From assembly GCF_004362805.1 (NCBI RefSeq), contig NZ_SNYF01000008.1, positions 248,001 through 312,000 on the forward strand: 64,000 nucleotides of DNA. The letters run 5' to 3'. The notes beneath the pieces are model-generated. The model was not told the origin of the DNA. It did no database searches and was given only the letters and a program-made list of their open reading frames with translations. The stretch is from Algoriphagus boseongensis. GTDB lineage: Bacteria; Bacteroidota; Bacteroidia; Cytophagales; Cyclobacteriaceae. Positions 1 through 64,000 of the stretch are shown here, one piece after another; the stretch's first letter is position 1, and each line of letters opens with the position of its first letter. The position numbers were made by a program, and so were the translations under genes.

Positions 1-1
1 C

Positions 2-313
2 GGTGAGCTTTATGTTCCTGTTTTCTCAGAAAATATCAAAAAACTGGAAGGCAAAGTGGTAGAAGCAGATGGATACATCATTCCTTTTGAGGGAATGTTT
101 AAGCCTGATCACATCATCCTTTCCAGCCTACCGCTGGCTGAATGTTTCTTCTGCGGTTCTGGTGGCCCGGAAACTGTCATGGAAGTCATGCTTGCCAAGC
201 CTATCAAATACACCTCAAACCGGGTGAAGGTCAAAGGAACCCTGACTCTAAATTCAAAAGATCCAGAGAAGTTGATGTATATTTTGAAAAATGCTCAACT
301 GATTTCTCAATAA
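2..313 (+). CDS. C-terminal part of a DUF3299-like protein (5' end outside window)
   Basis: The reading frame is open from base 2, so this is the last ~103 codons of a gene that starts before the window. The visible protein has the pattern 'ADGYIIPFEG' followed by a Cys-rich turn 'ECFFCGSGGPE', which resembles small DUF3299-type proteins found beside ABC transporter or lipoprotein genes. The two cysteines (CxxC) could bind metal or form a disulfide. No catalytic role can be assigned. It ends just before a strong hairpin terminator at 315-344. The coding call is solid; the family call is tentative because only the C-terminus is seen. Confidence 0.65.
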   Translation, partial: GELYVPVFSENIKKLEGKVVEADGYIIPFEGMFKPDHIILSSLPLAECFFCGSGGPETVMEVMLAKPIKYTSNRVKVKGTLTLNSKDPEKLMYILKNAQLISQ

Positions 314-314
314 A

Positions 315-344
315 AAAAGCTCCCAAAAGGAGCTTTTCTTTTTT
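315..344. terminator. Rho-independent terminator, probably bidirectional
   Basis: Perfect 9-bp stem AAAAGCTCC / GGAGCTTTT with a 5-nt loop, followed by CTTTTTT on the plus strand and preceded by an A run (U run on the minus transcript). It lies between two convergent genes and can serve both. Confidence 0.85.
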
Positions 345-357
345 AGGTTGATTTCAA

Positions 358-1179
358 TTAACCGACCAATTCTTTTTCCAGGTTTCTAAATCTTTCCAGA
401 ATGGATCGGGTTACTGGGCCCACTTTTCCATTTCCTATTTTTCTATCATCAAGTTGAGTAACTGGCAAAAGTACCTTGGTGGTGCTGGTAATAAACGCCT
501 CATCCGCATCCCAAACTTCCTCTAAGGTTATTGGTCTAATTACAGCATCCTTGGCCAGTTGAAGAATATGCTTTCGTGTAATTCCCAATAAGATATGTTG
601 GTCTGGAGTATGGATGATCCCATTTTTTACTATGAAAAAATTACTTCTGGAGCTCTCACTCACCATACCATTCCAGTGATAAAGGACATCTTCTGCTCCC
701 AAATTTTTCCAATGGTAACTATGCCAAACCGGTAAGGCATAATTGGTTGTTTTGATTTCGGCGATGGGGCGCACATATTCCAAGGTCAACAATTTGATGC
801 CTTGATTGTATTTTTCTTCTGCTGGAAAATCCAAAGACTCACAGAAAATAAATAATTTCCCCTCTGCTGGAGAAAAGTGATTTTGGGATACCCCACCACT
901 CAAGACCATTCTGAATCCACCTTGCTTCAGGTCGTTTTTTTCAGTGAGCTCAGAAATGATGGCCTTTAGTTCTTCTCTGCTATACTTCAAAGGCAAATGT
1001 GTTTTTTCTGCAGAAGCAATGAACCTATCCAAGTAATGCTCTATAAATAGAGGCTGATAATTGGATGTTCTGAAAAAGTCAAAAATCCCATAACCACGGA
1101 TTAAACCGAGATCCATAGGATGGATGGTTGCAGATTCGGAAGGGATGATAGTGCCATCGGCAAAACAGAAAGGTTTCAT
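358..1179 (-). CDS. Class IV PLP-dependent aminotransferase (BCAT/DAAT/ADC-lyase superfamily)
   Basis: The 273-aa protein has the fold-type IV PLP enzyme layout. The N-terminus carries 'LGLIRGYGIFDFFR', the typical substrate-loop start. The catalytic lysine is probably K143 in 'EIKTTNYALP', and the conserved 'GMVSESSRSNFF' segment and 'GITRKHIL' phosphate-binding turn follow. Members transfer amino groups to branched-chain or D-amino acids, or act as 4-amino-4-deoxychorismate lyase (PabC). The sequence alone does not settle which, and no pabA/pabB neighbour is visible. It is transcribed alone, with an exact Bacteroidota -7 element just upstream (1200-1207). Confidence 0.88.
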   Translation of the reverse strand: MKPFCFADGTIIPSESATIHPMDLGLIRGYGIFDFFRTSNYQPLFIEHYLDRFIASAEKTHLPLKYSREELKAIISELTEKNDLKQGGFRMVLSGGVSQNHFSPAEGKLFIFCESLDFPAEEKYNQGIKLLTLEYVRPIAEIKTTNYALPVWHSYHWKNLGAEDVLYHWNGMVSESSRSNFFIVKNGIIHTPDQHILLGITRKHILQLAKDAVIRPITLEEVWDADEAFITSTTKVLLPVTQLDDRKIGNGKVGPVTRSILERFRNLEKELVG

Positions 1180-1199
1180 AAGCTTAGGATAATCTCAGA

Positions 1200-1207
1200 C
1201 AAAATTA
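1200..1207 (-). promoter_or_regulatory. Bacteroidota -7 promoter element for the aminotransferase gene
   Basis: The minus strand reads TAATTTTG, an exact match to TAnnTTTG. It lies 20 nt before the ATG at 1179 and predicts a short leader. No clear -33 TTTG was seen. Divergent from the plus-strand promoter at 1276. Confidence 0.55.
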
Positions 1208-1275
1208 ACCATTGCATTGGGATTTCCAGAAATTCCATTTTTCTCTTAGTTTTTAATTTTAAGGGTAATAAATTG

Positions 1276-1283
1276 TACCTTTG
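1276..1283 (+). promoter_or_regulatory. Bacteroidota -7 promoter element for the 1305 lipoprotein
   Basis: Plus strand TACCTTTG matches TAnnTTTG exactly, 21 nt before the chosen ATG at 1305. This supports the ATG rather than the in-frame TTG at 1281, which would overlap the promoter. Confidence 0.6.
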
Positions 1284-1304
1284 GAATCTGTTAACCGTCC
1301 TAAT

Positions 1305-1733
1305 ATGAAATACCTGCTTTTTTGTTTGGTTATTGGAGTTTCTTTCATTTTTCAATCTTGTGGAAATAAACAGGTTGAGGAAAATAAAAAGTTGAGAGAA
1401 GAAGTCATCGCTGTTCATGACGAGGTGATGCCTAAAATGGGGCAACTAAAATCCTTTGAAAAGACTGCCTTGCAAATGGCGGAAGACATTTCTAAAGCCT
1501 CTCCCATGGATTCGGTTAAGATTCAGGAGCTCAAAAATTTAGCTGCTGAGCTAGATCAAGCCTATGAAGGAATGTTTGTCTGGATGAGGCAATATGACGT
1601 GGAGGATGGGGAGAAAACTCCTGAAGAGGTGAAGACTTACCTCGATGATCAAATGGAAAAGGTGAGCAAGGTCAATCAGGAAATCAAAGCAGTTTTAGAA
1701 AAAGCTGAAAAATCCCTTCGCTCAGGTCAGTAA
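1305..1733 (+). CDS. Small coiled-coil lipoprotein of unknown function
   Basis: The 142-aa protein starts with a lipoprotein signal peptide ending in the lipobox 'FQSC', so it should be exported and lipid-anchored. The mature part is almost all charged helix ('EENKKLREEVIAVHDEVMPKMGQ' region and the Lys/Glu-rich C-terminus) and probably forms a helical bundle or coiled coil. An in-frame TTG lies 24 nt upstream, but the ATG at 1305 gives a clean signal peptide and fits the promoter at 1276-1283. Its end overlaps the end of the convergent cytochrome gene by 7 bp. No enzymatic motif is visible and no function is assigned. Confidence 0.8.
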   Translation: MKYLLFCLVIGVSFIFQSCGNKQVEENKKLREEVIAVHDEVMPKMGQLKSFEKTALQMAEDISKASPMDSVKIQELKNLAAELDQAYEGMFVWMRQYDVEDGEKTPEEVKTYLDDQMEKVSKVNQEIKAVLEKAEKSLRSGQ

Positions 1734-2176
1734 TTTTCTGGCTTGGTTTGTAAATATTTTTCCACGTCAGGAGCAGAAATTACCCCTTCTTCCATTCCCC
1801 AAATATTGTAGAGATACGTGGTGATCTGTGCAATTTCCAATGGCTTCAGTTGAGGATTGGCTGGCATTTTTTGGTCATAAATTTCACCATTCACTTCAAT
1901 TGGACCTTCCTGCCCATGGCGAATGATCCATATCGTCCGGTGCACGCTTTCTTTGAAATAGTCAGCTTCTCGAAGTGGGGGGATTAGTTTTCCCAGTCCT
2001 TTTCCGTCTGATTGATGGCAGTTTCCACAATAATTTTCATAAAGCGTTTTCCCATTCACCGCATAAATCATCACGTCCGGATCAGAAATTTGAGCCAAAG
2101 TGTTTTCCTCATTGGTTGACTTAGGACTGCAGGAAGTAATCCAAATCAAGCCCAGCAAACCGAAAATCAATCTCAT
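1727..2176 (-). CDS. Mono-haem class I cytochrome c lipoprotein
   Basis: The 149-aa protein has a lipobox ending 'WITSC' (C16) and one haem-binding motif C50-G-N-C53-H54. A downstream 'DQKMPANPQL' supplies a likely axial methionine. It should be an exported, membrane-tethered electron carrier of the cytochrome c (CccA/c551-like) type. It is the last gene of a coupled minus-strand group: its start overlaps the SCO gene stop by 4 bp (ATGA type). Together with SCO and the HemJ-like protein it suggests cytochrome oxidase assembly or respiratory electron transfer. The 3' end overlaps the convergent lipoprotein gene by 7 bp. Confidence 0.9.
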   Translation of the reverse strand: MRLIFGLLGLIWITSCSPKSTNEENTLAQISDPDVMIYAVNGKTLYENYCGNCHQSDGKGLGKLIPPLREADYFKESVHRTIWIIRHGQEGPIEVNGEIYDQKMPANPQLKPLEIAQITTYLYNIWGMEEGVISAPDVEKYLQTKPENY

Positions 2177-2805
2177 TTCTTCAGCAATTTGGGGATGTCA
2201 TTGAGCAGACGATCCACTTGATCGGCTTTCGTACCGTCGTATACTCCTCTGATTCTTCCATTTTGGTCGATCAATAAAAATGCTCCGCTATGCAAAAATC
2301 CACCTGGTTCCATCTGGTCAGCCATGGCAGTAGTGAGATAGCTGGTTTGACCTATTTCAAATATTTTTTCCTGGTCTCCAGTGAGGAAATTCCAGGTTGA
2401 AGCATCTTCCACACCGAGCTTTTCAGCATAATCTTTTAAGACCTCTTGGGTGTCATGTGTAGGATCAATGCTATGGCTTAAGATTTTAAAATCAGGATTG
2501 TCCTGGTATTTCATAAATACCCTAAGCATTTCCTTTTTCATGATAGGACATATCGTCGGGCAGGTGGTAAAAAAGAAATCTGCGACATACACCTTGCCTG
2601 ACATATCCGCTTTTCGAACGGTATCACCTACCTGGTTTACAAAAGCAAAGTCTGCAATGGTATGATAAACGGTGTCCTGATTTTCATCCACATATCTTTC
2701 TCCGAGGATAGGGAGTTCAAGTGGTGAATCAGAATCTGTACCTGAAGGCTTGCAGGATACCAATCCGATAAAAACTAATCCAACTAGTAGTATAGATATT
2801 TTCAT
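2173..2805 (-). CDS. SCO1/SenC/PrrC family copper chaperone lipoprotein
   Basis: The 210-aa protein has an N-terminal lipobox ('IGLVSC', C18) and a thioredoxin-like fold. The copper-binding CxxxC is C82-P-T-I-C86, and the third ligand is H172 in 'GGFLHSGAFLLID'. SCO proteins deliver copper to the CuA centre of cytochrome c oxidase or act as periplasmic thiol reductases. All three metal ligands are present, so it should be functional. Its ends overlap the flanking genes by 4 bp each, so translational coupling is likely. Confidence 0.93.
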   Translation of the reverse strand: MKISILLVGLVFIGLVSCKPSGTDSDSPLELPILGERYVDENQDTVYHTIADFAFVNQVGDTVRKADMSGKVYVADFFFTTCPTICPIMKKEMLRVFMKYQDNPDFKILSHSIDPTHDTQEVLKDYAEKLGVEDASTWNFLTGDQEKIFEIGQTSYLTTAMADQMEPGGFLHSGAFLLIDQNGRIRGVYDGTKADQVDRLLNDIPKLLKK

Positions 2806-3344
2806 TGTCCCTTTTTTGATCTGTAATTTTTATAAATCTTAATTCCCAGCATGAGCAAAACCGCCAAACCAATCAGGCCGGCAATTCCCCAGACCATGCT
2901 GACCGTGTTTTTTAAGACGATGAGGAATACTATAGCAAAAAGCAAAATTGTACTCACTTCGTTCCATAAACGGAGTTTGGTTGAGCTCCATCTTGCTTTG
3001 CCTGCTTGCAACTCTTTAAAGAGTACGTGTGAAAACCCATGGTAAACATAAAGTAATACCACAAACCCCAGCTTGGCATGCATAAAGCCAAGTTCAAGGT
3101 AGCCCCATCTGTATGTCAAAACCCATGTCCCAAAAATCAAAGTCAGGATTGCAGAAGGCCAGGTGATGATATACCAAAGCCTGGAAGCCATAAGGTCCAG
3201 CTGGGGCTTAAGAATATTTCTTTCCAACTCAGGCTTCTCAAGTGCCTCGGTCTGGTAAATGAAAAGCCTGACAATGTAAAAAAGGCCTGCAAACCAGGTG
3301 ACTACAAAAATGATGTGCAATGCCTTGACGTATTCGAAACCCAT
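2802..3344 (-). CDS. hemJ: HemJ/CopD-like membrane protein (putative protoporphyrinogen IX oxidase)
   Basis: The 180-aa membrane protein has about five hydrophobic segments. It opens with 'YVKALHIIFVVTWFAGLFYI', matching the HemJ (UPF0093) start with the conserved His10. It also has 'RLFIYQTEA' and 'HAKLGFVVLLYVYHG' with the conserved lysine. HemJ oxidises protoporphyrinogen IX in haem synthesis. In typical members the second motif reads RLFxYH; here the His position is Gln, a possible divergence. It heads the group hemJ-like, SCO, cytochrome c. Annotation pipelines often label such proteins CopD; the short length and His/Lys motifs favour HemJ. Confidence 0.65.
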   Translation of the reverse strand: MGFEYVKALHIIFVVTWFAGLFYIVRLFIYQTEALEKPELERNILKPQLDLMASRLWYIITWPSAILTLIFGTWVLTYRWGYLELGFMHAKLGFVVLLYVYHGFSHVLFKELQAGKARWSSTKLRLWNEVSTILLFAIVFLIVLKNTVSMVWGIAGLIGLAVLLMLGIKIYKNYRSKKGQ

Positions 3345-3398
3345 TATCAGAATTTTGGCCTAAATTAAGGCCTAAACCCCGTAAACCCTCAATAGTTT

Positions 3399-3803
3399 TT
3401 GAAAAGGAACCGAATCATTTTCTACTTGCTCACTCTAATTGTGGCAATAATCCTACTTCAGATCATTCGAACCAGCTTTTCTGGGCCGGGATTAGAAAGG
3501 TTCGAAGGCAAATTAGAGGAGGTTGGATTTTTCAGAAATGAAAATAATACCGGGCCGGTGCTAAGGGTTTATGCTGTGAAAGTTATTGAAGCAGATAGGG
3601 AGACCATGAGAGCTTTTGCAGATGCTCAACCCCATACCAAATATGGAAGGACGCTGGTTTTTTTCTTTTCTGATCAAATTCCTGAAAAGGTTGAATTAGC
3701 TCCGGTTGAGCCTTATTTTCCACAGGAATACCTTCCATTGCTTTTAGCTAAATTTGAAAAAACTCCCATGGGTGAGGGTCGATTTGAAGTAGTTCAACCA
3801 TGA
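3399..3803 (+). CDS. Small single-pass membrane protein coupled to meaB
   Basis: The 134-aa protein starts with a strong hydrophobic anchor ('IIFYLLTLIVAIILLQII') after a short basic tip. About 100 residues without a recognised domain follow. The start is TTG at 3399; the next in-frame ATG would delete the anchor, so TTG is preferred. The stop overlaps the start of meaB by 4 bp (ATGA), so the two are probably co-translated. Its function is not recognised. Confidence 0.75.
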   Translation: MKRNRIIFYLLTLIVAIILLQIIRTSFSGPGLERFEGKLEEVGFFRNENNTGPVLRVYAVKVIEADRETMRAFADAQPHTKYGRTLVFFFSDQIPEKVELAPVEPYFPQEYLPLLLAKFEKTPMGEGRFEVVQP

Positions 3804-4780
3804 AAAAAAGACTTAGCCTTCCTGAATATCGAGACGGAATTCTTTCCGGCAATCGGGTTATCCTGAGTAAGGCAATTACTTTGGTTGAAAGCAGGCTGGA
3901 TTCTGATCAAGATTTGACGGCAAGTCTTATACAGGAAATTTTACCCAATACAGGGAAATCCATTCGAATTGGAATTACAGGTGTTCCCGGAGTTGGAAAG
4001 AGCACTTTTATTGAAGCCTTTGGGAAAATGTTGCTTGACTCGGGGAAAAAGGTAGCTGTATTAGCTGTGGACCCTAGTAGTCAGCTTACCAAAGGAAGTA
4101 TTTTGGGGGATAAGACCCGAATGGAAAGTTTGGCGACGGATAAGAGAGCTTTTATCCGGCCTAGCCCATCTGGACAAACTTTGGGAGGCGTAAGTAATGC
4201 TACACGGGAATCCATGCTGCTATGTGAGGCGGCAGGTTTTGATGTTATTTTGGTCGAAACGGTAGGTGTGGGTCAAAGTGAAACTGCTGTGAAAAACATG
4301 GTCGATTTTTTCCTACTGCTTATGCTGTCAGGAGCAGGAGATGAACTCCAGGGGATTAAAAAGGGGATCATGGAAATGGCAGACGGTATCGTTATCCATA
4401 AGGCTGACGGAGACAATTTGGACCTCGCAAAAAAAGCCAAGACCAATTACCAAAATGCCTTGCACCTGTTTGCTGCTTCTCCGAAAAATTGGAATCCCCA
4501 AGTTGTTCTGGCTTCCTCCATTGCCAAGACAGGTTTGAATCAGATATGGGAAATGATCTTGTCCTATCAGGACCAGATGATTCGTAATGGTTTTTGGGAA
4601 AAAAATCGGGCTGCCCAACGTTTAAATTGGCTGGATGATCAGATTAGCTATTTGTTGGGACAGACTTTTCTGAAAAATCCAGAAGTCAAAAAGACTTTGG
4701 ATTCTAATCGGCCTAAGGTGGAATCTGGGGATTTGAATCCCGGAACTTTGGCCAAAAAATTAATCAAACTGGTATTTTAG
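3800..4780 (+). CDS. meaB: MeaB/ArgK-family GTPase, methylmalonyl-CoA mutase chaperone
   Basis: The 326-aa G3E-family GTPase has a Walker A motif 'GVPGVGKST' (K67), the 'AVDPSS' and 'GGVSNATRE' segments, and 'VETVGVGQSE' (switch region), all typical of MeaB/MMAA. It gates loading and release of damaged adenosylcobalamin on methylmalonyl-CoA mutase and keeps the enzyme active. The length is normal. Here the gene is about 2.6 kb from mutA/mutB, separated by an unrelated lipoprotein and dnaA, rather than in the same operon. It is coupled to the upstream membrane protein by a 4-bp overlap. Confidence 0.93.
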   Translation: MKKRLSLPEYRDGILSGNRVILSKAITLVESRLDSDQDLTASLIQEILPNTGKSIRIGITGVPGVGKSTFIEAFGKMLLDSGKKVAVLAVDPSSQLTKGSILGDKTRMESLATDKRAFIRPSPSGQTLGGVSNATRESMLLCEAAGFDVILVETVGVGQSETAVKNMVDFFLLLMLSGAGDELQGIKKGIMEMADGIVIHKADGDNLDLAKKAKTNYQNALHLFAASPKNWNPQVVLASSIAKTGLNQIWEMILSYQDQMIRNGFWEKNRAAQRLNWLDDQISYLLGQTFLKNPEVKKTLDSNRPKVESGDLNPGTLAKKLIKLVF

Positions 4781-4791
4781 ATTTCCTAACT

Positions 4792-5544
4792 ATGCGATTC
4801 CTGTATCTAATTGTCTTCATTGGTTTCTTTTCATGTTCAACCAAAAATCCTGAGAAAACCATTTCTGAAGAAACTAAACTAACCTTTGAGTTGGATTCCT
4901 TAATTCAAGAGAAGTGTGTTGGAGAAAATTGTGCTACGCTGAGATTGGTTTGGCCAAAGGCGAATGGAAAGAATCAGGAATTGATTAATCAGGAAATTCA
5001 AAGTCAGCTTACTTCCATGCTCATGTTTGGGGAGAAGTCCAGCGAATCCAGAGATAGCCTGATCGCAGATTATTTCAAGGTTTTCGAGGAATTCAAAAGA
5101 GATTTTCCGGATTCCTATGGGGGCTACGAACTTCAAGTCGAGGCAGGAATTCCTTATGTTTCGGACAGTACGATCAGTATCAAATATTCCTGGATGAGCT
5201 ATATGGGTGGAGCACATCCTAATCATGGAGTTCAGTTTTTGAATTTGGACAAAAGCTCTGGAAGAGCACTTTCCATAGATCGGCTTGTCAAAGATGAGGG
5301 TCGATTAAAAGAGCTAGTCGAGCAAAAATTCAGAGCTTTTCACGAAATCAAACCCGAGTTAAAAATTGAGGAGGATGGCAGGTTTTTTCTCTCTGAAACA
5401 GGTTTTTTCCTTGCTTCAGCCATGGGGTTTCAGGAGGATAAAATTTGGGTGATCTACGTTCCCTACGAAATTGGTCCATATTCCATGGGTTACACCGAAT
5501 TGGAATTTACCAAAGAAGAATTGGGAGAGCTAGTACGCTGGTAG
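4792..5544 (+). CDS. DUF3298/DUF4163-type lipoprotein
   Basis: The 250-aa protein carries a lipobox 'IGFFSC' (C15). The C-terminal half contains 'SYMGGAHPNHGVQFLNLD' and 'ALSIDRLV', typical of DUF3298, a domain also found in the RsiV anti-sigma factor, where it can bind lysozyme. The N-terminal half fits a DUF4163-like region. It probably sits in the periplasm on a lipid anchor. It starts 11 nt after meaB, so it may be cotranscribed, but nothing connects it to mutase function. Confidence 0.8.
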   Translation: MRFLYLIVFIGFFSCSTKNPEKTISEETKLTFELDSLIQEKCVGENCATLRLVWPKANGKNQELINQEIQSQLTSMLMFGEKSSESRDSLIADYFKVFEEFKRDFPDSYGGYELQVEAGIPYVSDSTISIKYSWMSYMGGAHPNHGVQFLNLDKSSGRALSIDRLVKDEGRLKELVEQKFRAFHEIKPELKIEEDGRFFLSETGFFLASAMGFQEDKIWVIYVPYEIGPYSMGYTELEFTKEELGELVRW

Positions 5545-5596
5545 GGGGAACTTTGAGCTTGGAAACTCGATTCAAATTTCAAATCTGAATATCCAA

Positions 5597-7012
5597 TCAA
5601 TACGATCTGATTTTGAATTTCTTTTTCAGTTCATTCACTGAATTTCGGAAACTCGCATCGGTCTCCATCATGTCATTTACGGTTTGCACGGCATGAATTA
5701 CGGTGCTGTGATCTCGTCCTCCAAAATGGTAGCCGATTGACTTCAAAGAGTGGTTGGTAAACTCCTTGGAGAAGTACATCGCAACCTGTCGAGCGATGAC
5801 AATTTCCTTCTTCCGGGTTTTTGCTTTGAGATCTTCCAGCTGGATAGAAAAATATTCAGAAACAGACTTTTGGATAAAGTCAATCCCAACCTCTGTCTCG
5901 ATATCCTTGATGAAATTCTTGATGACCGTTTTGGCCAATTCAAGGCTGATTTCTACTCTATTTAGCGAAGCATGAGCGATCAAGGAAATCAAAATACCTT
6001 CCAATTCCCGAACATTGGTATCTACTGTGTAAGCAAGATATTCCACGACATCATCGGGAATAAAAATTCCCTCAGACTGCATTTTTCTGCGAATGATTGC
6101 CACCCTGGTTTCAAAATCAGGCATTTGCAAGTCAGCAGTCAATCCCCATTTGAATCGGGAAAGCAAACGCTCCTCCAAACCTTTCAGATCTCTTGGTGGA
6201 CAATCTGAAGTCATGATAATCTGCTTTTTGCTCTGATGCAGATGGTTGAAAATATGAAAGAACATTTCCTGAGTTCTATCCTTTCCAGCCAAAAACTGAA
6301 TATCGTCAATGATCAAAACATCGACCTGCATATAAAAATTGGTGAAGCTTTTCACATTTCCATCCTTGATGGAATCCATGAATTGGTTCACGAATTTTTC
6401 TGAAGAAACGTAAAGGACAAATTTCTCCTCAGGGCCGTTTTTGATCTCATTGCCAATGGCCTGTACCAAGTGGGTTTTTCCCAAACCTACCCCTCCATAA
6501 ACCATCAAAGGATTAAAGGAAGTGATGCCTGGTTTGGTCGCGACTGCAAATCCAGCTGAACGGGCCAATCTATTGCAATCTCCCTCGATATAAGTGCTGA
6601 AGGTATAGTTTGGATTCAAATTGCTTTGGGTAAGCATATCTGCATCCAAGGATTGCATTTCAAATGGAGTTTTTACTTCCGAACCAGGAGCAGGTTTTTT
6701 ATTCGAAGAATTACCTTGAGGATAAGAAACTGCAATAGGTTGGTTAGAGGAATTGCCTTTATCCACTACCACTGCATATTCCAAACGGCCGTTTTGACCA
6801 AGGGTACTTTTGATGGCCAATTTCAAAACCTGTACATAATTGTCCTCCAGCCATTCATAGAAGAATTGACTTGGGACTTGGATGGTAAGGCTAGAGCCTT
6901 CCAATTTCACAGGCTGAATGGGCTTAAACCAAGTAGAAAAGCTCTGCTCGTTTACGTGTTGTTCGATAACACGCAAACATTCATTCCAAACGGCACTAGC
7001 TTCTGAACTCAT
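5597..7012 (-). CDS. dnaA: Chromosomal replication initiator DnaA
   Basis: The 471-aa protein has all four DnaA domains: N-terminal domain I ('VWNECLRVIEQHVNEQSF'), a variable linker, an AAA+ core with Walker A 'GGVGLGKTHL' and Walker B 'LIIDDIQFL', and the C-terminal DNA-binding domain with the signature 'GRDHSTVIHA'. It binds DnaA boxes, unwinds the origin and loads DnaB. The length is normal. It is transcribed alone, divergent from mutA. A consensus-type DnaA box lies 56 nt upstream of the start, which suggests autoregulation. The adjoining region is too poor in boxes to be called oriC. Confidence 0.98.
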   Translation of the reverse strand: MSSEASAVWNECLRVIEQHVNEQSFSTWFKPIQPVKLEGSSLTIQVPSQFFYEWLEDNYVQVLKLAIKSTLGQNGRLEYAVVVDKGNSSNQPIAVSYPQGNSSNKKPAPGSEVKTPFEMQSLDADMLTQSNLNPNYTFSTYIEGDCNRLARSAGFAVATKPGITSFNPLMVYGGVGLGKTHLVQAIGNEIKNGPEEKFVLYVSSEKFVNQFMDSIKDGNVKSFTNFYMQVDVLIIDDIQFLAGKDRTQEMFFHIFNHLHQSKKQIIMTSDCPPRDLKGLEERLLSRFKWGLTADLQMPDFETRVAIIRRKMQSEGIFIPDDVVEYLAYTVDTNVRELEGILISLIAHASLNRVEISLELAKTVIKNFIKDIETEVGIDFIQKSVSEYFSIQLEDLKAKTRKKEIVIARQVAMYFSKEFTNHSLKSIGYHFGGRDHSTVIHAVQTVNDMMETDASFRNSVNELKKKFKIRSY

Positions 7013-7067
7013 TTAAAATTTTGCTTAAAAAACTTGGTTTCCTTGTTTTTTCGGAGGGGGTCAAATT

Positions 7068-7076
7068 TGTGGAAAA
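7068..7076 (-). promoter_or_regulatory. DnaA box upstream of dnaA
   Basis: The minus strand reads TTTTCCACA, matching the relaxed box TTWTNCACA. It is the only good match I found in the 354-nt dnaA-mutA gap (7013-7366). A single box next to dnaA fits autorepression better than an origin. The rest of the gap is AT-rich without tRNA, repeats or a clear dnaA promoter; it also holds the mutA promoter element. Confidence 0.6.
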
Positions 7077-7334
7077 TTAACTTAAATAAAAAATCAAAAT
7101 TCCCTTGAAAAAGTGAAAATTCCGTGAACCAGATTTGAATTCAGAACTTTCTATTGTCTCCAATACCGTTCCAAAAGGGAAATAATTCAATAAAAATTTC
7201 CGTAAAATTTTCACTTAAAAAAGCGGTTTTAAATCGCTTGTCAATAAGCCTTCTGATTATCAGTTTTTTAGCAATTACCTAAAAGGCTAGGGTCGAATCC
7301 AAAGAATATTTCTGGAGTATAGCAGGGGATTGGT

Positions 7335-7342
7335 TATTTTTG
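7335..7342 (+). promoter_or_regulatory. Bacteroidota -7 promoter element for mutA-mutB
   Basis: TATTTTTG matches TAnnTTTG exactly, 24 nt before the ATG at 7367. It implies that the in-frame TTG at 7340 is inside the promoter and not the start. Confidence 0.55.
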
Positions 7343-7366
7343 AATGCGTGTATAAACCCAAATAAA

Positions 7367-8749
7367 ATGAATGAACTTTTTTCTGAATTTGATTCTGTGT
7401 CAAAGGAAGAGTGGATAGCTCAGGCTAAAAAAGATCTAAGAGGAAAAGACTTTGATCAGAATTTAAAATCCGCACTATGGGATAGGTTAGCAATCGATCC
7501 ATTTTATACTCTTGAAGATAGGGTAGCTGAATCATTTCCAACAGAATTTCAGGCTAAATCAGAAATTCCCGGTTTGCCTCCAAGAATTTGGGGAAATGTG
7601 GTCAGCGTCCTTCCTGGGGATACCAATAGCTCCATTTTAAATGCACTCGAAAATGGTGCCGATGGATTGGTTTTGCATTTGAATGGATTTGAAAATTTGG
7701 ATGAATTAGTAAAGGGAGTTTTCCCTGAATACATTTCTATTTGGATCAAACCTATTGGAAATCCCTTGTTCGTTCTAAATACCTTTTTGGGCTGGATAGA
7801 GAAAATTGATTTGGATCCAGAGAAACTCCAAGGAGGGTTTTTATGGACTCCCTCCGATCTTGTTTTCGAGCAAAATGAAGTATTTCAATTGGGAGTGGAA
7901 TTGTTCACTGAGATTTTTGAACTCACAGATGCCTTTCCAAACTTCAAAGCATTCGCCTTAAAATCTTCACGATATTCTGAATCAGGAGCCAATCCCTTGG
8001 ACGCCTTAATTTTTACCTTAGGAGAGTTGATTGAAATCATCGATCAAGCTCAAATCAAACCAGAAAAGGTTTTTAAAAAAGCGCTTTTAGAAGTTTCAAT
8101 TGGGGACGCTCATTTTGGTGAAATTGCCCGACTAAAGACTTTCCGGGAAATAGTATCTATGCTTGCAGGGCAATATGAGGTAGAATTGGAGTCCAAAGAA
8201 TTGAGCCTTTTCTCCCAAACCTCAGATTGGTCCAAATCTATTTTGGATATCAATACCAATTTGATCCGCCAAACCTATGAGGCGATGGCGGGAGTTTTTG
8301 GAGGTGCAAACTTTCTCTGGGTTAGGCCTTTTGAAGAAGAAAATTGTACTGAGCAGGAAAGAAGAATCGCCCGAAATGTATCCTTGATTTTGCGAGATGA
8401 GGCGTATTTGGATAAAATGATTGATCCTGCAGCTGGATCATATTACTTGGAAAAACTTCAGGAGAAAATCACACAGGAAATTCAATCTGGACTTCTGGAT
8501 TTAGAAAAAAATGGAGGATGGATGGCTGCTTTGAATTCAGGGGAAATTCATTCCAGAGTAAGGGCCTACCGAGAAAAAATCCAGAATAAAGTTTTGGATA
8601 AAAATTTGTCAAAAATTGGCGCGAACAAATACCCGGCTTCTGAAAAGCTTAGAAATGACTATCCTTTCCATGATTTTGAAGAAAAGTCCTTTGAATTAAA
8701 GCCTACTCGGGCGACCTATCTTTTCGAACTACTCAACCAACAACTGTGA
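7367..8749 (+). CDS. mutA: Methylmalonyl-CoA mutase small (beta) subunit
   Basis: The 460-aa protein has the TIM-barrel mutase fold ('[20 protein letters not shown]' start, '[20 protein letters not shown]', '[10 protein letters not shown]') but ends without the C-terminal cobalamin-binding domain. That is the signature of the non-catalytic small subunit of heterodimeric mutases. With MutB it interconverts methylmalonyl-CoA and succinyl-CoA in propionate metabolism. The ATG at 7367 is chosen over the TTG at 7340 because of the promoter element there. Its TGA overlaps the mutB ATG in TGATG, so the two subunits are probably translationally coupled. Confidence 0.93.
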
Positions 8750-10869
8750 TGAGACCGGATTTGACTAATTGGAACAAGAGCAGAAAGAATACGACTGATG
8801 CTAAGGCTAAATCGGTTTGGGCGAGCCCTGAGCAAATCTCAATTCCTGATAAAATAAACCCGGAATCCATTCTTCAACTCAAACAGGTCCATTTCGCGGC
8901 TGGAATTCCTCCCTATTTGAGAGGTCCATACAGTACCATGTATGTTCAGAGACCTTGGACTATTCGTCAGTATGCGGGATTTTCAACGGCTGAGGATTCC
9001 AATGCATTTTATAGAAGAAACCTTGCGGCAGGGCAGAAGGGACTTTCAGTAGCCTTTGACCTTGCTACCCACAGAGGTTATGATTCAGATCATCCAAGAG
9101 TTCAGGGAGACGTGGGTAAAGCAGGGGTTGCAATAGACTCTGTGGAGGATATGAAAATCCTTTTCGACCAAATCCCTTTGGATCAGATGTCTGTTTCCAT
9201 GACTATGAATGGGGCTGTTATCCCGATTTTGGCCTTTTACATAGTGGCTGCAGAAGAGCAGGGTGTAAGTCCTGAACAGTTGAGCGGGACCATCCAAAAT
9301 GATATTTTGAAGGAGTTCATGGTAAGGAATACCTATATCTACCCACCTCAGCCAAGCATGCGAATCATTGGGGACATTTTTGAATTCACCTCGAAGTACA
9401 TGCCTAAGTTTAATTCTATTTCCATTTCCGGTTACCATATGCAGGAAGCAGGAGCCACTGCTGATTTGGAATTGGCCTACACCCTTGCAGACGGATTGGA
9501 ATACCTGAGAACTGGAATTAAAGCAGGATTGGATATTGATGACTTTGCCCCTAGGCTTTCTTTTTTCTGGGCGATCGGGATGAACTATTTCATGGAAATC
9601 GCCAAAATGAGGGCGGGGCGATTGCTTTGGTCAAAAATCGTCAACCAATTCAATCCCAAAGACCCAAAATCTTTAGCTCTCCGAACTCATTGTCAGACAT
9701 CTGGTTGGTCTTTGACTGAACAAGACCCTTTTAATAATGTCACCCGGACAGCAGTTGAGGCTTTGGGTGCCGCTATGGGACATACCCAGTCCCTTCATAC
9801 CAATTCTTTGGACGAAGCGATTGCATTGCCAACCGATTTCTCTGCCAGAATCGCGCGAAATACCCAATTAGTTCTTCAGGAAGAAACTGGAATCACTCAG
9901 GTTGTGGACCCTTGGGGAGGCTCTTTTTATGTGGAATACCTTACTGATCAATTGGCCCAAAGAGCTTGGACTTTGATTCAGGAAGTGGAAGGAATGGGCG
10001 GCATGGCTAAAGCAATAGAAGCAGGTTTGCCAAAGCTCAGAATTGAAGAGGCCGCTGCGAAAAAGCAAGCTCGCATCGATAGTGGGAAGGATATTATTGT
10101 CGGAGTCAATCGCTACCAAGTCGATGATTCGACCGAGATTGATTTGTTGGAAGTAGATAACCAGGCAGTTAGAGAGGGACAGATTCGAAGAATCCAAGAG
10201 GTAAAAAAGAAAAGAGATTCAGACGCAGTTCTGCAATCCTTGGCGGCGATCACTGAAGCAGCGCAATCTGGGAACGGTAATTTACTGGCTTTGGCTGTGG
10301 AAGCAGCTAGAAAAAGAGCTACTTTGGGAGAAATATCCGATGCTATGGAAAAGGCTTTTGGACGACACAAAGCCCAAACCCAAGCCGTTTCGGGAGTTTA
10401 TGCAGCTGAAGTGAAAAATCAGGAATCATTTAAAAAAGCCCAAGAATTATCCGACCGATTCGCCGAAATGGAGGGAAGAAGGCCTAGAATTATGGTGGCC
10501 AAGATGGGGCAAGACGGACATGACAGAGGAGCAAAAGTCATTGCTACCGGTTTTGCGGATTTGGGATTCGATGTAGATATCGGACCCTTGTTTCAGACTC
10601 CTCAGGAGGTTGCTGAGCAGGCCATCGAAAATGACGTCCATATTGTCGGAGCATCTTCACTTGCCGCAGGACACAAGACCCTTGTGCCTCAATTAATCCA
10701 AGCGCTCAAAGAACTCGGACGACCCGACATCATGGTGGTAGCCGGGGGAGTAATTCCACAAAAAGATTACGATTTCCTTTTTGATGCCGGAGTTGCGGCG
10801 GTTTTTGGACCTGGAACAGTACTTTCTGAGGCGGCGATTCAGATTTTGGAAAAATTGATGGAAGAGTAG
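8749..10869 (+). CDS. mutB: Methylmalonyl-CoA mutase large (alpha) subunit, adenosylcobalamin-dependent
   Basis: The 706-aa protein has an N-terminal CoA-binding TIM barrel ('[19 protein letters not shown]', '[13 protein letters not shown]', 'TMNGAV') and a C-terminal B12-binding domain. The base-off/His-on motif D589-G-H591-D-R-G594 is intact, so it is the catalytic subunit converting R-methylmalonyl-CoA to succinyl-CoA. A GTG lies one codon upstream, but the ATG at 8749 overlapping the mutA stop is preferred. The MeaB chaperone is encoded separately at 3800. Confidence 0.97.
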
Positions 10870-10916
10870 AAAAGGAATTAGGTCTTCTTTCTTTCAAGTA
10901 CTAACTTAAGTAGACT

Positions 10917-12809
10917 ATGGTGGACTATACTTTAGTTTATGACCCAGGCTTGGAAGAAAAGGACCAAAAAGCCTTTTTTGAAAAATTGGATCCAGCTCCC
11001 AAGGAAATTTTACCCTTTCCGGAGTTTTCCTTGAGCAATTTCACCAAAAACGACACCCTTCTTTTATGGGTTTCGGACGAGCAGGGCCACAAAATCCTAA
11101 GTCAGATTAAAAAGGAAAGCCCTTGCTTGGTATTTCTACCTCACCCGGACTTGATTCAATTGGCCAAATCCTTTGGGGTGAAATCCTCAAAAAGTGATGC
11201 CTTCGCCCAATTCAAGGAAAATCCCGAGCCAGAAGCCTTAGACCTTTTAGAGGTCAATGCGACTCCCTGCTACAATTCTTTGGTCATAGGAGAAAAACTA
11301 AGCGTGCTGTATGACCCAGTTGATGAGCATTTTTTCAAGGCCTTTAGAAGTAGGTTTTCCAAGTTTATCAAGCTCTTCCGAAAAGTAACGCTAAAAACCT
11401 ACCAGATAACTTATCAATCTGGAGAGGATGAAAAATCTCTGGAAGTGGCAGCGATGGGGATTTTGGCAGTCGGAAACAATGAAAGTAATCTGATTTTCAA
11501 ACGCCTCATCAAAGATTCCGGCTTGAATGATGGGTACCTTCATGTGCTGATTTTGGCACCTAAAAGTCTTTTTTCCATTTTGGGATTTGGGCTCCAAAAT
11601 CTCTTTTTCCCCATCAAAGGAGGTAGAATTCCTGATTTCATCAGTTACATCTCTACGGAAAAAATGGAAGTTGCCTGCCAGGAAAAAACGATTTTTGCTA
11701 AAGACGGCGTGGAGTCTGATTCTGAATTGGTTCAACTTAAGATTTCCGAAAAGAAAATCAGGGTTCTCACTGGGTTTGAAGAGAAGGAAAAAGAAAAGAA
11801 GCAAAAGGAACTAAATGTGGCAAAATTGCCCACTGGAAAACTTCGGGAGGAACTTACCAAGAGCTATTTGCCTTGGTTTAGGCACGCCACTACTGAGGAG
11901 TTTAAAGACTTGTTTATCCTACTCAAGCAGAATAGCCAGACTTCCTCTACCTACTTGGTGTTAATGGCCTTGTCTACGTTAATTGCCACTTTTGGACTGT
12001 TTGCAGACTCAGGACCGGTTGTTATCGGAGCTATGATTTTGGCACCATTGATGGGGCCTATTGTTGCTTTGGCCATGGGAGCTTTGAGGCAGGATGGGAT
12101 AATGATCAAAAGCAGTCTAATAGCAATTTTTTGGGGAGTACTTCTAGGCTTGTCTTTTGCTGTTTTGATTACGTGGCTTACTCCCTTACAAACAACCAAT
12201 TCTGAAATATTAGCCAGAATTCGTCCCAATCTATTGGATTTGGGAATTGCCGTGGCATCAGGTGTTGCTGGTGCTTTTGCTTTTTCCAAAGAAGAAGTGG
12301 CCAAAACCCTTGCCGGAGTTGCTATTTCTGTGGCTTTGGTTCCTCCATTGGCAGTGGCTGGAATAGGTTTGGGGTGGGGAGAATGGAATATTTTCTGGGG
12401 AGCCTCTCTTCTTTTGGGTACCAATTTGGCAGGAATCGTCATGGCTGCTGCCTTGACTTTTTTGGTCTTGGGTTTTAGTCCATTTCAGTTAGCCAAAAAA
12501 GGAATTTTGGTTTCTTTGCTTGTTTTGGTTTTGATCACCACTCCCTTGGTATTGAGTTTTCGAGAAATGGTTAGAGAAAACCGTATAATTCAAGAATTAA
12601 GTGGGAAAGAAATTCCCCATGGCCTTCTCAGAGAAGTGAAGGTTTTGAATTCAGATCCTTTGAGGCTTTCTTTAACCATCCTTTCTGGAGAGGAACTTAA
12701 TCAAAAAGACTTTCTAGAGATCAAAACTGAAATAGAAGAAAAACTCAACCAAGAAGTTGAGTTAGAATTGACCCTAGGAGTTATGGTAGGACCTGTCTCG
12801 GTAAAATAG
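10917..12809 (+). CDS. DUF389 membrane protein with a diacylglycerol-kinase-like N-terminal half
   Basis: Residues ~340-560 of the 630-aa protein hold several hydrophobic helices with 'GPVVIGAMILAPLMGPIVAL', the hallmark of the DUF389 (TIGR00341) family of uncharacterised inner-membrane proteins. Residues ~1-300 are soluble. They contain 'GILAVGNNESNLIFKRLI' followed by 'GLNDGYLHVLIL', which resembles the C-terminal beta-sandwich of diacylglycerol/sphingosine kinases. I saw no intact GGDGT nucleotide-binding motif, so kinase activity is doubtful. A basic charged linker (~285-305) separates the halves. The function is unknown; the family call for the membrane half is firm, the N-terminal one tentative. 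Confidence 0.78.
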   Translation: MVDYTLVYDPGLEEKDQKAFFEKLDPAPKEILPFPEFSLSNFTKNDTLLLWVSDEQGHKILSQIKKESPCLVFLPHPDLIQLAKSFGVKSSKSDAFAQFKENPEPEALDLLEVNATPCYNSLVIGEKLSVLYDPVDEHFFKAFRSRFSKFIKLFRKVTLKTYQITYQSGEDEKSLEVAAMGILAVGNNESNLIFKRLIKDSGLNDGYLHVLILAPKSLFSILGFGLQNLFFPIKGGRIPDFISYISTEKMEVACQEKTIFAKDGVESDSELVQLKISEKKIRVLTGFEEKEKEKKQKELNVAKLPTGKLREELTKSYLPWFRHATTEEFKDLFILLKQNSQTSSTYLVLMALSTLIATFGLFADSGPVVIGAMILAPLMGPIVALAMGALRQDGIMIKSSLIAIFWGVLLGLSFAVLITWLTPLQTTNSEILARIRPNLLDLGIAVASGVAGAFAFSKEEVAKTLAGVAISVALVPPLAVAGIGLGWGEWNIFWGASLLLGTNLAGIVMAAALTFLVLGFSPFQLAKKGILVSLLVLVLITTPLVLSFREMVRENRIIQELSGKEIPHGLLREVKVLNSDPLRLSLTILSGEELNQKDFLEIKTEIEEKLNQEVELELTLGVMVGPVSVK

Positions 12810-12824
12810 ATAGTGAGAGGATTT

Positions 12825-13658
12825 TTATTTGACCTTAAATGATATGGTCTCTATAAATTGATCGTCCTGGGAATAAAGCTCAATAAAGTAACTCCCCTTA
12901 TCTTCAATCGTAAAGCTAGCCTGTGCTGCATTCCAATCTTTGCTTGGAATTGACCAGGAGGTTTCTTTATAGAGCTGAATGTTTTCTCTAGTCGGCCCAG
13001 TTTTGGCAGATACCTTTGGTTCATAACTCGAAATTTTGGCCTTCAAAGAGCTCAAACGAAGCGGAGAATTCATTCTTACCACAAAATAAATTTCTGCTTT
13101 TCCATCCCCCATTTTGAATGTCCATTCCGGATCTGACTTTAATCCCCCATCTGCTTTTGCCTCATAGAGGTAGAGCGTAGCATATTCATAATAACTCATA
13201 CCCGTATCTGTAGTCAAAAACTTTTCCTGTGGCTTGCCTTTTATGTTTAGATTAAACTCTTTGGTTGTAAGGACTATTTTGGAATAGTCATTTGTTCGGA
13301 CCGCATCTCCGTATTGCTGATAAAGCGTAACTCGATAATATCCAGATTCGGTAAGGCAGGCTGCTCTAAAGGCATCACTTGCCTTATACTTATCAGCGAA
13401 AATCCCATCTTGAACACTGTAGGCTTCTCCGCTGGATAGCAATCTTTCAACCATATAATAGATCGTAGTGGAGAAGGAAATAGCCCCATTTAGTTCAATT
13501 TCCATATTTACACAGACCTCCTCCATGTCCAGGTATTCCCCGTTTAGTCCGTAATCACTGCTTCTGCCTTCGAGATCAGTAGACATGGAAAAACTTACCT
13601 GCTGTGCATAAACTGAGTAAGCAAGAAAAAAGAGAAGGAGGGAAAGGATTCTTTTCAT
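12825..13658 (-). CDS. Secreted protein of unknown function
   Basis: The 277-aa protein has a clear Sec signal peptide ending 'YSVYAQ' and no other hydrophobic stretch. The mature part is rich in beta-prone Tyr/Ser/Thr segments and ends with 'KGSYFIELYSQDDQFIETIS', reminiscent of a beta-sandwich. No family is recognised. It follows the FISUMP gene by 19 nt on the same strand and is probably cotranscribed from the promoter at 14342. Confidence 0.75.
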   Translation of the reverse strand: MKRILSLLLFFLAYSVYAQQVSFSMSTDLEGRSSDYGLNGEYLDMEEVCVNMEIELNGAISFSTTIYYMVERLLSSGEAYSVQDGIFADKYKASDAFRAACLTESGYYRVTLYQQYGDAVRTNDYSKIVLTTKEFNLNIKGKPQEKFLTTDTGMSYYEYATLYLYEAKADGGLKSDPEWTFKMGDGKAEIYFVVRMNSPLRLSSLKAKISSYEPKVSAKTGPTRENIQLYKETSWSIPSKDWNAAQASFTIEDKGSYFIELYSQDDQFIETISFKVK

Positions 13659-13677
13659 TTAAATCCAGAATGGGTGC

Positions 13678-14319
13678 CTAGTTTATTTTGATCAACCGGA
13701 TGGACATTCCGTTCATGAAGTTGCTTTGTGCCTTTTCAAAAGGGAATTTGTTTTCGGTTAAATTTCTGTTCAATGCTAGGTCATCTTCCAAAGTACTGCT
13801 CCAGAAATAGGCTCCAAACCCCAAATCATTAAAATAGCCTTCTGTGTCAATCATGCCTATAGGATATGCAGTAAAGCCGCTTTCATCCGTTCCATTTTCC
13901 TCAGCCCATCCATCCACACTTTTGAGTTTGGCGGTAGCAGCTTCAGGGCCTCCTAGAGTTTCAGCCAGGATGTTCCAATCTTCATCAGTGGGAATTCTCC
14001 ATCCATCTGGGATTATTCCCCGTGGATCTATAATGACAAAAAAGTTGTAAAGCTTTCCAAAATCAAGGCTGTTGATCACATCAAATTCGATGTCTGCAAT
14101 ACAAGGCTCACCTGCTTCTCCTGAAAGCCACCAGGTATCTGAATCCTCCGCTAAATAAATTAAATCACCATTTCGAAATGTGGATACGTTTAGGTTTTCA
14201 GCCATCCAGGTTTGATTGCCTATAGTGACTGTTTTGTAGGTTCTTCCCTCGTGATCTGTCACCTGGCAAAAGGCTAAAATCGGGAAAAATAAAAGAGTGA
14301 AAAGGAGAGCTTTTCTCAT
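13678..14319 (-). CDS. FISUMP-domain secreted protein
   Basis: The 213-aa protein has a signal peptide ('FFPILAFCQ') and then the Fibrobacter succinogenes major paralogous (FISUMP) domain: 'GNQTWMAENLNV' near the start, 'WRIPTDEDWN' in the middle, and 'SSTLEDD' toward the C-terminus. The family is common in exported Bacteroidota proteins and its role is unclear. It is the first gene of a two-gene unit with the 12825 protein, and an exact TAnnTTTG element lies 23 nt upstream. Confidence 0.85.
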   Translation of the reverse strand: MRKALLFTLLFFPILAFCQVTDHEGRTYKTVTIGNQTWMAENLNVSTFRNGDLIYLAEDSDTWWLSGEAGEPCIADIEFDVINSLDFGKLYNFFVIIDPRGIIPDGWRIPTDEDWNILAETLGGPEAATAKLKSVDGWAEENGTDESGFTAYPIGMIDTEGYFNDLGFGAYFWSSTLEDDLALNRNLTENKFPFEKAQSNFMNGMSIRLIKIN

Positions 14320-14341
14320 AGGTTGGGAGGTTTAAATTCTC

Positions 14342-14349
14342 CAAATTTA
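14342..14349 (-). promoter_or_regulatory. Bacteroidota -7 promoter element for the FISUMP gene
   Basis: The minus strand reads TAAATTTG, an exact TAnnTTTG, placed 23 nt before the ATG at 14319. Confidence 0.5.
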
Positions 14350-14410
14350 TCTCCTTTTATTTCGATTTTTGCTACGTCATTTAGCGTATTTTTTTGCTTT
14401 TAATCTCCTG

Positions 14411-14728
14411 TTAGTTATTGGTTTCTACCTCCAATTCCAGGAGTGCAAAACTTAAGCTTTTTCCATGTGAATCGAGAGCCAAAGAGGTAGTGACTCCTGT
14501 TGAAAGCGCATTTTCACAAGTAAAAAGTAAACCCTGAAGTTCGGGCAAAATATGACGGGTAATTTCTCCTTTGATTTGCTCAGAAAAATGGATTTTGACT
14601 TTTTCTGCAGTCACTTGGTCAACCAGGGTGTCAAAGTCTTTTTTATCAAAAGGGAAAAGAGAAAGTACCAAGGTGTTTCCTTTATCCCCAGCACGGCTAT
14701 GAGCTATTTCTGCTAATTTTCTTTTCAT
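14411..14728 (-). CDS. AtuA-like C-terminal domain protein
   Basis: The 105-aa protein matches the small C-terminal domain of AtuA-type proteins, marked by 'AHSRAGDKGNTLVLSLF' at the N-terminus. In many bacteria this domain is fused to the DUF1446/AtuA domain. Here it is a separate gene whose start overlaps the upstream AtuA gene by 4 bp, so the two products likely form one complex. It is the last gene of the regulator-esterase-carrier-AtuA operon. Confidence 0.85.
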   Translation of the reverse strand: MKRKLAEIAHSRAGDKGNTLVLSLFPFDKKDFDTLVDQVTAEKVKIHFSEQIKGEITRHILPELQGLLFTCENALSTGVTTSLALDSHGKSLSFALLELEVETNN

Positions 14729-16047
14729 GATTCCAAAAGTTCAACCTGGGAAGCAATGCTTGATCTGTCCTTTAGAATAGAAACCACTCCCAAGAGTTCG
14801 GTTACATTTTTTCTGGCTCCTCCTCCACCTGCAGGACCATTGGTATAAAGGGCTTCCACTTCCTCTCCCACGAGCTGGGCTAAAAACTTTTCCTGAGTTT
14901 TTCCGGCTATCCGAAGTCTTATTTCATAGGGATTGGAGTTTTGAGAAAGAAGCTCCCCATGCAAGGAACTCATTCCAATGTAATCTACTCGAAACTCATG
15001 GTAAAGATGACTAATTCGTTTTCGGATTATATCCCCAGCAAGCTTGGCCCTTTCCAAAGCATGGGCCCCAGCATAGGAAATTTCTCCTTCACCCATCCAA
15101 CCTGCCTGATATCCCACGCTTACTTTAAGAGTTTGAGGTCTGGGTTTTCCTTTTCCACCAAGAACCTCAATTTCATCTTTTGCGATTTCTTTGATTTTCA
15201 CTTTTGAGAAATCTGCCACCACATCCGGAGTGAAGTAATTTTCTGGATCCAAAACTTCGTAGAGCAATTGCTCTTTAGCAGTTTGAACAGAGACCATCCC
15301 TCCTGTACCTGAGACTTTTGAAATTTTCGCTTTTCCGTCTTTGAAAACATCCACGAAAGGATGTCCTAATCGATCCATATTAGGTATGGGTTTAGTTACT
15401 GGATCTGCGAAATATCCTCCGGTGATCTGTCCTGCGCATTCTAAAAGATGGCCGATTACTGTTCCTTGACCTAGTAAATTGGCATCATTTATATCCCAAC
15501 CGAATTCTTTGATCATCGGAGCCAAAAAAAGTGAGGGGTCCGCCACTCTTCCGGTAATAATTATCTGCGCGTCCGTGTCTAATGCAGGTAAAATCGCATC
15601 CGCACCCAAGTAGGCATTTGCTGAAACAAGTTTTCCATAAGACTTGAGTGGAAGATTCCCTTCCATGGTCAATTCTTCTCCACTGAGTTGAGAAAAAACA
15701 TCGTCACCCAAAACCACCGCTACCTTGATTTTAATCCCTTTTTTTTGTGCGATTTCAATGATTTTTTTTCCTCCAGCAATTGGGTTGGCCGCACCCATAT
15801 TGGTAATTAATCGGGTTTTGTGCTGAATTAAAAGTGGGAGAAGTCCTTCCATCCTCCTTTCCAACAAAACATCGTATCCCTGACTCGGGTCCTGTTGTTT
15901 TCTTTTTTGGGCTAAAGCAATGGTTCTTTCAGCTAGACACTCCAAAACCAGATAGTCCAAATTGCCCTTTTCAGTGAGGATCAAAGCAGGTTCCAATCGG
16001 TCTCCCGAAAATCCTGCTCCGCAGCCGATTCTTATTTTTTCTTTCAT
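14725..16047 (-). CDS. AtuA/DUF1446 family protein
   Basis: The 440-aa protein is recognised as DUF1446/AtuA from 'RIGCGAGFSGDRLEPA' at the N-terminus, 'NMGAANPIAGGKKI', 'ITGRVADPSLFLAP' and the Gly-rich 'NGPAGGGGARKNV' near the end. AtuA is needed for acyclic terpene (citronellol/geraniol) use in Pseudomonas, but the family is wider and its reaction is not defined. Here it sits 1 nt after a CitMHS carrier and overlaps the small AtuA-C gene. No geranyl-CoA carboxylase genes are seen, so the substrate is probably a different organic acid or ester. Confidence 0.85.
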   Translation of the reverse strand: MKEKIRIGCGAGFSGDRLEPALILTEKGNLDYLVLECLAERTIALAQKRKQQDPSQGYDVLLERRMEGLLPLLIQHKTRLITNMGAANPIAGGKKIIEIAQKKGIKIKVAVVLGDDVFSQLSGEELTMEGNLPLKSYGKLVSANAYLGADAILPALDTDAQIIITGRVADPSLFLAPMIKEFGWDINDANLLGQGTVIGHLLECAGQITGGYFADPVTKPIPNMDRLGHPFVDVFKDGKAKISKVSGTGGMVSVQTAKEQLLYEVLDPENYFTPDVVADFSKVKIKEIAKDEIEVLGGKGKPRPQTLKVSVGYQAGWMGEGEISYAGAHALERAKLAGDIIRKRISHLYHEFRVDYIGMSSLHGELLSQNSNPYEIRLRIAGKTQEKFLAQLVGEEVEALYTNGPAGGGGARKNVTELLGVVSILKDRSSIASQVELLES

Positions 16048-16048
16048 C

Positions 16049-17323
16049 CTAAACCGAAATTATTCCCATCACCACTGAAACCAAAAGAATTACCAAAGTC
16101 ACCAAAAAAGCCAAAGGAATGGTCTTTTTCTGATGATCTCCCAATTCCACTCCAGCCAAACCCACCAATAAAAAAGTGGATCCTGTCAAAGGGCTGATCG
16201 GAAAACCAGTGGTCATTTGTCCCATAATTGCGGCCTGACCTACCTCCAACCCACTTGCTCCGAAAGCTTCTGCAGTGGAGGAAAGCAAAGGCAGTATTCC
16301 GAAATAAAATGAGTCTGGATCAAACAATAAGCTTGCAGGCATGGCTACCAATCCGGTTATAAGCGGAAGTTGCCGACCCAATTGCTCGGGCAAGAAAGTC
16401 TGAACGGTTCCCGCCATAGCTTCCATCATCCCGCTTCCCTTTAAAATTCCAGTAAAACAGCCTGCGGCAAAAAGTATACTGGCCATCAACATGGCTTCCT
16501 TTGCATGGGCGTCAATTCGTTTTTTTTGCTCTTCTACTTTGGGGAAATTGACTACTAATGCGATAGCAAAAGCCACCATAAACACCACGAAGGGAGGTGC
16601 CCAACCTAGAATAATAAAAGAAATGGCAGCCAGAATGAGGATTATATTCAGCCAAAATAATCTAGGTAATTCACCTGATTCTTTGGGAAGATCTAGGTCT
16701 AAGGGTGCCGTACTTAACAAGGCTTTTTCCTTTTTTCCCAACCAAAAGGCAATTCCTAAAACAGTCCCTAATCCAAAGACAAATGGAATTAAAATCGGGT
16801 TGAAAAGCTCAGTCACGGGAACATTCAAAGCGGAAGCTGCCCGGATAGTAGGACCTCCCCAAGGCAAAATATTCATCGTACCTGCTGAAAGGGCTACGAT
16901 ACAAGCGAGGGTAATTCTTTTCATTCCCATTTGGTCATAAATTGGAGCCAAGGCGGGAATCACAACCAGAAATGTCACTGCCCCGGATCCATCTAAATGA
17001 ACTAACATGGCTAAAACAGCTGTAGCCAATGCAATTTTCACCGGGTCATTTCCGGCAATTTTTAGAAGTCTGGAAATTATCGGTTGAAATGTCCCAGCAT
17101 CCAAAAGGATTCCGAAAAAGAGGATGGCAAATACAAACATGACTCCCGTAGGAGCAATGGCCTGCAAACCCTCACCAATCATCCCGGGTAGTTCAGTGGT
17201 TTTTCCGGCCAGAATTCCTGTAAAAATGGGGATTAAGGTCAGGGCAATAACTGGGGATGCCTTCTTTGTAATTACCAAAAAAAGGAGAAGAACAATCGTC
17301 AATAAACCCAAAAATGCCAGCAT
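16049..17323 (-). CDS. CitMHS-family organic acid transporter
   Basis: The 424-aa, highly hydrophobic protein has about 12 membrane segments. It resembles the CitMHS citrate-Mg:H+ symporter group of the ion transporter superfamily, with the Gly/Pro motifs 'LPWGGPTIRAASAL' and 'GFPISPLTGSTFLLVGLAG'. It would import a di- or tricarboxylate. The gene lies 3 nt after the esterase gene and 1 nt before the AtuA gene, so esterase product uptake and AtuA-dependent breakdown are a plausible series (inference). Confidence 0.85.
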   Translation of the reverse strand: MLAFLGLLTIVLLLFLVITKKASPVIALTLIPIFTGILAGKTTELPGMIGEGLQAIAPTGVMFVFAILFFGILLDAGTFQPIISRLLKIAGNDPVKIALATAVLAMLVHLDGSGAVTFLVVIPALAPIYDQMGMKRITLACIVALSAGTMNILPWGGPTIRAASALNVPVTELFNPILIPFVFGLGTVLGIAFWLGKKEKALLSTAPLDLDLPKESGELPRLFWLNIILILAAISFIILGWAPPFVVFMVAFAIALVVNFPKVEEQKKRIDAHAKEAMLMASILFAAGCFTGILKGSGMMEAMAGTVQTFLPEQLGRQLPLITGLVAMPASLLFDPDSFYFGILPLLSSTAEAFGASGLEVGQAAIMGQMTTGFPISPLTGSTFLLVGLAGVELGDHQKKTIPLAFLVTLVILLVSVVMGIISV

Positions 17324-17326
17324 GGA

Positions 17327-18868
17327 TTAGGGATTTAGGCTTTCCATAAACTTCATTTGAGCCCAATAAGGGAGAGCTCTAGTTTTTACCTCAGTCCCCA
17401 AATCCATTACCAATGGGTTTTCAGGATCGAAAATTGGCCATTCCGGAAGTCCGGCTCCATTTGGATTTCCAGTTTTCACAAAATTGACCCAATAGCTGGA
17501 CATGGTTTTTTCCAACTCATAATCTGTCTGCTCAAAAGGTCTTTTCCAATTTCTCAAGGTGTGAAGAGCATAGCTGAATTCGGCAGAATGGAAGGCTCCA
17601 TAATTGGGTTCACCTGGAGGAATTCGGGTGAAGAAATACATGAAAGCGTCCTTTTGGCCTTTTTCGCTTTGCATTTTGGCCCAAGTGTAATTTTGAAGGC
17701 CAAAGAAAAGGGTAGACATCATGGCTTGGGTTTCAGCCAATTGTTCTGGACTTTCCGCAGGAAAAAGTTCCAAATATTCCCCAGCTCGACCGCCATATTG
17801 CTTTTTTGCATTGGTCTTGAACTCTTCTACTGTCATGGGCTGTGGAGCAGAAACCCGATCATCTGCATTCCATCCTGTCAATAAGGGGACATCTGAAAAA
17901 GTACCGTTTTCAAAACTTTGTCTTGCCCCTTGGACCACCTTGCCATCGACGACTATGCCAAATCTTCCCGGGAATTTCAGCAAACTGTCAGCTGGAATTT
18001 TTCTAAGATCTGCGAGACTTAGCTTAAGCATATCCGTTAGTTGCTTTCCTCTTTCCTCAGCACCTTCCAGACCTGCTGTCAATCCAGAGCCTCTGTTAAA
18101 CATCCCTCCACTTTGCGCAATCGCTTTATGGAACAGTCCTTTTGCCTTTGGAGAAACAACCAAAGCATTGACGCTAAAAGCTCCGGCACTTTGCCCGGCG
18201 ATAGTTACATTATCGGGATCTCCTCCGAATTGGGCTATGTTTTTCTTCACCCATTCCAATGCCGCGATTTGATCCAGTATCCCATAATTTCCTGAAGTTT
18301 GGTCAGGACTTTCCGCACTTAGTTCAGGATGGGCAAAGAAGCCCAACATTCCCACTCGATAATTTAGATTGACCACTACAATTCCTTCCTTGGCAAGGTC
18401 CGTCCCGTCATAAAGCGGAACTGTGTTTCCTCCAGAGCTAAAACCTCCACCATAAATCCAAACCATCACCGGACGCTTTTCATCTGTTTTTTCAGCAGCT
18501 GTCCAAATATTGAGGTAAAGGCAATCTTCTGAAATGGGCTCTTTTGGAATCAGGAATTCCTCAGACCAGGCAAAAAAAGGAACTGGGGGATTCTGCATGG
18601 GAGCAGGAGGATTTTCCACGCAGGCTTTGATGCCCTCCCAAGGCTGAACTGGTTGAGGAGCCTTCCATCTTAATTCTCCAACTGGAGGAGAGGCAAAAGG
18701 AACACCTTTAAAAATCTTTACCTGTCCTGAGGAATCCGTAGTCCCCGAAATTAGCCCTCCTTCCACGGAAACTTGGTCTATTGAAAGAAGAGTTGGTTCT
18801 TGTTTTGCCTGACAGGAAATCAAAAGATAACTCACCAAGGCAAGTAAAAGAAAAGCAGGATTTCTCAT
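17327..18868 (-). CDS. Type B carboxylesterase lipoprotein
   Basis: The 513-aa alpha/beta hydrolase has a lipobox 'YLLISC' (C19), so it is probably anchored in the cell envelope. The nucleophile elbow reads 'TIAGQSAGAFS' (GQSAG in place of the usual GESAG). 'SEDCLYLNIWTA' and the His-bearing 'YGAFHSAEFSYAL' are typical of type B carboxylesterases. A longer start at 18934 would overlap the upstream regulator by 62 bp and spoil the signal peptide; the ATG at 18868 leaves a 4-nt gap and is chosen. It probably cleaves an ester whose acid is imported by the next gene's carrier. Confidence 0.9.
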   Translation of the reverse strand: MRNPAFLLLALVSYLLISCQAKQEPTLLSIDQVSVEGGLISGTTDSSGQVKIFKGVPFASPPVGELRWKAPQPVQPWEGIKACVENPPAPMQNPPVPFFAWSEEFLIPKEPISEDCLYLNIWTAAEKTDEKRPVMVWIYGGGFSSGGNTVPLYDGTDLAKEGIVVVNLNYRVGMLGFFAHPELSAESPDQTSGNYGILDQIAALEWVKKNIAQFGGDPDNVTIAGQSAGAFSVNALVVSPKAKGLFHKAIAQSGGMFNRGSGLTAGLEGAEERGKQLTDMLKLSLADLRKIPADSLLKFPGRFGIVVDGKVVQGARQSFENGTFSDVPLLTGWNADDRVSAPQPMTVEEFKTNAKKQYGGRAGEYLELFPAESPEQLAETQAMMSTLFFGLQNYTWAKMQSEKGQKDAFMYFFTRIPPGEPNYGAFHSAEFSYALHTLRNWKRPFEQTDYELEKTMSSYWVNFVKTGNPNGAGLPEWPIFDPENPLVMDLGTEVKTRALPYWAQMKFMESLNP

Positions 18869-18872
18869 GGGA

Positions 18873-19574
18873 TTAGGATTTGAAGCTGTAGAGGTAGGGT
18901 GCTTTATGGCTTTTTCCGGTAAATAGTTTTTCATGCCTTTCCAAGATGTCTAGGCTGAGCATTTTTCTCTGAAAGCTGGTTCTTCTGAGTTTTTCCCCAA
19001 GAATTGCTTCGTATACAGCTTGCAATTCATTCATAGTAAATCGCTCCGGAAGGAGATTTCCACCGATCAGTTTTCTTTCCAAGTTTGACCTCAGCGTTTC
19101 CAAAGCTTTTTGCACGATTTTGCTGTGATCCAGAATCAATTTCGGAAGTTGGTTGACTTCGTACCAGGAAATAGAATCAGAGAGTGAGTCTGGGGTCAGG
19201 ACCACTTTTTCAAAATCAATCAAAGCATAATAAGCAATGGAAAAGAACCTGTCCAGCATCCAATAGCCCTCTGGTACCACGTGTCCATTTGCCTCCAAAA
19301 TGGTCCTCATTACCTTAGGGTTATGTCTTTCTTTGGAGCCAAAAGTGTGAAATTGTTCGAGATAGACATCTTTTAAACCGGTTCGCTCGAAGAGGCCTCT
19401 TTTCACCGCACTTTCCAAATCCTCATCTTTTCGGACAAAACCACCCGGTAAGGCAAACCAACCTGTATCATGATATTCCATCAGGAGGATTTTGAGTTTT
19501 CCTTTAGAAAAACCAAAAACAACCGAATCGTAAGCTATATGAGGAAAGTATCTGTCTGTGCTGGGGAGGGTCAT
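18873..19574 (-). CDS. NrtR/AraR-like Nudix-domain transcriptional regulator
   Basis: In this 233-aa protein, residues ~12-150 form a Nudix domain ('GWFALPGGFVRKDED'). The Nudix box is degenerate: the canonical RExxEE reads R-G-L-F-E-R, losing metal-binding glutamates. The C-terminus ('RFTMNELQAVYEAILGEKL') is the winged-helix domain of NrtR-type regulators. Loss of catalysis with DNA binding retained is typical of this group, where the Nudix fold senses an ADP-ribose or sugar ligand. It leads the esterase-carrier-AtuA operon and faces a second esterase gene, with a 23-bp near-palindrome in between. Confidence 0.85.
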   Translation of the reverse strand: MTLPSTDRYFPHIAYDSVVFGFSKGKLKILLMEYHDTGWFALPGGFVRKDEDLESAVKRGLFERTGLKDVYLEQFHTFGSKERHNPKVMRTILEANGHVVPEGYWMLDRFFSIAYYALIDFEKVVLTPDSLSDSISWYEVNQLPKLILDHSKIVQKALETLRSNLERKLIGGNLLPERFTMNELQAVYEAILGEKLRRTSFQRKMLSLDILERHEKLFTGKSHKAPYLYSFKS

Positions 19575-19627
19575 ATTCTGAAGAATTCAGTTCTAAGTAA
19601 ATAGGAAATTTCCGTAGAAGCAATTAT

Positions 19628-19650
19628 TATTGTCTCAATTCGAAACAATA
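19628..19650. promoter_or_regulatory. Candidate operator for the Nudix-type regulator
   Basis: A 23-bp near-palindrome: outer half-sites TATTGT and ACAATA are perfect, and 9 of 11 symmetric positions pair. It lies in the 96-nt gap between the divergent regulator operon and the second esterase, 20 nt before the esterase ATG. Position and symmetry fit repression of both units. Confidence 0.55.
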
Positions 19651-19670
19651 GAATTTAGAAAAGACTATTT

Positions 19671-21305
19671 ATGAGAAAGTTTCTAAAAGTATGGACGCTG
19701 ATCTTCTTCGTGTCCACTTTAGGTTTTTCACAATCTGATAATTCCATGCCTGTGCAGGCTACCATCAAAAATGGAGTGATTGAGGGAAATTATAATGTCA
19801 CCAATGGAATCTCCACCTATTTCGGGATTCCTTTTGCCAAACCTCCTGTTGGAGAACTCCGCTGGAAGGCTCCAGTTCCAGCCGATTCTTGGACAGGTAT
19901 CAAGGAGACCAAAAAGTTTGGACCAAGGCCAGTTCAGGGATTGGTTTTCGGAGATATGAATTCCTGGTCTGACGGGGTTTCTGAGGATTGTTTACATCTG
20001 AATGTCTGGACTCCTGCAAAAAGAAATGATAAAAATCTTCCCGTGTTGGTTTATTTCTATGGTGGAGGATTCGTAGCCGGTGATGCTTCTGAGCCAAGAT
20101 ACAATGGAGAATCTATGGCTAAAAAAGGGGTAGTTGTCGTGACGGTAAATTATCGATTGGGAGTTTTTGGATTTTTAGCCCACCCAGAACTCAGTCAGGA
20201 AACCAAGTATAAAGCTTCCGGAAATTATGGTTTGCTGGATCAGGCTTTGGCCCTGCAATGGGTAAAAGACAATATCGCGGCCTTTGGAGGAAATCCAAAT
20301 CAAGTGACGATTGCCGGGGAATCTGCGGGTTCCATTTCAGTTTCTTATCAAATGGCTTCTCCTCTATCCAAAAATTTAATTCATGGAGCGATCGGAGAAA
20401 GCGGAGCTGGAATCAATCCTACCTTAGCTCCAACGACTTTGGCTGAGGCGGAACAAATTGGACAGGAATTCTTGACTAAAGCAGGAGTAACTTCCATTGC
20501 ACAAGCTAGAAAAATGTCATCCAAGGATATTTTTGAGATCTACCAAGAGTCCGGAAGGTTTGGTTTTCCGGTGGTGATTGATAATTATTTCTTGCCCAAA
20601 ACACTTCCTGGAATCTTTGAAGGTGGTGAGCAGGCTCAGGTTCCATTACTCTTGGGTTGGAATTCTGCTGAGATTCCTGGAATGGCTTTTATGCAAGGTC
20701 AGCCATATACGAAAGAGGCATTTATTGCCAAGGTAAAAGAAACTTACCCGCAAGATTGGGAGGAAGTTCTCCAACTTCACGAGCATGAAACACCTCAACA
20801 GGTCGAATATTCAGCCACCGATTTGGCTTCGGATAGATTCATTTCTTACAGCACCTGGAAGTGGTTTGATTTGCACAGAAAAAATAGCCAGCAGCCTGTT
20901 TATAGATACTTATATTCCAAGATTCGTCCAGATTTAGTGGATAAAAGTCGAGTTTCAGGATTGGCGGGTGGAACACAAAGCGCAGATGCAGCTCCGCCTG
21001 CTCCCAAATTGATTGGAGCTCCTCATGCGGCCGAAATCGAGTATGCTATGGGAAATTTACATTTGGTGAAAGACTACCAATGGGGTCCGGATGATTTCAA
21101 GACTTCTGATACCATGCTGAATTTCTTCACCAATTTTGTGAAAACCGGAAATCCCAATGGGGAAGGAGTGCCGACATGGTCAGCTGCTCAGTCCAGTGAC
21201 GCAAATCCTCCAGTGATGGTCATTGATGCAACTTCCAAAGAAATTAAGGCAAATCATGATGCGAGGTATTTGTTCCATGATCGCTTTTATGGGAATAAAA
21301 AGTAG
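19671..21305 (+). CDS. Secreted type B carboxylesterase
   Basis: The 544-aa alpha/beta hydrolase has a Sec signal peptide ('FFVSTLGFSQ') and no lipobox. The family motifs are complete: 'SEDCLHLNVWTP', the oxyanion-hole 'VYFYGGGF', and the nucleophile 'TIAGESAGSIS' with Ser in GESAG. The His-containing region is near 'IGAPHAAEIEYAMG'. It is a paralogue of the 17327 esterase but exported without an anchor. It is transcribed away from the regulator operon and probably shares its operator. A strong terminator follows. Confidence 0.92.
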   Translation: MRKFLKVWTLIFFVSTLGFSQSDNSMPVQATIKNGVIEGNYNVTNGISTYFGIPFAKPPVGELRWKAPVPADSWTGIKETKKFGPRPVQGLVFGDMNSWSDGVSEDCLHLNVWTPAKRNDKNLPVLVYFYGGGFVAGDASEPRYNGESMAKKGVVVVTVNYRLGVFGFLAHPELSQETKYKASGNYGLLDQALALQWVKDNIAAFGGNPNQVTIAGESAGSISVSYQMASPLSKNLIHGAIGESGAGINPTLAPTTLAEAEQIGQEFLTKAGVTSIAQARKMSSKDIFEIYQESGRFGFPVVIDNYFLPKTLPGIFEGGEQAQVPLLLGWNSAEIPGMAFMQGQPYTKEAFIAKVKETYPQDWEEVLQLHEHETPQQVEYSATDLASDRFISYSTWKWFDLHRKNSQQPVYRYLYSKIRPDLVDKSRVSGLAGGTQSADAAPPAPKLIGAPHAAEIEYAMGNLHLVKDYQWGPDDFKTSDTMLNFFTNFVKTGNPNGEGVPTWSAAQSSDANPPVMVIDATSKEIKANHDARYLFHDRFYGNKK

Positions 21306-21339
21306 AAGAAAAACCTAATAAGCTTAACACAATCCAAGA

Positions 21340-21365
21340 AAAAAGGCCGATTTATCGGCCTTTTT
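21340..21365. terminator. Rho-independent terminator between convergent genes
   Basis: Stem AAAAAGGCCGAT pairs with ATCGGCCTTTTT around a very short loop; A and T runs on both sides let it work in both directions. It lies between the esterase stop and the end of the 21371 gene. Confidence 0.88.
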
Positions 21366-21370
21366 CAATT

Positions 21371-21742
21371 TTAATTCACGAGGATGGGTTTTCCTCCTTC
21401 ACAGGTTACTCCTTTTGGAGCCACTAAAATTGAGCAGTCTGAGATCACGTCATATTTCTTGTTGTAAGCTTCCTGTCGGCTGGTGTATTCATTCACCAAA
21501 TCCAAAAATTGATTTTCGACAGAAACATGGTAGGCAATGTAGCGGGTAGGACCTCCGCAGGCTTTGCTTCCCATGGGTGTGAATTTCCATTCTGTGGAAT
21601 TTGAACAAGGAACTGATGCCGAGAGGGCATTGATTTCAGCTTCCAGTGCCTCCAGAGATTCCAAAGAAGTTTCCTGTTCCTGATCGATACAGCTAAAGCT
21701 AGCCAGGATCAAACTCAACATGACAAAAATGCTTCGTTTCAT
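21371..21742 (-). CDS. Small Cys-containing lipoprotein, unknown function
   Basis: The 123-aa protein has a hydrophobic leader followed by 'ASFSC', a probable lipobox. The mature part has four further cysteines ('SVPCSN', 'SKACGG', 'ISDCS', 'VTCEGG'), which could form two disulfides in the periplasm. No family is recognised. It is flanked by the terminator at 21340 and a 47-nt gap to the amidohydrolase gene. Confidence 0.7.
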   Translation of the reverse strand: MKRSIFVMLSLILASFSCIDQEQETSLESLEALEAEINALSASVPCSNSTEWKFTPMGSKACGGPTRYIAYHVSVENQFLDLVNEYTSRQEAYNKKYDVISDCSILVAPKGVTCEGGKPILVN

Positions 21743-21789
21743 ATTTCTGATGATTTTCCTAAAAAACGCAGGTTAGCAATTTTCCGCTA

Positions 21790-23478
21790 CTACTTTTCAA
21801 AAACTTTTTTTCCTCCCACCCAAGTTGTCAAGATCTCTGCTTCGTGGATTTTCATCGGATCTATTGTGAATATATCCTGAGAGAAAATAACCAAGTCTGC
21901 CAGATAACCCGGCTTCAAAAGCCCTTTCTTATTTTCTTCAAATGAGGAATAAGCTCCCATATAAGTGTAGGCTTTCATAGCCTCGAAAATGCTGATTTTC
22001 TCCTGAGGAATCCATCCTCCATCAGGATATCCTTCAGGATTTCGGCGATTGACGGCAATGTGAATTCCCCGGATTGGATTGAGACTGATGCATGCCGGCC
22101 AGTCAGAGCTAAAAACCAACTCTGCCTTTTGATCCAACAAGGATCTCCAGGCAAAGGAATAGGGCAATCTTTCCTCCCCAACGGCATTAGACCAGACTAC
22201 GGTAGTTCCGGGCTCGGCATGGATAGGTTCCATGCTTGGCAGCACTCCCAACTGAGCAAACCTTGGAATATCATCGGGATGAATCGTTTCGATATGCTCA
22301 ACTCTATGCCTTTTTCCTTTGGATTGATTTTCTGATAAGGCTTTTTCGTAGGCATTTAGGACCTCCCGAACCCCTCGGTCTCCTATCGCATGGGTATAAA
22401 GTCGGAATCCTTTTGCATCCAGTATTTTCACCAGTTCCTGATACCGATCCAAAGGATAATTCAATTGGCCAAGGGCCAAAGGGTCAGTGGATGGAATATC
22501 CGAATAGGGCTCAAGCATCGCTCCGGTATGTCCTTCGATTACCCCATCAATCATAAATTTGATCGCATCGGCTCTCAGCCAAGGATTGGATGTGCCCACA
22601 CTATCTTTCAAAAAGGTGAATCGATCCAGTTGCTCAGGGGTACTGTTTTTATTGACTGAAAAAGCCGCTGAATAGCGGAGCGTTAGTTCTCCATTTTGGT
22701 AAAGGGTCTGAAAAAGTCTCAGATCCTCTTCAGAGCCGCTGGCGTTTTGGGCGCTGGTGATTCCTAAAGAAGCGGCATAAGCCAAGCCTTTTCGAAGGGA
22801 ATTCAGCTTGTCTTCGAAGCTGGCCTCAGGTACCAAATTACCCACCAAACCCATGGCATCTTCTTTCAATGCCCCGGTGGGATTTCCGTTTCTGTCTTTG
22901 ACCAGTTCCCCAAAACCCGAAAATTCAGTGTCTTTGGTGATTCCCGCCAATTCCAAGGCTTTGGGATTAGCATAAGCACTATGCCCATCGTAGGCTTTGA
23001 TAAATACTGGTTTTTCTGAGTTTAAAAATTTCATGGTTTCGTGATCGGGGAGGCCGGATTCGAAAAAAGTGTATTGCCAACCTCTTCCTGTGATCCATTC
23101 TTTTTCCGGATTGGCTTGGATGAAATCCATTGTCATTTTTTCCATTTCGGTAAAAGTCTTGGCCGAAGAAAGTTCCACTTGGGTCAGTCCCATTGACCCA
23201 CCTAAGAAGTGGATGTGCGCATCGTTAAATCCTGCGGTCACCAATTTTCCTTGGAGATCAATAATTTCTGTTTCTGGTCCAGCCAAAGAAGAAATAAGCT
23301 CAGAATCCCCGATTTGGAAAATCGTATCACCTGAAATAGCAATGGCTTCGACAAATGAATCGGTTCCCTCTCCGGTCCATATTTTCCCATTGATCAAAAT
23401 CACCGAAGGCGGTGGGGTGGTTTTTTGGCAGGAGAATAAAATCAGGCTGGCGAAGAATAATGTGAATAGGTTTTTCAT
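21790..23478 (-). CDS. YtcJ-like amidohydrolase lipoprotein
   Basis: The 562-aa metal-dependent hydrolase of the amidohydrolase superfamily (amidohydrolase 3, YtcJ group) has a lipobox 'ILFSC' (C17). The metal-binding HxH is in 'GFNDAHIHFLGG', later metal ligands lie in 'YTHAIGDRGV' and 'HRVEHIETIHP', and the final Asp is in 'FSSDWPACISLNP'. The substrate cannot be told; related enzymes act on N-acyl amino acids or cyclic amides. It is exported and lipid-anchored. The upstream NTF2-like gene is 18 nt away on the same strand and may be cotranscribed. Confidence 0.9.
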   Translation of the reverse strand: MKNLFTLFFASLILFSCQKTTPPPSVILINGKIWTGEGTDSFVEAIAISGDTIFQIGDSELISSLAGPETEIIDLQGKLVTAGFNDAHIHFLGGSMGLTQVELSSAKTFTEMEKMTMDFIQANPEKEWITGRGWQYTFFESGLPDHETMKFLNSEKPVFIKAYDGHSAYANPKALELAGITKDTEFSGFGELVKDRNGNPTGALKEDAMGLVGNLVPEASFEDKLNSLRKGLAYAASLGITSAQNASGSEEDLRLFQTLYQNGELTLRYSAAFSVNKNSTPEQLDRFTFLKDSVGTSNPWLRADAIKFMIDGVIEGHTGAMLEPYSDIPSTDPLALGQLNYPLDRYQELVKILDAKGFRLYTHAIGDRGVREVLNAYEKALSENQSKGKRHRVEHIETIHPDDIPRFAQLGVLPSMEPIHAEPGTTVVWSNAVGEERLPYSFAWRSLLDQKAELVFSSDWPACISLNPIRGIHIAVNRRNPEGYPDGGWIPQEKISIFEAMKAYTYMGAYSSFEENKKGLLKPGYLADLVIFSQDIFTIDPMKIHEAEILTTWVGGKKVFEK

Positions 23479-23496
23479 CAGATATGGGGTGGGTAA

Positions 23497-23946
23497 TTAA
23501 TTTGGAGTAGTTGGGTTCATGTTTCGGATGGCTGAGATTTTCCATTCTCTTTTTCGGAAAACCACCGTAAAGCTGCTCCACATATTTCTGGTGGTTCCAT
23601 CAGGGCTTTTGATGGTGTATCGGCAGTCGATAAGGGCAATTTCGTCGGATAGGAATTTGATTTTTTCCACTTCCAAAGTCCTTGTTCCGGGACTCTCAGT
23701 GGAGCTTCGAAGCATGCCCTGAATTGCAGCAGAGATTCCTGTTCTCCATTCACCAGAAGAAACTAGCTGATCCACATCCTCGGTCAAAATGCTCTTGAGT
23801 AAAACCGTATCCTGCTTTTCTCTGGCCTCAGAGTAGTGTGCGATTAAGTGATGGATTTTGACAGCTTCTCCTTTTTTATCTGCTGTGGTTTGCCCAAAAG
23901 ACAAGAAGGAAATGCTTAAAAAAAGAAAGGATAGGAAATGCTTCAT
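23497..23946 (-). CDS. Secreted NTF2-like (DUF4440/SnoaL-type) protein
   Basis: The 149-aa protein has a signal peptide ending 'ISFLSFGQ'. The mature domain ('IHHLIAHYSEAREKQDTVLLKSIL', then 'FTVVFRKREWKISAIRN') has the helix-then-beta-sheet plan of the NTF2/SnoaL superfamily, near DUF4440. Such domains bind small molecules or are accessory to an enzyme. It precedes the amidohydrolase gene in the same orientation. Confidence 0.78.
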   Translation of the reverse strand: MKHFLSFLFLSISFLSFGQTTADKKGEAVKIHHLIAHYSEAREKQDTVLLKSILTEDVDQLVSSGEWRTGISAAIQGMLRSSTESPGTRTLEVEKIKFLSDEIALIDCRYTIKSPDGTTRNMWSSFTVVFRKREWKISAIRNMNPTTPN

Positions 23947-23961
23947 GCTTAAAAATAAGAA

Positions 23962-23985
23962 AAACCACCCGTTTCTGAGTGGTTT
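23962..23985 (-). terminator. Terminator after the ferredoxin gene
   Basis: Inverted repeat AAACCAC / GTGGTTT; read on the minus strand it is followed by a T-rich run (TTTTTCTTATTTTT). It ends the ferredoxin transcript before the NTF2-like gene. Confidence 0.65.
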
Positions 23986-24008
23986 CCATATTTATCTTGG
24001 GTGTAGAA

Positions 24009-24332
24009 TCAGACTACATCTTCTCCTCTAAGTTTGACTACTGCCCCTTCTAAAATGTCTCCAATTCGGATTTGGCAAGCCAATCTGGAAGTTGGGAAGT
24101 ATTCGGGAAGGTTTTCCAATTGATCGAGTTCTACATCAGTCGCATCTCCCAGTCCATCTTTCCCTTCTAAAATCTCCACATGGCAGGTGGCGCAAAGTGC
24201 CATACCCCCACAGGTCGCCAAAATTGGATATTCAGACGCTTTCAAAACCTCCATAAGGCTCAAGCCCATGTCAGCTGGAGCTTCTATTTCTTGACGGGAA
24301 CCGTCTTGGTCTTCTACGGTAAATTTGATCAT
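24009..24332 (-). CDS. [2Fe-2S] ferredoxin, adrenodoxin/isc type
   Basis: The 107-aa ferredoxin has cluster ligands C41, C47, C50 and C86 in the CX5CX2C...C pattern ('ATCGGMALCATCHVEILEG' and 'SRLACQIRI'). It carries single electrons in the cytoplasm. It follows a ferredoxin/thioredoxin-reductase-like flavoprotein gene by 15 nt, so reductase and carrier probably form a redox pair. The overall layout is of the vertebrate-type (adrenodoxin-like) class rather than plant type. Confidence 0.93.
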   Translation of the reverse strand: MIKFTVEDQDGSRQEIEAPADMGLSLMEVLKASEYPILATCGGMALCATCHVEILEGKDGLGDATDVELDQLENLPEYFPTSRLACQIRIGDILEGAVVKLRGEDVV

Positions 24333-24336
24333 AGTG

Positions 24337-24344
24337 CAAAGATA
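24337..24344 (-). promoter_or_regulatory. Possible -7 promoter element for the ferredoxin gene
   Basis: The minus strand reads TATCTTTG, an exact TAnnTTTG, only 4 nt before the ferredoxin ATG, so a transcript would be almost leaderless. It may add an internal start within the reductase-ferredoxin unit, or be chance. Confidence 0.3.
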
Positions 24345-24347
24345 GGC

Positions 24348-25364
24348 TTAGAATGCGTTGACTCCGTTAACGGTCGTGTATTTGAAACTGAGTTTTTGAT
24401 CAGGATATACATACTTGAAAGCAGAGTGCATCATGATGGCAGCCTCGTGGAATCCGCACAGGATTAATTTCAATTTGCCTGGATAGGTATTGATATCGCC
24501 GATGGCATAGATTCGCTCTACCCCAGTGGAATAATCTCTGGTATCTACCTCGATTGCATTTTTATCGATGGTCAATCCCCAATCTGCAATTGGACCAAGT
24601 TTCGGGCTAAGGCCAAACAATGGAATCAAATAATCCGCTTCAATCTCCAAGTCTTGCTTGTATTTGTCCTCAAGCACTACTTTTTCCAATTTTCCATTTC
24701 CGTTTACCTCTTTTAGATTGGCAGAAAGGATCAAGTCAATTTTCCCCACATTAGCTAGGTCGAATACTTTGGAAGCTGAATCAGGAGCACCTCTGAAGGT
24801 TTCATTTCGGTGTACCAAGGTTACTTTTTTGGCAACTTTGGCTAGGAAAATAGTCCAGTCCAAAGCAGAATCACCACCACCTGCGATCACGACATTTTTA
24901 TCTCGGAAAGTCTCCGGGTTTTTCACCATGTAGGAAATTCCTTTTCCTTCATAAGCTTCCAGATTTTCCAAAACGGGCTTTCTAGGTTCAAAACATCCCA
25001 AACCACCTGCAATGATGATGACCTTTGCATGTACATGAGTCTTGTCGCTCGTAGTTATGACATAGCTTCCGTCGGGCTGCTTGTCCAAGTGATCTACGCG
25101 TTCGCCCAAAGTGAAAGTCGGCTGGAAAGGCTTGATTTGTTCCATTAGGTTATCCACCAAATCCTGCGCTTTAATCTCCGGATAACCAGGGATGTCGTAG
25201 ATGGGCTTTTGAGGATAGATTTCCGAAAGTTGTCCACCGACCTGAGGCAAAGCATCAATCAAGTGACAGCGCATTTTCAAAAGGCCTGCTTCAAATACCG
25301 CAAAAAGGCCTACTGGTCCTGCTCCGATGATGCAAAGATCAGTATGGATCGTGTTTGTATTCAT
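24348..25364 (-). CDS. Ferredoxin--NADP+ reductase, thioredoxin-reductase-like type
   Basis: The 338-aa flavoprotein has an N-terminal FAD motif 'CIIGAGPVGLFAVFEAG' and a central NAD(P) motif 'VVIAGGGDSALDW'. There is no CxxC redox pair between them, which separates it from true thioredoxin reductase and points to the FNR group of Bacillus YumC type. It would reduce the ferredoxin encoded 15 nt downstream with NADPH. The 67-nt gap to the MarR gene holds a candidate MarR site. Confidence 0.88.
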   Translation of the reverse strand: MNTNTIHTDLCIIGAGPVGLFAVFEAGLLKMRCHLIDALPQVGGQLSEIYPQKPIYDIPGYPEIKAQDLVDNLMEQIKPFQPTFTLGERVDHLDKQPDGSYVITTSDKTHVHAKVIIIAGGLGCFEPRKPVLENLEAYEGKGISYMVKNPETFRDKNVVIAGGGDSALDWTIFLAKVAKKVTLVHRNETFRGAPDSASKVFDLANVGKIDLILSANLKEVNGNGKLEKVVLEDKYKQDLEIEADYLIPLFGLSPKLGPIADWGLTIDKNAIEVDTRDYSTGVERIYAIGDINTYPGKLKLILCGFHEAAIMMHSAFKYVYPDQKLSFKYTTVNGVNAF

Positions 25365-25413
25365 TGCTTCTTTTGGGATAACCCGTATAGGTTTGATACT
25401 GTAGTTAAATTAA

Positions 25414-25425
25414 TTAGTATGCTAA
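25414..25425. promoter_or_regulatory. Candidate MarR-type binding site before the reductase gene
   Basis: TTAGTATGCTAA is a 12-bp near-palindrome in the gap between the MarR gene and the reductase gene. A related sequence, TTAGTGTGACAA, lies in front of the marR start (25890). Both follow TTAGTRTGNNAA. Confidence 0.4.
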
Positions 25426-25431
25426 CTAGTT

Positions 25432-25881
25432 TTATTCCTCAATGGTTTGACCATCCAAATTTTGGTAGATGGTATTTAAAATCCTCTTGAATTCTTCGAA
25501 ATCGGTTTCGTTTAGATTTTCCCAAGCCTTTTCGCGAATCTCCAATACTTTGGGTTTTAAGGCGGTAACCTTTGCCACTCCGGACTCGGTAAGATGAAGC
25601 TGGAAACTTCTTCTGTCCTGTGGATGTGTGATTCGCTCGACGTATCCTTTTTTGCAAAGCAAATCAATGATTCGGGTCAGAGTCGGATGATCCTTGAATA
25701 CCAGATTTGCGAGTTCAGTTTGACTGAGGAGCTCGTTTTCAGAGAGATTTTTTAGTACCAACCATTGATCCACCGTCACATCAAATTCTCCGGATTTGAA
25801 CTGTTGCTGCGCATATTGCTTCACTTTTCTAGCCGTACGGTCCAGAAGGAATGAATATTTGGCAAATAGTTCTTGTGTCAT
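25432..25881 (-). CDS. MarR-family transcriptional regulator
   Basis: The 149-aa winged-helix regulator has helices flanking 'LSQTELANLVFKDHPTLTRI' (recognition helix) and the wing 'GYVERITHPQDRRSFQLHL', both standard for MarR. Such proteins act as dimers and lose DNA binding on ligand or oxidant contact. It lies immediately upstream of, and in the same direction as, the ferredoxin reductase and ferredoxin genes, so it may control redox supply. It has its own promoter with an overlapping site (25890-25906). Confidence 0.92.
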   Translation of the reverse strand: MTQELFAKYSFLLDRTARKVKQYAQQQFKSGEFDVTVDQWLVLKNLSENELLSQTELANLVFKDHPTLTRIIDLLCKKGYVERITHPQDRRSFQLHLTESGVAKVTALKPKVLEIREKAWENLNETDFEEFKRILNTIYQNLDGQTIEE

Positions 25882-25889
25882 ACAAATAG

Positions 25890-25906
25890 TTAGTGTGACA
25901 AATATA
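25890..25906 (-). promoter_or_regulatory. marR promoter -7 element with overlapping candidate operator
   Basis: The minus strand reads TATATTTG at 25906-25899 (exact TAnnTTTG). The TTAGTGTGACAA site (25890-25901) covers its downstream end and the expected start point, suggesting autorepression. Confidence 0.45.
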
Positions 25907-26005
25907 TGAAGAATTTCAGCTTATTCTAAAAATCAGGAATTTGTATTCAGGTGATGGATTTACAATCCAGCTGGAAAAATTGATCTTTCTCGTTTAACTT
26001 CCAGA

Positions 26006-27106
26006 ATGAAAAACCTCCTCTTTCAATTCATTTTTCTTTTGTTTTTAAGTTCCCTTGCCTCTGCCCAGGAAAGGCCACTTCGAATCGGAGTCGCTGGGCT
26101 ACATCATGGACATGTGGGTTGGGTACTGAATGCAAATAAGCGAGTTGATCTTGAAATAGTAGGAATAGCAGAACCTAACCGGGAATTGGCTGAGCGCTAT
26201 GCCAAACAATATGGGTTTTCCATGGACTTGGTTTACGATTCGATTGAGGAAATGGTCGAAAAAACCCAGCCTGAGGCCGTTACTGGATTTGGAAATACCT
26301 TTCAGCATTTGGAAATCGTCCAGATTTGTGCTCCCCGAGGTATTCACGTCATGGTGGAAAAACCTCTGGCAGTTTCTTTGGAGCACGCCAAAGAGATGGT
26401 TGATTTGGCTAAGAGAAATGGCATTCACTTGATTACCAATTATGAGACTTCCTGGTATGCTTCCAATGAAAAAGCCAATGAATTGCTTCAAGCTGGGAAA
26501 ATCGGAGAAGTAAGAAAGATTGTAGTCAGAGATGGACATAAGGGTCCAAAAAGGATTGGTGTCGGGGAGGAGTTTTTGGAATGGCTGACTGATCCGGAAC
26601 TGAATGGAGCAGGGGCTTTGATGGATTTTGGATGCTATGGAGCCAATTTGAGTACCTGGCTGATGAATGGAGAAAGACCCCTTTCTGTAACCGCAATCAC
26701 CCAGCAACTCAACCCTAAGGACAACCCCAAAGTAGACGACGAAGCAACCATCATTTTAACCTATCCAAAATCTCAAACCATCATAGAAGCTTCCTGGAAT
26801 TGGCCGATAGGGAGAAAGGACATGGAAATCTATGGTTTTGATGGGGAGATTTTGGCAGATGGAGGGAGTAAATTGCGCCTGAGAATTTCAGAAGGGTATA
26901 GCGGTTTTCAGGATGAAAAAATGGAATTGCCTCCTCGCGCGGCACCCTTTGATGATCCTTTTTCAGTCCTGATAGCAGTGGTTCGAGGGGAAATTGAACT
27001 CTCACCTTTTGATCCCTATTCTTTGGAAAATAACCTGATCGTAATGGAAATTCTTGAAGCGGCAAAGGAAAGCTCTGCATCCGGAAAGACTGTTTTTCTG
27101 AAATAA
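26006..27106 (+). CDS. Exported Gfo/Idh/MocA-family oxidoreductase
   Basis: The 366-aa protein has a signal peptide ('SSLASAQ') before a Rossmann domain ('RIGVAGLHHGHVGWVL') and the family motif 'MVEKPLAVSLEHA' with the conserved Lys. The C-terminal alpha/beta domain is present. Members oxidise or reduce sugars and sugar alcohols with tightly bound NAD(P); the exported forms in Bacteroidota act in glycan breakdown, some by oxidative glycoside cleavage. It is followed by a GH43-type gene after 12 nt, so the two probably act on the same glycan. Confidence 0.9.
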   Translation: MKNLLFQFIFLLFLSSLASAQERPLRIGVAGLHHGHVGWVLNANKRVDLEIVGIAEPNRELAERYAKQYGFSMDLVYDSIEEMVEKTQPEAVTGFGNTFQHLEIVQICAPRGIHVMVEKPLAVSLEHAKEMVDLAKRNGIHLITNYETSWYASNEKANELLQAGKIGEVRKIVVRDGHKGPKRIGVGEEFLEWLTDPELNGAGALMDFGCYGANLSTWLMNGERPLSVTAITQQLNPKDNPKVDDEATIILTYPKSQTIIEASWNWPIGRKDMEIYGFDGEILADGGSKLRLRISEGYSGFQDEKMELPPRAAPFDDPFSVLIAVVRGEIELSPFDPYSLENNLIVMEILEAAKESSASGKTVFLK

Positions 27107-27118
27107 AAACCCACTCTC

Positions 27119-28855
27119 ATGAATCCTAAATACCTGCTTCTTTTCCTCCTTTTTCTTGGAACGGCTCCAGCCTTTTCCCAAAACCAAACCTATTGCAACC
27201 CCATCAATCTGGATTATGGCTATACACCAATTCCCAATTTTTCGGAATGGGGAAGACATCGAGCCACGGCAGATCCTGTAATTGTTAATTACAAGGGAAC
27301 ATTTATTCTGTTTTCTACTAACCAGTGGGGGTATTGGACCAGTGAGGACATGAGTAAGTGGACTTTTCATTCCAGACTATTCTTGCGTCCATGGAATAAG
27401 GTTTATGATGAACTCTGTGCCCCGGCTGTGGGGGTTTTAGGTGACACTGTGATTGTGATAGGCTCTACCTATGAAAAAGACTTTACTATTTGGATGAGTA
27501 CAGATCCGAAGGCAAATGATTGGAAACCATTGGTTGAGAAATTTGAGATAGGAGGCTGGGATCCGGACTTTTTCACAGATGAGGATGGTCGCTTATACAT
27601 GTACAATGGAAGCTCCAATCGGTATCCATTGTATGGGATTGAGTTAGATCGAAAAACACTTAATCCTATCGGGACAAGAAAAGAAATGTATTTGCTAGAA
27701 CCGGATAAATACGGCTGGCAGCGATTTGGAGAGCATATGGACAACACTTTTTTGGATCCTTTCATGGAAGGGGCTCATATGACCAAGCACAATGGAAAGT
27801 ATTACCTACAATACGGTGCTCCTGGGACGGAATTCAGTGGATATTCCGATGGGGTAGTTGTTGGTACTTCTCCTCTCGGACCTTTTGTTCCTCAGTCTGA
27901 TCCCTTAAGCATGAAATTGGGAGGATTTGCCCGCGGAGCTGGTCATGGAGCTACTTTTCAGGATAATCAGGGCCGATACTGGCATGTGAGTACGATTATG
28001 ATTTCGGTGAAAAATAACTTTGAACGCCGATTGGGGATTTGGCCTGCTGGATTTGATAAGGATGATGTGATGTGGAGTAGTACTGCTTTTGGAGACTATC
28101 CCCATTATCTTCCTAATTCCCCGAAGGCAGGTGAGTTTACAGGTTGGATGCTCCTGAATTACAATAAGCCCCTGGCCGTTTCTTCGACCTTGGGAGGGTA
28201 TTCCGCCAATTATGCTAATGACGAGGACATCAAAACCTACTGGAGTGCCGTGACCGGAAACAAAGGAGAATGGATTCAGTCTGATTTGGGAAAGATTAGT
28301 ACGGTAAATGCAATCCAGATCAATTATGCCGATCAGGATGTAGACCAAGATCGCCTGGGAAAAAGAACAGATCAATTCCACCAGTATCTCATTTACCATT
28401 CCCTAGACGGGAAAAAATGGGAAGTTTTAGTGGACAAAAGCCAAAATAAAACCGACGTTCCGCATGACTATATAGAGCTGGAAAAACCTGTTCAAACCCG
28501 ATACCTCAAATTGGAAAATATCCACATGCCGACTGGAAAGTTTGCCATCAGTGGATTTAGGGTCTTTGGAAATGGAGGAGGAGAAAAGCCTGAAAAAGTG
28601 AAACAGTTTATGGTTTTTAGGACTGAAAAAGATAAGCGTAGTGCCTATTTGAAATGGTCTCCCATGACTGATGCTTATGCTTATAATATTTATTACGGTA
28701 CGGAACCTGATAAACTTTATACCTCCATTATGGTCTTGGGCAATAATGAATATTGGCTCAAGACGCTAGATCGCACCAAAACCTATTATTTCTCCATTGA
28801 AGCGATAAATGAAAATGGGGTGAGTCCCAGATATGAGCTCCAAAAAGTTGAGTAA
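27119..28855 (+). CDS. Secreted GH43-type glycoside hydrolase with discoidin and FN3 modules
   Basis: The 578-aa protein has a signal peptide ('TAPAFSQ'). Residues ~30-330 form a five-bladed-propeller GH43-like domain: 'RATADPVIVNYKGTF' carries the likely catalytic base Asp, and 'GGWDPDFFTDEDGRLYMYNG' a second-blade Asp. Residues ~345-485 look like an F5/8 type C (discoidin) carbohydrate-binding module ('GEWIQSDLGKISTVNAIQI'). Residues ~495-578 resemble a fibronectin type III domain. GH43 enzymes remove arabinose, xylose or galactose; the exact linkage cannot be read. It pairs with the upstream oxidoreductase. Confidence 0.87.
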   Translation: MNPKYLLLFLLFLGTAPAFSQNQTYCNPINLDYGYTPIPNFSEWGRHRATADPVIVNYKGTFILFSTNQWGYWTSEDMSKWTFHSRLFLRPWNKVYDELCAPAVGVLGDTVIVIGSTYEKDFTIWMSTDPKANDWKPLVEKFEIGGWDPDFFTDEDGRLYMYNGSSNRYPLYGIELDRKTLNPIGTRKEMYLLEPDKYGWQRFGEHMDNTFLDPFMEGAHMTKHNGKYYLQYGAPGTEFSGYSDGVVVGTSPLGPFVPQSDPLSMKLGGFARGAGHGATFQDNQGRYWHVSTIMISVKNNFERRLGIWPAGFDKDDVMWSSTAFGDYPHYLPNSPKAGEFTGWMLLNYNKPLAVSSTLGGYSANYANDEDIKTYWSAVTGNKGEWIQSDLGKISTVNAIQINYADQDVDQDRLGKRTDQFHQYLIYHSLDGKKWEVLVDKSQNKTDVPHDYIELEKPVQTRYLKLENIHMPTGKFAISGFRVFGNGGGEKPEKVKQFMVFRTEKDKRSAYLKWSPMTDAYAYNIYYGTEPDKLYTSIMVLGNNEYWLKTLDRTKTYYFSIEAINENGVSPRYELQKVE

Positions 28856-28864
28856 TAGAGAAAA

Positions 28865-29089
28865 TCAGAATTTTCCATACCTCCTTCGTAGTTCAAATAG
28901 AATGCTTTCCAGGCCATTTAAGCGGATTTCATAAAGGGTATGAAGCCACATCCCGAGTTTTCCTTCAGGGAATCCTTTACCATGCATCCAGACTAGATAT
29001 TCTTCAGGAAGGTCACAAAGCAACCTTCCTTTATATTTTCCAAACGGCATGGTCTTCGTGACTAGGTCGATTAAAATGGCTTGGTCCAT
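28865..29089 (-). CDS. DUF3820 family small protein
   Basis: The 74-aa protein matches DUF3820: 'MPFGKYKGRLLCDLPEEYLV' followed by 'GFPEGKLG'. The family is annotated as putative quorum-sensing-regulated virulence factor but its role is unproven. A TTG one codon upstream is possible; the ATG at 29089 is preferred. It converges on the GH43 gene with a 9-nt gap. Confidence 0.85.
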   Translation of the reverse strand: MDQAILIDLVTKTMPFGKYKGRLLCDLPEEYLVWMHGKGFPEGKLGMWLHTLYEIRLNGLESILFELRRRYGKF

Positions 29090-29229
29090 CAACTAAAAGT
29101 AGAATTATTTAAGAGATGGCCTTGAAGATTTTTTAAAAAATTTTAGATCGAGAGCCTGAAATTTTTTGTTTTCTCTGAATTTTTTGATTCAATTTAAAAC
29201 CTAGTTTCAAGATCATTAAACTTTAATTT

Positions 29230-30372
29230 ATGTCACAAAAGATTTGGATTTTTTTAATTCCAAGAAAGTATTTGTTTTTCAGTTTCTTATGGTTTTTAGT
29301 GGGCTCAGCCTTAGCTCAGACTCAGGGAAAAAGAGACTATATCGTTTTAGCAGATACCATTTATAGCCAAGGGAAGATTGATGATATTCCTTCTGAGGAG
29401 AATACAGTCTTGTTTTTTTCAAGATCAAAAAAAGAAGAATTCAAAAAATACACGATTAAGGAAATCAATGAATTTCGGGTTTCAGACAGACTATTCTTTA
29501 GAAAAAGCTTTCAACTCAATGGGGAAGATAAATTGGCATTTTTGGAAAAGCTGCCCCATTCTACCGATAAGGTTTCACTTTGGAAATGGAATGGGAAAAT
29601 CAATTATTTTTTTGTAGAAACTCCATCGGGTATACATCAGTTGGAAGCTGAATTCAGGCCCCAATTGCTGGATGCTTATGGAAATCTTGATTTGGACCCC
29701 TTAATCTCTCTGACTAGACCTAAAGAACTTTCTTTAATCTATTTGGCAAAAACAGCGAAAACTATCCAAAAACCCAGGACTTTTACTAACCTGTTTGGAA
29801 TTACTCCCTGGGTAGGATATAGCAGTCAAACGGTAGGCTTTGTCATTCCAAATACCAATAAGGAGGGAAAGATTCAAAGTGCGTCCCCTTCATTTGGTCT
29901 CAATGCAGAGGTGTTTGTGACCTTTCTAAGGAATCTTTCTTTCAACGTTGGAGCCATTCTTAGCAAGTTTGATTCGCAGGACTATTTCATGTATGAGCAA
30001 AATTCCATTCGCTATGAATCTGATATTTTCGCCGATTTTAATCAGATTCAGATTCCAGTCACTGCAAGATATTACCTGGATTTGGACCCTAATCGATGGA
30101 GGCTATTTGGAGAGGTTGGGTATGGTTACTCCATGCAGAAATACAATTCCATGGGAATTTATCAGGCAAAGTTTGAAAGGAATGAGGTAGAAACTTCGAT
30201 AGCTCCATTTTCCCTTGAAGACTCTTTTTCAGGAATTACCTGGGGAATTGGAGTTGAAAAATACATTCGAAAAAACCAGGGATTTTCCTTTGGGCTAAGA
30301 CAGTTGGATACCAAAGGCTTGAATCAGCAATCCATAAATAGCCTGATTTTTTACCTGGGATATAAATTTTAA
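29230..30372 (+). CDS. Outer-membrane beta-barrel protein, unknown function
   Basis: The 380-aa protein has an N-terminal hydrophobic leader ('LWFLVGSALAQ') after a longish basic n-region. The C-terminal half alternates short amphipathic strands ('VTARYYLDLDPNRWRLFGEV', 'GYSMQKYNSMG') and ends 'SLIFYLGYKF' with a terminal Phe, the usual outer-membrane insertion signal. The N-terminal part (residues ~35-180) is soluble and unrecognised. It is followed after 5 nt by an IPT-containing lipoprotein gene, so the two probably form a surface complex. Confidence 0.78.
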   Translation: MSQKIWIFLIPRKYLFFSFLWFLVGSALAQTQGKRDYIVLADTIYSQGKIDDIPSEENTVLFFSRSKKEEFKKYTIKEINEFRVSDRLFFRKSFQLNGEDKLAFLEKLPHSTDKVSLWKWNGKINYFFVETPSGIHQLEAEFRPQLLDAYGNLDLDPLISLTRPKELSLIYLAKTAKTIQKPRTFTNLFGITPWVGYSSQTVGFVIPNTNKEGKIQSASPSFGLNAEVFVTFLRNLSFNVGAILSKFDSQDYFMYEQNSIRYESDIFADFNQIQIPVTARYYLDLDPNRWRLFGEVGYGYSMQKYNSMGIYQAKFERNEVETSIAPFSLEDSFSGITWGIGVEKYIRKNQGFSFGLRQLDTKGLNQQSINSLIFYLGYKF

Positions 30373-30377
30373 GTTAT

Positions 30378-32162
30378 ATGAGAAAACTAGTTTCACTAGG
30401 ATTACTATGGGCATTTTTTGCCTGTGAGCAAGAAGAATTCATTACCCAGCGTGACTATCCATTTGTCGAAAGCGTTGGGATTTCGGATTTGAATGAGACC
30501 GGAGTAACGGTCAACTTTGAAATTTTAAAAAGCGGGAATAGTTCCATTGATGCTTATGGACTAGAATTTATCGAGGCAAGGAAACTTACCAATGGAAGTT
30601 CTGGAGAATTTGAAAAAATCATCGAATCTAAGGCGCCATCCGAGAATGTAATTTCAATCCGAATAGCTTACGATTTGATTGATAAAGAAGAGTACGTGGT
30701 CAGGCCTTTTGTAAGTTCGGGGGGGAGAATTGTTTATGGTGAAAATTTAGTATTTCTAAGTCAGGGAGTCCAAACTCCCAAAATCACTGAGGTGACGCCT
30801 AAAGAATTTTACCTGAATTCCACCATCGAAGTAAAAGGTGATTATTTCAATTCTAGACTAGAAAATAATTCAATTGAGGTCATTAACTCCGAAGAATATC
30901 GCATCTATTTAGATAGTGTATTTAGGGATAGAATCAAGTTTCGGATCGAAGTAAAATCATCAGCAAGACCGATAGAAAACCAAAAACTACTTTTGAAGCT
31001 AACTTCAGGAGGCAAGGTAGTTCAATTTCCAAGTGAGATTACCTCAATTGTTCCCAAGATCACCTTGATTAATCCGCGGGAATTTTATGTAGGTGATAAA
31101 ATTCAAGTCCAGTTCAGTTACCCAATCGATTTAAGATTTTATGATTTTAGACTGAACACGGACCAGTTCAATGGCTATTCTGTGAGTTATCTAGGAAATA
31201 TCAATCCTAACACTGCAGAATTTTCTATTCCTCAAATACCTGCAGGAGAGTATTTTCCAAGTTTGTCTGGCACCTTTTTTCCACAGGAATATCCAGAGCT
31301 TAAAATAAAAGTCCTTCCTAGCTGGGAAGTTTATAGGAATGGTATTCAGGGCCCTAAATGGAATGAAACCAGAAATATCCCAATCAGAAATCAGCTACTT
31401 TTGATTGGAAGAGGGGATTCAGACCAAGGAAGTATTAAACTATTATCCTTGGGATCTTCGAACCCAGAAAATCTTCCCTTACCTCCAACATCCAATTTTC
31501 TTAGAACCTCGAATTTGACTCAGTCAGATGGAGACAAGTTTCTGTACTATGGTTTGGGATTCAATTATATACCTGGATCTACGGAGTCATACCGCGACTT
31601 TTTCAGGTTGGACATTCAAACGAAACAATGGAAGAAATTGGCAGATTTTCCATTTGATTTCACCTCTGTCAGTAATTCATTTTTTTATCAAGGTAAGCTG
31701 TATGTCGTTTTATGGAACTATTTGAATTTTCGTGTGTATGATCCAATTACAGACCAATGGTCGCTTTCTGCAATTCAAGTTCCCAACTTGCTAAAATCAG
31801 GAAGTAATTACATCGAGAAAAATGGGGCGCTTTATTTTCTTTCCTCAAGTGAGCCCAATCAGATTTTGCGATATGTCCCAGGTGGTCAGGTTGGTGTTTT
31901 TACCCAGCTGGATTATTCACAAAATGGGGTCAACCAACTATACCTTTATAAGAATTTCTTCTTAAGTTTTTATAATGGAAATCCAATAAGCAGGATATCA
32001 TATGAGACAAAGGAAATTTATAGGATGCAACAAGTGTTTGAAAGTCCATTCTCAGACTTTTTGCCATGGCAGACATCTGATGGGTTTTACCTTGCCTTTC
32101 CGATCTCAAGAAATTCCTATGTTCAGGAAAATAAGATTTATCGATTGATTCAAGATTTTTAA
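30378..32162 (+). CDS. Lipoprotein with IPT/TIG and kelch-like beta-propeller regions
   Basis: The 594-aa protein has a lipobox 'WAFFAC' (C16). Residues ~125-220 resemble an IPT/TIG immunoglobulin-like domain ('KITEVTPKEFYLNSTIEVKG'), and a second such unit may start at 'KITLINPREFYVGDKIQV'. Residues ~330-594 contain repeated kelch-like blades ('FRLDIQTKQWKKLADFPF', 'YDPITDQWSLSAIQVP'), suggesting a beta-propeller. Such lipoproteins often face outward in Bacteroidota. It is paired with the upstream barrel gene. No enzyme motif is seen. Confidence 0.78.
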   Translation: MRKLVSLGLLWAFFACEQEEFITQRDYPFVESVGISDLNETGVTVNFEILKSGNSSIDAYGLEFIEARKLTNGSSGEFEKIIESKAPSENVISIRIAYDLIDKEEYVVRPFVSSGGRIVYGENLVFLSQGVQTPKITEVTPKEFYLNSTIEVKGDYFNSRLENNSIEVINSEEYRIYLDSVFRDRIKFRIEVKSSARPIENQKLLLKLTSGGKVVQFPSEITSIVPKITLINPREFYVGDKIQVQFSYPIDLRFYDFRLNTDQFNGYSVSYLGNINPNTAEFSIPQIPAGEYFPSLSGTFFPQEYPELKIKVLPSWEVYRNGIQGPKWNETRNIPIRNQLLLIGRGDSDQGSIKLLSLGSSNPENLPLPPTSNFLRTSNLTQSDGDKFLYYGLGFNYIPGSTESYRDFFRLDIQTKQWKKLADFPFDFTSVSNSFFYQGKLYVVLWNYLNFRVYDPITDQWSLSAIQVPNLLKSGSNYIEKNGALYFLSSSEPNQILRYVPGGQVGVFTQLDYSQNGVNQLYLYKNFFLSFYNGNPISRISYETKEIYRMQQVFESPFSDFLPWQTSDGFYLAFPISRNSYVQENKIYRLIQDF

Positions 32163-32217
32163 AGGCTGGAATCTATTTTGCGCTATTGCTGTTTTCGCTG
32201 AAAAGAAAGGAAAAACG

Positions 32218-33243
32218 ATGGAAATCGGAATTGATAGTTTTGCAGCATTTGTAACGGATAGAGAAGGAAATCCAGTTGGAACTGCCCAGCAGGCCATGGA
32301 AGAATTGCTCCAGCGGATCAAATTGGCTGATGAAAAGGGTTTGGATATTTTTTCCATAGGAGAACATCACCGAAAGGAGTTTTTGGACTCTGCCAATTCA
32401 GTGATTTTGGCAGCTGCGGCTGGAATGACCAAAAAAATAAAGTTGAGCAGTGCGGTGACTGTACTCAGTGCTGCTGATCCGGTTAGGATTTTTCAGCAAT
32501 TCGCCACCTTAGATCTGGTGTCTGGAGGTAGAGCAGAAATGGTTGTGGGCAGAGGTTCGTTTACGGAAGCTTTTCCTCTATTTGGCTTGAATTTGCAAGA
32601 TTATGACAAACTCTTTGCGGAAAAGCTTGGCCTACTGCTCCAAATTCGAGAGCAGGAGATAGTCACTTGGTCAGGAAAATTTCGCCCTGCACTTCATAAT
32701 CAACCTATTTACCCAAGACCTGTGCAGGAAAAATTGCCCATTTGGTTGGGTGTTGGGGGTACTCCTGGGTCTTTTGCCAGAGCTGGAGCTTTAGGGCTTC
32801 CATTAATGGTTGCTGTAATTGGAGGAGAGACGCATCGATTTCGGCCATTAGTGGATTTGTATCGGGAAGCTGGAGATAAAGCAGGATTTTCCCAAGATGA
32901 GTTGAAGGTTGGACTTCATTCTTTGGGTTTTGTTGGAAAAACCCATGAGCAAGCTGTGGAAGATTACTATCCGGGTTATGCCCAAACTTTCACCCGAATT
33001 GGACGGGAGCGCGGCTGGCCTCCTGTAACCAAGCAACATTTTGAAGCTCAAAATTCCAAATGGGGAGCGTATTTAGTGGGAGAGCCCGAGGAAGTCGCGG
33101 AAAAAATCCTTCGTCATAGCGAATCCCTTGGTGGTATCGACCGATTTACTTTCCAGATGGATAATGCAGGCTTGAGTCATCAGCAGCTTTCTGAAAGTAT
33201 TGCCCTGATCGGAGAGGAAGTGATTCCAAAAGTCAAGGGATAA
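32218..33243 (+). CDS. LLM-class flavin-dependent oxidoreductase (luciferase-like)
   Basis: The 341-aa protein matches the bacterial luciferase-like monooxygenase family: 'MEIGIDSFAAFVTDREGNP', 'FSIGEHHRKEFLDSANSVIL' with the conserved EHH segment, 'VSGGRAEMVVGRGSF' and 'PIWLGVGGTPGSFARA'. It would use reduced FMN; no F420 pathway is visible. The substrate is unknown. This is the last ordinary gene before the accessory region, ending at a strong terminator. Confidence 0.92.
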   Translation: MEIGIDSFAAFVTDREGNPVGTAQQAMEELLQRIKLADEKGLDIFSIGEHHRKEFLDSANSVILAAAAGMTKKIKLSSAVTVLSAADPVRIFQQFATLDLVSGGRAEMVVGRGSFTEAFPLFGLNLQDYDKLFAEKLGLLLQIREQEIVTWSGKFRPALHNQPIYPRPVQEKLPIWLGVGGTPGSFARAGALGLPLMVAVIGGETHRFRPLVDLYREAGDKAGFSQDELKVGLHSLGFVGKTHEQAVEDYYPGYAQTFTRIGRERGWPPVTKQHFEAQNSKWGAYLVGEPEEVAEKILRHSESLGGIDRFTFQMDNAGLSHQQLSESIALIGEEVIPKVKG

Positions 33244-33247
33244 AAAC

Positions 33248-33278
33248 AAAAAAGCCAAGCAGTTTGCTTGGCTTTTTT
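33248..33278. terminator. Strong Rho-independent terminator
   Basis: Perfect 14-bp stem AAAAAAGCCAAGCA / TGCTTGGCTTTTTT with a 3-nt loop, 5 nt after the LLM gene stop. It also directly follows, on the minus strand, the tRNA-like fragment at 33281-33302. Confidence 0.92.
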
Positions 33279-33280
33279 AT

Positions 33281-33302
33281 GCAGAGAGAGAGGGATTCGA
33301 AC
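33281..33302 (-). repeat. tRNA 3'-end fragment; candidate att site at the island edge
   Basis: Read on the minus strand, this ends like a tRNA: GTTCGAATCCCTCTC (T-loop GTTCGAAT and T-stem) then TCTCTGC (acceptor). No 5' part of a tRNA follows upstream, so only about 22 nt remain. A short tRNA 3' end without the rest is typical of the duplicated core left by tyrosine-recombinase integration. The 11-mer GGGATTCGAAC recurs at 33414-33424. No integrase is visible in the window. Confidence 0.5.
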
Positions 33303-33413
33303 ATTAAGCTGTAATTAATTGGTAAACAAATAATTATATTCTTAAATCTTAGATAGGTCTCGATTTTTCTTACCACATTTTTATCAGAAAAAATGTGATG
33401 AACGGTAAATGTT

Positions 33414-33424
33414 GGGATTCGAAC
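33414..33424. repeat. Second copy of the tRNA-like 11-mer
   Basis: GGGATTCGAAC occurs here and at 33292-33302 in direct orientation, 122 nt apart. The surrounding bases do not make a proper T-stem, so this may be a degraded or secondary att site, or chance. Nothing else is recognised in the 33303-33458 gap. Confidence 0.3.
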
Positions 33425-33458
33425 CTGGAAATCCCGGAATTCTTAAATCTAATTGGTC

Positions 33459-34358
33459 TTACAATTGATTTACGTTATAACTGTCAAGTTTGATTGAATT
33501 ATTCAAAATTGATTCGTGGAAATTTGAAAATGGTTTAAGAGTGGGATCGGGTTTTGCAATTGAAGGGTCTAACCAATCTGCTTTGTCGTTAGCCCAGCTG
33601 ATCCATTCGCTCAGATTTTCAGTTCCTTTCCATTCATCTGGATTATTCTGAATTTGGTTTAAGAAGGCGCGAATGGATTGAGCTTTTTCCCATCTGAGAC
33701 TCTGATCCAAGAGTGTTTTGAAATTTTTGAATTCCTTCTCTTTTCGAGCGTTTGTTTCTTTGATTAGTTCCTCCTTGATTTTTTGAACTCTCCATCGTTC
33801 CTCTCGTTCCAGTCGCTCTGCTTTTTCCTTTTTGGCATAGAACTCCAGACTGCCGATGACTCTTCCGAGCTTTTCCTCAAGTTTAACGTATGTCGCATCG
33901 CTCCATTCTCGCTCCACATAATTACCAATTCTAAAATATTGAATGGAAAGGATACCGCTGAGCTCCATATCTCGATAGATGTTTTCATTTTGGTTTCCGA
34001 TGTATTTGCTCTTTTCCCAAAATCTTATTCTTAGTTTTTCTCCAAAAGCCTCCAAATAGGAGTGCTCATCATGGATTAAAATGGAGTGACCTCTTCCTTC
34101 TATAGCTTTGAAAAAAGTGTCAAGAATAAGCTTGGCTCTCATCAAGTTTGATTTCCCAACGATAACATCAAAATTTTTATCCCCAGGATAGGCCTTTTTT
34201 CCATGATAACTGCCCCAACTTTTTGAGGAATTAAAGTGTAAACTCTTAATCATTGGGTGTGGGTTTTTCAGTTCAGCAGGAACTTTGAGGTTGATTTTTG
34301 GATCAGTCTCTACTGTTTTTACCTGGTCTTCTAATTCTTGGTTTCTGACTGGCTTCAT
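33459..34358 (-). CDS. Unknown protein with helical charged centre
   Basis: The 299-aa protein is not recognised. Residues ~40-160 look globular ('SILIHDEHSYLEAFGEKLRI', 'GILSIQYFRIGNYVEREW'). Residues ~160-235 are a long charged helix probably forming a coiled coil ('AKKEKAERLEREERWRVQKI'). The end has a Trp-rich segment ('WISWANDKADWLDPSI'). Proteins of this type occur on plasmids and integrated elements, but no function is known to me. It is the first gene inside the proposed island and is divergent from the Fic gene. Confidence 0.75.
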   Translation of the reverse strand: MKPVRNQELEDQVKTVETDPKINLKVPAELKNPHPMIKSLHFNSSKSWGSYHGKKAYPGDKNFDVIVGKSNLMRAKLILDTFFKAIEGRGHSILIHDEHSYLEAFGEKLRIRFWEKSKYIGNQNENIYRDMELSGILSIQYFRIGNYVEREWSDATYVKLEEKLGRVIGSLEFYAKKEKAERLEREERWRVQKIKEELIKETNARKEKEFKNFKTLLDQSLRWEKAQSIRAFLNQIQNNPDEWKGTENLSEWISWANDKADWLDPSIAKPDPTLKPFSNFHESILNNSIKLDSYNVNQL

Positions 34359-34431
34359 TACTTTATTTGTTTAGGTTAAAGGGTAAATCTATCAGAGTCC
34401 AATAATCTCTCAATTAGTATTTTGTCTAAAA

Positions 34432-34530
34432 TGCGGAGATTAACTTTACTAATCTCCGCATATTTTGCGGATTTAATTACTGCTTTGCGGAGAATAATCA
34501 CTATATTCACCGCTAATTATGCGGAGAATA
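34432..34530. promoter_or_regulatory. Repeat operator array upstream of and across the fic start codon
   Basis: Six copies of TGCGGAGAWTA or close variants: plus strand at 34432, 34466 (variant), 34486 and 34520; minus strand at 34450-34460 and 34504-34514 (variant). Copies 1 and 2 form an 11-bp perfect inverted repeat with a 7-nt spacer; copies 5 and 6 form an imperfect one. The last copy includes the TG of the fic ATG at 34519. This strongly suggests dense repressor binding, possibly by the Fic protein's own winged-helix end. Confidence 0.7.
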
Positions 34531-35631
34531 TATATTCATCAAGACAAAAACTGGCCAGATTTCACATTTGATCTAAATCTCCTCACCCCGATTCTTTTAA
34601 AGGTAAAAGAAATGCAAGGGAGGTTATTGGGGAGAATGGAGTTTATGGGCTTTGAATTGAGAGAAGAGGCCTTCTTGAATACCCTAACACAGGATATTCT
34701 CAAGACTTCTGAGATCGAGGGAGAACTTTTGGATGTGGATCAGGTTAGGTCTTCGCTTGCGAGAAAGTTGGGTATGGAGGTGGTTGGGTTGGTTCCATCG
34801 GACAGGAATGTGGATGGAGTTGTTGAAATGATGCTTGACGCTATGACAAATTATGCATCAGATTTAACAGAAGATAGATTATTTGGATGGCATTCCTGCC
34901 TGTTCCCCAGCGGGCGAAGTGGGATGTTTAAAATCCAAGTTGGAGAATGGAGAAGTGAGGAAAAGGGACCTATGCAAGTGGTATCCGGTCCCTTGGGAAA
35001 AGAAAAAATCCATTTTGAAGCTCCTCCCGCAGAGCTCCTTGAACAAGAAATGAATCGATTTTTGAAATGGTTTAACCAAAACTCCGACTTAGATCCGGTA
35101 ATAAAGGCTGGCATTGCCCACTTGTGGTTTGTTACAATTCACCCTTTTGATGATGGAAATGGAAGGATTGCAAGGGCTATAACTGATTTGCAATTAGCCC
35201 GTGCTGAAGAATCTGACAAACGGTTTTATAGCATGTCATCAGCTATTCGAAAAAGACGAAACGAATACTATGATATTTTGGAAAGAACCCAACAAGGAAG
35301 TTTAGATATTACACCATGGCTGAGCTGGTTTTTGGATTGTCTTTATTTCGCATTGCAAGATACAAACCAAGTAATAGGAGGAGTTTTAAATAAGGCGAAA
35401 TTCTGGCAGCTTCATTCGCTTACAGCGATGAATGACAGGCAAAAGTTAATGATCAATAAATTGCTTGACGGTGACTTTTTTGGAAACCTCACCTCTTCCA
35501 AATGGGCCAAAATGACCAAGACTTCACAGGATACAGCCGGCAGAGATATCAAGGATTTGCTTGAAAAAGGTGTGTTAGAAAAAGGAGAAGAAGGAGGTAG
35601 AAGTACTGTTTATCACATCTCACAGTTCTGA
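34519..35631 (+). CDS. Fic/DUF4172 family protein (putative AMPylase)
   Basis: The 370-aa protein has an N-terminal DUF4172 region, a Fic domain with the complete active-site loop H208-P-F-D-D-G-N-G-R ('HPFDDGNGRIARAI'), and a C-terminal winged-helix ('SSKWAKMTKTSQDTAGRDIK'). The autoinhibitory motif [S/T]xxxE[G/N] is present at T63-S-E-I-E67-G68, so this is a class II Fic protein that keeps its own AMPylation in check. Fic enzymes transfer AMP to Thr/Tyr/Ser of target proteins. The repeat array across its promoter and start codon implies tight autoregulation. Confidence 0.93.
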   Translation: MRRIYIHQDKNWPDFTFDLNLLTPILLKVKEMQGRLLGRMEFMGFELREEAFLNTLTQDILKTSEIEGELLDVDQVRSSLARKLGMEVVGLVPSDRNVDGVVEMMLDAMTNYASDLTEDRLFGWHSCLFPSGRSGMFKIQVGEWRSEEKGPMQVVSGPLGKEKIHFEAPPAELLEQEMNRFLKWFNQNSDLDPVIKAGIAHLWFVTIHPFDDGNGRIARAITDLQLARAEESDKRFYSMSSAIRKRRNEYYDILERTQQGSLDITPWLSWFLDCLYFALQDTNQVIGGVLNKAKFWQLHSLTAMNDRQKLMINKLLDGDFFGNLTSSKWAKMTKTSQDTAGRDIKDLLEKGVLEKGEEGGRSTVYHISQF

Positions 35632-35827
35632 TTTCGGTTAGTGAAAAATGCCATTTCAGTTAGTAATTAAAAGCTGACTTAAGGTCGGGGAATTAGAATT
35701 TACTTTTTGTTGAGGTAGAATTCAGTCGGTTAGAATGATAATCGCAAGGTGGTAGACTACAAGCTTGCAGAGATTTAGCGTCATCATGGCTTTAACGGAA
35801 CTTTCGGAAGATTTAACAAACAAAGCC

Positions 35828-36475
35828 ATGAAAAAACAAACGTATTATCATCTGGTCTTGGACCGAAGCGGCAGTATGGATTCTTGTTGGAATGAGGCAA
35901 GACAAAGTTTTCAAACCCAATTGCAGGGATTCAAAGACAAACAAGTGGAATTCGCAGATCAGGATTTATTCTTTTCCTATTGCGCGTTCAATCAGGTATT
36001 GAAGTTTTCTGAAAGCATCCTACCTATTTCCCAAGCAGGGATTGATTGGAGAGAAATTTTTCCTGATGGAATGACCTCCCTTTACGATGCGATCGGTATT
36101 AGCATCCAATTTCTGAAAACAAAACTTAGGGGTGAGCTTGAAAACGAGCATACAGATGTGGTCATGTTAATTTTGACTGACGGCTTCGAAAACGCTTCAA
36201 GGATATTTAATGCTTATGAAGTCAAGCGCCAGATCAATTTTTTAGAATTGGGCGGGAAATGGAGATTCCTTTTCTTAGGAGCAGGGCTGAATGTGGAAGA
36301 GGCAACCCGAGAATTAGATAGAAAAGGAAAGGACTCTTTTAGTTTTCAGAAAAATTCAATGATGTGCTCAATGGCTATTGTCAGCGAAGAGATTACTGAT
36401 TTCATGAAATTGAAATCGAAAGGATTGAAAAAGGAAGAGTTTTTTAAAAATAGGACTGATAAAAATCAATTTTAA
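35828..36475 (+). CDS. VWA-domain protein (TerY-like)
   Basis: The 215-aa protein is a single von Willebrand factor A domain with an intact MIDAS: D12-R-S14-G-S16 ('LVLDRSGSM'), Thr in 'DGMTSLYDAIG', and Asp in 'LILTDGFENAS'. Such domains bind a divalent metal and a protein partner and resemble TerY or standalone VWA proteins of stress and defence loci. In-frame starts exist further upstream (TTG 35765, ATG 35786), but the ATG at 35828 directly precedes the first strand and is preferred. It is followed after 5 nt by the 115-aa gene. Confidence 0.85.
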   Translation: MKKQTYYHLVLDRSGSMDSCWNEARQSFQTQLQGFKDKQVEFADQDLFFSYCAFNQVLKFSESILPISQAGIDWREIFPDGMTSLYDAIGISIQFLKTKLRGELENEHTDVVMLILTDGFENASRIFNAYEVKRQINFLELGGKWRFLFLGAGLNVEEATRELDRKGKDSFSFQKNSMMCSMAIVSEEITDFMKLKSKGLKKEEFFKNRTDKNQF

Positions 36476-36480
36476 CAGCT

Positions 36481-36828
36481 ATGAAAAACCTGAAATTTTA
36501 TAAAGAAAAGGATGGTCGCTGGTACGTGGATTTACCGCAATGGACAGGATCAAAAGCAGATTTGGAAATGGTTTGTGGAGCTGACACTTTGTTGGATAAG
36601 CTGAGTAATCAAGGATCGGAAGTAGTTTGTAAGGTTTCGGAAATACCTATCGAGAACTTTGATTTGCTTGAGTATATTCGAGATGCAGATGAATGGCAAA
36701 ACGGGGCTTTTTATCGAATAAAAAGCATCTTTGGTCAAGATTTTAATCTACAAGTTTGGTTGTGTGATGTGACCAAGTTTGTATTTGGGTATTTCCCAAG
36801 AAGAATCTATTTAGGTATTGAGGTATAG
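36481..36828 (+). CDS. Small DUF6717-like protein
   Basis: The 115-aa protein is rich in aromatic residues ('KFYKEKDGRWYVDLPQW', 'FVFGYFPRRIYLGIEV') and resembles the DUF6717 group, which has no assigned function. It starts 5 nt after the VWA gene and ends before a terminator at 36887, so these two genes form a unit. Orientation suggests a partner of the VWA protein, but this is inference. Confidence 0.7.
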   Translation: MKNLKFYKEKDGRWYVDLPQWTGSKADLEMVCGADTLLDKLSNQGSEVVCKVSEIPIENFDLLEYIRDADEWQNGAFYRIKSIFGQDFNLQVWLCDVTKFVFGYFPRRIYLGIEV

Positions 36829-36886
36829 ATCCCAATTTCACCTTTCCGTCGCCAGCCCTTGATATCTGGCAAAGATTTTATAATAT

Positions 36887-36916
36887 AAATCCTGGCTTTT
36901 ATGAGTCAGGATTTTT
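36887..36916 (+). terminator. Terminator after the VWA/DUF6717 unit
   Basis: Stem AAATCCTGGC / GTCAGGATTT with a TTTTATGA loop and a short T run, between the 115-aa and 382-aa genes. Confidence 0.65.
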
Positions 36917-36937
36917 CAATCCACCGATACTTGACAA

Positions 36938-38086
36938 ATGCATACAATCTGGTTGATTCGATCTCATGAATACTCCTCTGAAAAATTTTGGGAGGTACTT
37001 GAATTGTTAAAAACTTTTCAGGGTCCACTTCAATTTAAGACCCAAGAAAAACACTTGGAAATTCCTCAGGACCGAATGGAAGAAATTTCAATTACCGATG
37101 TTGATCTGAAAAGTCAGAAATTGGAGCCGATGACTTTTTATGAAAAGAAATTATCCTCCAAGGATCTACATTACAGCGAGGAGCCTTGGATACACCATAA
37201 AGTTTCTTGGGAAACCATTTTTGAACAATGTCAGGAATATCGAATTAAAGAGAAGATTTCGGAAAATGATTTTATAGTTCTTTTGACAGAGCACTCCAAT
37301 GAATACGGCTGGTTTACGGCAGGTGATCCTAAAGGACAGCGAAACTTGTTTGTCCATACTGCTTTTTGGGAACATTATACTGGGAGTGATCATCGATATC
37401 CCGTTGCTTACCATGTGGCGTCGGCTGTTTTGAAGCGGCTTACATTTAATAATTACAGCGATTTAAATGCCCACTTACACATTGAAGCCCGCGGCTGTAT
37501 AAATGATTTTTGTGCGGAAAAAAAGAAGGTTTCCCTGAAGCTTCGTACAGCAGATATCTGTCCAGCATGTATGGATCTAATGGATAAACGAAATGTGGAC
37601 AGGTCTGTCATACGCCAAGTCTTGTCAATAATTGAGGGAATTCGGGATCAGATGCTTTTCAAAAGCAGATGGAAATTGGATCCCAAACCATTGAAACTTC
37701 AAGTTAAAGGAGAAAGCAAACGAATCATTTTTCCTGAGCTTGGCAACTTGGAGGTAAAATTTACTCCTTTGGAAAAAACTCTATTTCTATTGTACTTGAA
37801 TCATCCCGAGGGTATTAGATTGGTTGAGCTTAGTGATTTCAGACCGGAACTAAAAAGAATCTATGCCGGACTTTACACGGGAAGTGATCCGACTATGGTT
37901 GATGCTAATATTGAGTCCTTGAGTAATCCGCTGAGCAATTCAGCCAGTGAAAAGCTCTCGAGAATCAAATCCAAAATGATCCAGGCTTTAGGAGCAGACT
38001 TGGCTCCCTTCTATTTTCCTAAGGGTGAAAACGCTGAACCCAGAAAGATTGAGGTTGGCAGGGAGTTGGTGGAGTATTGGGGTTAA
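36938..38086 (+). CDS. Unknown protein with Cys4 zinc-like cluster and winged-helix-like end
   Basis: The 382-aa protein is not recognised. Residues ~85-170 look like a folded alpha/beta domain ('DFIVLLTEHSNEYGWFTAGD', 'YPVAYHVASAVLKRL'). A Cys cluster follows at C187/C192 and C208/C211 ('GCINDFC' and 'DICPACM'), which probably binds zinc. Residues ~270-330 ('FTPLEKTLFLLYLNHPEGI') resemble a winged helix. The gene is separated from the VWA pair by a terminator but lies in the same direction. A regulator or a metal-dependent effector are both possible. Confidence 0.75.
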   Translation: MHTIWLIRSHEYSSEKFWEVLELLKTFQGPLQFKTQEKHLEIPQDRMEEISITDVDLKSQKLEPMTFYEKKLSSKDLHYSEEPWIHHKVSWETIFEQCQEYRIKEKISENDFIVLLTEHSNEYGWFTAGDPKGQRNLFVHTAFWEHYTGSDHRYPVAYHVASAVLKRLTFNNYSDLNAHLHIEARGCINDFCAEKKKVSLKLRTADICPACMDLMDKRNVDRSVIRQVLSIIEGIRDQMLFKSRWKLDPKPLKLQVKGESKRIIFPELGNLEVKFTPLEKTLFLLYLNHPEGIRLVELSDFRPELKRIYAGLYTGSDPTMVDANIESLSNPLSNSASEKLSRIKSKMIQALGADLAPFYFPKGENAEPRKIEVGRELVEYWG

Positions 38087-38472
38087 AGTCAAAATGTAAC
38101 CTTCCCCCAAAATTGGAACTTCATATAAAGTCAATTTATGTAACATTACCCTCAACCTTTCCAATCAGTCAAGAACAACATGTTACCTTGAACTGTATAG
38201 GTTGCGGAATACCCTCTCTTACAAGCTGTATTTGGAGCTACAAGTGGGTAATGCAAAGCTGCTTGTTTCAGGTAATCCCATAAAAGTTCTGAATAGATTT
38301 AGTAGGTTTTATTATTATAGATAAGTCTATCTGCGAATTGGTGAGTCATTATTAAGTCTTAGTTTTTGAACGTTACATTGTTTACTTCTTTGAAATTTCA
38401 TTCTTTAATGTAGAAAGCTTGAAAAAAGGAAATCATCAATTTGATCAAAAAGGGGTTATAAAAATTCATTTT
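38087..38472. other. 386-nt gap between convergent genes
   Basis: No gene is supported here. An open stretch of about 71 codons (roughly 38108-38322) without an ATG encodes segments such as 'KLLVSGNPIKVLNRF'; it may be the remnant of a lost gene or chance. No tRNA, terminator of good quality, or repeats were seen. Confidence 0.4.
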
Positions 38473-41400
38473 TCAATAAAACACGACAGGACTTAATTCA
38501 ATCATAAGCTCTTTAAGTCTGGCTTTTTCTTCCGAATCCAAATCAACCGCATTAAGGGCTTCGATCAATTCGTCTTGGCGAGGCTGTCCAAATGTCAATC
38601 GATAAAATGCCAGTACCTTAATCAAATGCTGATATCTCTCAATATCTCGGCTGTAAGGGTATAATGGCACAAACCTTTCAATCTTTAAATTTTCTAAGGG
38701 TTCCGTATGCCAATACGGGACAAGGTCACATGGGAATGTACTTTTAGCCTTTTCACTTTCTGCCAGAGTAAAGATTTCCTCCCAAATGCTGGAAGAACCT
38801 TTTAACTCCTCCTTGTATTTAGCTGCCAAATTTTGTCGTATGATCAATCCTTTATACCTGTTAATTCTGCCCTCACGCTGCTCAAAATCAATGGGATTAG
38901 ATGGTAAATTCCAATGAAAAATCTTCTTACAATAGAAGTGGAAATCCAGCCCTTCCTGTCCTACTGAAGTTGATGCTAAAACAAAAGGCCGAAAAGGGGA
39001 ATTGAAAGCTTGTCTAACGTTTATTGATCTACCTGAACTTTTGGCCGTATTAAATTTTTGGCTGCCAAAATCAATGGCAAAGTGTGCTCTCATGGAATTT
39101 CTTTTCGTCTTATTTCCTTCTATTTTCTTTTTAAATTCTGAGAAACCTTCAGCTTCAATGCTTGCTGTCCTAATGGATAAGACATCGGTGACAAATTCCG
39201 TGATCTCTTTTAAAGTGGAAAGGTTCTCACAGTCTTTCAGCATAAAGAAATACTCATCCAACATGGCTTGTATATTCCCATCAATACCATATTGGAGGCA
39301 TTGTTCCCAATAGTTTTTCTTATCAGAGGTAAATAACCTCAGAGTGGCTATACTTTCAGGTTTATTGTATAGTGTTAAAAATGCCGAGGCAATATGAAAG
39401 GCATGCCCCATTGATTCCTCATTAGATCCAAATAACCTGGACAAAGCTCTGAGTGAGCAAATGGCAGGTGAACCTAAAACCAAATCAACCATCATCTCTG
39501 CTAAAGGGCCAACTTTTGATTCGTTTAAATAGGGTAATGGGAGTGGCACTTTGGACAAATATGCATCTTTGGCGGTATCAAAGTGTATTTGTTTTCCACT
39601 TGATTCGGTGTGATCATTTGGCGTTTCGCTATCAGGATCAGCTGTTCCTGAAGGCATACCTTTTTCGAACCAGGACCTCGTGAGATCCTTGGAGATTGAA
39701 ATCTTTTCCAACAATAATGGCGCGCACCATTCCCAGTCTTGATCATTTCCTTCCCCTAATACCTGAAGACGAATTTCGTCAGAAAGCAATCTTTGAATCA
39801 GCTTTTCTTTCAATTCCTCCTTTATATCTCTTAAGCTTGATTTTTTAAAAAGATTCGATGAAGGATCATAAAGATTTGCCAAAAACAAAGACGGAAACAA
39901 CAATAGAAAATTATTCATCTGCTTAGCTCCTTGGTCTCCGACATCTATTTTAAAAGTAAGCTGTGGAATAGGAGTTCTTTTTTTCTTAGGGGGATGGAAA
40001 TATTGTCTTTTATCCAATGTCCATTCCCTTTCTGAAATAGTCTTTTTGTTTCCTACTGTAAGCCGTTCAGCTTCATATGAAACCAAGGACGCAACCATTT
40101 TAGGAACCATTTTCCAGGATGAAAAAAGAAGGGTTTTACTATATCCCGAACTGCCTTTAAATGCCCCTTGAAATTCATAATAGGGTAAGGACGATGGTAT
40201 CCATAAATATTTCCAACCTCCTGATTCAATTGTCTCCTTTAACAATAAGCGAATCTTAGCATTGGGAATACTCTTACCCTTCTTAGGAACCAATTCTTTA
40301 TATTGATTGATTGCATTTAGATCAAGCCATAAGTCTTTTTTTTTGGTTAAAAGTTTTATTAGCTCCGGATCAAACTTAGCTTTTTCTTCCAGCTTTTTTT
40401 TATGAGCATAAGAGTCAAGGAATGAAAGTGGGTATGGACAGGACTTCACATATTCCATGGGAATATTCAGATTCGTATCGTGTACTTCATTCAAATACTT
40501 CGTAACCTGATCAAACGCTATGAACTCCTGAATATCCTCCTTATTGATTTCCAAAGGTTCATGGTGGGTGTTAAGAATATTAGATCCGGAGTTTGTTACC
40601 AAAAACCTTTCTGTTCTTGACAAAGCCGACCTTAAATGATTCTCAAGATTGCTTTTGGTTTGATAGGCCTGATCGAAAGTGTGTTTTAATTTATTTGGAT
40701 GCCTGATAACCTCGAAAAACGCTTTTCTGTCTTTTTCATAATTATGCCAAAACTCATCTGTGTTTTCTCCGATCAAAAATCTAAGAACGGTTTCAAATTC
40801 TTCATGGTGCACTTCGCCCGATATTGCATCAAAATCATTGGTATATGGCTTGAAGGGGGTCGCTGATAACATAATTACTTTTGAAGAACCAATTGAGAAA
40901 ATATCCCTTGCGAGCTCTATAGCAGGACTTAAATTCTCTGTTTCCTCAGTATGATCAATCAATTGCTTGAAACGCTGAAATTCATCCAGGACAAATACAT
41001 CTGCCTCCAGGAATTCCAGACAGGCTTTGGAAAGTCTGAATCTTAATTCACTGATCAATTCATTATAAAAATCATAGTCTCTCCAATTTTTTGAATTAAT
41101 TTCTATTTCACATAATTTCTTTAGTATAGTCCAAAGCTTCATTGGATACCTTATACCTGTTTCACGAAAACAATTAGGTAATAATTCGGGACTTACAAGT
41201 TCATCTAATTGATCTTTAAAAAGCTTTTTTACTCCTCTTCTCAAACCTCTAACTTTACTATCATTTTCTTCAAAATCACTTATTCTATTTTTCCAAGTTT
41301 CTTCATTTACTCTGCCTTTAAGGATGTATTTAAAAGTTTCAGAATTTGACTGAATGTCCTTGTAACCAATTAGGAGTCTATATAATAGGAACCTTTCATC

Positions 41401-41829
41401 GGCTTTCCCCGCACTTGTCTTGTTGTCAAATGAAGTAGCTGGTGTAAATGCCTTTATGCTAAAATTAAAGTTTGAATTGAATTCCTTTTGCTCATAAGCC
41501 AATGCTGTTATCCGATCGTCTTCATTTGAATAATCGATGACAGAAGGATCACTCGTGAAATTTAATTTCTTAAGATTCTGTTTGGCCAAAGCCTGATTAG
41601 AACAGACATATACAACCTTAAAAGACTTTTCCCCTTTAGACTTTTCGAAAGTGTCCCAAAAAGCTTTTGCCAGAAGACCTTTAGTTACAATAGTTTTTCC
41701 CAGACCAACTTCATCCGCAATCAACATTCGGTTTCTTCCCCGAGTATAAAGTTGATCATATACATAATCAACAGTCTTCTTTTGGAAGTCTTTTAATCCA
41801 GACAAAGTTTTTTCAATCTGTTCCTTCAT
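38473..41829 (-). CDS. SF2 helicase-like ATPase of a DUF6361/PLD defence-type module
   Basis: The 1118-aa protein has a Walker A 'ADEVGLGKTIVTKG' (K45) like SNF2 or DISARM-type helicases, a DExx box written DEFQ ('DVFVLDEFQRFKQL'), and C-terminal motifs V/VI 'TSVGQEGLDFHFYC' and 'DFEQREGRINRYKG'. It is likely a DNA translocase with large insertions between the two RecA lobes. Its start is 3 nt from the stop of the PLD gene and it is the last gene of the trio. The Walker A and Arg-finger region (QREGRINR) are intact, so it should hydrolyse ATP. A run of nine T (A on the coding strand) lies at 40336-40344. Confidence 0.88.
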   Translation of the reverse strand: MKEQIEKTLSGLKDFQKKTVDYVYDQLYTRGRNRMLIADEVGLGKTIVTKGLLAKAFWDTFEKSKGEKSFKVVYVCSNQALAKQNLKKLNFTSDPSVIDYSNEDDRITALAYEQKEFNSNFNFSIKAFTPATSFDNKTSAGKADERFLLYRLLIGYKDIQSNSETFKYILKGRVNEETWKNRISDFEENDSKVRGLRRGVKKLFKDQLDELVSPELLPNCFRETGIRYPMKLWTILKKLCEIEINSKNWRDYDFYNELISELRFRLSKACLEFLEADVFVLDEFQRFKQLIDHTEETENLSPAIELARDIFSIGSSKVIMLSATPFKPYTNDFDAISGEVHHEEFETVLRFLIGENTDEFWHNYEKDRKAFFEVIRHPNKLKHTFDQAYQTKSNLENHLRSALSRTERFLVTNSGSNILNTHHEPLEINKEDIQEFIAFDQVTKYLNEVHDTNLNIPMEYVKSCPYPLSFLDSYAHKKKLEEKAKFDPELIKLLTKKKDLWLDLNAINQYKELVPKKGKSIPNAKIRLLLKETIESGGWKYLWIPSSLPYYEFQGAFKGSSGYSKTLLFSSWKMVPKMVASLVSYEAERLTVGNKKTISEREWTLDKRQYFHPPKKKRTPIPQLTFKIDVGDQGAKQMNNFLLLFPSLFLANLYDPSSNLFKKSSLRDIKEELKEKLIQRLLSDEIRLQVLGEGNDQDWEWCAPLLLEKISISKDLTRSWFEKGMPSGTADPDSETPNDHTESSGKQIHFDTAKDAYLSKVPLPLPYLNESKVGPLAEMMVDLVLGSPAICSLRALSRLFGSNEESMGHAFHIASAFLTLYNKPESIATLRLFTSDKKNYWEQCLQYGIDGNIQAMLDEYFFMLKDCENLSTLKEITEFVTDVLSIRTASIEAEGFSEFKKKIEGNKTKRNSMRAHFAIDFGSQKFNTAKSSGRSINVRQAFNSPFRPFVLASTSVGQEGLDFHFYCKKIFHWNLPSNPIDFEQREGRINRYKGLIIRQNLAAKYKEELKGSSSIWEEIFTLAESEKAKSTFPCDLVPYWHTEPLENLKIERFVPLYPYSRDIERYQHLIKVLAFYRLTFGQPRQDELIEALNAVDLDSEEKARLKELMIELSPVVFY

Positions 41830-41832
41830 AGG

Positions 41833-43665
41833 TTACTTTTTGGGTACAAACTCTTTAAAAATTGACCAAAACTTTTCGAATTCATCATCAATTATCTCCT
41901 TTTCTTCCTGCTTCTCTGATTTCAATCGCTCCACCAAATCATCCACGGCCTTTAACCTTGATGGATTTCTGCTTGAGGCGAGCATCATTTTTTCAAATAA
42001 AGGAGTGCCATCCAAAAATCCATTTTTACCTAAGTTACCATCAGCAGCTTTTTTGACATTTGGATCTGAAATAAGACTTGTCTCTTCTCCGGTGAGCAAG
42101 AATGTGAGGTACTTCAAAAACTTATCCCTATTGTCAATAATCAAAGAGAAAATCCGACCCAATCTTGATTCGGGCAATTCTACATCCATTTCCAGCAAAA
42201 AAGAACTCAGCTGAATATCATCCTTGTAGATCGTGAAAACTATGAAAGGACTCAACTCCGCTTCTGAGTATGGTCCAAATGAATAGATTTCATTTATTTC
42301 ACCCGCCTTGATTAAATAAGGCTTTTTAGAATTTTCTACAAGGGGTTTTAGTGTAATTTTAAAGCCCTCTTCAAGTTTGAGCTTTCTTGCATCGTAATTC
42401 ATGAAATAGCCAAAACTTGATCGTTGCTCTGATTCTTCAATTCTACCTTGGAGCTTGGCTTTTGAAATCGAGTACTTTAGTTTTCTGATCTGGAGATCAA
42501 GGTTTATAGTTGAAGGCTGATCCACTCCTTCTTCTAAGTCATAAGGTTCAAACAATTTGATACCTTTCGAATCTGCCAGTTCACCAGTCAATTGCTTCTT
42601 GATGGAAAAAGGCTTAAACCTGTCTTTCCCTTCCGAAACCAGTCGTATTAAAAATTCAATATTTCTTTCCATGGCAGGATCTGTACAATTGGCTGAACCG
42701 ATAAACCAATTTGACTTTCCATCCCTTAGTCCAATAAAAAATTTAGCGTGAAGTCCCTGATCCACACCATCTGATGATGCCTCATCAACAGAGTCTAAAT
42801 TTATCGCATACTCTAAAACAGGAGAGAATTTCCATAACTCAAACTTGTTCTGTAAAACTGCCCTATCAATCCCATCCAACGCTTCCTTTGAACTGAATAA
42901 AGCAATCGGCTTCTTGGTTTTTTGTTTAAAATGTTCAAGTGTTTTATTGTCCAGAAATGGGGAGACTATCAGAAGTTGATCCCAATCCTCAAACACTAAA
43001 GGAGATTTTACAATGGCATTATTTTTAAATCTATGGTTAATTCCAATTGGATGAAATTTTATCTGCTGAACACCATCAGGCAACTTGAATTTTACCTTTG
43101 CCAGTTCGAACAGAAATTTTCTATCGATACGTTTTTTAGTATTGGAATACAACTGTTCTATAAAATCAATTAAAGTTTGATTTTCTTCAAAAGCTTCATT
43201 GCCAACCACACCCATAGTTGAGAAAGCCATATCCCAGGATTGGTCAAATGTCAAATTCCGGCTGGTGACCATCAACCTGTAGACGGCAGATAAACCTTCT
43301 TTTTCATACCGCGCTATCCAGACTTTGGGATGAAAGGATTGATTATCCTTTTTCATTTGGACTTGTACGATTCCATTCTCCCAATAGGCCATCAGCGGAT
43401 GGTATTTCTTAGGAACCTTGATCTGGCCTTTTTGACAAAAAAGTGTGATTTTCTTAGATGCATTCGTTATGGCATCCAACATATCATAGCGGATCTGATC
43501 AGGATCGCCTTCTATAGGCTGGGCATAAAAAAGGGAAACTGGAATCAGCATTAGGGCTTCCATATCCAATGAATACGTAGTACCTATAGCTGCACTCAAT
43601 TCATAGCCATCAGGTGGAGCCAATTGACTTCCATAATCCACTCTGTTTTGTTTCGGATCTAACAT
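41833..43665 (-). CDS. Phospholipase D-superfamily protein with two HKD motifs
   Basis: The 610-aa protein has two PLD signatures. The first is H112-P-K in 'FHPKVWIARY' with a following 'TSRNLT'. The second is 'GLHAKFFIGL' with 'WFIGSANCT'. Two HxK/N pairs in one chain make a full active site, as in PLD-type nucleases or phospholipases. It sits between the DUF6361 gene (6-nt gap) and the helicase gene (3-nt gap). PLD plus helicase pairs occur in several anti-phage modules, so nuclease activity on foreign DNA is the best guess. The C-terminal ~150 residues are unrecognised. Confidence 0.88.
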   Translation of the reverse strand: MLDPKQNRVDYGSQLAPPDGYELSAAIGTTYSLDMEALMLIPVSLFYAQPIEGDPDQIRYDMLDAITNASKKITLFCQKGQIKVPKKYHPLMAYWENGIVQVQMKKDNQSFHPKVWIARYEKEGLSAVYRLMVTSRNLTFDQSWDMAFSTMGVVGNEAFEENQTLIDFIEQLYSNTKKRIDRKFLFELAKVKFKLPDGVQQIKFHPIGINHRFKNNAIVKSPLVFEDWDQLLIVSPFLDNKTLEHFKQKTKKPIALFSSKEALDGIDRAVLQNKFELWKFSPVLEYAINLDSVDEASSDGVDQGLHAKFFIGLRDGKSNWFIGSANCTDPAMERNIEFLIRLVSEGKDRFKPFSIKKQLTGELADSKGIKLFEPYDLEEGVDQPSTINLDLQIRKLKYSISKAKLQGRIEESEQRSSFGYFMNYDARKLKLEEGFKITLKPLVENSKKPYLIKAGEINEIYSFGPYSEAELSPFIVFTIYKDDIQLSSFLLEMDVELPESRLGRIFSLIIDNRDKFLKYLTFLLTGEETSLISDPNVKKAADGNLGKNGFLDGTPLFEKMMLASSRNPSRLKAVDDLVERLKSEKQEEKEIIDDEFEKFWSIFKEFVPKK

Positions 43666-43671
43666 ATTTGA

Positions 43672-44910
43672 TTATTTGGGATTCCGGATATCGTTTATAA
43701 TCACCTTAGCTTGCCTAAACCTATATTCAAAATGCCTTAGCCCTATCCATTCTTTTTCTTTTACATCGTGAAGTTTTTCTGGAAATATTCGTGCTTTTCC
43801 TCCTTTTACACCAAACTCTTGATTGGTGATTATCCTTTTTAAGGATTTCTCATCTTCAAATCCTTGATTAGCCATTTTCCAAAATTCCTTAATGAATAGG
43901 ACAGTCTCGTCCCTATTGACTTTACCAAGACTGAAAATTTCATCAGGATTAAAAGCATTACCCAGCATCAAATTATCTAAGATTCTGTTTTTCCACGATT
44001 CCCATTCATTCAAATAAAATCCATTCCCAAACTTCTTTTCCTGGATCATCACATTATAAAACAGATGACTACCGTACATCAATTCTGAAAAATCATGGGC
44101 CAATTGTATTTCCTTAAAAATCGGGGATGGCATTTTTAAGCTTTCACAAGCCGTTGCGAATTCGCTGAAGTTATCAGCTGCCGAAAAAACATTCCATATT
44201 TTATCTTCCTCAACCAATAGGCTAAGCAAAGTTTTATTTGCCCTGCTTTTGATATGATCCTTTAATATCTGTGCTTCTCCCTCGTCCAATTCAATGGTCA
44301 AATTGTTTCTCCAGTCCTTTTTGTAGGGAATCTTAATCCTGAAGATATTCTCAAAATCCACTTCAGCATCATCCTTGGTCACATCATCTCCATTAGATGA
44401 AGAAGAAAGCAGGTCAGAAAGAGTTCTTTTTGCGCAATTCTTTAAAAAAGATTCAGCACCAAGACCTCTTGTGTCGATTAAACCAAAAGTGTATAAGCCA
44501 TTCCAATAAATAGCAGAAGGTCTTCTGGCAATTCTTTCAGTTTTTTTTTTACTTATCCCGATAACCCCATCTCCATCTTGATACTTTGGTGCCAATTCCC
44601 ACATTATTTCATGCTCAGTATCATCCAAGAATTTGGAAGGACTGATTTTCTTTTTCTGACCAGGAGGTAGCAACTGGTAATCCCAGAGGATATAAGGGAT
44701 GTAAAAGAAGTATTTTGCTTTGGTCTGGATGGTACTGATACCAGGAAACATCCTGTCTGCTAAAATATCCCTTACGGTTCCAAGACCAAGCTCATCTACC
44801 ATTCCTTCAAATTTGAGTAGATCGAGTACTGCACCTACCTTGTTTCTTTGCTCTTTGGAAAAATCTATCCAGCCAAAAGAGGTAGTTAAAGTTAAGTCGT
44901 TGACATCCAT
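43672..44910 (-). CDS. DUF6361 family protein
   Basis: The 412-aa protein is recognised by its conserved N-terminus: 'SFGWIDFSKEQRNK', 'DELGLGTVRDILADRMFPG' and 'STIQTKAKYFFYIPYI'. DUF6361 has no assigned activity but recurs beside PLD and helicase genes. It is the first gene of the minus-strand trio. A run of ten T (A on the coding strand, encoding KKK) at 44541-44550 is a plausible slippage site that could switch the gene on and off. Confidence 0.85.
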   Translation of the reverse strand: MDVNDLTLTTSFGWIDFSKEQRNKVGAVLDLLKFEGMVDELGLGTVRDILADRMFPGISTIQTKAKYFFYIPYILWDYQLLPPGQKKKISPSKFLDDTEHEIMWELAPKYQDGDGVIGISKKKTERIARRPSAIYWNGLYTFGLIDTRGLGAESFLKNCAKRTLSDLLSSSSNGDDVTKDDAEVDFENIFRIKIPYKKDWRNNLTIELDEGEAQILKDHIKSRANKTLLSLLVEEDKIWNVFSAADNFSEFATACESLKMPSPIFKEIQLAHDFSELMYGSHLFYNVMIQEKKFGNGFYLNEWESWKNRILDNLMLGNAFNPDEIFSLGKVNRDETVLFIKEFWKMANQGFEDEKSLKRIITNQEFGVKGGKARIFPEKLHDVKEKEWIGLRHFEYRFRQAKVIINDIRNPK

Positions 44911-45145
44911 TGGTATTGTTTTTCGCTGAGGTTGACTAAAATTTTATTTAGATATAAGCACAAGTTTATTGTAGATCCAGCGGTTCAAGATGATTTTCCA
45001 TTTTTTCCAATTTCCAAGAAGTATTTCATATTTTTTCGCGACAAATTTGAAATTGGAGTTAGATTTTCATGTAAACTAAGAAATTGTAACCAATCAATCA
45101 TTCAGTCATTTTTATTTATTTAGTGCTTTTGAAAGCTGTTACTTT

Positions 45146-45760
45146 ATGGATCAACTCAACTTATTTGGACTTTTTTCAAACCCAAACGAACCTGTTCAGA
45201 TCAATGGGGGATCCTATATTTATATCCCTGATTTTTTCCCTCATTCAAAGGCAAGTCAATACCTCAAGGCTTTTATAGAGACGATAGAGTGGAATCAAGA
45301 AGGAATGATGATGTATGGAAAATATGTGAAGTTCCCAAGATTAACTGCCTGGTATGGAGATAACGACAAACCATATTCATTTTCAGGCATAACCCTTCAG
45401 CCAAAGCCTTGGAATACTGAGCTTCTTGAAATTAAGAAGTTAATAGAACCTTTGTCGGGAACTACTTTTAATAGTGTTTTATTGAATCGTTACCGAGATG
45501 GGAGCGATTCGATTTCGTGGCACACTGATGCTGAAAAGGAATTGGGCAGAAATCCCATAATTGCCTCTGTGAATTTCGGTGCCGAAAGGGTATTTCAACT
45601 AAAGCATATGAAAACCCAAGAACGAATTGACATTCTTTTAAAGCATGGCAGTCTTTTGATCATGATGGGGGAACTTCAGCATAATTGGCTACATCAAGTA
45701 CCTAAAACTCAAAAAATAATTGGAGAGCGAGTAAACCTGACTTTTAGAACTATTAAATAG
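45146..45760 (+). CDS. AlkB-like 2-oxoglutarate/Fe(II) dioxygenase
   Basis: The 204-aa protein has the AlkB layout: 'LLNRYRDGSDSISWHTDAEK' with iron ligands H126 and D128, the third ligand H183 in 'NWLHQVPKT', and the 2-oxoglutarate-binding arginine plus family end 'GERVNLTFR'. AlkB oxidatively removes methyl groups from damaged bases (1-methyladenine, 3-methylcytosine) in DNA or RNA. It starts a tight trio: the next gene begins 1 nt after its stop. A housekeeping repair role is possible, but the coupling suggests work with the RecQ fusion. Confidence 0.92.
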   Translation: MDQLNLFGLFSNPNEPVQINGGSYIYIPDFFPHSKASQYLKAFIETIEWNQEGMMMYGKYVKFPRLTAWYGDNDKPYSFSGITLQPKPWNTELLEIKKLIEPLSGTTFNSVLLNRYRDGSDSISWHTDAEKELGRNPIIASVNFGAERVFQLKHMKTQERIDILLKHGSLLIMMGELQHNWLHQVPKTQKIIGERVNLTFRTIK

Positions 45761-45761
45761 C

Positions 45762-48700
45762 TTGGAAAACTATATTACTAAAATCTTAGGATTGGAAACA
45801 CCATCCTTTGATACCATCCGTCGTTTTGCGATTCAGGAAATAGCTTCCTTTTCAGAAGCCAAAAAAAAGGATCTTTTTGACAGATTAGATAGAGGGCTGG
45901 CTTTATTGGATGATCACCTCACCCTTTGTCAATACATGAATTCCTTCGGGAAAATGCATAAGGCAAAGCTTCAAGATGCATTCAAAGAATTACCTTCAGA
46001 ACTCTTCGATCAAAAATTTGATGTGATTGACTGGGGATGTGGTCAAGGGATGGGCAGTATCAATCTATTTGATCATATTCTCAAGCGAGGGAAATCTTTA
46101 AATGTTAGGAAGGTTACCTTAATTGAACCCTCCTCCAAAGCTTTGGAAAGAGCCAGACTGCATACTTCTGTTTATTTGAACAAGGAGGTAGAATTGGTTA
46201 CTATCAATAAGTTTTTTGAATCTATTTCCAAGGAAGAGATCAAGGGGTATCCTGACATTCCTGTGATCCATATTTTTTCCAATATTCTTGATGTAGCTCA
46301 GATTGATCTTAAATATTTATCCAGGCTGATTGATTCAACTGTTCTTTCAGATAATTTTTTAGTTTGTGTCGGCCCTCTCAATCCTGGTAATCAAAGGATT
46401 GATGCCTTCATGAGCTATTTTGATAAAAAGCTTATTGATCTGATTTTTGAAAAAGAAGATCCTTATTTCTATGAAAAATGGACCTTTAAGTGTAAACTTT
46501 ATAAGCTTGAAGTCAATGAAATAGGTCATTTGATTCCAATCGAGTACTTTCCACCGGTTCAGTTTCAGGCAGGGTACGTATTGGATATAGTTAGGGATCA
46601 AGTGAAAGATTCTTACTTAGCTGAGCAATTAAAATTTATTTCACATTTTGAAGTTGCTGCTCCTTTTGATTTGGGTGCCAGTGTCTATGAAGACATACAT
46701 CCTATTCTTGCTGTTCTTAATAATATCATTACTCGAGGTGTCCCAACCAAACCGAGCATTCTTGTCGAGGAAGTTTTTTCCAAGTGTTTTGGGCTAACTG
46801 ACCGGTCGATCAGATTAGGAGGGATTTCATTTCCATCTAAACCTAATGTAAGCCTTAAGGGTGTTGAAAAAATAGTTAGGTTCGAGCGGGTAAATCTTGA
46901 GCATTTAAGTGAATATGAACTTGTCCTTGCTCAATTGATTTTATCCCCTTTAGCCATAGGTCGGTTTCATAAGATTTTGATTGAAGCACTGATTACGGGT
47001 CATATCAGTTTGAAGTCAAAAGTCTGGAACCTTCTTATTGAAGAGGCAGATGTTCCTTTTGCTGCATTGGCAATCGAAGATTTTAAGCAGCTTTTTACCA
47101 ATTTAACAGAATTGACCTTTGAGTATGATGGGTTGAAGCTTCCTGAAATCAATCTTACCATTATCGGAAATGATCTATTTAAAGATTCTGGTTTGCATTT
47201 GGGCCATCCAGTTCATGAGACCCTACCTAAGGATAAGTCAAGTGTGGGTTTTGACTTGGTATTCACTTTATCCATGCTTAAAGCTGTGGATGAAAAAATT
47301 GAAGGATTCAGTTCATTCAAGGCTAAAAACAACTGTTATTTCAATACCCGTAATATTCAAAATTACAGATCAAAAAGGCAGATTTATACCTCCTCTTTGA
47401 TTAAATATAAAAACCTTGTAAAAAAAGATACAAGGGGTAACTATCAGGAGATTGAAGAGAATGTCACAAAACTGACTTATTTCCTTCAATTACTTTTTCG
47501 AAAGGAAAGCTTCCGCCCTGGTCAACTCCCGATCTTGGATAGGGCATTGCAAAATTTACCGGTAATTGGACTTCTTCCTACAGGGGGAGGTAAGTCTTTG
47601 ACTTATCAGATTCCTGTTTTGATGCAGCCCGGAATAGCATTGATTGTAGATCCTTTAAAATCTCTAATGAAGGATCAGTATGATGGTTTGCTGGCAGCAG
47701 GGATCGATTCCTGTACATATATCAATTCTTCTTTGACTACTGAAGAAAAAAAGAAAAGAGAAGATGAGCTTGAATCCTCTCAACTCCAGTTCGTTTTCCT
47801 TTCTCCTGAAAGACTTTCAATACTATCCTTCAGAAAGAGGCTCTATCACATGCATTCTTATAATGTTTACTTTTCATATGGAGTCATCGATGAAGTTCAT
47901 TGTGTTTCGGAATGGGGACACGATTTCAGATTTTCGTATTTGCACCTTGGAAGAAACCTCTATAATTATGTTCGGGCAAAGGAAGGCCCAATTTCCCTTT
48001 TTGGACTTACCGCGACCGCATCCTTTGACGTGTTAGCAGATGTAGAGAGGGAACTCTCTGGAAATGGAGCCTTCGATTTGGATCCTGATACCATAGTCAG
48101 GTATGAAAATACAAACAGACTTGAACTTCAATACAAAATTGAAAAAGTACGGGTTGAATTCAAGGATGATGAGTATTATGATAGGAATAAAAAAATGCCT
48201 GCTTTTCTCCCCCGAGCCAAGAATATTACGGACAAGTGGACTCCGTTCAAATTCAAAGCAGCATTCTTACGAGATTATGTCGGAGAAATTCCATTTCATT
48301 TAAATTATCTCCAAGAACCTGGTGCTCTGGCTAAAATTTTCGATCGATATGAACAAAGGCAGGAAGCCTCCAGTCTGAGTCCATCTGAAATAAATGTCTA
48401 CGTTCCTGCCGATTTTTATTCTGAAAGAGATACCTACGAGCATGCTGGGATTATTTTCTGTCCACATGCTTCAAAGACTGATTTATCTGTTGAGAAAAAC
48501 GCCGAAAACTTAAGGAATGATATAAGTCCGGATATAGGGTCATTTACTGGTCAAGATGATGATGATTCTTCTATAGAAAATCTCGAAAAATTCAGGGATA
48601 ACCAATTGCCAATCATGGTTGCTACAAAAGCTTTTGGGATGGGGATTGACAAACCTAATGTAAGGTTTACAGTCAATATGAATTACTCAAGTTCACTAGA

Positions 48701-50261
48701 AGCTTTCGTCCAAGAGGCCGGGCGATCTGGGAGAGATAAGCGTACGGCATTGTCTGTTATTTTGGTTTCGGATTATAGGCTTGCAAGGATCAATCCCAAC
48801 TATTCAGATCAAAGCTTTCCATTGGGAATCATCAAAAACAAATGGTTTTATGAAGAGGATCTTGATCAGATTTTGAATTATTATAATCTAAGAATTCCTT
48901 CAGCGTACATTACCATTGCCACTCCAAGCAATGATGTTGTCAAGCTACATTGTACGAAAGACAATAGAATGTTCGCGTTTAGTGAATGCAGTACTGAATG
49001 CAGTGAATTCAAAAAATGTAACCTTCGAAAAGTTTCTCCAGAGTCTAAAGGTTGGAAAACCGAGTTGGAGCTGGTTCAGGAAATTAAAGCACAAGGACTT
49101 AGTATAGGGAAAAGGAATTTTCAATATCTAAATCCGGATTATGATACAGTGATGTATTTCTTCGGTAATTCCTTCAAGGGAGACATCGAGGAAAAGCGAT
49201 CCATGTTTGAGTTGCTGAGTCAAATAAGGGTTGCGGTGGAGACATCAGAGGATCAAAAAGAAGTTTCATTTTTTCAAGGGTTTTTAACACCCTTGTTGAA
49301 AGCGATAGTGGGAGAAAGGTTAATCGTATACGTCCCATATACAGAGGAAAACAAAACTGATCTTTCTAAGTCGATTTACCGCATGTGTTGTATCGAATTG
49401 ATTGAGGATTTCACGCAAGACTATGCCAAAAACCAGTATAGGATCGAGGTAGTAAGGAAAGAAGAGGGAGGATATTTTGAAGGCCTTGAAAGGTTTCTTC
49501 AAAGGTACTATACGCCAGATCGAGCCAAATTGGAAATACAGCGGGCAATAAATTTTCCACTAAACAAAGAAGCAGAAAGCAAAATCGCTGAGGAGATTTT
49601 CAAATGTTTAGGCTTTCTGACGGAGTTTGTTTATGATAAAATTTCCGAGAAGCGGAAGCGGGCCATTGACGACATGCGAAACTTTTGCATGGAAGGTTTG
49701 CAAGAGGACAAAGATTGGACAGACCTCAATGAAGATTTAAAAGACTTCCTATTCTATTATTTCAACTCCAAGTTTGCCAAGACAGATTATGTTACGGACC
49801 AGGGAGAACCGTTTTCATTAATGGTGGACACTGAAGAAGGTAAATACTCCCATGAGTCGATTCTGTTCAAATTCCTTCGAGTAATTGAGGATGATGTGGT
49901 GGGAATCGGTACTCCACTTGATAATGTAAAACATCTTTATGGTGCTGTCCGCCTGATCAGCAGATCTTTGACTGACGAAAACCCAACTCTTGCCTTGTTG
50001 GAAGCTTTTTGTTTAGCATACCTTCAGGTCAAAGAAAATGAGAACTTAAAAAACCAACTGGTAAATAGATATGCTGCAGGCATGATTGAATTTTATGAAC
50101 GGATTGAAATTGAATCAGAATTTTGGGATCTGTTCCAAGTTTACAATGAAAGAATTTCACCTTATTTGGATGAAGAGCAGCTGGAAACTTTGATTGAGGA
50201 AACAAGCTTCCTCATTCATGCTAATCAATTGAAAAAAATAACAACAAACTATCTTGCCTAA
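45762..50261 (+). CDS. Methyltransferase-like / RecQ-type helicase fusion
   Basis: The 1499-aa protein combines two modules. Residues ~60-230 resemble a Rossmann methyltransferase: motif I 'VIDWGCGQGMGS' (D90-G96) and motif II acidic 'VTLIEPSSKALERA'. Residues ~575-1010 form a RecQ-like helicase: Walker A 'LLPTGGGKSLTY' (K611), DEVH box D710-H713 ('VIDEVHCVSEWGHDF'), motif III 'LFGLTATAS', motif VI 'QEAGRSGRDKR'. A Cys4 cluster C1064/C1076/C1080/C1086 matches a RecQ zinc site. The remaining ~400 C-terminal residues are unrecognised. The TTG start 1 nt after the AlkB stop suggests coupling; the next ATG would leave the motif I region intact but cut the N-terminus. Confidence 0.88.
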   Translation: MENYITKILGLETPSFDTIRRFAIQEIASFSEAKKKDLFDRLDRGLALLDDHLTLCQYMNSFGKMHKAKLQDAFKELPSELFDQKFDVIDWGCGQGMGSINLFDHILKRGKSLNVRKVTLIEPSSKALERARLHTSVYLNKEVELVTINKFFESISKEEIKGYPDIPVIHIFSNILDVAQIDLKYLSRLIDSTVLSDNFLVCVGPLNPGNQRIDAFMSYFDKKLIDLIFEKEDPYFYEKWTFKCKLYKLEVNEIGHLIPIEYFPPVQFQAGYVLDIVRDQVKDSYLAEQLKFISHFEVAAPFDLGASVYEDIHPILAVLNNIITRGVPTKPSILVEEVFSKCFGLTDRSIRLGGISFPSKPNVSLKGVEKIVRFERVNLEHLSEYELVLAQLILSPLAIGRFHKILIEALITGHISLKSKVWNLLIEEADVPFAALAIEDFKQLFTNLTELTFEYDGLKLPEINLTIIGNDLFKDSGLHLGHPVHETLPKDKSSVGFDLVFTLSMLKAVDEKIEGFSSFKAKNNCYFNTRNIQNYRSKRQIYTSSLIKYKNLVKKDTRGNYQEIEENVTKLTYFLQLLFRKESFRPGQLPILDRALQNLPVIGLLPTGGGKSLTYQIPVLMQPGIALIVDPLKSLMKDQYDGLLAAGIDSCTYINSSLTTEEKKKREDELESSQLQFVFLSPERLSILSFRKRLYHMHSYNVYFSYGVIDEVHCVSEWGHDFRFSYLHLGRNLYNYVRAKEGPISLFGLTATASFDVLADVERELSGNGAFDLDPDTIVRYENTNRLELQYKIEKVRVEFKDDEYYDRNKKMPAFLPRAKNITDKWTPFKFKAAFLRDYVGEIPFHLNYLQEPGALAKIFDRYEQRQEASSLSPSEINVYVPADFYSERDTYEHAGIIFCPHASKTDLSVEKNAENLRNDISPDIGSFTGQDDDDSSIENLEKFRDNQLPIMVATKAFGMGIDKPNVRFTVNMNYSSSLEAFVQEAGRSGRDKRTALSVILVSDYRLARINPNYSDQSFPLGIIKNKWFYEEDLDQILNYYNLRIPSAYITIATPSNDVVKLHCTKDNRMFAFSECSTECSEFKKCNLRKVSPESKGWKTELELVQEIKAQGLSIGKRNFQYLNPDYDTVMYFFGNSFKGDIEEKRSMFELLSQIRVAVETSEDQKEVSFFQGFLTPLLKAIVGERLIVYVPYTEENKTDLSKSIYRMCCIELIEDFTQDYAKNQYRIEVVRKEEGGYFEGLERFLQRYYTPDRAKLEIQRAINFPLNKEAESKIAEEIFKCLGFLTEFVYDKISEKRKRAIDDMRNFCMEGLQEDKDWTDLNEDLKDFLFYYFNSKFAKTDYVTDQGEPFSLMVDTEEGKYSHESILFKFLRVIEDDVVGIGTPLDNVKHLYGAVRLISRSLTDENPTLALLEAFCLAYLQVKENENLKNQLVNRYAAGMIEFYERIEIESEFWDLFQVYNERISPYLDEEQLETLIEETSFLIHANQLKKITTNYLA

Positions 50262-50263
50262 CT

Positions 50264-50887
50264 ATGAATAATTCATTGGTCCAACAGACTTTGGTAGACA
50301 TTGAACAAAATTTAAAAAATCTCCAGTCAGCCAGGGAGCAAGTTAACTCAGTTTCATTATCCAGTCAGAAATTGACCGAAACCATTTCGTCACTTGTCAA
50401 AAACTTCAAAACACTTGAAGCAGACTTCCTAAAGGATAGCAAAGAATTTTCTGATAAGATTGAAAAAGAATTTGTCAGGTTTCAAACAAACATGGAAACT
50501 GGAGCCAAAAATGCCATCAATCAATCCTCCAAAATCCATCAAAAACATGGAGTTGAAATAGACAAAACTATCGATAAGCTATCGGAGCTTCAAAAGGCTG
50601 TTTTGGCATTGAAAAATGATCTCTCAGGATTTGATTTGGCGTCCCAGTTCAATCCCATTATTGAGGCGCTTCATTTGATGGAAGGACGAATCGATGCTTT
50701 CAAAATAGAGATGAATTCGCTCACATCGAGATTAAATCGCCTGGCCGATAATATGTTGAAAGACCAACAAGAGTGGGCTACCAAACTTGATCAAAAGTAT
50801 GATTCAATTAAAAGCGCAATCCAATACACTCAAATATTCATTGCAGTAGCGACGACCGTTTTGGCCAGCCTTATCCTTATCTTCTAA
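50264..50887 (+). CDS. Tail-anchored coiled-coil protein
   Basis: The 207-aa protein is mostly charged helix with heptad-like spacing ('LVKNFKTLEADFLKDSKEF', 'KLSELQKAVLALKNDLSG') and no Cys. The last ~20 residues form one hydrophobic segment ('FIAVATTVLASLILIF') that runs to the C-terminus, so it should be anchored by its tail with the coiled coil in the cytoplasm. It starts 2 nt after the RecQ fusion, which argues for cotranslation and a shared complex. A membrane-tethered sensor or scaffold is possible (inference). Confidence 0.85.
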   Translation: MNNSLVQQTLVDIEQNLKNLQSAREQVNSVSLSSQKLTETISSLVKNFKTLEADFLKDSKEFSDKIEKEFVRFQTNMETGAKNAINQSSKIHQKHGVEIDKTIDKLSELQKAVLALKNDLSGFDLASQFNPIIEALHLMEGRIDAFKIEMNSLTSRLNRLADNMLKDQQEWATKLDQKYDSIKSAIQYTQIFIAVATTVLASLILIF

Positions 50888-50989
50888 TTTCATTCCTAAC
50901 GGAAGGGTAAAACTATATAGGTGTCTTAGTTTATTTTATATGCATAAGGGAAAGAGTCAAGAATTACTCTGTAAAATTAATTTTTATAC

Positions 50990-51568
50990 ATGAAGTTAAT
51001 TGAATTCATTATCATCAATTCCCAAAAAGAAGAATCTCCTTTGGGAGATTTTTGCTCAGACATCCTTCGAGATCCTGATTTCCCATTTGATTCCAAAATG
51101 GCTGACCAATTTCAATATCTTAAGTCTGTTGCTCTGTTGAATGGTCTTTCAGAACAATATGAGATTCTTAAGAGTGAATATGAATACTACATTCAAGACC
51201 TCGACTACGAAAGAAACCATGGTATCAACTCCAAACCTGATGATAGTATCAGGTTCAAATCAGGTGCTTGGGCTGACTTAAAATCAGATTTCCAATTTCA
51301 ATCAGTGCTGTTCGTAAAAGGAAGTAAGGAGTACTATAAGGCCTACCTGATTGATGATTTCCAAAAGAAGGCACTATTTCTCGAATTTAATTCACCAATG
51401 CAAAATCCTCAGCCTCGCATTTTTGAATTCATGAAAGCCGAATTGTTACCAAAAGGGGAGCTACATTCTACTGAATCGGCATTAGTAATTTTTAAAATGC
51501 TCCGAGACTCTCCTTTGATCTTGAACAAGTTTCTGATTGAAAAAGCCATAGATTTATTGTTGCCTTAA
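50990..51568 (+). CDS. Unknown protein with YozE/SAM-like N-terminus
   Basis: The 192-aa protein begins with a segment 'PLGDFCSDILRDPDFPFD' that resembles the YozE SAM-like fold, a small helical domain of Gram-positive proteins. The rest contains 'SVLFVKGSKEYYKAYLI', not recognised. It lies between the tail-anchored gene (102-nt gap) and the BREX operon, in the same direction. No enzyme motif is seen; its role, if any, in either neighbour is unknown. Confidence 0.7.
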   Translation: MKLIEFIIINSQKEESPLGDFCSDILRDPDFPFDSKMADQFQYLKSVALLNGLSEQYEILKSEYEYYIQDLDYERNHGINSKPDDSIRFKSGAWADLKSDFQFQSVLFVKGSKEYYKAYLIDDFQKKALFLEFNSPMQNPQPRIFEFMKAELLPKGELHSTESALVIFKMLRDSPLILNKFLIEKAIDLLLP

Positions 51569-51651
51569 TTTCTCAAGGTATCGTTGGTCATTCCACGAAT
51601 TCAGTCTAATTTCCTTCATCAAAACTTTAATTTTTCTTTATCTCATGATCC

Positions 51652-51667
51652 TGAAAGAGCTCTTTCA
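51652..51667. promoter_or_regulatory. 16-bp perfect palindrome upstream of brxA
   Basis: TGAAAGAGCTCTTTCA reads the same on both strands and lies 153 nt before the brxA ATG. BREX operons are often repressed by WYL-domain BrxR proteins that bind inverted repeats upstream. About one such palindrome is expected by chance in 64 kb, so position is the only support. The rest of the 51569-51819 gap shows no exact promoter element. Confidence 0.35.
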
Positions 51668-51819
51668 ATTTAAGCCATTCAAAAAGAGGTGGTTGGCCGA
51701 GAGGCTCGTTTATTCTAGGATTATAGTAGGTCCGAGAGGATAGGAAATAGCCTCCTTGCCAAAAGGCATTAGAAAAAAATCGGTAAGAGAGGGAATGTTT
51801 CAATAAAGAAGATTTGTCA

Positions 51820-52404
51820 ATGAGTAATAACACATACGAGTTCTCATTTACCGCATGTTCACTCCATATCCAAGAAATGATTCAATTTCTCAAGGTGGAA
51901 CAAGGGCTAATACCAGTTCTTGAAGGAGGGAAGTCGGCCTCTATCAAAAGGAAAAATCAGGAATTCAGAAAACGACTTGAAACATTAAACCCTGACCAAA
52001 CTAAAGCTCTCTTAGAAGGAGATTTAATTACCCAACGGCAACTGGCTTATCTTTCCGTTTGTAAAATCTACGGGTTTTTTAGGGAATTTGTCTTGGAGGT
52101 TCTCCGAGAAAAAATGATCTTAATGGATTATCAGGTGACAGAGGGTGAATACCTATCTTTTTTTAGACGAAAAATGATGGATCATCCCGAGTTGGAGGAG
52201 TTAAGTGAAACTACTGAGAAGAAAGTAAAGCAAGTGGTATTTCGGATTTTGGCTGAGGCAGGAATCATCAATTCTGCCAAGGAAAAAGTTTTGCAATACC
52301 AGATTTTAGAACCTAAAATGATTCAACTGATTAAGCAGGATCATCCTATGTGGTTTGAAGTTTTTTTATTGAACGATTTTGAAATTAGCAATTACGCTCG
52401 CTGA
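51820..52404 (+). CDS. brxA: BREX protein BrxA (DUF1819)
   Basis: The 194-aa protein matches BrxA/DUF1819: start 'EFSFTACSLHIQEMIQFLKV', 'LITQRQLAYLSVCKIYGFF', 'EVLREKMILMDYQVTEGEY'. BrxA is a small helical protein that binds DNA in type I BREX systems and is required for phage resistance in several of them. A TTG 6 nt upstream is possible, but the ATG at 51820 is preferred. It is the first gene of the operon; brxB begins 2 nt after its stop. Confidence 0.93.
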   Translation: MSNNTYEFSFTACSLHIQEMIQFLKVEQGLIPVLEGGKSASIKRKNQEFRKRLETLNPDQTKALLEGDLITQRQLAYLSVCKIYGFFREFVLEVLREKMILMDYQVTEGEYLSFFRRKMMDHPELEELSETTEKKVKQVVFRILAEAGIINSAKEKVLQYQILEPKMIQLIKQDHPMWFEVFLLNDFEISNYAR

Positions 52405-52406
52405 GT

Positions 52407-52985
52407 ATGAATCAAGTCAGAAGACAATTTGACCATATTTTTAAAGTGGTCTCAAGTGAAGGATTCCTTCGCAAAGAATCCCTGGGGGGAGAAATTCCAT
52501 TTTTTATCGCGGCTTACCCGGCAAAAGATGAAATTGCTGTCAGGGATGAAATTCGGATGCTTAAAAATAAATTGACCTCCAAAGGGATTGAAATATTGGA
52601 GATTAACTTGTTTGATTTAACCTGTGAGATACTTGAAGAAAAAGGTGGCGTAGAGCGGATGTTTCGTGTAGAGAGGACAAAGGGACCTGAGAAATTTTTA
52701 CGGGCACTCCAATCCTCCTTGAATATTCATGAGGTCCTGCTTCCCAAAATCAAAGCTATGATTGAGGAATCTGGGGCTCAGCTTTATTTTCTAACTGGAA
52801 TCGGCTTAGTATTCCCATTTATCCGTTCCCATAACGTATTGAATAATTTACAATCCATAGCCAAGGATTCCCCTACAATTACCTTTTTTCCTGGGGAATA
52901 CAACGGCCATACGCTCAATCTTTTCGGGTTGCTAAAAGACGACAACTATTACCGGGCATTTAATATTGAAAAAATAGAAGCATGA
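52407..52985 (+). CDS. brxB: BREX protein BrxB (DUF1788)
   Basis: The 192-aa protein has the DUF1788 pattern: 'FFIAAYPAKDEIAVRDEIRM', 'EILEINLFDLTCEIL' and 'TITFFPGEYNGHTLNLFG'. BrxB is a core type I BREX component with no defined enzyme activity, thought to scaffold the complex. Its stop overlaps the brxC start by 4 bp. Confidence 0.93.
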   Translation: MNQVRRQFDHIFKVVSSEGFLRKESLGGEIPFFIAAYPAKDEIAVRDEIRMLKNKLTSKGIEILEINLFDLTCEILEEKGGVERMFRVERTKGPEKFLRALQSSLNIHEVLLPKIKAMIEESGAQLYFLTGIGLVFPFIRSHNVLNNLQSIAKDSPTITFFPGEYNGHTLNLFGLLKDDNYYRAFNIEKIEA

Positions 52986-55900
52986 AGATTAATCAGTTTT
53001 TTCAAAAGGATATTCATCGCAATATCGAAACGGTTATCAAGGCCGACGATCGTGAGAACATATCTGATGAAGTGGCAGAATATGTGATCACCCATGAAAT
53101 CGGGAATAAGATCAGAGACTTTTTCAGTGCCTACAATGACTATGCAGGGGCCAATGGAGTTTGGATCTCCGGTTTCTTTGGTAGTGGTAAATCTCACTTA
53201 CTCAAGATTCTTTCCTATGTTTTGGAAAACAAAGAGTTTGATGGTTACTACAGCGGAGAACTCTTTGCAGAGAAGATAGAGAACGATCACATACTGAAAG
53301 CAGATGTCATTTCTGCCACCAAGGTTCCTTCTGAATCAATTCTTTTTAATATTGATCAACAAGCTCAGATCACTTCAAAAGCCAATCAGGATGCCATTTT
53401 AAAGGTATTCTATAAGGTGTTCTATGACCACCTTGGATTCTATGGATTTCAACCCCATGTGGCGGAATTTGAGATGTGGCTGAAAAGAAATGGGCAGTTG
53501 GAAGAATTCACTTCCCGTTTTAATTCAAAGAGTTCGGCTCCTTGGGAGAAGGCACGAATTGATTATTTCGATCCAATGGTAACAGATACCATGGCGGAGG
53601 TTTTGGCAGACCTGAACGGGAAATCGGCTGCGGATTACGAAGATATTTTGGATCAAATTGAGGACAAAAGCAAGCAGTCAATCGATGACTTTTGTGATCG
53701 GGTGATGGAGTACATTAAGTCTCAAGGACCTCACTTTCGACTCAATTTCTTCGTAGATGAAATCGGGCAGTACATCAGTGAGAATACCAAACTGATGTTA
53801 AATCTCCAGACCATTGCCGAGACCTTGGCAATTAAAACCAAAGGACGTTCCTGGATTTTGGTCACCTCCCAGGAGGATATGGAGAAGGTGGTGGGAGATA
53901 TGAACAAGAGCCAACAAAATGACTTTTCACGAATTCAGGCTCGATTCAAAATCAAGATTCCCCTGACTTCTGCCAATGTGGATGAGGTAATCGAAAAGCG
54001 ATTGCTCAAAAAATCCGAACCTGCAACAGAACTCCTCAAAGACCTTTACCAAATAGAGCACGTTCACTTGGGAACCTTGATTTCCTTCTCAGATTCAGGG
54101 GTACAATTTAAAGGCCTGCAGGGGGATAAAGACTTTGTCAATAAGTATCCCTTCCTTCCATACCAATTTGATCTATTTCAACAGTGTAGAAGAGCCCTCT
54201 CCACACACAATGCCTTCCAGGGTAAACATGCCTCAGTAGGAGAGCGATCAATGCTTGGGGTATTTCAGCAAGTCATCAAATCTATAGGGGATAACGATGA
54301 AAAAACTATCGTGGGATTTGATCAGATGTATGAGGGTATCCGAAACGAACTCCGTGGAGAAATTCAAAGCTCCATTATTCTTGCCGAGAAGAATATTTCC
54401 AGTGACTTTGCCATACGTGTCTTAAAGACTCTCTTTATGGTGAAGTATTATTCCAGCTTCAAGCCGACTAAACGGAATATCTCAGTACTACTGATCGACT
54501 CTATGGAGGTAGATTTGAAGGCCCATGAAACGCTAATCGATGAGGCGCTGAATCTGCTCGAAAACCAAAGCTATATCCAGCGAAATGGGGAACTGTTTGA
54601 ATTTTTGACAGATGATGAAAAAGATATCGAACAGGAAATTAAGGAGGTGGATATTGATGATCAGGCCATTACTCAGCAGCTGAAAGAGTTATTTTTTGAT
54701 GAAATCATCAAGGATGGTAAAATCCAATATTTGGATAACAAACAGAACTATGACTTTACCTCCAAAGTCGACGGGGCTACGGTAGGAAGAGAAAAAGAAC
54801 TGGCCATAGAAATCATTACCGAAAACAATCCTGATTACGAAAATACGGTCTACATCTACAACCAGACTATGGGTAGTCCGATCATGAGGATGGTACTACC
54901 TCCCAATTCAATTTTCATTAAAGATCTGAAGATGTACCTGAAGACCAACAAGTACATCAAGCAAAATCAGACCACATCAGTCAAGGTAGAGCGAAGACGG
55001 ATTCTTCAGGATAAGCAAGTTCAAAACTCTGAGAGAAGAAGAAACCTGATCCTTTTGGCCAATCAACTTTTGGCAGGTTCGGATGTGATTATCAATGGAA
55101 CCAAACAGGAGATGGGAAGTCATTCTGATGGTAGGGCCCGAATAGTTCAGGCATTTCAGATTTTAGTCAAGACCGTATATCCCAATCTACGGATGTTAGG
55201 GCATGTTACCTATACGGAGGATACAATCAAGCAGATCATTTATTCTACGCAGAATGATCTTTTCCAAGTGGAACAAAATCTGACGGAGGCAGAGCAAGAG
55301 ATACTTACTCTGATCAATAGAAGGAAGATGAAATCTGACCGGACCAGCCTTTATGATCTGAAGGAAGTCTTAGGTTCTAAGCCTTATGGCTGGTATCCCA
55401 ATGCGGTGTGGTCGGTCACTGCTAAACTGTATAAGAGGGGTCAGGTAGAGCTCAAGCAGGATTCCAATCTCTTGGAAGACCGTGACGTACTTCAAGCCTT
55501 TCTGAATTCCGCCCAATACACCAATACTTTGGTGCAGGTACAGGAAGCGGAAGATCCACGTGCCGTCCGGGCACTAAAAGAACTCTATGGAGATGTATTC
55601 GATGAGAGCTGTCCCTATACTCTGGGTAAGGAAATCGCTACCGCTTTCAAGGAAAAGCTTAAGGCCTTGATCCAAGATATGGAGTCCTACTTCCGTCAGC
55701 GGAGTGATTATCCATTCTTGGCTGCCTTGGAGGAGCCTTTGGAGTCGATGAGAAAATTGGGTTCCAGGGATTATGCCCAGCTTTTGACTCAGGTCAAGGA
55801 GTACAAAGATGAGCTCCTGGACGCTAAAGAACTCCTGCTTGATCCCATTCGAAGATTTATGAACGGAGATCAACGCAAGATCTACGATGATATCCGAAAT

Positions 55901-56485
55901 ACCTTTAATGGAGATCGTTCCAATTTTGAGTATGTAGACGATGAGGAGCTGGGTATTCTAAAAAGACTGATGGATGATCCGAAGCCCTATCAGGGGAATG
56001 CCATCCGGGACGGAAAGGTTGCGAAGGATCAACTTACGGAGAAAGTTCTTGCCAAGATTCAGGAGGAGCGAACACTAACCCAAGAGACTATCCATGAATG
56101 TGTGCTTCGACTAAAGAACGAACCAGACTTTTCCAAATTGACACAGACCGATCAGGGATTGATCCTTGAACCTTTGGAATCAGAACTGAAAAAGGTTCAA
56201 AACCAACGCTACATCGGTGTGCTCAGGGATAGCCGAAACCGGATCAAAAACCAACTCCTGACCAAGCAGCTCAATGAGATTTACAAAAAGGCACATGAGA
56301 ATTCAGAAAAGGTAGGAGAGAATCCAGGAGGAAAATACGTCACCAAGATTATCCATGCAGCATCGATCGAAATAGACTTCCCTGGCCATCAGTTAAAGAC
56401 TGAAGAAGATGTAGATGCTTATGTCGAGGCATTGCGAGCTGAGTTCAAAAAGCAGATTCAAAACAATAAAAGGATATCCTTATGA
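52982..56485 (+). CDS. brxC: BREX ATPase BrxC
   Basis: The 1167-aa protein has an N-terminal AAA+ ATPase region with Walker A 'GFFGSGKSHLLK' (K70) and the acidic 'RLNFFVDEIGQYIS' Walker B-like segment. It is the large ORC/Cdc6-like ATPase found in every BREX type. It is needed for both phage exclusion and PglX-dependent methylation. Long helical stretches fill the middle and C-terminus. The length is normal for the family. Its stop overlaps the start of the 56482 gene by 4 bp. Confidence 0.96.
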   Translation: MKINQFFQKDIHRNIETVIKADDRENISDEVAEYVITHEIGNKIRDFFSAYNDYAGANGVWISGFFGSGKSHLLKILSYVLENKEFDGYYSGELFAEKIENDHILKADVISATKVPSESILFNIDQQAQITSKANQDAILKVFYKVFYDHLGFYGFQPHVAEFEMWLKRNGQLEEFTSRFNSKSSAPWEKARIDYFDPMVTDTMAEVLADLNGKSAADYEDILDQIEDKSKQSIDDFCDRVMEYIKSQGPHFRLNFFVDEIGQYISENTKLMLNLQTIAETLAIKTKGRSWILVTSQEDMEKVVGDMNKSQQNDFSRIQARFKIKIPLTSANVDEVIEKRLLKKSEPATELLKDLYQIEHVHLGTLISFSDSGVQFKGLQGDKDFVNKYPFLPYQFDLFQQCRRALSTHNAFQGKHASVGERSMLGVFQQVIKSIGDNDEKTIVGFDQMYEGIRNELRGEIQSSIILAEKNISSDFAIRVLKTLFMVKYYSSFKPTKRNISVLLIDSMEVDLKAHETLIDEALNLLENQSYIQRNGELFEFLTDDEKDIEQEIKEVDIDDQAITQQLKELFFDEIIKDGKIQYLDNKQNYDFTSKVDGATVGREKELAIEIITENNPDYENTVYIYNQTMGSPIMRMVLPPNSIFIKDLKMYLKTNKYIKQNQTTSVKVERRRILQDKQVQNSERRRNLILLANQLLAGSDVIINGTKQEMGSHSDGRARIVQAFQILVKTVYPNLRMLGHVTYTEDTIKQIIYSTQNDLFQVEQNLTEAEQEILTLINRRKMKSDRTSLYDLKEVLGSKPYGWYPNAVWSVTAKLYKRGQVELKQDSNLLEDRDVLQAFLNSAQYTNTLVQVQEAEDPRAVRALKELYGDVFDESCPYTLGKEIATAFKEKLKALIQDMESYFRQRSDYPFLAALEEPLESMRKLGSRDYAQLLTQVKEYKDELLDAKELLLDPIRRFMNGDQRKIYDDIRNTFNGDRSNFEYVDDEELGILKRLMDDPKPYQGNAIRDGKVAKDQLTEKVLAKIQEERTLTQETIHECVLRLKNEPDFSKLTQTDQGLILEPLESELKKVQNQRYIGVLRDSRNRIKNQLLTKQLNEIYKKAHENSEKVGENPGGKYVTKIIHAASIEIDFPGHQLKTEEDVDAYVEALRAEFKKQIQNNKRISL

Positions 56486-57171
56486 TTGACAAGAATAAGA
56501 AAATCGATTTTTTCGATGATTTTACCTTAGAGTACTTTTCAAGAGGTTTTTCGAATATGCCGAAAAGGGATTTAGATGTTCTCATTTTTCATTTACTTGA
56601 AAAACATGGAGCATTTAAAGGAATGTCTAATTATGATATCGCCCGATTTCTACGAACTACACCGACCAAAGTAAAGTCTGCAAAATATGAATCCGTATTA
56701 AGGTTTGACTATAAAGATTTTGAAAAAGGAGATTATTTAAAATCAGCCTTAAGGGAATATTTTAAAAAACCGCTTTTACATTTCGACAATAATTACCTCT
56801 ATATGCAAATTGAAAACCCAGTTTTAATGGATGCATTGAAAGGGAAATTAAAAGAGGGTGGGTTATTTTTCGATGGTAGCTTCAATAGTGAAGTTATTAA
56901 GATGACCTCAGAGGGATATACTAAATTTATAAAAAAGATTGCCCTTGATGATCTTGGATCTAAATCTTCTAAAAAAGCTATTAAAGAATTTGAGAAGTTA
57001 GATGGAAAAACAGTTTCAGAAGTATCAGAAAAGATCTTTGAAGTGGCAAAAGAAAAGATTTTGGAAAAATCAATCGATGAGGGCTTTGAAATAATTAAAG
57101 ATCAAACTTTTAATTTTTTCTCAGAAAATTTTGAATCTATCTCTGAATTTGTAAAACCATTTTTTGAATAG
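56482..57171 (+). CDS. HTH-like protein inserted between brxC and pglX
   Basis: The 229-aa protein is not one of the known core BREX proteins. Residues ~25-85 form a helix-turn-helix-like region ('KRDLDVLIFHLLEKHGAF' then 'SNYDIARFLRTTPTKVKSAK'), and the rest is charged helix ('KKAIKEFEKLDGKTVSEVSEK'). Its start overlaps brxC by 4 bp and its stop is 3 nt from pglX, so it is translated as part of the operon. The base composition is clearly AT-richer than brxC and pglX, suggesting later acquisition. A regulator, an inhibitor or an accessory effector are possible. Confidence 0.85.
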   Translation: MIDKNKKIDFFDDFTLEYFSRGFSNMPKRDLDVLIFHLLEKHGAFKGMSNYDIARFLRTTPTKVKSAKYESVLRFDYKDFEKGDYLKSALREYFKKPLLHFDNNYLYMQIENPVLMDALKGKLKEGGLFFDGSFNSEVIKMTSEGYTKFIKKIALDDLGSKSSKKAIKEFEKLDGKTVSEVSEKIFEVAKEKILEKSIDEGFEIIKDQTFNFFSENFESISEFVKPFFE

Positions 57172-57174
57172 TAA

Positions 57175-60100
57175 ATGAACACCAACACCCTCAAAAAATT
57201 CGCTCAGGAAGCCCGTAAGAAGCTCATCGCTCAGATCGGTGCCAAGCTTGACTATGTGTTGAATACCGACTCGGTAGAGCTACGGGAAAAAGAATCTCAG
57301 GTGAAGCGACTGAAGGAAGAGATTGCCAAATCTTCCAAAGCTCAGGTGATCGATAAAGTAGCCTATACATGGTTTAACCGACTGATGGCGCTTCGCTTTA
57401 TGGACATGAATGACTTCCAACCCTTAGGAGTGCGGGTGATTTCCCCAAAGGACGGTTTTACCACTCCTGAGCTTTTGGAAGAGGTAAAGCAAGGACATAT
57501 TCCCGCAGACCTTCCTGTCAAAAAAGATAAAATCTTTGACCTGTTGGACGGGAAAATCCCAAGTCCTAATCCACAAAATGAGGTTTTCAAAGAGCTCCTG
57601 ATAGGCGCTTGTAACCACTTGCACAAGACCCTTCCATTTCTTTTTGAGCGGATCAATGACTACACCGATCTCCTACTTCCTGATGACTTGATCTCCGATT
57701 TTTCTATCGTGCAGGATATTCGAGATGGAATGAGTGCTGAGGACTGCAAGGAAGTGGAAATTATAGGGTGGTTGTATCAGTTCTACATTTCTGAATTGAA
57801 TGAGGAATTAATCAGTTCGAAAAAGCAGTACAAAAAACATGAATTAGCCCCTGCTTCACAGCTCTTTACTCCACGTTGGATAGTGGAGTACATGGTGGAT
57901 AATACTTTGGGACAGGTGTGGACAGAGATAAATCCAACTACTCGGGTTACTGACTTCCTTAAGTTCTATATCAAGCCAAGCTATTTGGATAAGCTTAAAC
58001 CAAGGAAGAAGAAGAGCATTGAAGAGGTCAAATTCTTTGAGCCATGTGTGGGTTCAGGGCATATTCTTTCTTACGCCTTTGATGTCTATCACAAGATTTA
58101 TGAGGAGGAAGGGTACGATCCAAACGAAATTCCTACTTTGATATTAACCAAGAACCTTTTCGGAGTAGATATCGATCCACGGGCTGCTCAGCTTGCTTCT
58201 TTCGTGCTAATCATGAAAGCACGGAAAAAGGTGAGAAATTTTTTCAGAACGATCGAGCGAACTAATCTTCAGCCCAACATCTCCTATTACCAAGATTTTG
58301 ATTTCGATAAAAAATTCAAAAGTGCAACTGCCTTAGGATCCTTGATCAAGGTTGAACCTCAAGAAGTTGAAGATTTCAAAATAGAGTCCAATTCACTGTT
58401 TACTGCAAGACAGGAGGAATTAAAAAAGCTTTATGGACTTCTCGGACAGTCCTATGACGTGGTAGTAACGAACCCGCCTTATATAAACTCATCTCGAATG
58501 GAAGGAGAGCTAAAGACCTTTGTCGAGCAAAACTATCCTGATACCAAAACTGACCTCTTTGCCACATTTATCATTCGATGCCTTGAATTTTGTAATGAAG
58601 ATGGGTTGACTGGATACATGACCCCCTTCGTTTGGATGTTTATATCAAGCTTTGAAAAGCTTCGGAAGAAAATTCTTACGGAAAATACAATAAATAACCT
58701 TGTTCAATTAGAATATTCAGGATTTGAAAGTGCTAAAGTTGCAATTTGTACTTTCACAGTTTATAAAAGAAAAATTCCTAATTTTTTCGGCGCATACGTT
58801 AGGTTAGATCAGTTTAAAAGTCCTTCCCTTCAAGAGCCAAAAACCCTCGAAGCAATTAAAAATCTCGAATCTTGCAATTATTTCTACAGATCAAATCAAG
58901 ATAATTTTAAAAAAATAATGGGTTGGCCAATTAGTGGCTACAGAATTAGAAAATCTGAACAATTTAGACTGTTCAATAGCCAAGAAACTCTTAAATCTAT
59001 AACGATTTCAGATGGGCAAAATATAACTGCAAACAACAACAAATTTTTAAGGCTATTTTGGGAAGTAAATAAGAATAATGTTGCATTAGATGAAAGATGG
59101 AGGTTTTATGCCAAAGGCGGAGATTTCAGAAAGTGGTGGGGGAATCTTGAATATGTAATTGATTGGTCACAAGAGGCCATTAAAAAGTATAAATCAGATA
59201 ATTCTGCAAGAATTATCCCTGAATATTTAAGATTTAGAAAAGGGATTACTTGGACCTTACTTTCATCCAAGGACACTGCATTTAGGTTATTACCTGATTA
59301 TGCAACTTTTGATAAGACTGGATCTTCAGTTTTCTTGTCAAATGATAATGATTTAAAGAAAATTTTAGCATTATTAAATTCAAAGGTTTCTAAATTCTTT
59401 CTTAGTTTTTTCAGTGAGTCTTTTGCCTTCCAAATAAAGGAAATCAGGCAAATTCCTTTAAAAAGTTTTGATTTGAATGAAGGTCAGTTAGACGTTTTGA
59501 TGGAAATTTCCAAATTAGATTGGAACAAAAAAGAAACATCGGGGGAATTTGAAATAAGCCATCTTCTAAAAAACAAAGGAATTGAATTAGAGGATACCTT
59601 TTTACTTTATCAACAGATTTGGACAAATAAGTTTCTCCGCAATCATAAAATAGAGGAAAAGTTAAATTTTGAACTTATCCGATTTTATGAACTTGAAAAC
59701 GACCTTGATGCTGATGTTCCTTTGGAAGAGATTACCATTCTACAGGACGAATTGGATCGAGAAGCACTGAAGGCTCAGAATGCCCGATTGGAGCGAGATC
59801 CGGTGACTGGATTGGTAAGTGATTACAGCGGAATAGAATTAAAATTTGATGCAAAAGAAGTCTTCGCTCAGTTTATCAGCTATGCCGTCGGCTGCATGTT
59901 TGGTCGATATTCCCTTGACAAAGAAGGTCTGATCCTCGCTAACCAGGGTGAGACTTTGGAGGATTACTTAAGGATTGTCAGGTCGAGCGGAGTCGAGACC
60001 TCATTCCTTCCAGATGAAGACAACATCATCCCCGTCCTCGACGACGAATGGTTTGAAGACGACATCGTATCCCGATTCAAGGAGTTTCTTCGAGTCACTT

Positions 60101-60642
60101 TCGGTAAGGAGAACTTGGAGAAAAACTTGGCCTTTGTGGAATCAGCCATCGGAAAGGACATCCGCAAGTACTTTGTGAAGGACTTCTACACCGACCATAT
60201 TCAGCGGTATAAGAAGCGTCCGATCTATTGGATGTTTTCCTCACCCAATGGCTCCTTCAATGTGCTGATCTACATGCACCGCTATACCCAAGATACCCTA
60301 AGCAAGATTCTGAATGACTACCTGAATCAGTATCGAGAGAAACTCCGAGCACGAGTCGAGCACCTCGATCAGGTGATAGTCTCAGGGAGCTCCACCGAGC
60401 AGACCAAGGCTGCCAAGGAAAAAGATAAGATCAGAGCGGTACTCCTTGAGCTACAGGAATACGAGAGGGATATCCTGTACCCATTAGCTACTGAGCGTAT
60501 CGGCATCGACCTTGACGAAGGGGTGTTGGTGAACTACAATAAGTTTGGCAAAGCTATCAAAGAAGTCTCAGGCCTGAACGATAAGAAGGCTAAGGCGAAA
60601 GTGAGGGAGTTTGATTGGATAGATACCAGTACCATTCGATGA
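57175..60642 (+). CDS. pglX: BREX N6-adenine DNA methyltransferase PglX
   Basis: The 1155-aa type I PglX has a SAM motif 'FFEPCVGSGHILSY' (E289-G295) and the catalytic N433-P-P-Y436 in 'VVVTNPPYINSSRM'. A start 'KKFAQEARKKLIAQIGAKL' and 'TWFNRLMALRFMD' match BREX type I members. It methylates adenine in the host sequence to mark self DNA. Bases ~58,640-59,700 (residues ~490-840, the likely target-recognition region) are visibly AT-richer than both ends, so the specificity domain may have been exchanged. Both catalytic motifs are intact. Confidence 0.96.
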   Translation: MNTNTLKKFAQEARKKLIAQIGAKLDYVLNTDSVELREKESQVKRLKEEIAKSSKAQVIDKVAYTWFNRLMALRFMDMNDFQPLGVRVISPKDGFTTPELLEEVKQGHIPADLPVKKDKIFDLLDGKIPSPNPQNEVFKELLIGACNHLHKTLPFLFERINDYTDLLLPDDLISDFSIVQDIRDGMSAEDCKEVEIIGWLYQFYISELNEELISSKKQYKKHELAPASQLFTPRWIVEYMVDNTLGQVWTEINPTTRVTDFLKFYIKPSYLDKLKPRKKKSIEEVKFFEPCVGSGHILSYAFDVYHKIYEEEGYDPNEIPTLILTKNLFGVDIDPRAAQLASFVLIMKARKKVRNFFRTIERTNLQPNISYYQDFDFDKKFKSATALGSLIKVEPQEVEDFKIESNSLFTARQEELKKLYGLLGQSYDVVVTNPPYINSSRMEGELKTFVEQNYPDTKTDLFATFIIRCLEFCNEDGLTGYMTPFVWMFISSFEKLRKKILTENTINNLVQLEYSGFESAKVAICTFTVYKRKIPNFFGAYVRLDQFKSPSLQEPKTLEAIKNLESCNYFYRSNQDNFKKIMGWPISGYRIRKSEQFRLFNSQETLKSITISDGQNITANNNKFLRLFWEVNKNNVALDERWRFYAKGGDFRKWWGNLEYVIDWSQEAIKKYKSDNSARIIPEYLRFRKGITWTLLSSKDTAFRLLPDYATFDKTGSSVFLSNDNDLKKILALLNSKVSKFFLSFFSESFAFQIKEIRQIPLKSFDLNEGQLDVLMEISKLDWNKKETSGEFEISHLLKNKGIELEDTFLLYQQIWTNKFLRNHKIEEKLNFELIRFYELENDLDADVPLEEITILQDELDREALKAQNARLERDPVTGLVSDYSGIELKFDAKEVFAQFISYAVGCMFGRYSLDKEGLILANQGETLEDYLRIVRSSGVETSFLPDEDNIIPVLDDEWFEDDIVSRFKEFLRVTFGKENLEKNLAFVESAIGKDIRKYFVKDFYTDHIQRYKKRPIYWMFSSPNGSFNVLIYMHRYTQDTLSKILNDYLNQYREKLRARVEHLDQVIVSGSSTEQTKAAKEKDKIRAVLLELQEYERDILYPLATERIGIDLDEGVLVNYNKFGKAIKEVSGLNDKKAKAKVREFDWIDTSTIR

Positions 60643-60719
60643 TAGAAAATGGGTCAAAAAAGTTGCCTTTAGTTAGTTAGAGGTGAGAAAAAGAGAAAAA
60701 TAGCAGACAAGATAAAGTT

Positions 60720-61262
60720 ATGGAAGGTTGTAAGCATCGATTAGAGGATTGTAGAAACTTAGTACCAAAGACTTCAAGGATTGGTAAGTTTACGGGACAA
60801 AAATTTCTTGGCTGCAAAGAATATCCTTTATGTACTTACCTGATTCCATTACATTTAGATGAGGAAAACATTACGGATAATCAAAAAAAAATAAGCAAGG
60901 CATTTTGGTTATTTGTTCGGTCAAATAGTTTTATGGCGGCAACTTTTGGCGCTGTTTATTTCAATCTTAGGGAAGTAAATCTTTTAGACTCGTTATTACG
61001 GTCTGATCTTATTCTCCCTACAGATGGGGTAGAAGTTGGTTTAACTAAGGCCAAAATATACTATCAGCTTTTTTACTACCTCTTTTTAATTCCTTCGCCT
61101 GAAATAAAATTGTATTTGATTAATAATTTTCCAAAGACCTATTCATATTTTTTAGTAGATGATCCCAAAAACAGATATTTTATTGAAGGAATTGATAATG
61201 AAAAAATGGTAGTAAATGAAGATTTCTTTCGGGAATATTCTAATCTGGATTTTATAAGTTAA
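60720..61262 (+). CDS. Protein with topoisomerase-type zinc finger
   Basis: The 180-aa protein starts with a topoisomerase C4 zinc-finger pattern: C4 and C11, then C32 and C38 in 'GQKFLGCKEYPLCTYLI' (the GxFxGCxxYPxC form used by topoisomerase I tails). The remaining ~140 residues are helical and unrecognised ('FWLFVRSNSFMAATFGAVYF'). It lies 77 nt after pglX in the same direction, where pglZ would usually follow. It probably binds single-stranded DNA; the role in BREX is unknown. Confidence 0.75.
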   Translation: MEGCKHRLEDCRNLVPKTSRIGKFTGQKFLGCKEYPLCTYLIPLHLDEENITDNQKKISKAFWLFVRSNSFMAATFGAVYFNLREVNLLDSLLRSDLILPTDGVEVGLTKAKIYYQLFYYLFLIPSPEIKLYLINNFPKTYSYFLVDDPKNRYFIEGIDNEKMVVNEDFFREYSNLDFIS

Positions 61263-61330
61263 GATTAGAAGAAAACCCTTAAGTTCTTTTCAAACACATA
61301 AATGTTAAAAAATTGACTTAGACATGGTAA

Positions 61331-61337
61331 GGGGGGG
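61331..61337. repeat. G7 homopolymer in the promoter region of the WYL gene
   Basis: GGGGGGG lies 47 nt before the 61384 ATG in the 121-nt gap after the zinc-finger gene. In an AT-rich region this is unusual and could slip to vary expression. Confidence 0.4.
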
Positions 61338-61383
61338 TAGTTTCATAATTTTAAAGGATTGATTTAAATGAATTGAGAATTTT

Positions 61384-61773
61384 ATGGGTGATGTTTTAGT
61401 TGAAAAATTGATATGGTTTGGAGTCTTTTTTTTAATTTTTCTATCTTTTAGATGGTTATCGAAAAGCAGTGAACCTAATAAATCAAGAGAAATTCATAGA
61501 AATGACACTCCAATTCGCCAGCCACCAAAAACCAGGGTTATTTCGCCTACTATTGAGGAGACGGTAAATTTTGCCATCCAAAATGGAAAGGATTTATACA
61601 TAGAGTATCAAAATTACAACGGAGAACTTAGTACGAGGAGGTTAAGTAATCTTTCTTTGAACAATGAATACTCTGGCTATCACAATGCGCATGTTAAAGC
61701 ATACTGCCATAAAAGGAATGAGGAGCGGAATTTTAAAATCTCAAGAATATCAAGAGCACAAATTGTAGACTAA
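61384..61773 (+). CDS. Membrane-anchored WYL-domain protein
   Basis: The 129-aa protein has an N-terminal transmembrane segment ('LIWFGVFFLIFLSFRWL'), a short Pro-rich linker, and then a WYL-type domain ('LYIEYQNYNGELSTRRLSN', 'VKAYCHKRNEERNFKISRIS'). WYL domains bind nucleic acid or nucleotide ligands and control defence genes, usually with a helix-turn-helix; here a membrane anchor replaces it. The start ATG at 61384 follows the zinc-finger gene, and a compact SF1 ATPase gene follows 16 nt later. Confidence 0.8.
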   Translation: MGDVLVEKLIWFGVFFLIFLSFRWLSKSSEPNKSREIHRNDTPIRQPPKTRVISPTIEETVNFAIQNGKDLYIEYQNYNGELSTRRLSNLSLNNEYSGYHNAHVKAYCHKRNEERNFKISRISRAQIVD

Positions 61774-61789
61774 TCTAAATAAATCCATC

Positions 61790-62821
61790 ATGTCAAAAGA
61801 GTCATGGTATATAAATGAGTCCGAGCTGGATGACTACCAAGTCCCGATCATTCAAAAGAAAATGAGTGCATCTTTTATAGTCAAAGGGTGCGCGGGTTCT
61901 GGTAAGACAGTTCTTGCTCTATGGAAAGCAAAAGAAATTGCTGATGCAAAGTTAGGTTCGTACTATGTGATCGTTTATACCAAGGCTTTGAGACAGTTTA
62001 TCAATGATGGAGTCAGAGAAATTGGAATTGATGGAAACCATGTATTGCATCATCATTCATGGAAAGGAAAAGGGAAGCCCTCTGCTGATTTTATAATTGT
62101 CGACGAAGTCCAGGATTTTACAAAAGAAGAATTAACAGAATTACAATCTGCCGCAAAAAAGGCGTTCATTCTTTTTGGAGATTCTGCACAGCAACTCTAT
62201 AAAGGCCTAAAGTCAGGATTGATGACTATGGAGCAAATAGCATATCACACCAGCCTTTCGATGGAACAGTTGGTACTAAATCACCGCCTACCAAAAAAAA
62301 TTGCTCGAGTAGCGGAATACCTGAATGAAGGAGGGGATTCATTGGTAAGTAGATGCAAAAAAGAAGGGGCAAATAAACCATTTTTGGTAAAGGCAAAAAG
62401 TTGGGAGGCTCAATTGGATTTTATCAGAAATGCAATTGAAGAAAGAGGCTACGTTGATGTAGCAATCCTCTTTCCAGAAAACCATGCAGTCAAGAAAGCT
62501 GATAAATATTATAGCAGCAAAGGATATCTTGTAGAAGCGAAGTATGACATTAGTTGGCCGGATGATACCAAGTTTAATTTAAACTTTTATAGTGAAAACC
62601 CGAAATTGCTAACCTACCATAGTGCAAAAGGATTGCAATTCGAAGCGGTCTTTATTCCAGATTGTTCCATGGATTCATTACCGGGAGGAAGTGCAAATTC
62701 CCTGTATGTCGCGATAACTCGAAGTTATCAAGATTTATTTCTGATTCATTCGAATGGACTAACTGACTACTTGGATGATGTACCTTTGAATATTTTCGAA
62801 AAAATTGATTTACCGGGTTAA
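61790..62821 (+). CDS. Compact SF1 (UvrD/Rep-like) ATPase
   Basis: The 343-aa protein has helicase superfamily 1 motifs in a short chain: Walker A 'VKGCAGSGKTVLAL' (K39-T40), Walker B 'DFIIVDEVQDFTKEE' (D105-E106), motif IV-like 'LNHRLPKKIARVAEYL', motif V 'TYHSAKGLQFEAVFI' and motif VI 'LYVAITRSYQDLFLIHS'. It lacks the large 1B/2B insertions of true UvrD, so it may act as a signalling ATPase or short translocase. It starts 16 nt after the membrane WYL gene, suggesting a pair. The Arg in motif VI is present. Confidence 0.88.
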   Translation: MSKESWYINESELDDYQVPIIQKKMSASFIVKGCAGSGKTVLALWKAKEIADAKLGSYYVIVYTKALRQFINDGVREIGIDGNHVLHHHSWKGKGKPSADFIIVDEVQDFTKEELTELQSAAKKAFILFGDSAQQLYKGLKSGLMTMEQIAYHTSLSMEQLVLNHRLPKKIARVAEYLNEGGDSLVSRCKKEGANKPFLVKAKSWEAQLDFIRNAIEERGYVDVAILFPENHAVKKADKYYSSKGYLVEAKYDISWPDDTKFNLNFYSENPKLLTYHSAKGLQFEAVFIPDCSMDSLPGGSANSLYVAITRSYQDLFLIHSNGLTDYLDDVPLNIFEKIDLPG

Positions 62822-62836
62822 ACTTGATTTGAATAG

Positions 62837-64000
62837 ATGGATAGGTTTTATTTTATACCAACCAGTAGTCTGAATTTCAATAATATACTTTCCTCCGAAA
62901 GTATATCTCCCCATTCATTCTATGAAAAAAGAGGGTATGGTTTTAAGCGATTTGAAAAAGTCGTTTCAAACTCTTTATCAAACTCTTTTTTGGCCTATAG
63001 CATAATTCCAAGAGTACCAATTTTAATTACTGAAAGAGAAGAGTTTCTAATTTACTTAGCGGTTCCTGAAAGCTATTTTAAAAGCTATAAAACCATTGAA
63101 AGAGGTCATTTTCAAATTTTACAGATTGACAGGCCAATATACATCAACCCTATTGAGTGCTTTTTTTTGGTAAGAACAGATGAGGAACGGAGAAAACTAA
63201 TTGCTGGATCAAAGAAGAGTTTAGAAGTAAAGCATGCGGATTTATACTGCGAAAAAGTCTTTTTATTAGATGAATATCATTTGGATTCATTTGCCTGGGA
63301 CGATAATGTTTTGGAAGGCATAGCAGATTTGAAAAGTATTAAACCTGAAGTTCTTGAAGAAGATAAAAAATTCAATAAACTTAAAGGCTTAATATATGGC
63401 TATGTTGCTGGAGCAACAATGAATCAGCCAAAAGAGATAATCGAAGGGAAACGCTACTTTCAAAGATTCATTAACGTATTTTCAAGCCTATTGAATGATC
63501 TATCTGTGATGGCAGCAGGTAAATCAAAGCAATTACCAAATAAGAATAAGCTCGAAGCACAGGTATCAGAATTAATTGACCTTCAGGGAAAAATAGCCAC
63601 ACTATTTCGAGGAAATGAATCCATAGAAATAAATGAGGTTATTTCACGTGATTTTTCTATTGACAAAGAGGTTCTAAAGAGTTTTGAAAAACTAAGATAT
63701 AAAAACTCCCAAGAATCAGTTTTGACAATCTTGTCTAAGTTTATTAAAGAAAAAGAGCCTAACTATTATTCCATTGGGGAGCTTTTGGGTCGCCTTATCA
63801 CTCAAATTAAACAATTTATTAGGTACAGTAATCCCCAGTCCTATGAAAGATTGGAGAATGATTTTAGCAGTATTTCTAATGTTGTAAACTCTAAAATTTC
63901 AACTTTCAAATCAGATCATGGCTCAACGGAGAAGTTCAAGGTACTTCCGTTTTCTATTGTTGGAGACTTTGAACTGAAGGTGCAAGATACAATTTTGTCT
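62837..64000 (+). CDS. Unknown protein (3' end outside window)
   Basis: The frame is open from ATG 62837 to the window edge (388 codons) and has not stopped. Visible segments include 'MDRFYFIPTSSLNFNNILS', 'LITEREEFLIYLAVPESYF', and a helical stretch 'LEAQVSELIDLQGKIATLF'. No known motif or membrane segment was found. It follows the SF1 ATPase by 15 nt in the same direction, so it is probably part of the same unit. It is not a recognisable start of pglZ or brxL. Confidence 0.75.
   Translation, partial: MDRFYFIPTSSLNFNNILSSESISPHSFYEKRGYGFKRFEKVVSNSLSNSFLAYSIIPRVPILITEREEFLIYLAVPESYFKSYKTIERGHFQILQIDRPIYINPIECFFLVRTDEERRKLIAGSKKSLEVKHADLYCEKVFLLDEYHLDSFAWDDNVLEGIADLKSIKPEVLEEDKKFNKLKGLIYGYVAGATMNQPKEIIEGKRYFQRFINVFSSLLNDLSVMAAGKSKQLPNKNKLEAQVSELIDLQGKIATLFRGNESIEINEVISRDFSIDKEVLKSFEKLRYKNSQESVLTILSKFIKEKEPNYYSIGELLGRLITQIKQFIRYSNPQSYERLENDFSSISNVVNSKISTFKSDHGSTEKFKVLPFSIVGDFELKVQDTILS

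What the first reader, a model, noticed from the sequence alone, without database searches (positions are those of the whole stretch)
45146..50887. Three-gene unit: AlkB dioxygenase, methyltransferase/RecQ fusion and tail-anchored coiled coil
Sequence: the genes are 1 and 2 nt apart on one strand; AlkB has H126/D128/H183; the 1499-aa protein has a D-W-G-C-G-Q-G methyltransferase-like motif and full RecQ motifs plus a Cys4 site; the third protein has one C-terminal membrane helix. Known: AlkB removes base methylation; RecQ unwinds DNA. Inference: a membrane-linked system that edits, senses or attacks modified DNA, such as base-modified phage genomes. I do not know a described system with this set.
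Basis: partly seen in the sequence, partly recalled or inferred. Interest (0 to 1): 0.85.

Follow-up and report, generated by a model that had tools for sequence, protein, structure and literature searches.

The report
Helicase defence module with AlkB partner
Next to a BREX phage-defence system sits a three-gene unit in which a DNA helicase seems to have traded its usual DNA-cutting domain for a methyltransferase-like domain and a partner enzyme (AlkB) of a kind that removes methyl groups from DNA or RNA; what it does is untested.

Summary
In detail: AlkB (45146-45760), a 1499-aa methyltransferase-like/RecQ-like fusion (45762-50261) and a C-terminally anchored coiled coil (50264-50887) lie 1 and 2 nt apart, between ZacABC-like genes and a type I BREX operon. 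The conserved core is two genes: a RecQ-like helicase and the coiled coil. Of 36 family helicases, 29 carry a DUF559/Vsr-like nuclease domain. The window's clade (4 members, support 100/100) lacks it and has the methyltransferase-like (MT) domain plus AlkB instead. Its sister, L052, has both MT and nuclease, so MT probably came first. The MT domain also occurs alone or fused to UvrD-like helicases: in 12 of 13 MT loci its neighbour is AlkB (5) or DUF1848, a radical-SAM-like protein (7), never both. In Flavobacterium tegetincola the unit lies inside BREX, between pglX and pglZ. Proposed: the helicase exposes DNA, MT modifies it as the substitute effector, and AlkB reverses the mark to protect the host. 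Architecture, nuclease absence, partner pattern and BREX linkage are shown; chemistry, phage defence and membrane attachment are inferred. The MT substrate is unknown and may not be DNA. Confidence in the mechanism is moderate to low.

The parts
45146..45760 (+). AlkB-type 2OG-Fe(II) dioxygenase, 204 aa; ligands H126, D128, H183 present
   Evidence: Pfam PF13532 115.1 bits; PDB profile match to ALKBH3 3.1e-43 and ALKBH2 2.9e-37; PADLOC CARF_2OG 8.6e-57 over its 2OG part; 67-68% identical to L025 and L026
45762..50261 (+). 1499-aa MT/RecQ-like helicase fusion (TTG start)
45762..46511 (+). N-terminal methyltransferase-like (MT) domain, residues 1-250
   Evidence: AF2 and Foldseek; motifs DWGCGQG, LIEPS, HIFSNILD; sub-threshold in Pfam
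46802..46803 (+). Point (after residue 347) where most relatives carry the DUF559/Vsr-like nuclease block that is absent here
   Evidence: alignment; table; nuclease alignment and Pfam scan
46908..47426 (+). Family-specific domain before the helicase, residues 383-555
   Evidence: conserved in the alignments; function unknown
47472..48779 (+). RecQ-like helicase core, residues 571-1006
   Evidence: Pfam DEAD and Helicase_C; PDB RecQ chains, best 2.3e-47
48951..49019 (+). Four-cysteine cluster, C1064-C1086 (possible zinc site)
49344..50051 (+). Family-specific C-terminal domain, residues 1195-1430
   Evidence: alignment of 13 members; no convincing PDB relative by sequence
50264..50887 (+). Coiled coil of 207 aa with a C-terminal hydrophobic anchor (last 17 residues, 50834-50884)
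   Evidence: 26 of 28 family coiled-coil ORFs have such an anchor
50990..51568 (+). 192-aa ORF between the unit and brxA; membership in the unit doubtful
   Evidence: no family above a cut-off
51814..60642 (+). Flanking BREX genes brxA, brxB, brxC, a 229-aa ORF and pglX; pglZ and brxL follow beyond the window (not part of the unit)
   Evidence: PADLOC; ORFs of L100
38473..44910 (-). Flanking ZacC-, ZacB- and ZacA-like genes (not part of the unit)
   Evidence: PADLOC 2.4e-293, 4.5e-146 and 8.9e-83

Best explanation
The unit is a BREX-associated, defence-type module built on a conserved core of a RecQ-like helicase and a tail-anchored coiled coil. In most relatives the helicase carries a DUF559/Vsr-like nuclease, the likely effector. 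Here that nuclease is gone and a methyltransferase-like domain with AlkB stands in for it. Proposed action: the coiled coil ties the helicase to the membrane; the helicase opens invading DNA; the MT domain marks the exposed strand (or another nucleic acid) so that it cannot be copied or used; AlkB removes the mark from host nucleic acid as an antidote. Shown: gene order, domain replacement, clade, MT-partner association, BREX linkage. Inferred: defence role, MT activity and target, AlkB as eraser, membrane attachment.
For: Nuclease block in 29 of 36 helicases (27 by an HMM, 17 of which built it and 10 of which did not, plus L077 and L094 by motif), absent in the four with AlkB. Those four form one clade (100/100) whose sister L052 has MT plus nuclease (99/97). 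In 13 MT loci the neighbour is AlkB in 5 and DUF1848 in 7, never both. MT is fused to two unrelated DNA helicase types, RecQ-like and UvrD-like. AlkB resembles ALKBH2/3, which are nucleic-acid demethylases (recalled), and is better conserved (67-68%) than MT (53-57%) or the whole helicase (57-58%). In F. tegetincola the unit sits inside BREX. Precedent: in RqlH/RqlI a fused enzymatic domain of a RecQ-like helicase is toxic and a partner restrains it (PMC4670107, outline and passages).
Against: No activity was measured. MT lacks the (D/N/S)PP(Y/F) motif of DNA amino-methyltransferases (my reading; the motif is recalled). Its profile matches an EgtD-like protein (probability 94.5 over 152 columns) better than a generic methyltransferase (70.2), which hints at a small-molecule or amino-acid substrate; L113 fuses it to an FGE-sulfatase domain. 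L055 has A in place of the motif-I D90. L112 has MT with no AlkB or DUF1848 in the 9 kb held, and L052 has MT with only a DUF1848 fragment, which is hard to square with an essential antidote. Three other helicases (L033, L034, L092) lost the nuclease without gaining MT or AlkB. Two AlkB-type loci, L026 and L091, showed no BREX gene in the stretches held.
Confidence: 0.35

Rival explanations
1. MT and AlkB act one after the other to build a modified base or nucleoside (methylation, then hydroxylation), as in eukaryotic ALKBH8, which joins an AlkB domain and a methyltransferase domain in one protein for a tRNA base (recalled). The product marks self or is the effector.
For: Constant pairing of MT with an oxidising or radical enzyme. 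On cyanobacterial plasmids the same AlkB subfamily sits next to another conserved, possibly methyltransferase-like protein in 4 of the 5 cyanobacterial loci looked at.
Against: The AlkB is nearest to ALKBH3 and ALKBH2 in the PDB profile search, and no ALKBH8 chain was among the 18 sequences listed. The cyanobacterial partner is not detectably related to MT (probability 0.2). A helicase is not needed for tRNA modification.
Confidence: 0.2
2. AlkB is a DNA-repair enzyme that heals damage to host or self during helicase action, independent of MT; MT is a regulator or a SAM sensor.
For: AlkB is of the repair type. The host has a second AlkB on C1, so the function exists in the cell anyway.
Against: AlkB tracks MT, not the helicase: it is in 4 of 36 helicase loci but in 5 of 13 MT loci, once without the helicase (L053), and DUF1848 takes its place in 7. 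A second host AlkB makes a mere repair role less needed.
Confidence: 0.15
3. MT is an EgtD-like small-molecule or amino-acid methyltransferase, and the MT/AlkB or MT/DUF1848 pair makes a metabolite that acts as toxin or signal; the helicase is the sensor.
For: hhalign probability 94.5 to an EgtD-like protein (that this is EgtD is my reading of its sequence and of the EgtB-like neighbour). MT-FGE-sulfatase fusion in L113. In the wider family a member on enterobacterial plasmids carries HAD and weakly supported phosphoribosyltransferase-like modules on the same helicase core.
Against: A generic methyltransferase also scores 70.2. The AlkB is of a nucleic-acid type. MT is fused to DNA helicases in two unrelated ways.
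Confidence: 0.15

Closest known systems
RqlH/RqlI of E. coli (PMC4670107, outline and passages) and the related ShosTA and PsyrTA pairs (one passage of PMC9122126; otherwise recalled)
   Same: RecQ-like helicase carrying an extra enzymatic domain, with a partner gene in the operon. A member of this family on Raoultella, E. coli and Klebsiella plasmids or chromosomes has DprA upstream and HAD plus weakly PRTase-like modules.
   Different: No PRTase match in the window protein and no DprA in the locus; RqlH has its PRTase at the C-terminus; the coiled coil and DUF559 block are not mentioned in the passages I saw.
Auxiliary effectors of BREX (PMC12839542, section 35 part 1 and passages)
   Same: Extra genes placed inside or beside BREX operons, among them PD-(D/E)XK nucleases fused to SF2 helicases.
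   Different: The main text does not contain RecQ, AlkB, 2OG, dioxygenase or DUF559; supplements not seen.
PADLOC CARF_2OG model
   Same: The window AlkB matches its 2OG part at 8.6e-57, so this AlkB subfamily is already listed in a defence database.
   Different: No CARF domain here; the match covers profile positions 191-350 of 353. I could not read the source paper.
DarTG (recalled)
   Same: Would work alike: a base-modifying toxin with an enzyme that reverses the modification.
   Different: ADP-ribosylation, not methylation; no sequence relation claimed. An analogy only.

Membership tests
RecQ helicase (canonical) | Helicase motifs I, II and VI and the RecQ-type loop | tested here: met
   GGGKS, DEVH, SEWGHDFR, GRSGRDK; Pfam DEAD and Helicase_C above cut-off
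RecQ helicase (canonical) | Score above the curated NCBIfam RecQ cut-offs | tested here: not met
   209.2 against 219.8 and 246.4 against 640.2
RecQ helicase (canonical) | RQC and HRDC domains | tested here: not met
   no Pfam match at E up to 1; a divergent fold is not excluded
AlkB-type 2OG-Fe(II) dioxygenase | 2OG-FeII_Oxy_2 domain with HxD...H and the 2OG-binding arginine | tested here: met
   115.1 bits; H126, D128, H183, R195, R201
AlkB-type 2OG-Fe(II) dioxygenase | E. coli AlkB equivalog | tested here: not met
   31.1 against 267 and 28.4 against 231.05; nearest to ALKBH3/2
Class I SAM methyltransferase | Rossmann fold with motif I | tested here: met
   predicted structure and fold search; D90, G92, G94 and E122 present
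Class I SAM methyltransferase | SAM binding or methyl transfer | not testable with these tools
   needs the protein
RqlHI-type pair | PRTase domain on the helicase | tested here: not met
   no Pfam match at E up to 1
RqlHI-type pair | DprA-like partner in the operon | tested here: not met
   neighbours are AlkB and a coiled coil
Helicase-DUF559 nuclease form (majority of this family) | DUF559/Vsr-like block before the helicase | tested here: not met
   no HMM match in the window protein
Helicase-DUF559 nuclease form (majority of this family) | Downstream tail-anchored coiled coil | tested here: met
BREX | Core genes brxA, brxB, brxC, pglX, pglZ, brxL | tested here: not met
   The unit is an addition; the BREX core is complete beside it
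Anti-phage defence system | Protection against phage | not testable with these tools
   only context

The most novel reading that the evidence does not exclude
The MT domain and AlkB are a mobile writer/eraser pair: a methyltransferase that damages exposed nucleic acid and a demethylase that serves as its antidote, fitted onto different DNA helicases in place of a nuclease. DUF1848, a radical-SAM-like family, is the oxygen-independent stand-in for AlkB. This would be restriction by base damage with built-in repair, and it predicts a function for DUF1848.
Probability: 0.2. Interest if true: 0.92.

Novelty: new variant of a known kind. Interest (0 to 1): 0.7.

Why it matters
It would show a defence helicase family whose effector is swapped wholesale: a nuclease, HAD/phosphoribosyltransferase-type modules, or a methyltransferase with an AlkB partner. 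It gives a concrete handle on the function of DUF1848 and of the AlkB copies found on plasmids and in defence islands, and it adds a possible accessory layer to BREX. The swap is visible in one small clade with an intermediate (L052), so the order of events and the division of labour can be tested.

Tried and rejected
Rejected: canonical RecQ (curated cut-offs missed); RqlHI membership; a phage origin (five viral-contig scans: the helicase family came up in one record only, seen as L052, L061 and L108; MT without this helicase in L109-L111).

Led nowhere: the AlkB scan and the pre-helicase-domain scan of viral contigs confirmed no relative. PDB profile searches with the C-terminal domain and with DUF1848 gave nothing convincing.

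Aerobe/anaerobe test, weak and mixed: COX1 is in 3 of 3 AlkB-type hosts searched (G000, G726, G784), in 1 of 2 DUF1848/MT hosts (G374 yes, G682 no) and in G284, whose MT has neither partner. In a draw of 56 class genomes, DUF1848 is in 1 (G226, one of the two without COX1; the other, G425, is 69% complete), PF13532 in 12, all with COX1, and COX1 in 54. This fits an oxygen-independent role for DUF1848 but does not show it.

Set aside before counting: L038 (same helicase as L045); L031, L093, L095, L097 (partial or broken helicases); L024 (broken weak match); L056, an EgtD-like protein; weak MT matches in G212 and G292, not examined. L109 and L110 agree at 99.8% of bases over the MT gene and are both counted among the 13. 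Four of the 36 helicases have under 1 kb upstream (L029, L030, L074, L079); L074 and L079 are cut by contig ends. The defence-neighbour scan used 10 proteins of 8 loci that I picked, so it is no census: five loci gave strong matches, L034 and L032 weaker ones, L026 none. Of 85 plasmid records with an AlkB match I looked at 8.
Full report
What is there. On the + strand AlkB (45146-45760), a 1499-aa fusion (45762-50261, TTG start) and a 207-aa coiled coil (50264-50887) follow each other with 1 and 2 nt between them. AlkB passes the Pfam cut-off and is closest in the PDB, by profile, to ALKBH3 (3.1e-43) and ALKBH2 (2.9e-37). The fusion's helicase core passes Pfam DEAD and Helicase_C but falls short of the curated RecQ cut-offs. 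The MT region is below every Pfam cut-off. The AF2 model (4 sequences) shows a class I methyltransferase arrangement for residues 86-249; Foldseek lists mostly class I methyltransferases among the 50 rows shown, with no clear nearest family.

Setting. To the left, on the other strand, lie ZacC-, ZacB- and ZacA-like genes. To the right lie brxA, brxB, brxC and pglX and, beyond the window, pglZ and brxL. G+C is 0.423 over the first 28 kb, 0.380 over the rest and 0.378 in the unit.

The family. A search with residues 1040-1499 found matches in 19 of 395 phylum genomes. A C-terminal profile found 11 of 395 class genomes and 8 of 240 genomes of G726's family. These counts include the window's genome or G726, and the draws overlap. 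Plasmid searches added Haliscomenobacter, Rhodothermus, Salinibacter and enterobacterial members. The enterobacterial form is DprA + HAD/weakly PRTase-like/DUF559/RecQ fusion + coiled coil; its fusion gene is found in 7 of 5426 E. coli genomes. I compared 36 helicases. A coiled-coil ORF lies directly downstream of 28 of the 33 whose downstream sequence is held (L039, L076 and L079 end with the contig). Of the 28, 26 have a C-terminal hydrophobic anchor; L042 and L043 do not. No such same-strand ORF of 60 aa or more was listed for L027, L028, L035, L041 and L073.

The replacement. In the alignment most members carry an extra block, absent from the window, with the pattern DF...E(I/V)DGxxH...D..R. 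An HMM built from this block of 17 members matches 27 of 36, that is 10 of the 14 members added later. L077 and L094 carry the motif by eye and align with it, giving 29. Among 23 aligned blocks F96, E106, D108, G109 and D119 are invariant and D95 and R122 nearly so. Pfam DUF559 matches 20 of 23 at E up to 0.1 and is over its cut-off in L047. Seven helicases lack the block: the window, L025, L026, L091, and L033, L034, L092. The first four, and only they among the 36, have AlkB in the locus, and they carry MT. L052 has MT and nuclease. The tree puts the four together (100/100), L052 as their sister (99/97), and L033, L034, L092 in a separate clade (100/100). The simplest order is MT gained, then nuclease lost in the line that has AlkB. 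L033's N-terminus looks to me like a degenerate DnaQ-type exonuclease, but Pfam found nothing there.

The MT domain elsewhere. It was found in 13 loci, the window and the near-duplicates L109 and L110 included: the four AlkB-type helicases; L052; a stand-alone gene beside AlkB on Moraxella osloensis plasmids (L053); a protein with Sel1 repeats (L055); fusions to UvrD-like helicases (L102 from record MT836254, L109, L110); a stand-alone gene (L111); a fusion to an FGE-sulfatase domain (L113); and L112 beside a TIR gene. HMM scans give AlkB in 5, DUF1848 in 7 (only a C-terminal fragment in L052), both in none, and neither in L112, where 874 nt of upstream sequence are held. DUF1848 has a CxxxCxxC cluster near its C-terminus, invariant in the 6 sequences aligned, and a weak Pfam Radical_SAM match there (E 0.05), so I call it radical-SAM-like; a paper search for the word found none.

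How it may work. The helicase, the nuclease of most relatives and the restriction genes beside several of them (hand-picked loci) point to an action on DNA. Replacement of the nuclease suggests that MT took over the effector role, and a demethylase-type partner suggests a mark that must be undone or finished. AlkB is the best conserved part (67-68% identity to L025 and L026, against 53-57% for MT and 57-58% for the whole helicase), so it is no decaying passenger. RqlH/RqlI is a precedent for a toxic domain on a RecQ-like helicase restrained by its partner (PMC4670107, outline and passages). I take writer (MT) and eraser (AlkB) as the most likely scheme. Against it stand the EgtD-like profile similarity of MT, MT loci without a whole partner (L112, L052), the changed motif-I aspartate in L055 and the lack of any activity data. 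Second modification, plain repair and small-molecule chemistry remain open.

BREX. In F. tegetincola (L025) the order is brxA, brxB, brxC, a 347-aa gene, pglX, AlkB, MT-helicase, coiled coil, pglZ, brxL, all on one strand, so the unit is inside the operon. In the window it stands upstream of brxA with one 192-aa ORF between. The ORFs held around L026 and L091 include no gene that I recognised as BREX; of 10 of their proteins scanned, matches were a cytosine methyltransferase and an SF1-type helicase match in L054 and a WYL regulator in L101. A 2026 survey of BREX associates lists many auxiliary nucleases (PMC12839542, section 35 part 1); its main text lacks the words RecQ, AlkB, 2OG, dioxygenase and DUF559. 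I did not see its supplements.

Novelty. Ten searches of the held papers, combining RecQ, AlkB, BREX, DprA, PRTase, tail-anchored, DUF559, DUF1848 and defence terms, found no description of this unit or of the two-gene core. Most subscription papers and nearly all preprints lie outside that library. I call it a new variant of a known kind: helicase-centred defence modules with extra enzymatic domains are known; the AlkB/MT form was not found in what I could search.

Noticed in passing
L117 4498-6021; L057 5935-7513; L060 4944-6484; L118 3332-5079: On cyanobacterial plasmids, including pSYSA of Synechocystis PCC 6803, the same AlkB subfamily sits next to a conserved protein of about 290-300 aa with a GxGPxxE motif, possibly another methyltransferase-like family (21-32% identity among four; no PDB match). 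A fifth cyanobacterial locus (L119) lacks it.
   Followed up: partly
window 38473-44910: ZacABC-like defence genes (PADLOC) lie back to back with the AlkB unit.
   Followed up: no
window 50990-51568: A 192-aa ORF between the unit and brxA has no family match over a cut-off.
   Followed up: no
L052 9648-9998: Only a C-terminal piece of DUF1848 stands before the MT-nuclease-helicase gene, next to phage-like genes; the record holds no other copy. It may mark a prophage border.
   Followed up: partly
L090 12230-14734: A GmrSD-type protein with a DUF4268 domain overlaps the start of a family helicase by 4 nt, another possible operon partner.
   Followed up: no
L047 5104-11233: DprA + HAD/weakly PRTase-like/DUF559/RecQ fusion + tail-anchored coiled coil on an enterobacterial plasmid; the fusion gene is in 7 of 5426 E. 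coli genomes. It links this family to RqlHI-type pairs.
   Followed up: partly
L095 about 5973-10254; L097 8729-12252: Family helicases with broken reading frames; described only.
   Followed up: no
L034 14070-15789: Genes that look like a DarT/DarG pair (by eye; macro-domain protein of 346 aa and a 230-aa protein) lie upstream of a nuclease-less family helicase (listing and-style reading; not searched).
   Followed up: no
L112 875-3258: An MT-domain protein next to a TIR protein with pentapeptide repeats, with neither AlkB nor DUF1848.
   Followed up: no
L102 3917-7580; L109 4852-8466: DUF1848 followed by MT fused to a UvrD-like helicase, an unrelated helicase with the same cassette.
   Followed up: partly
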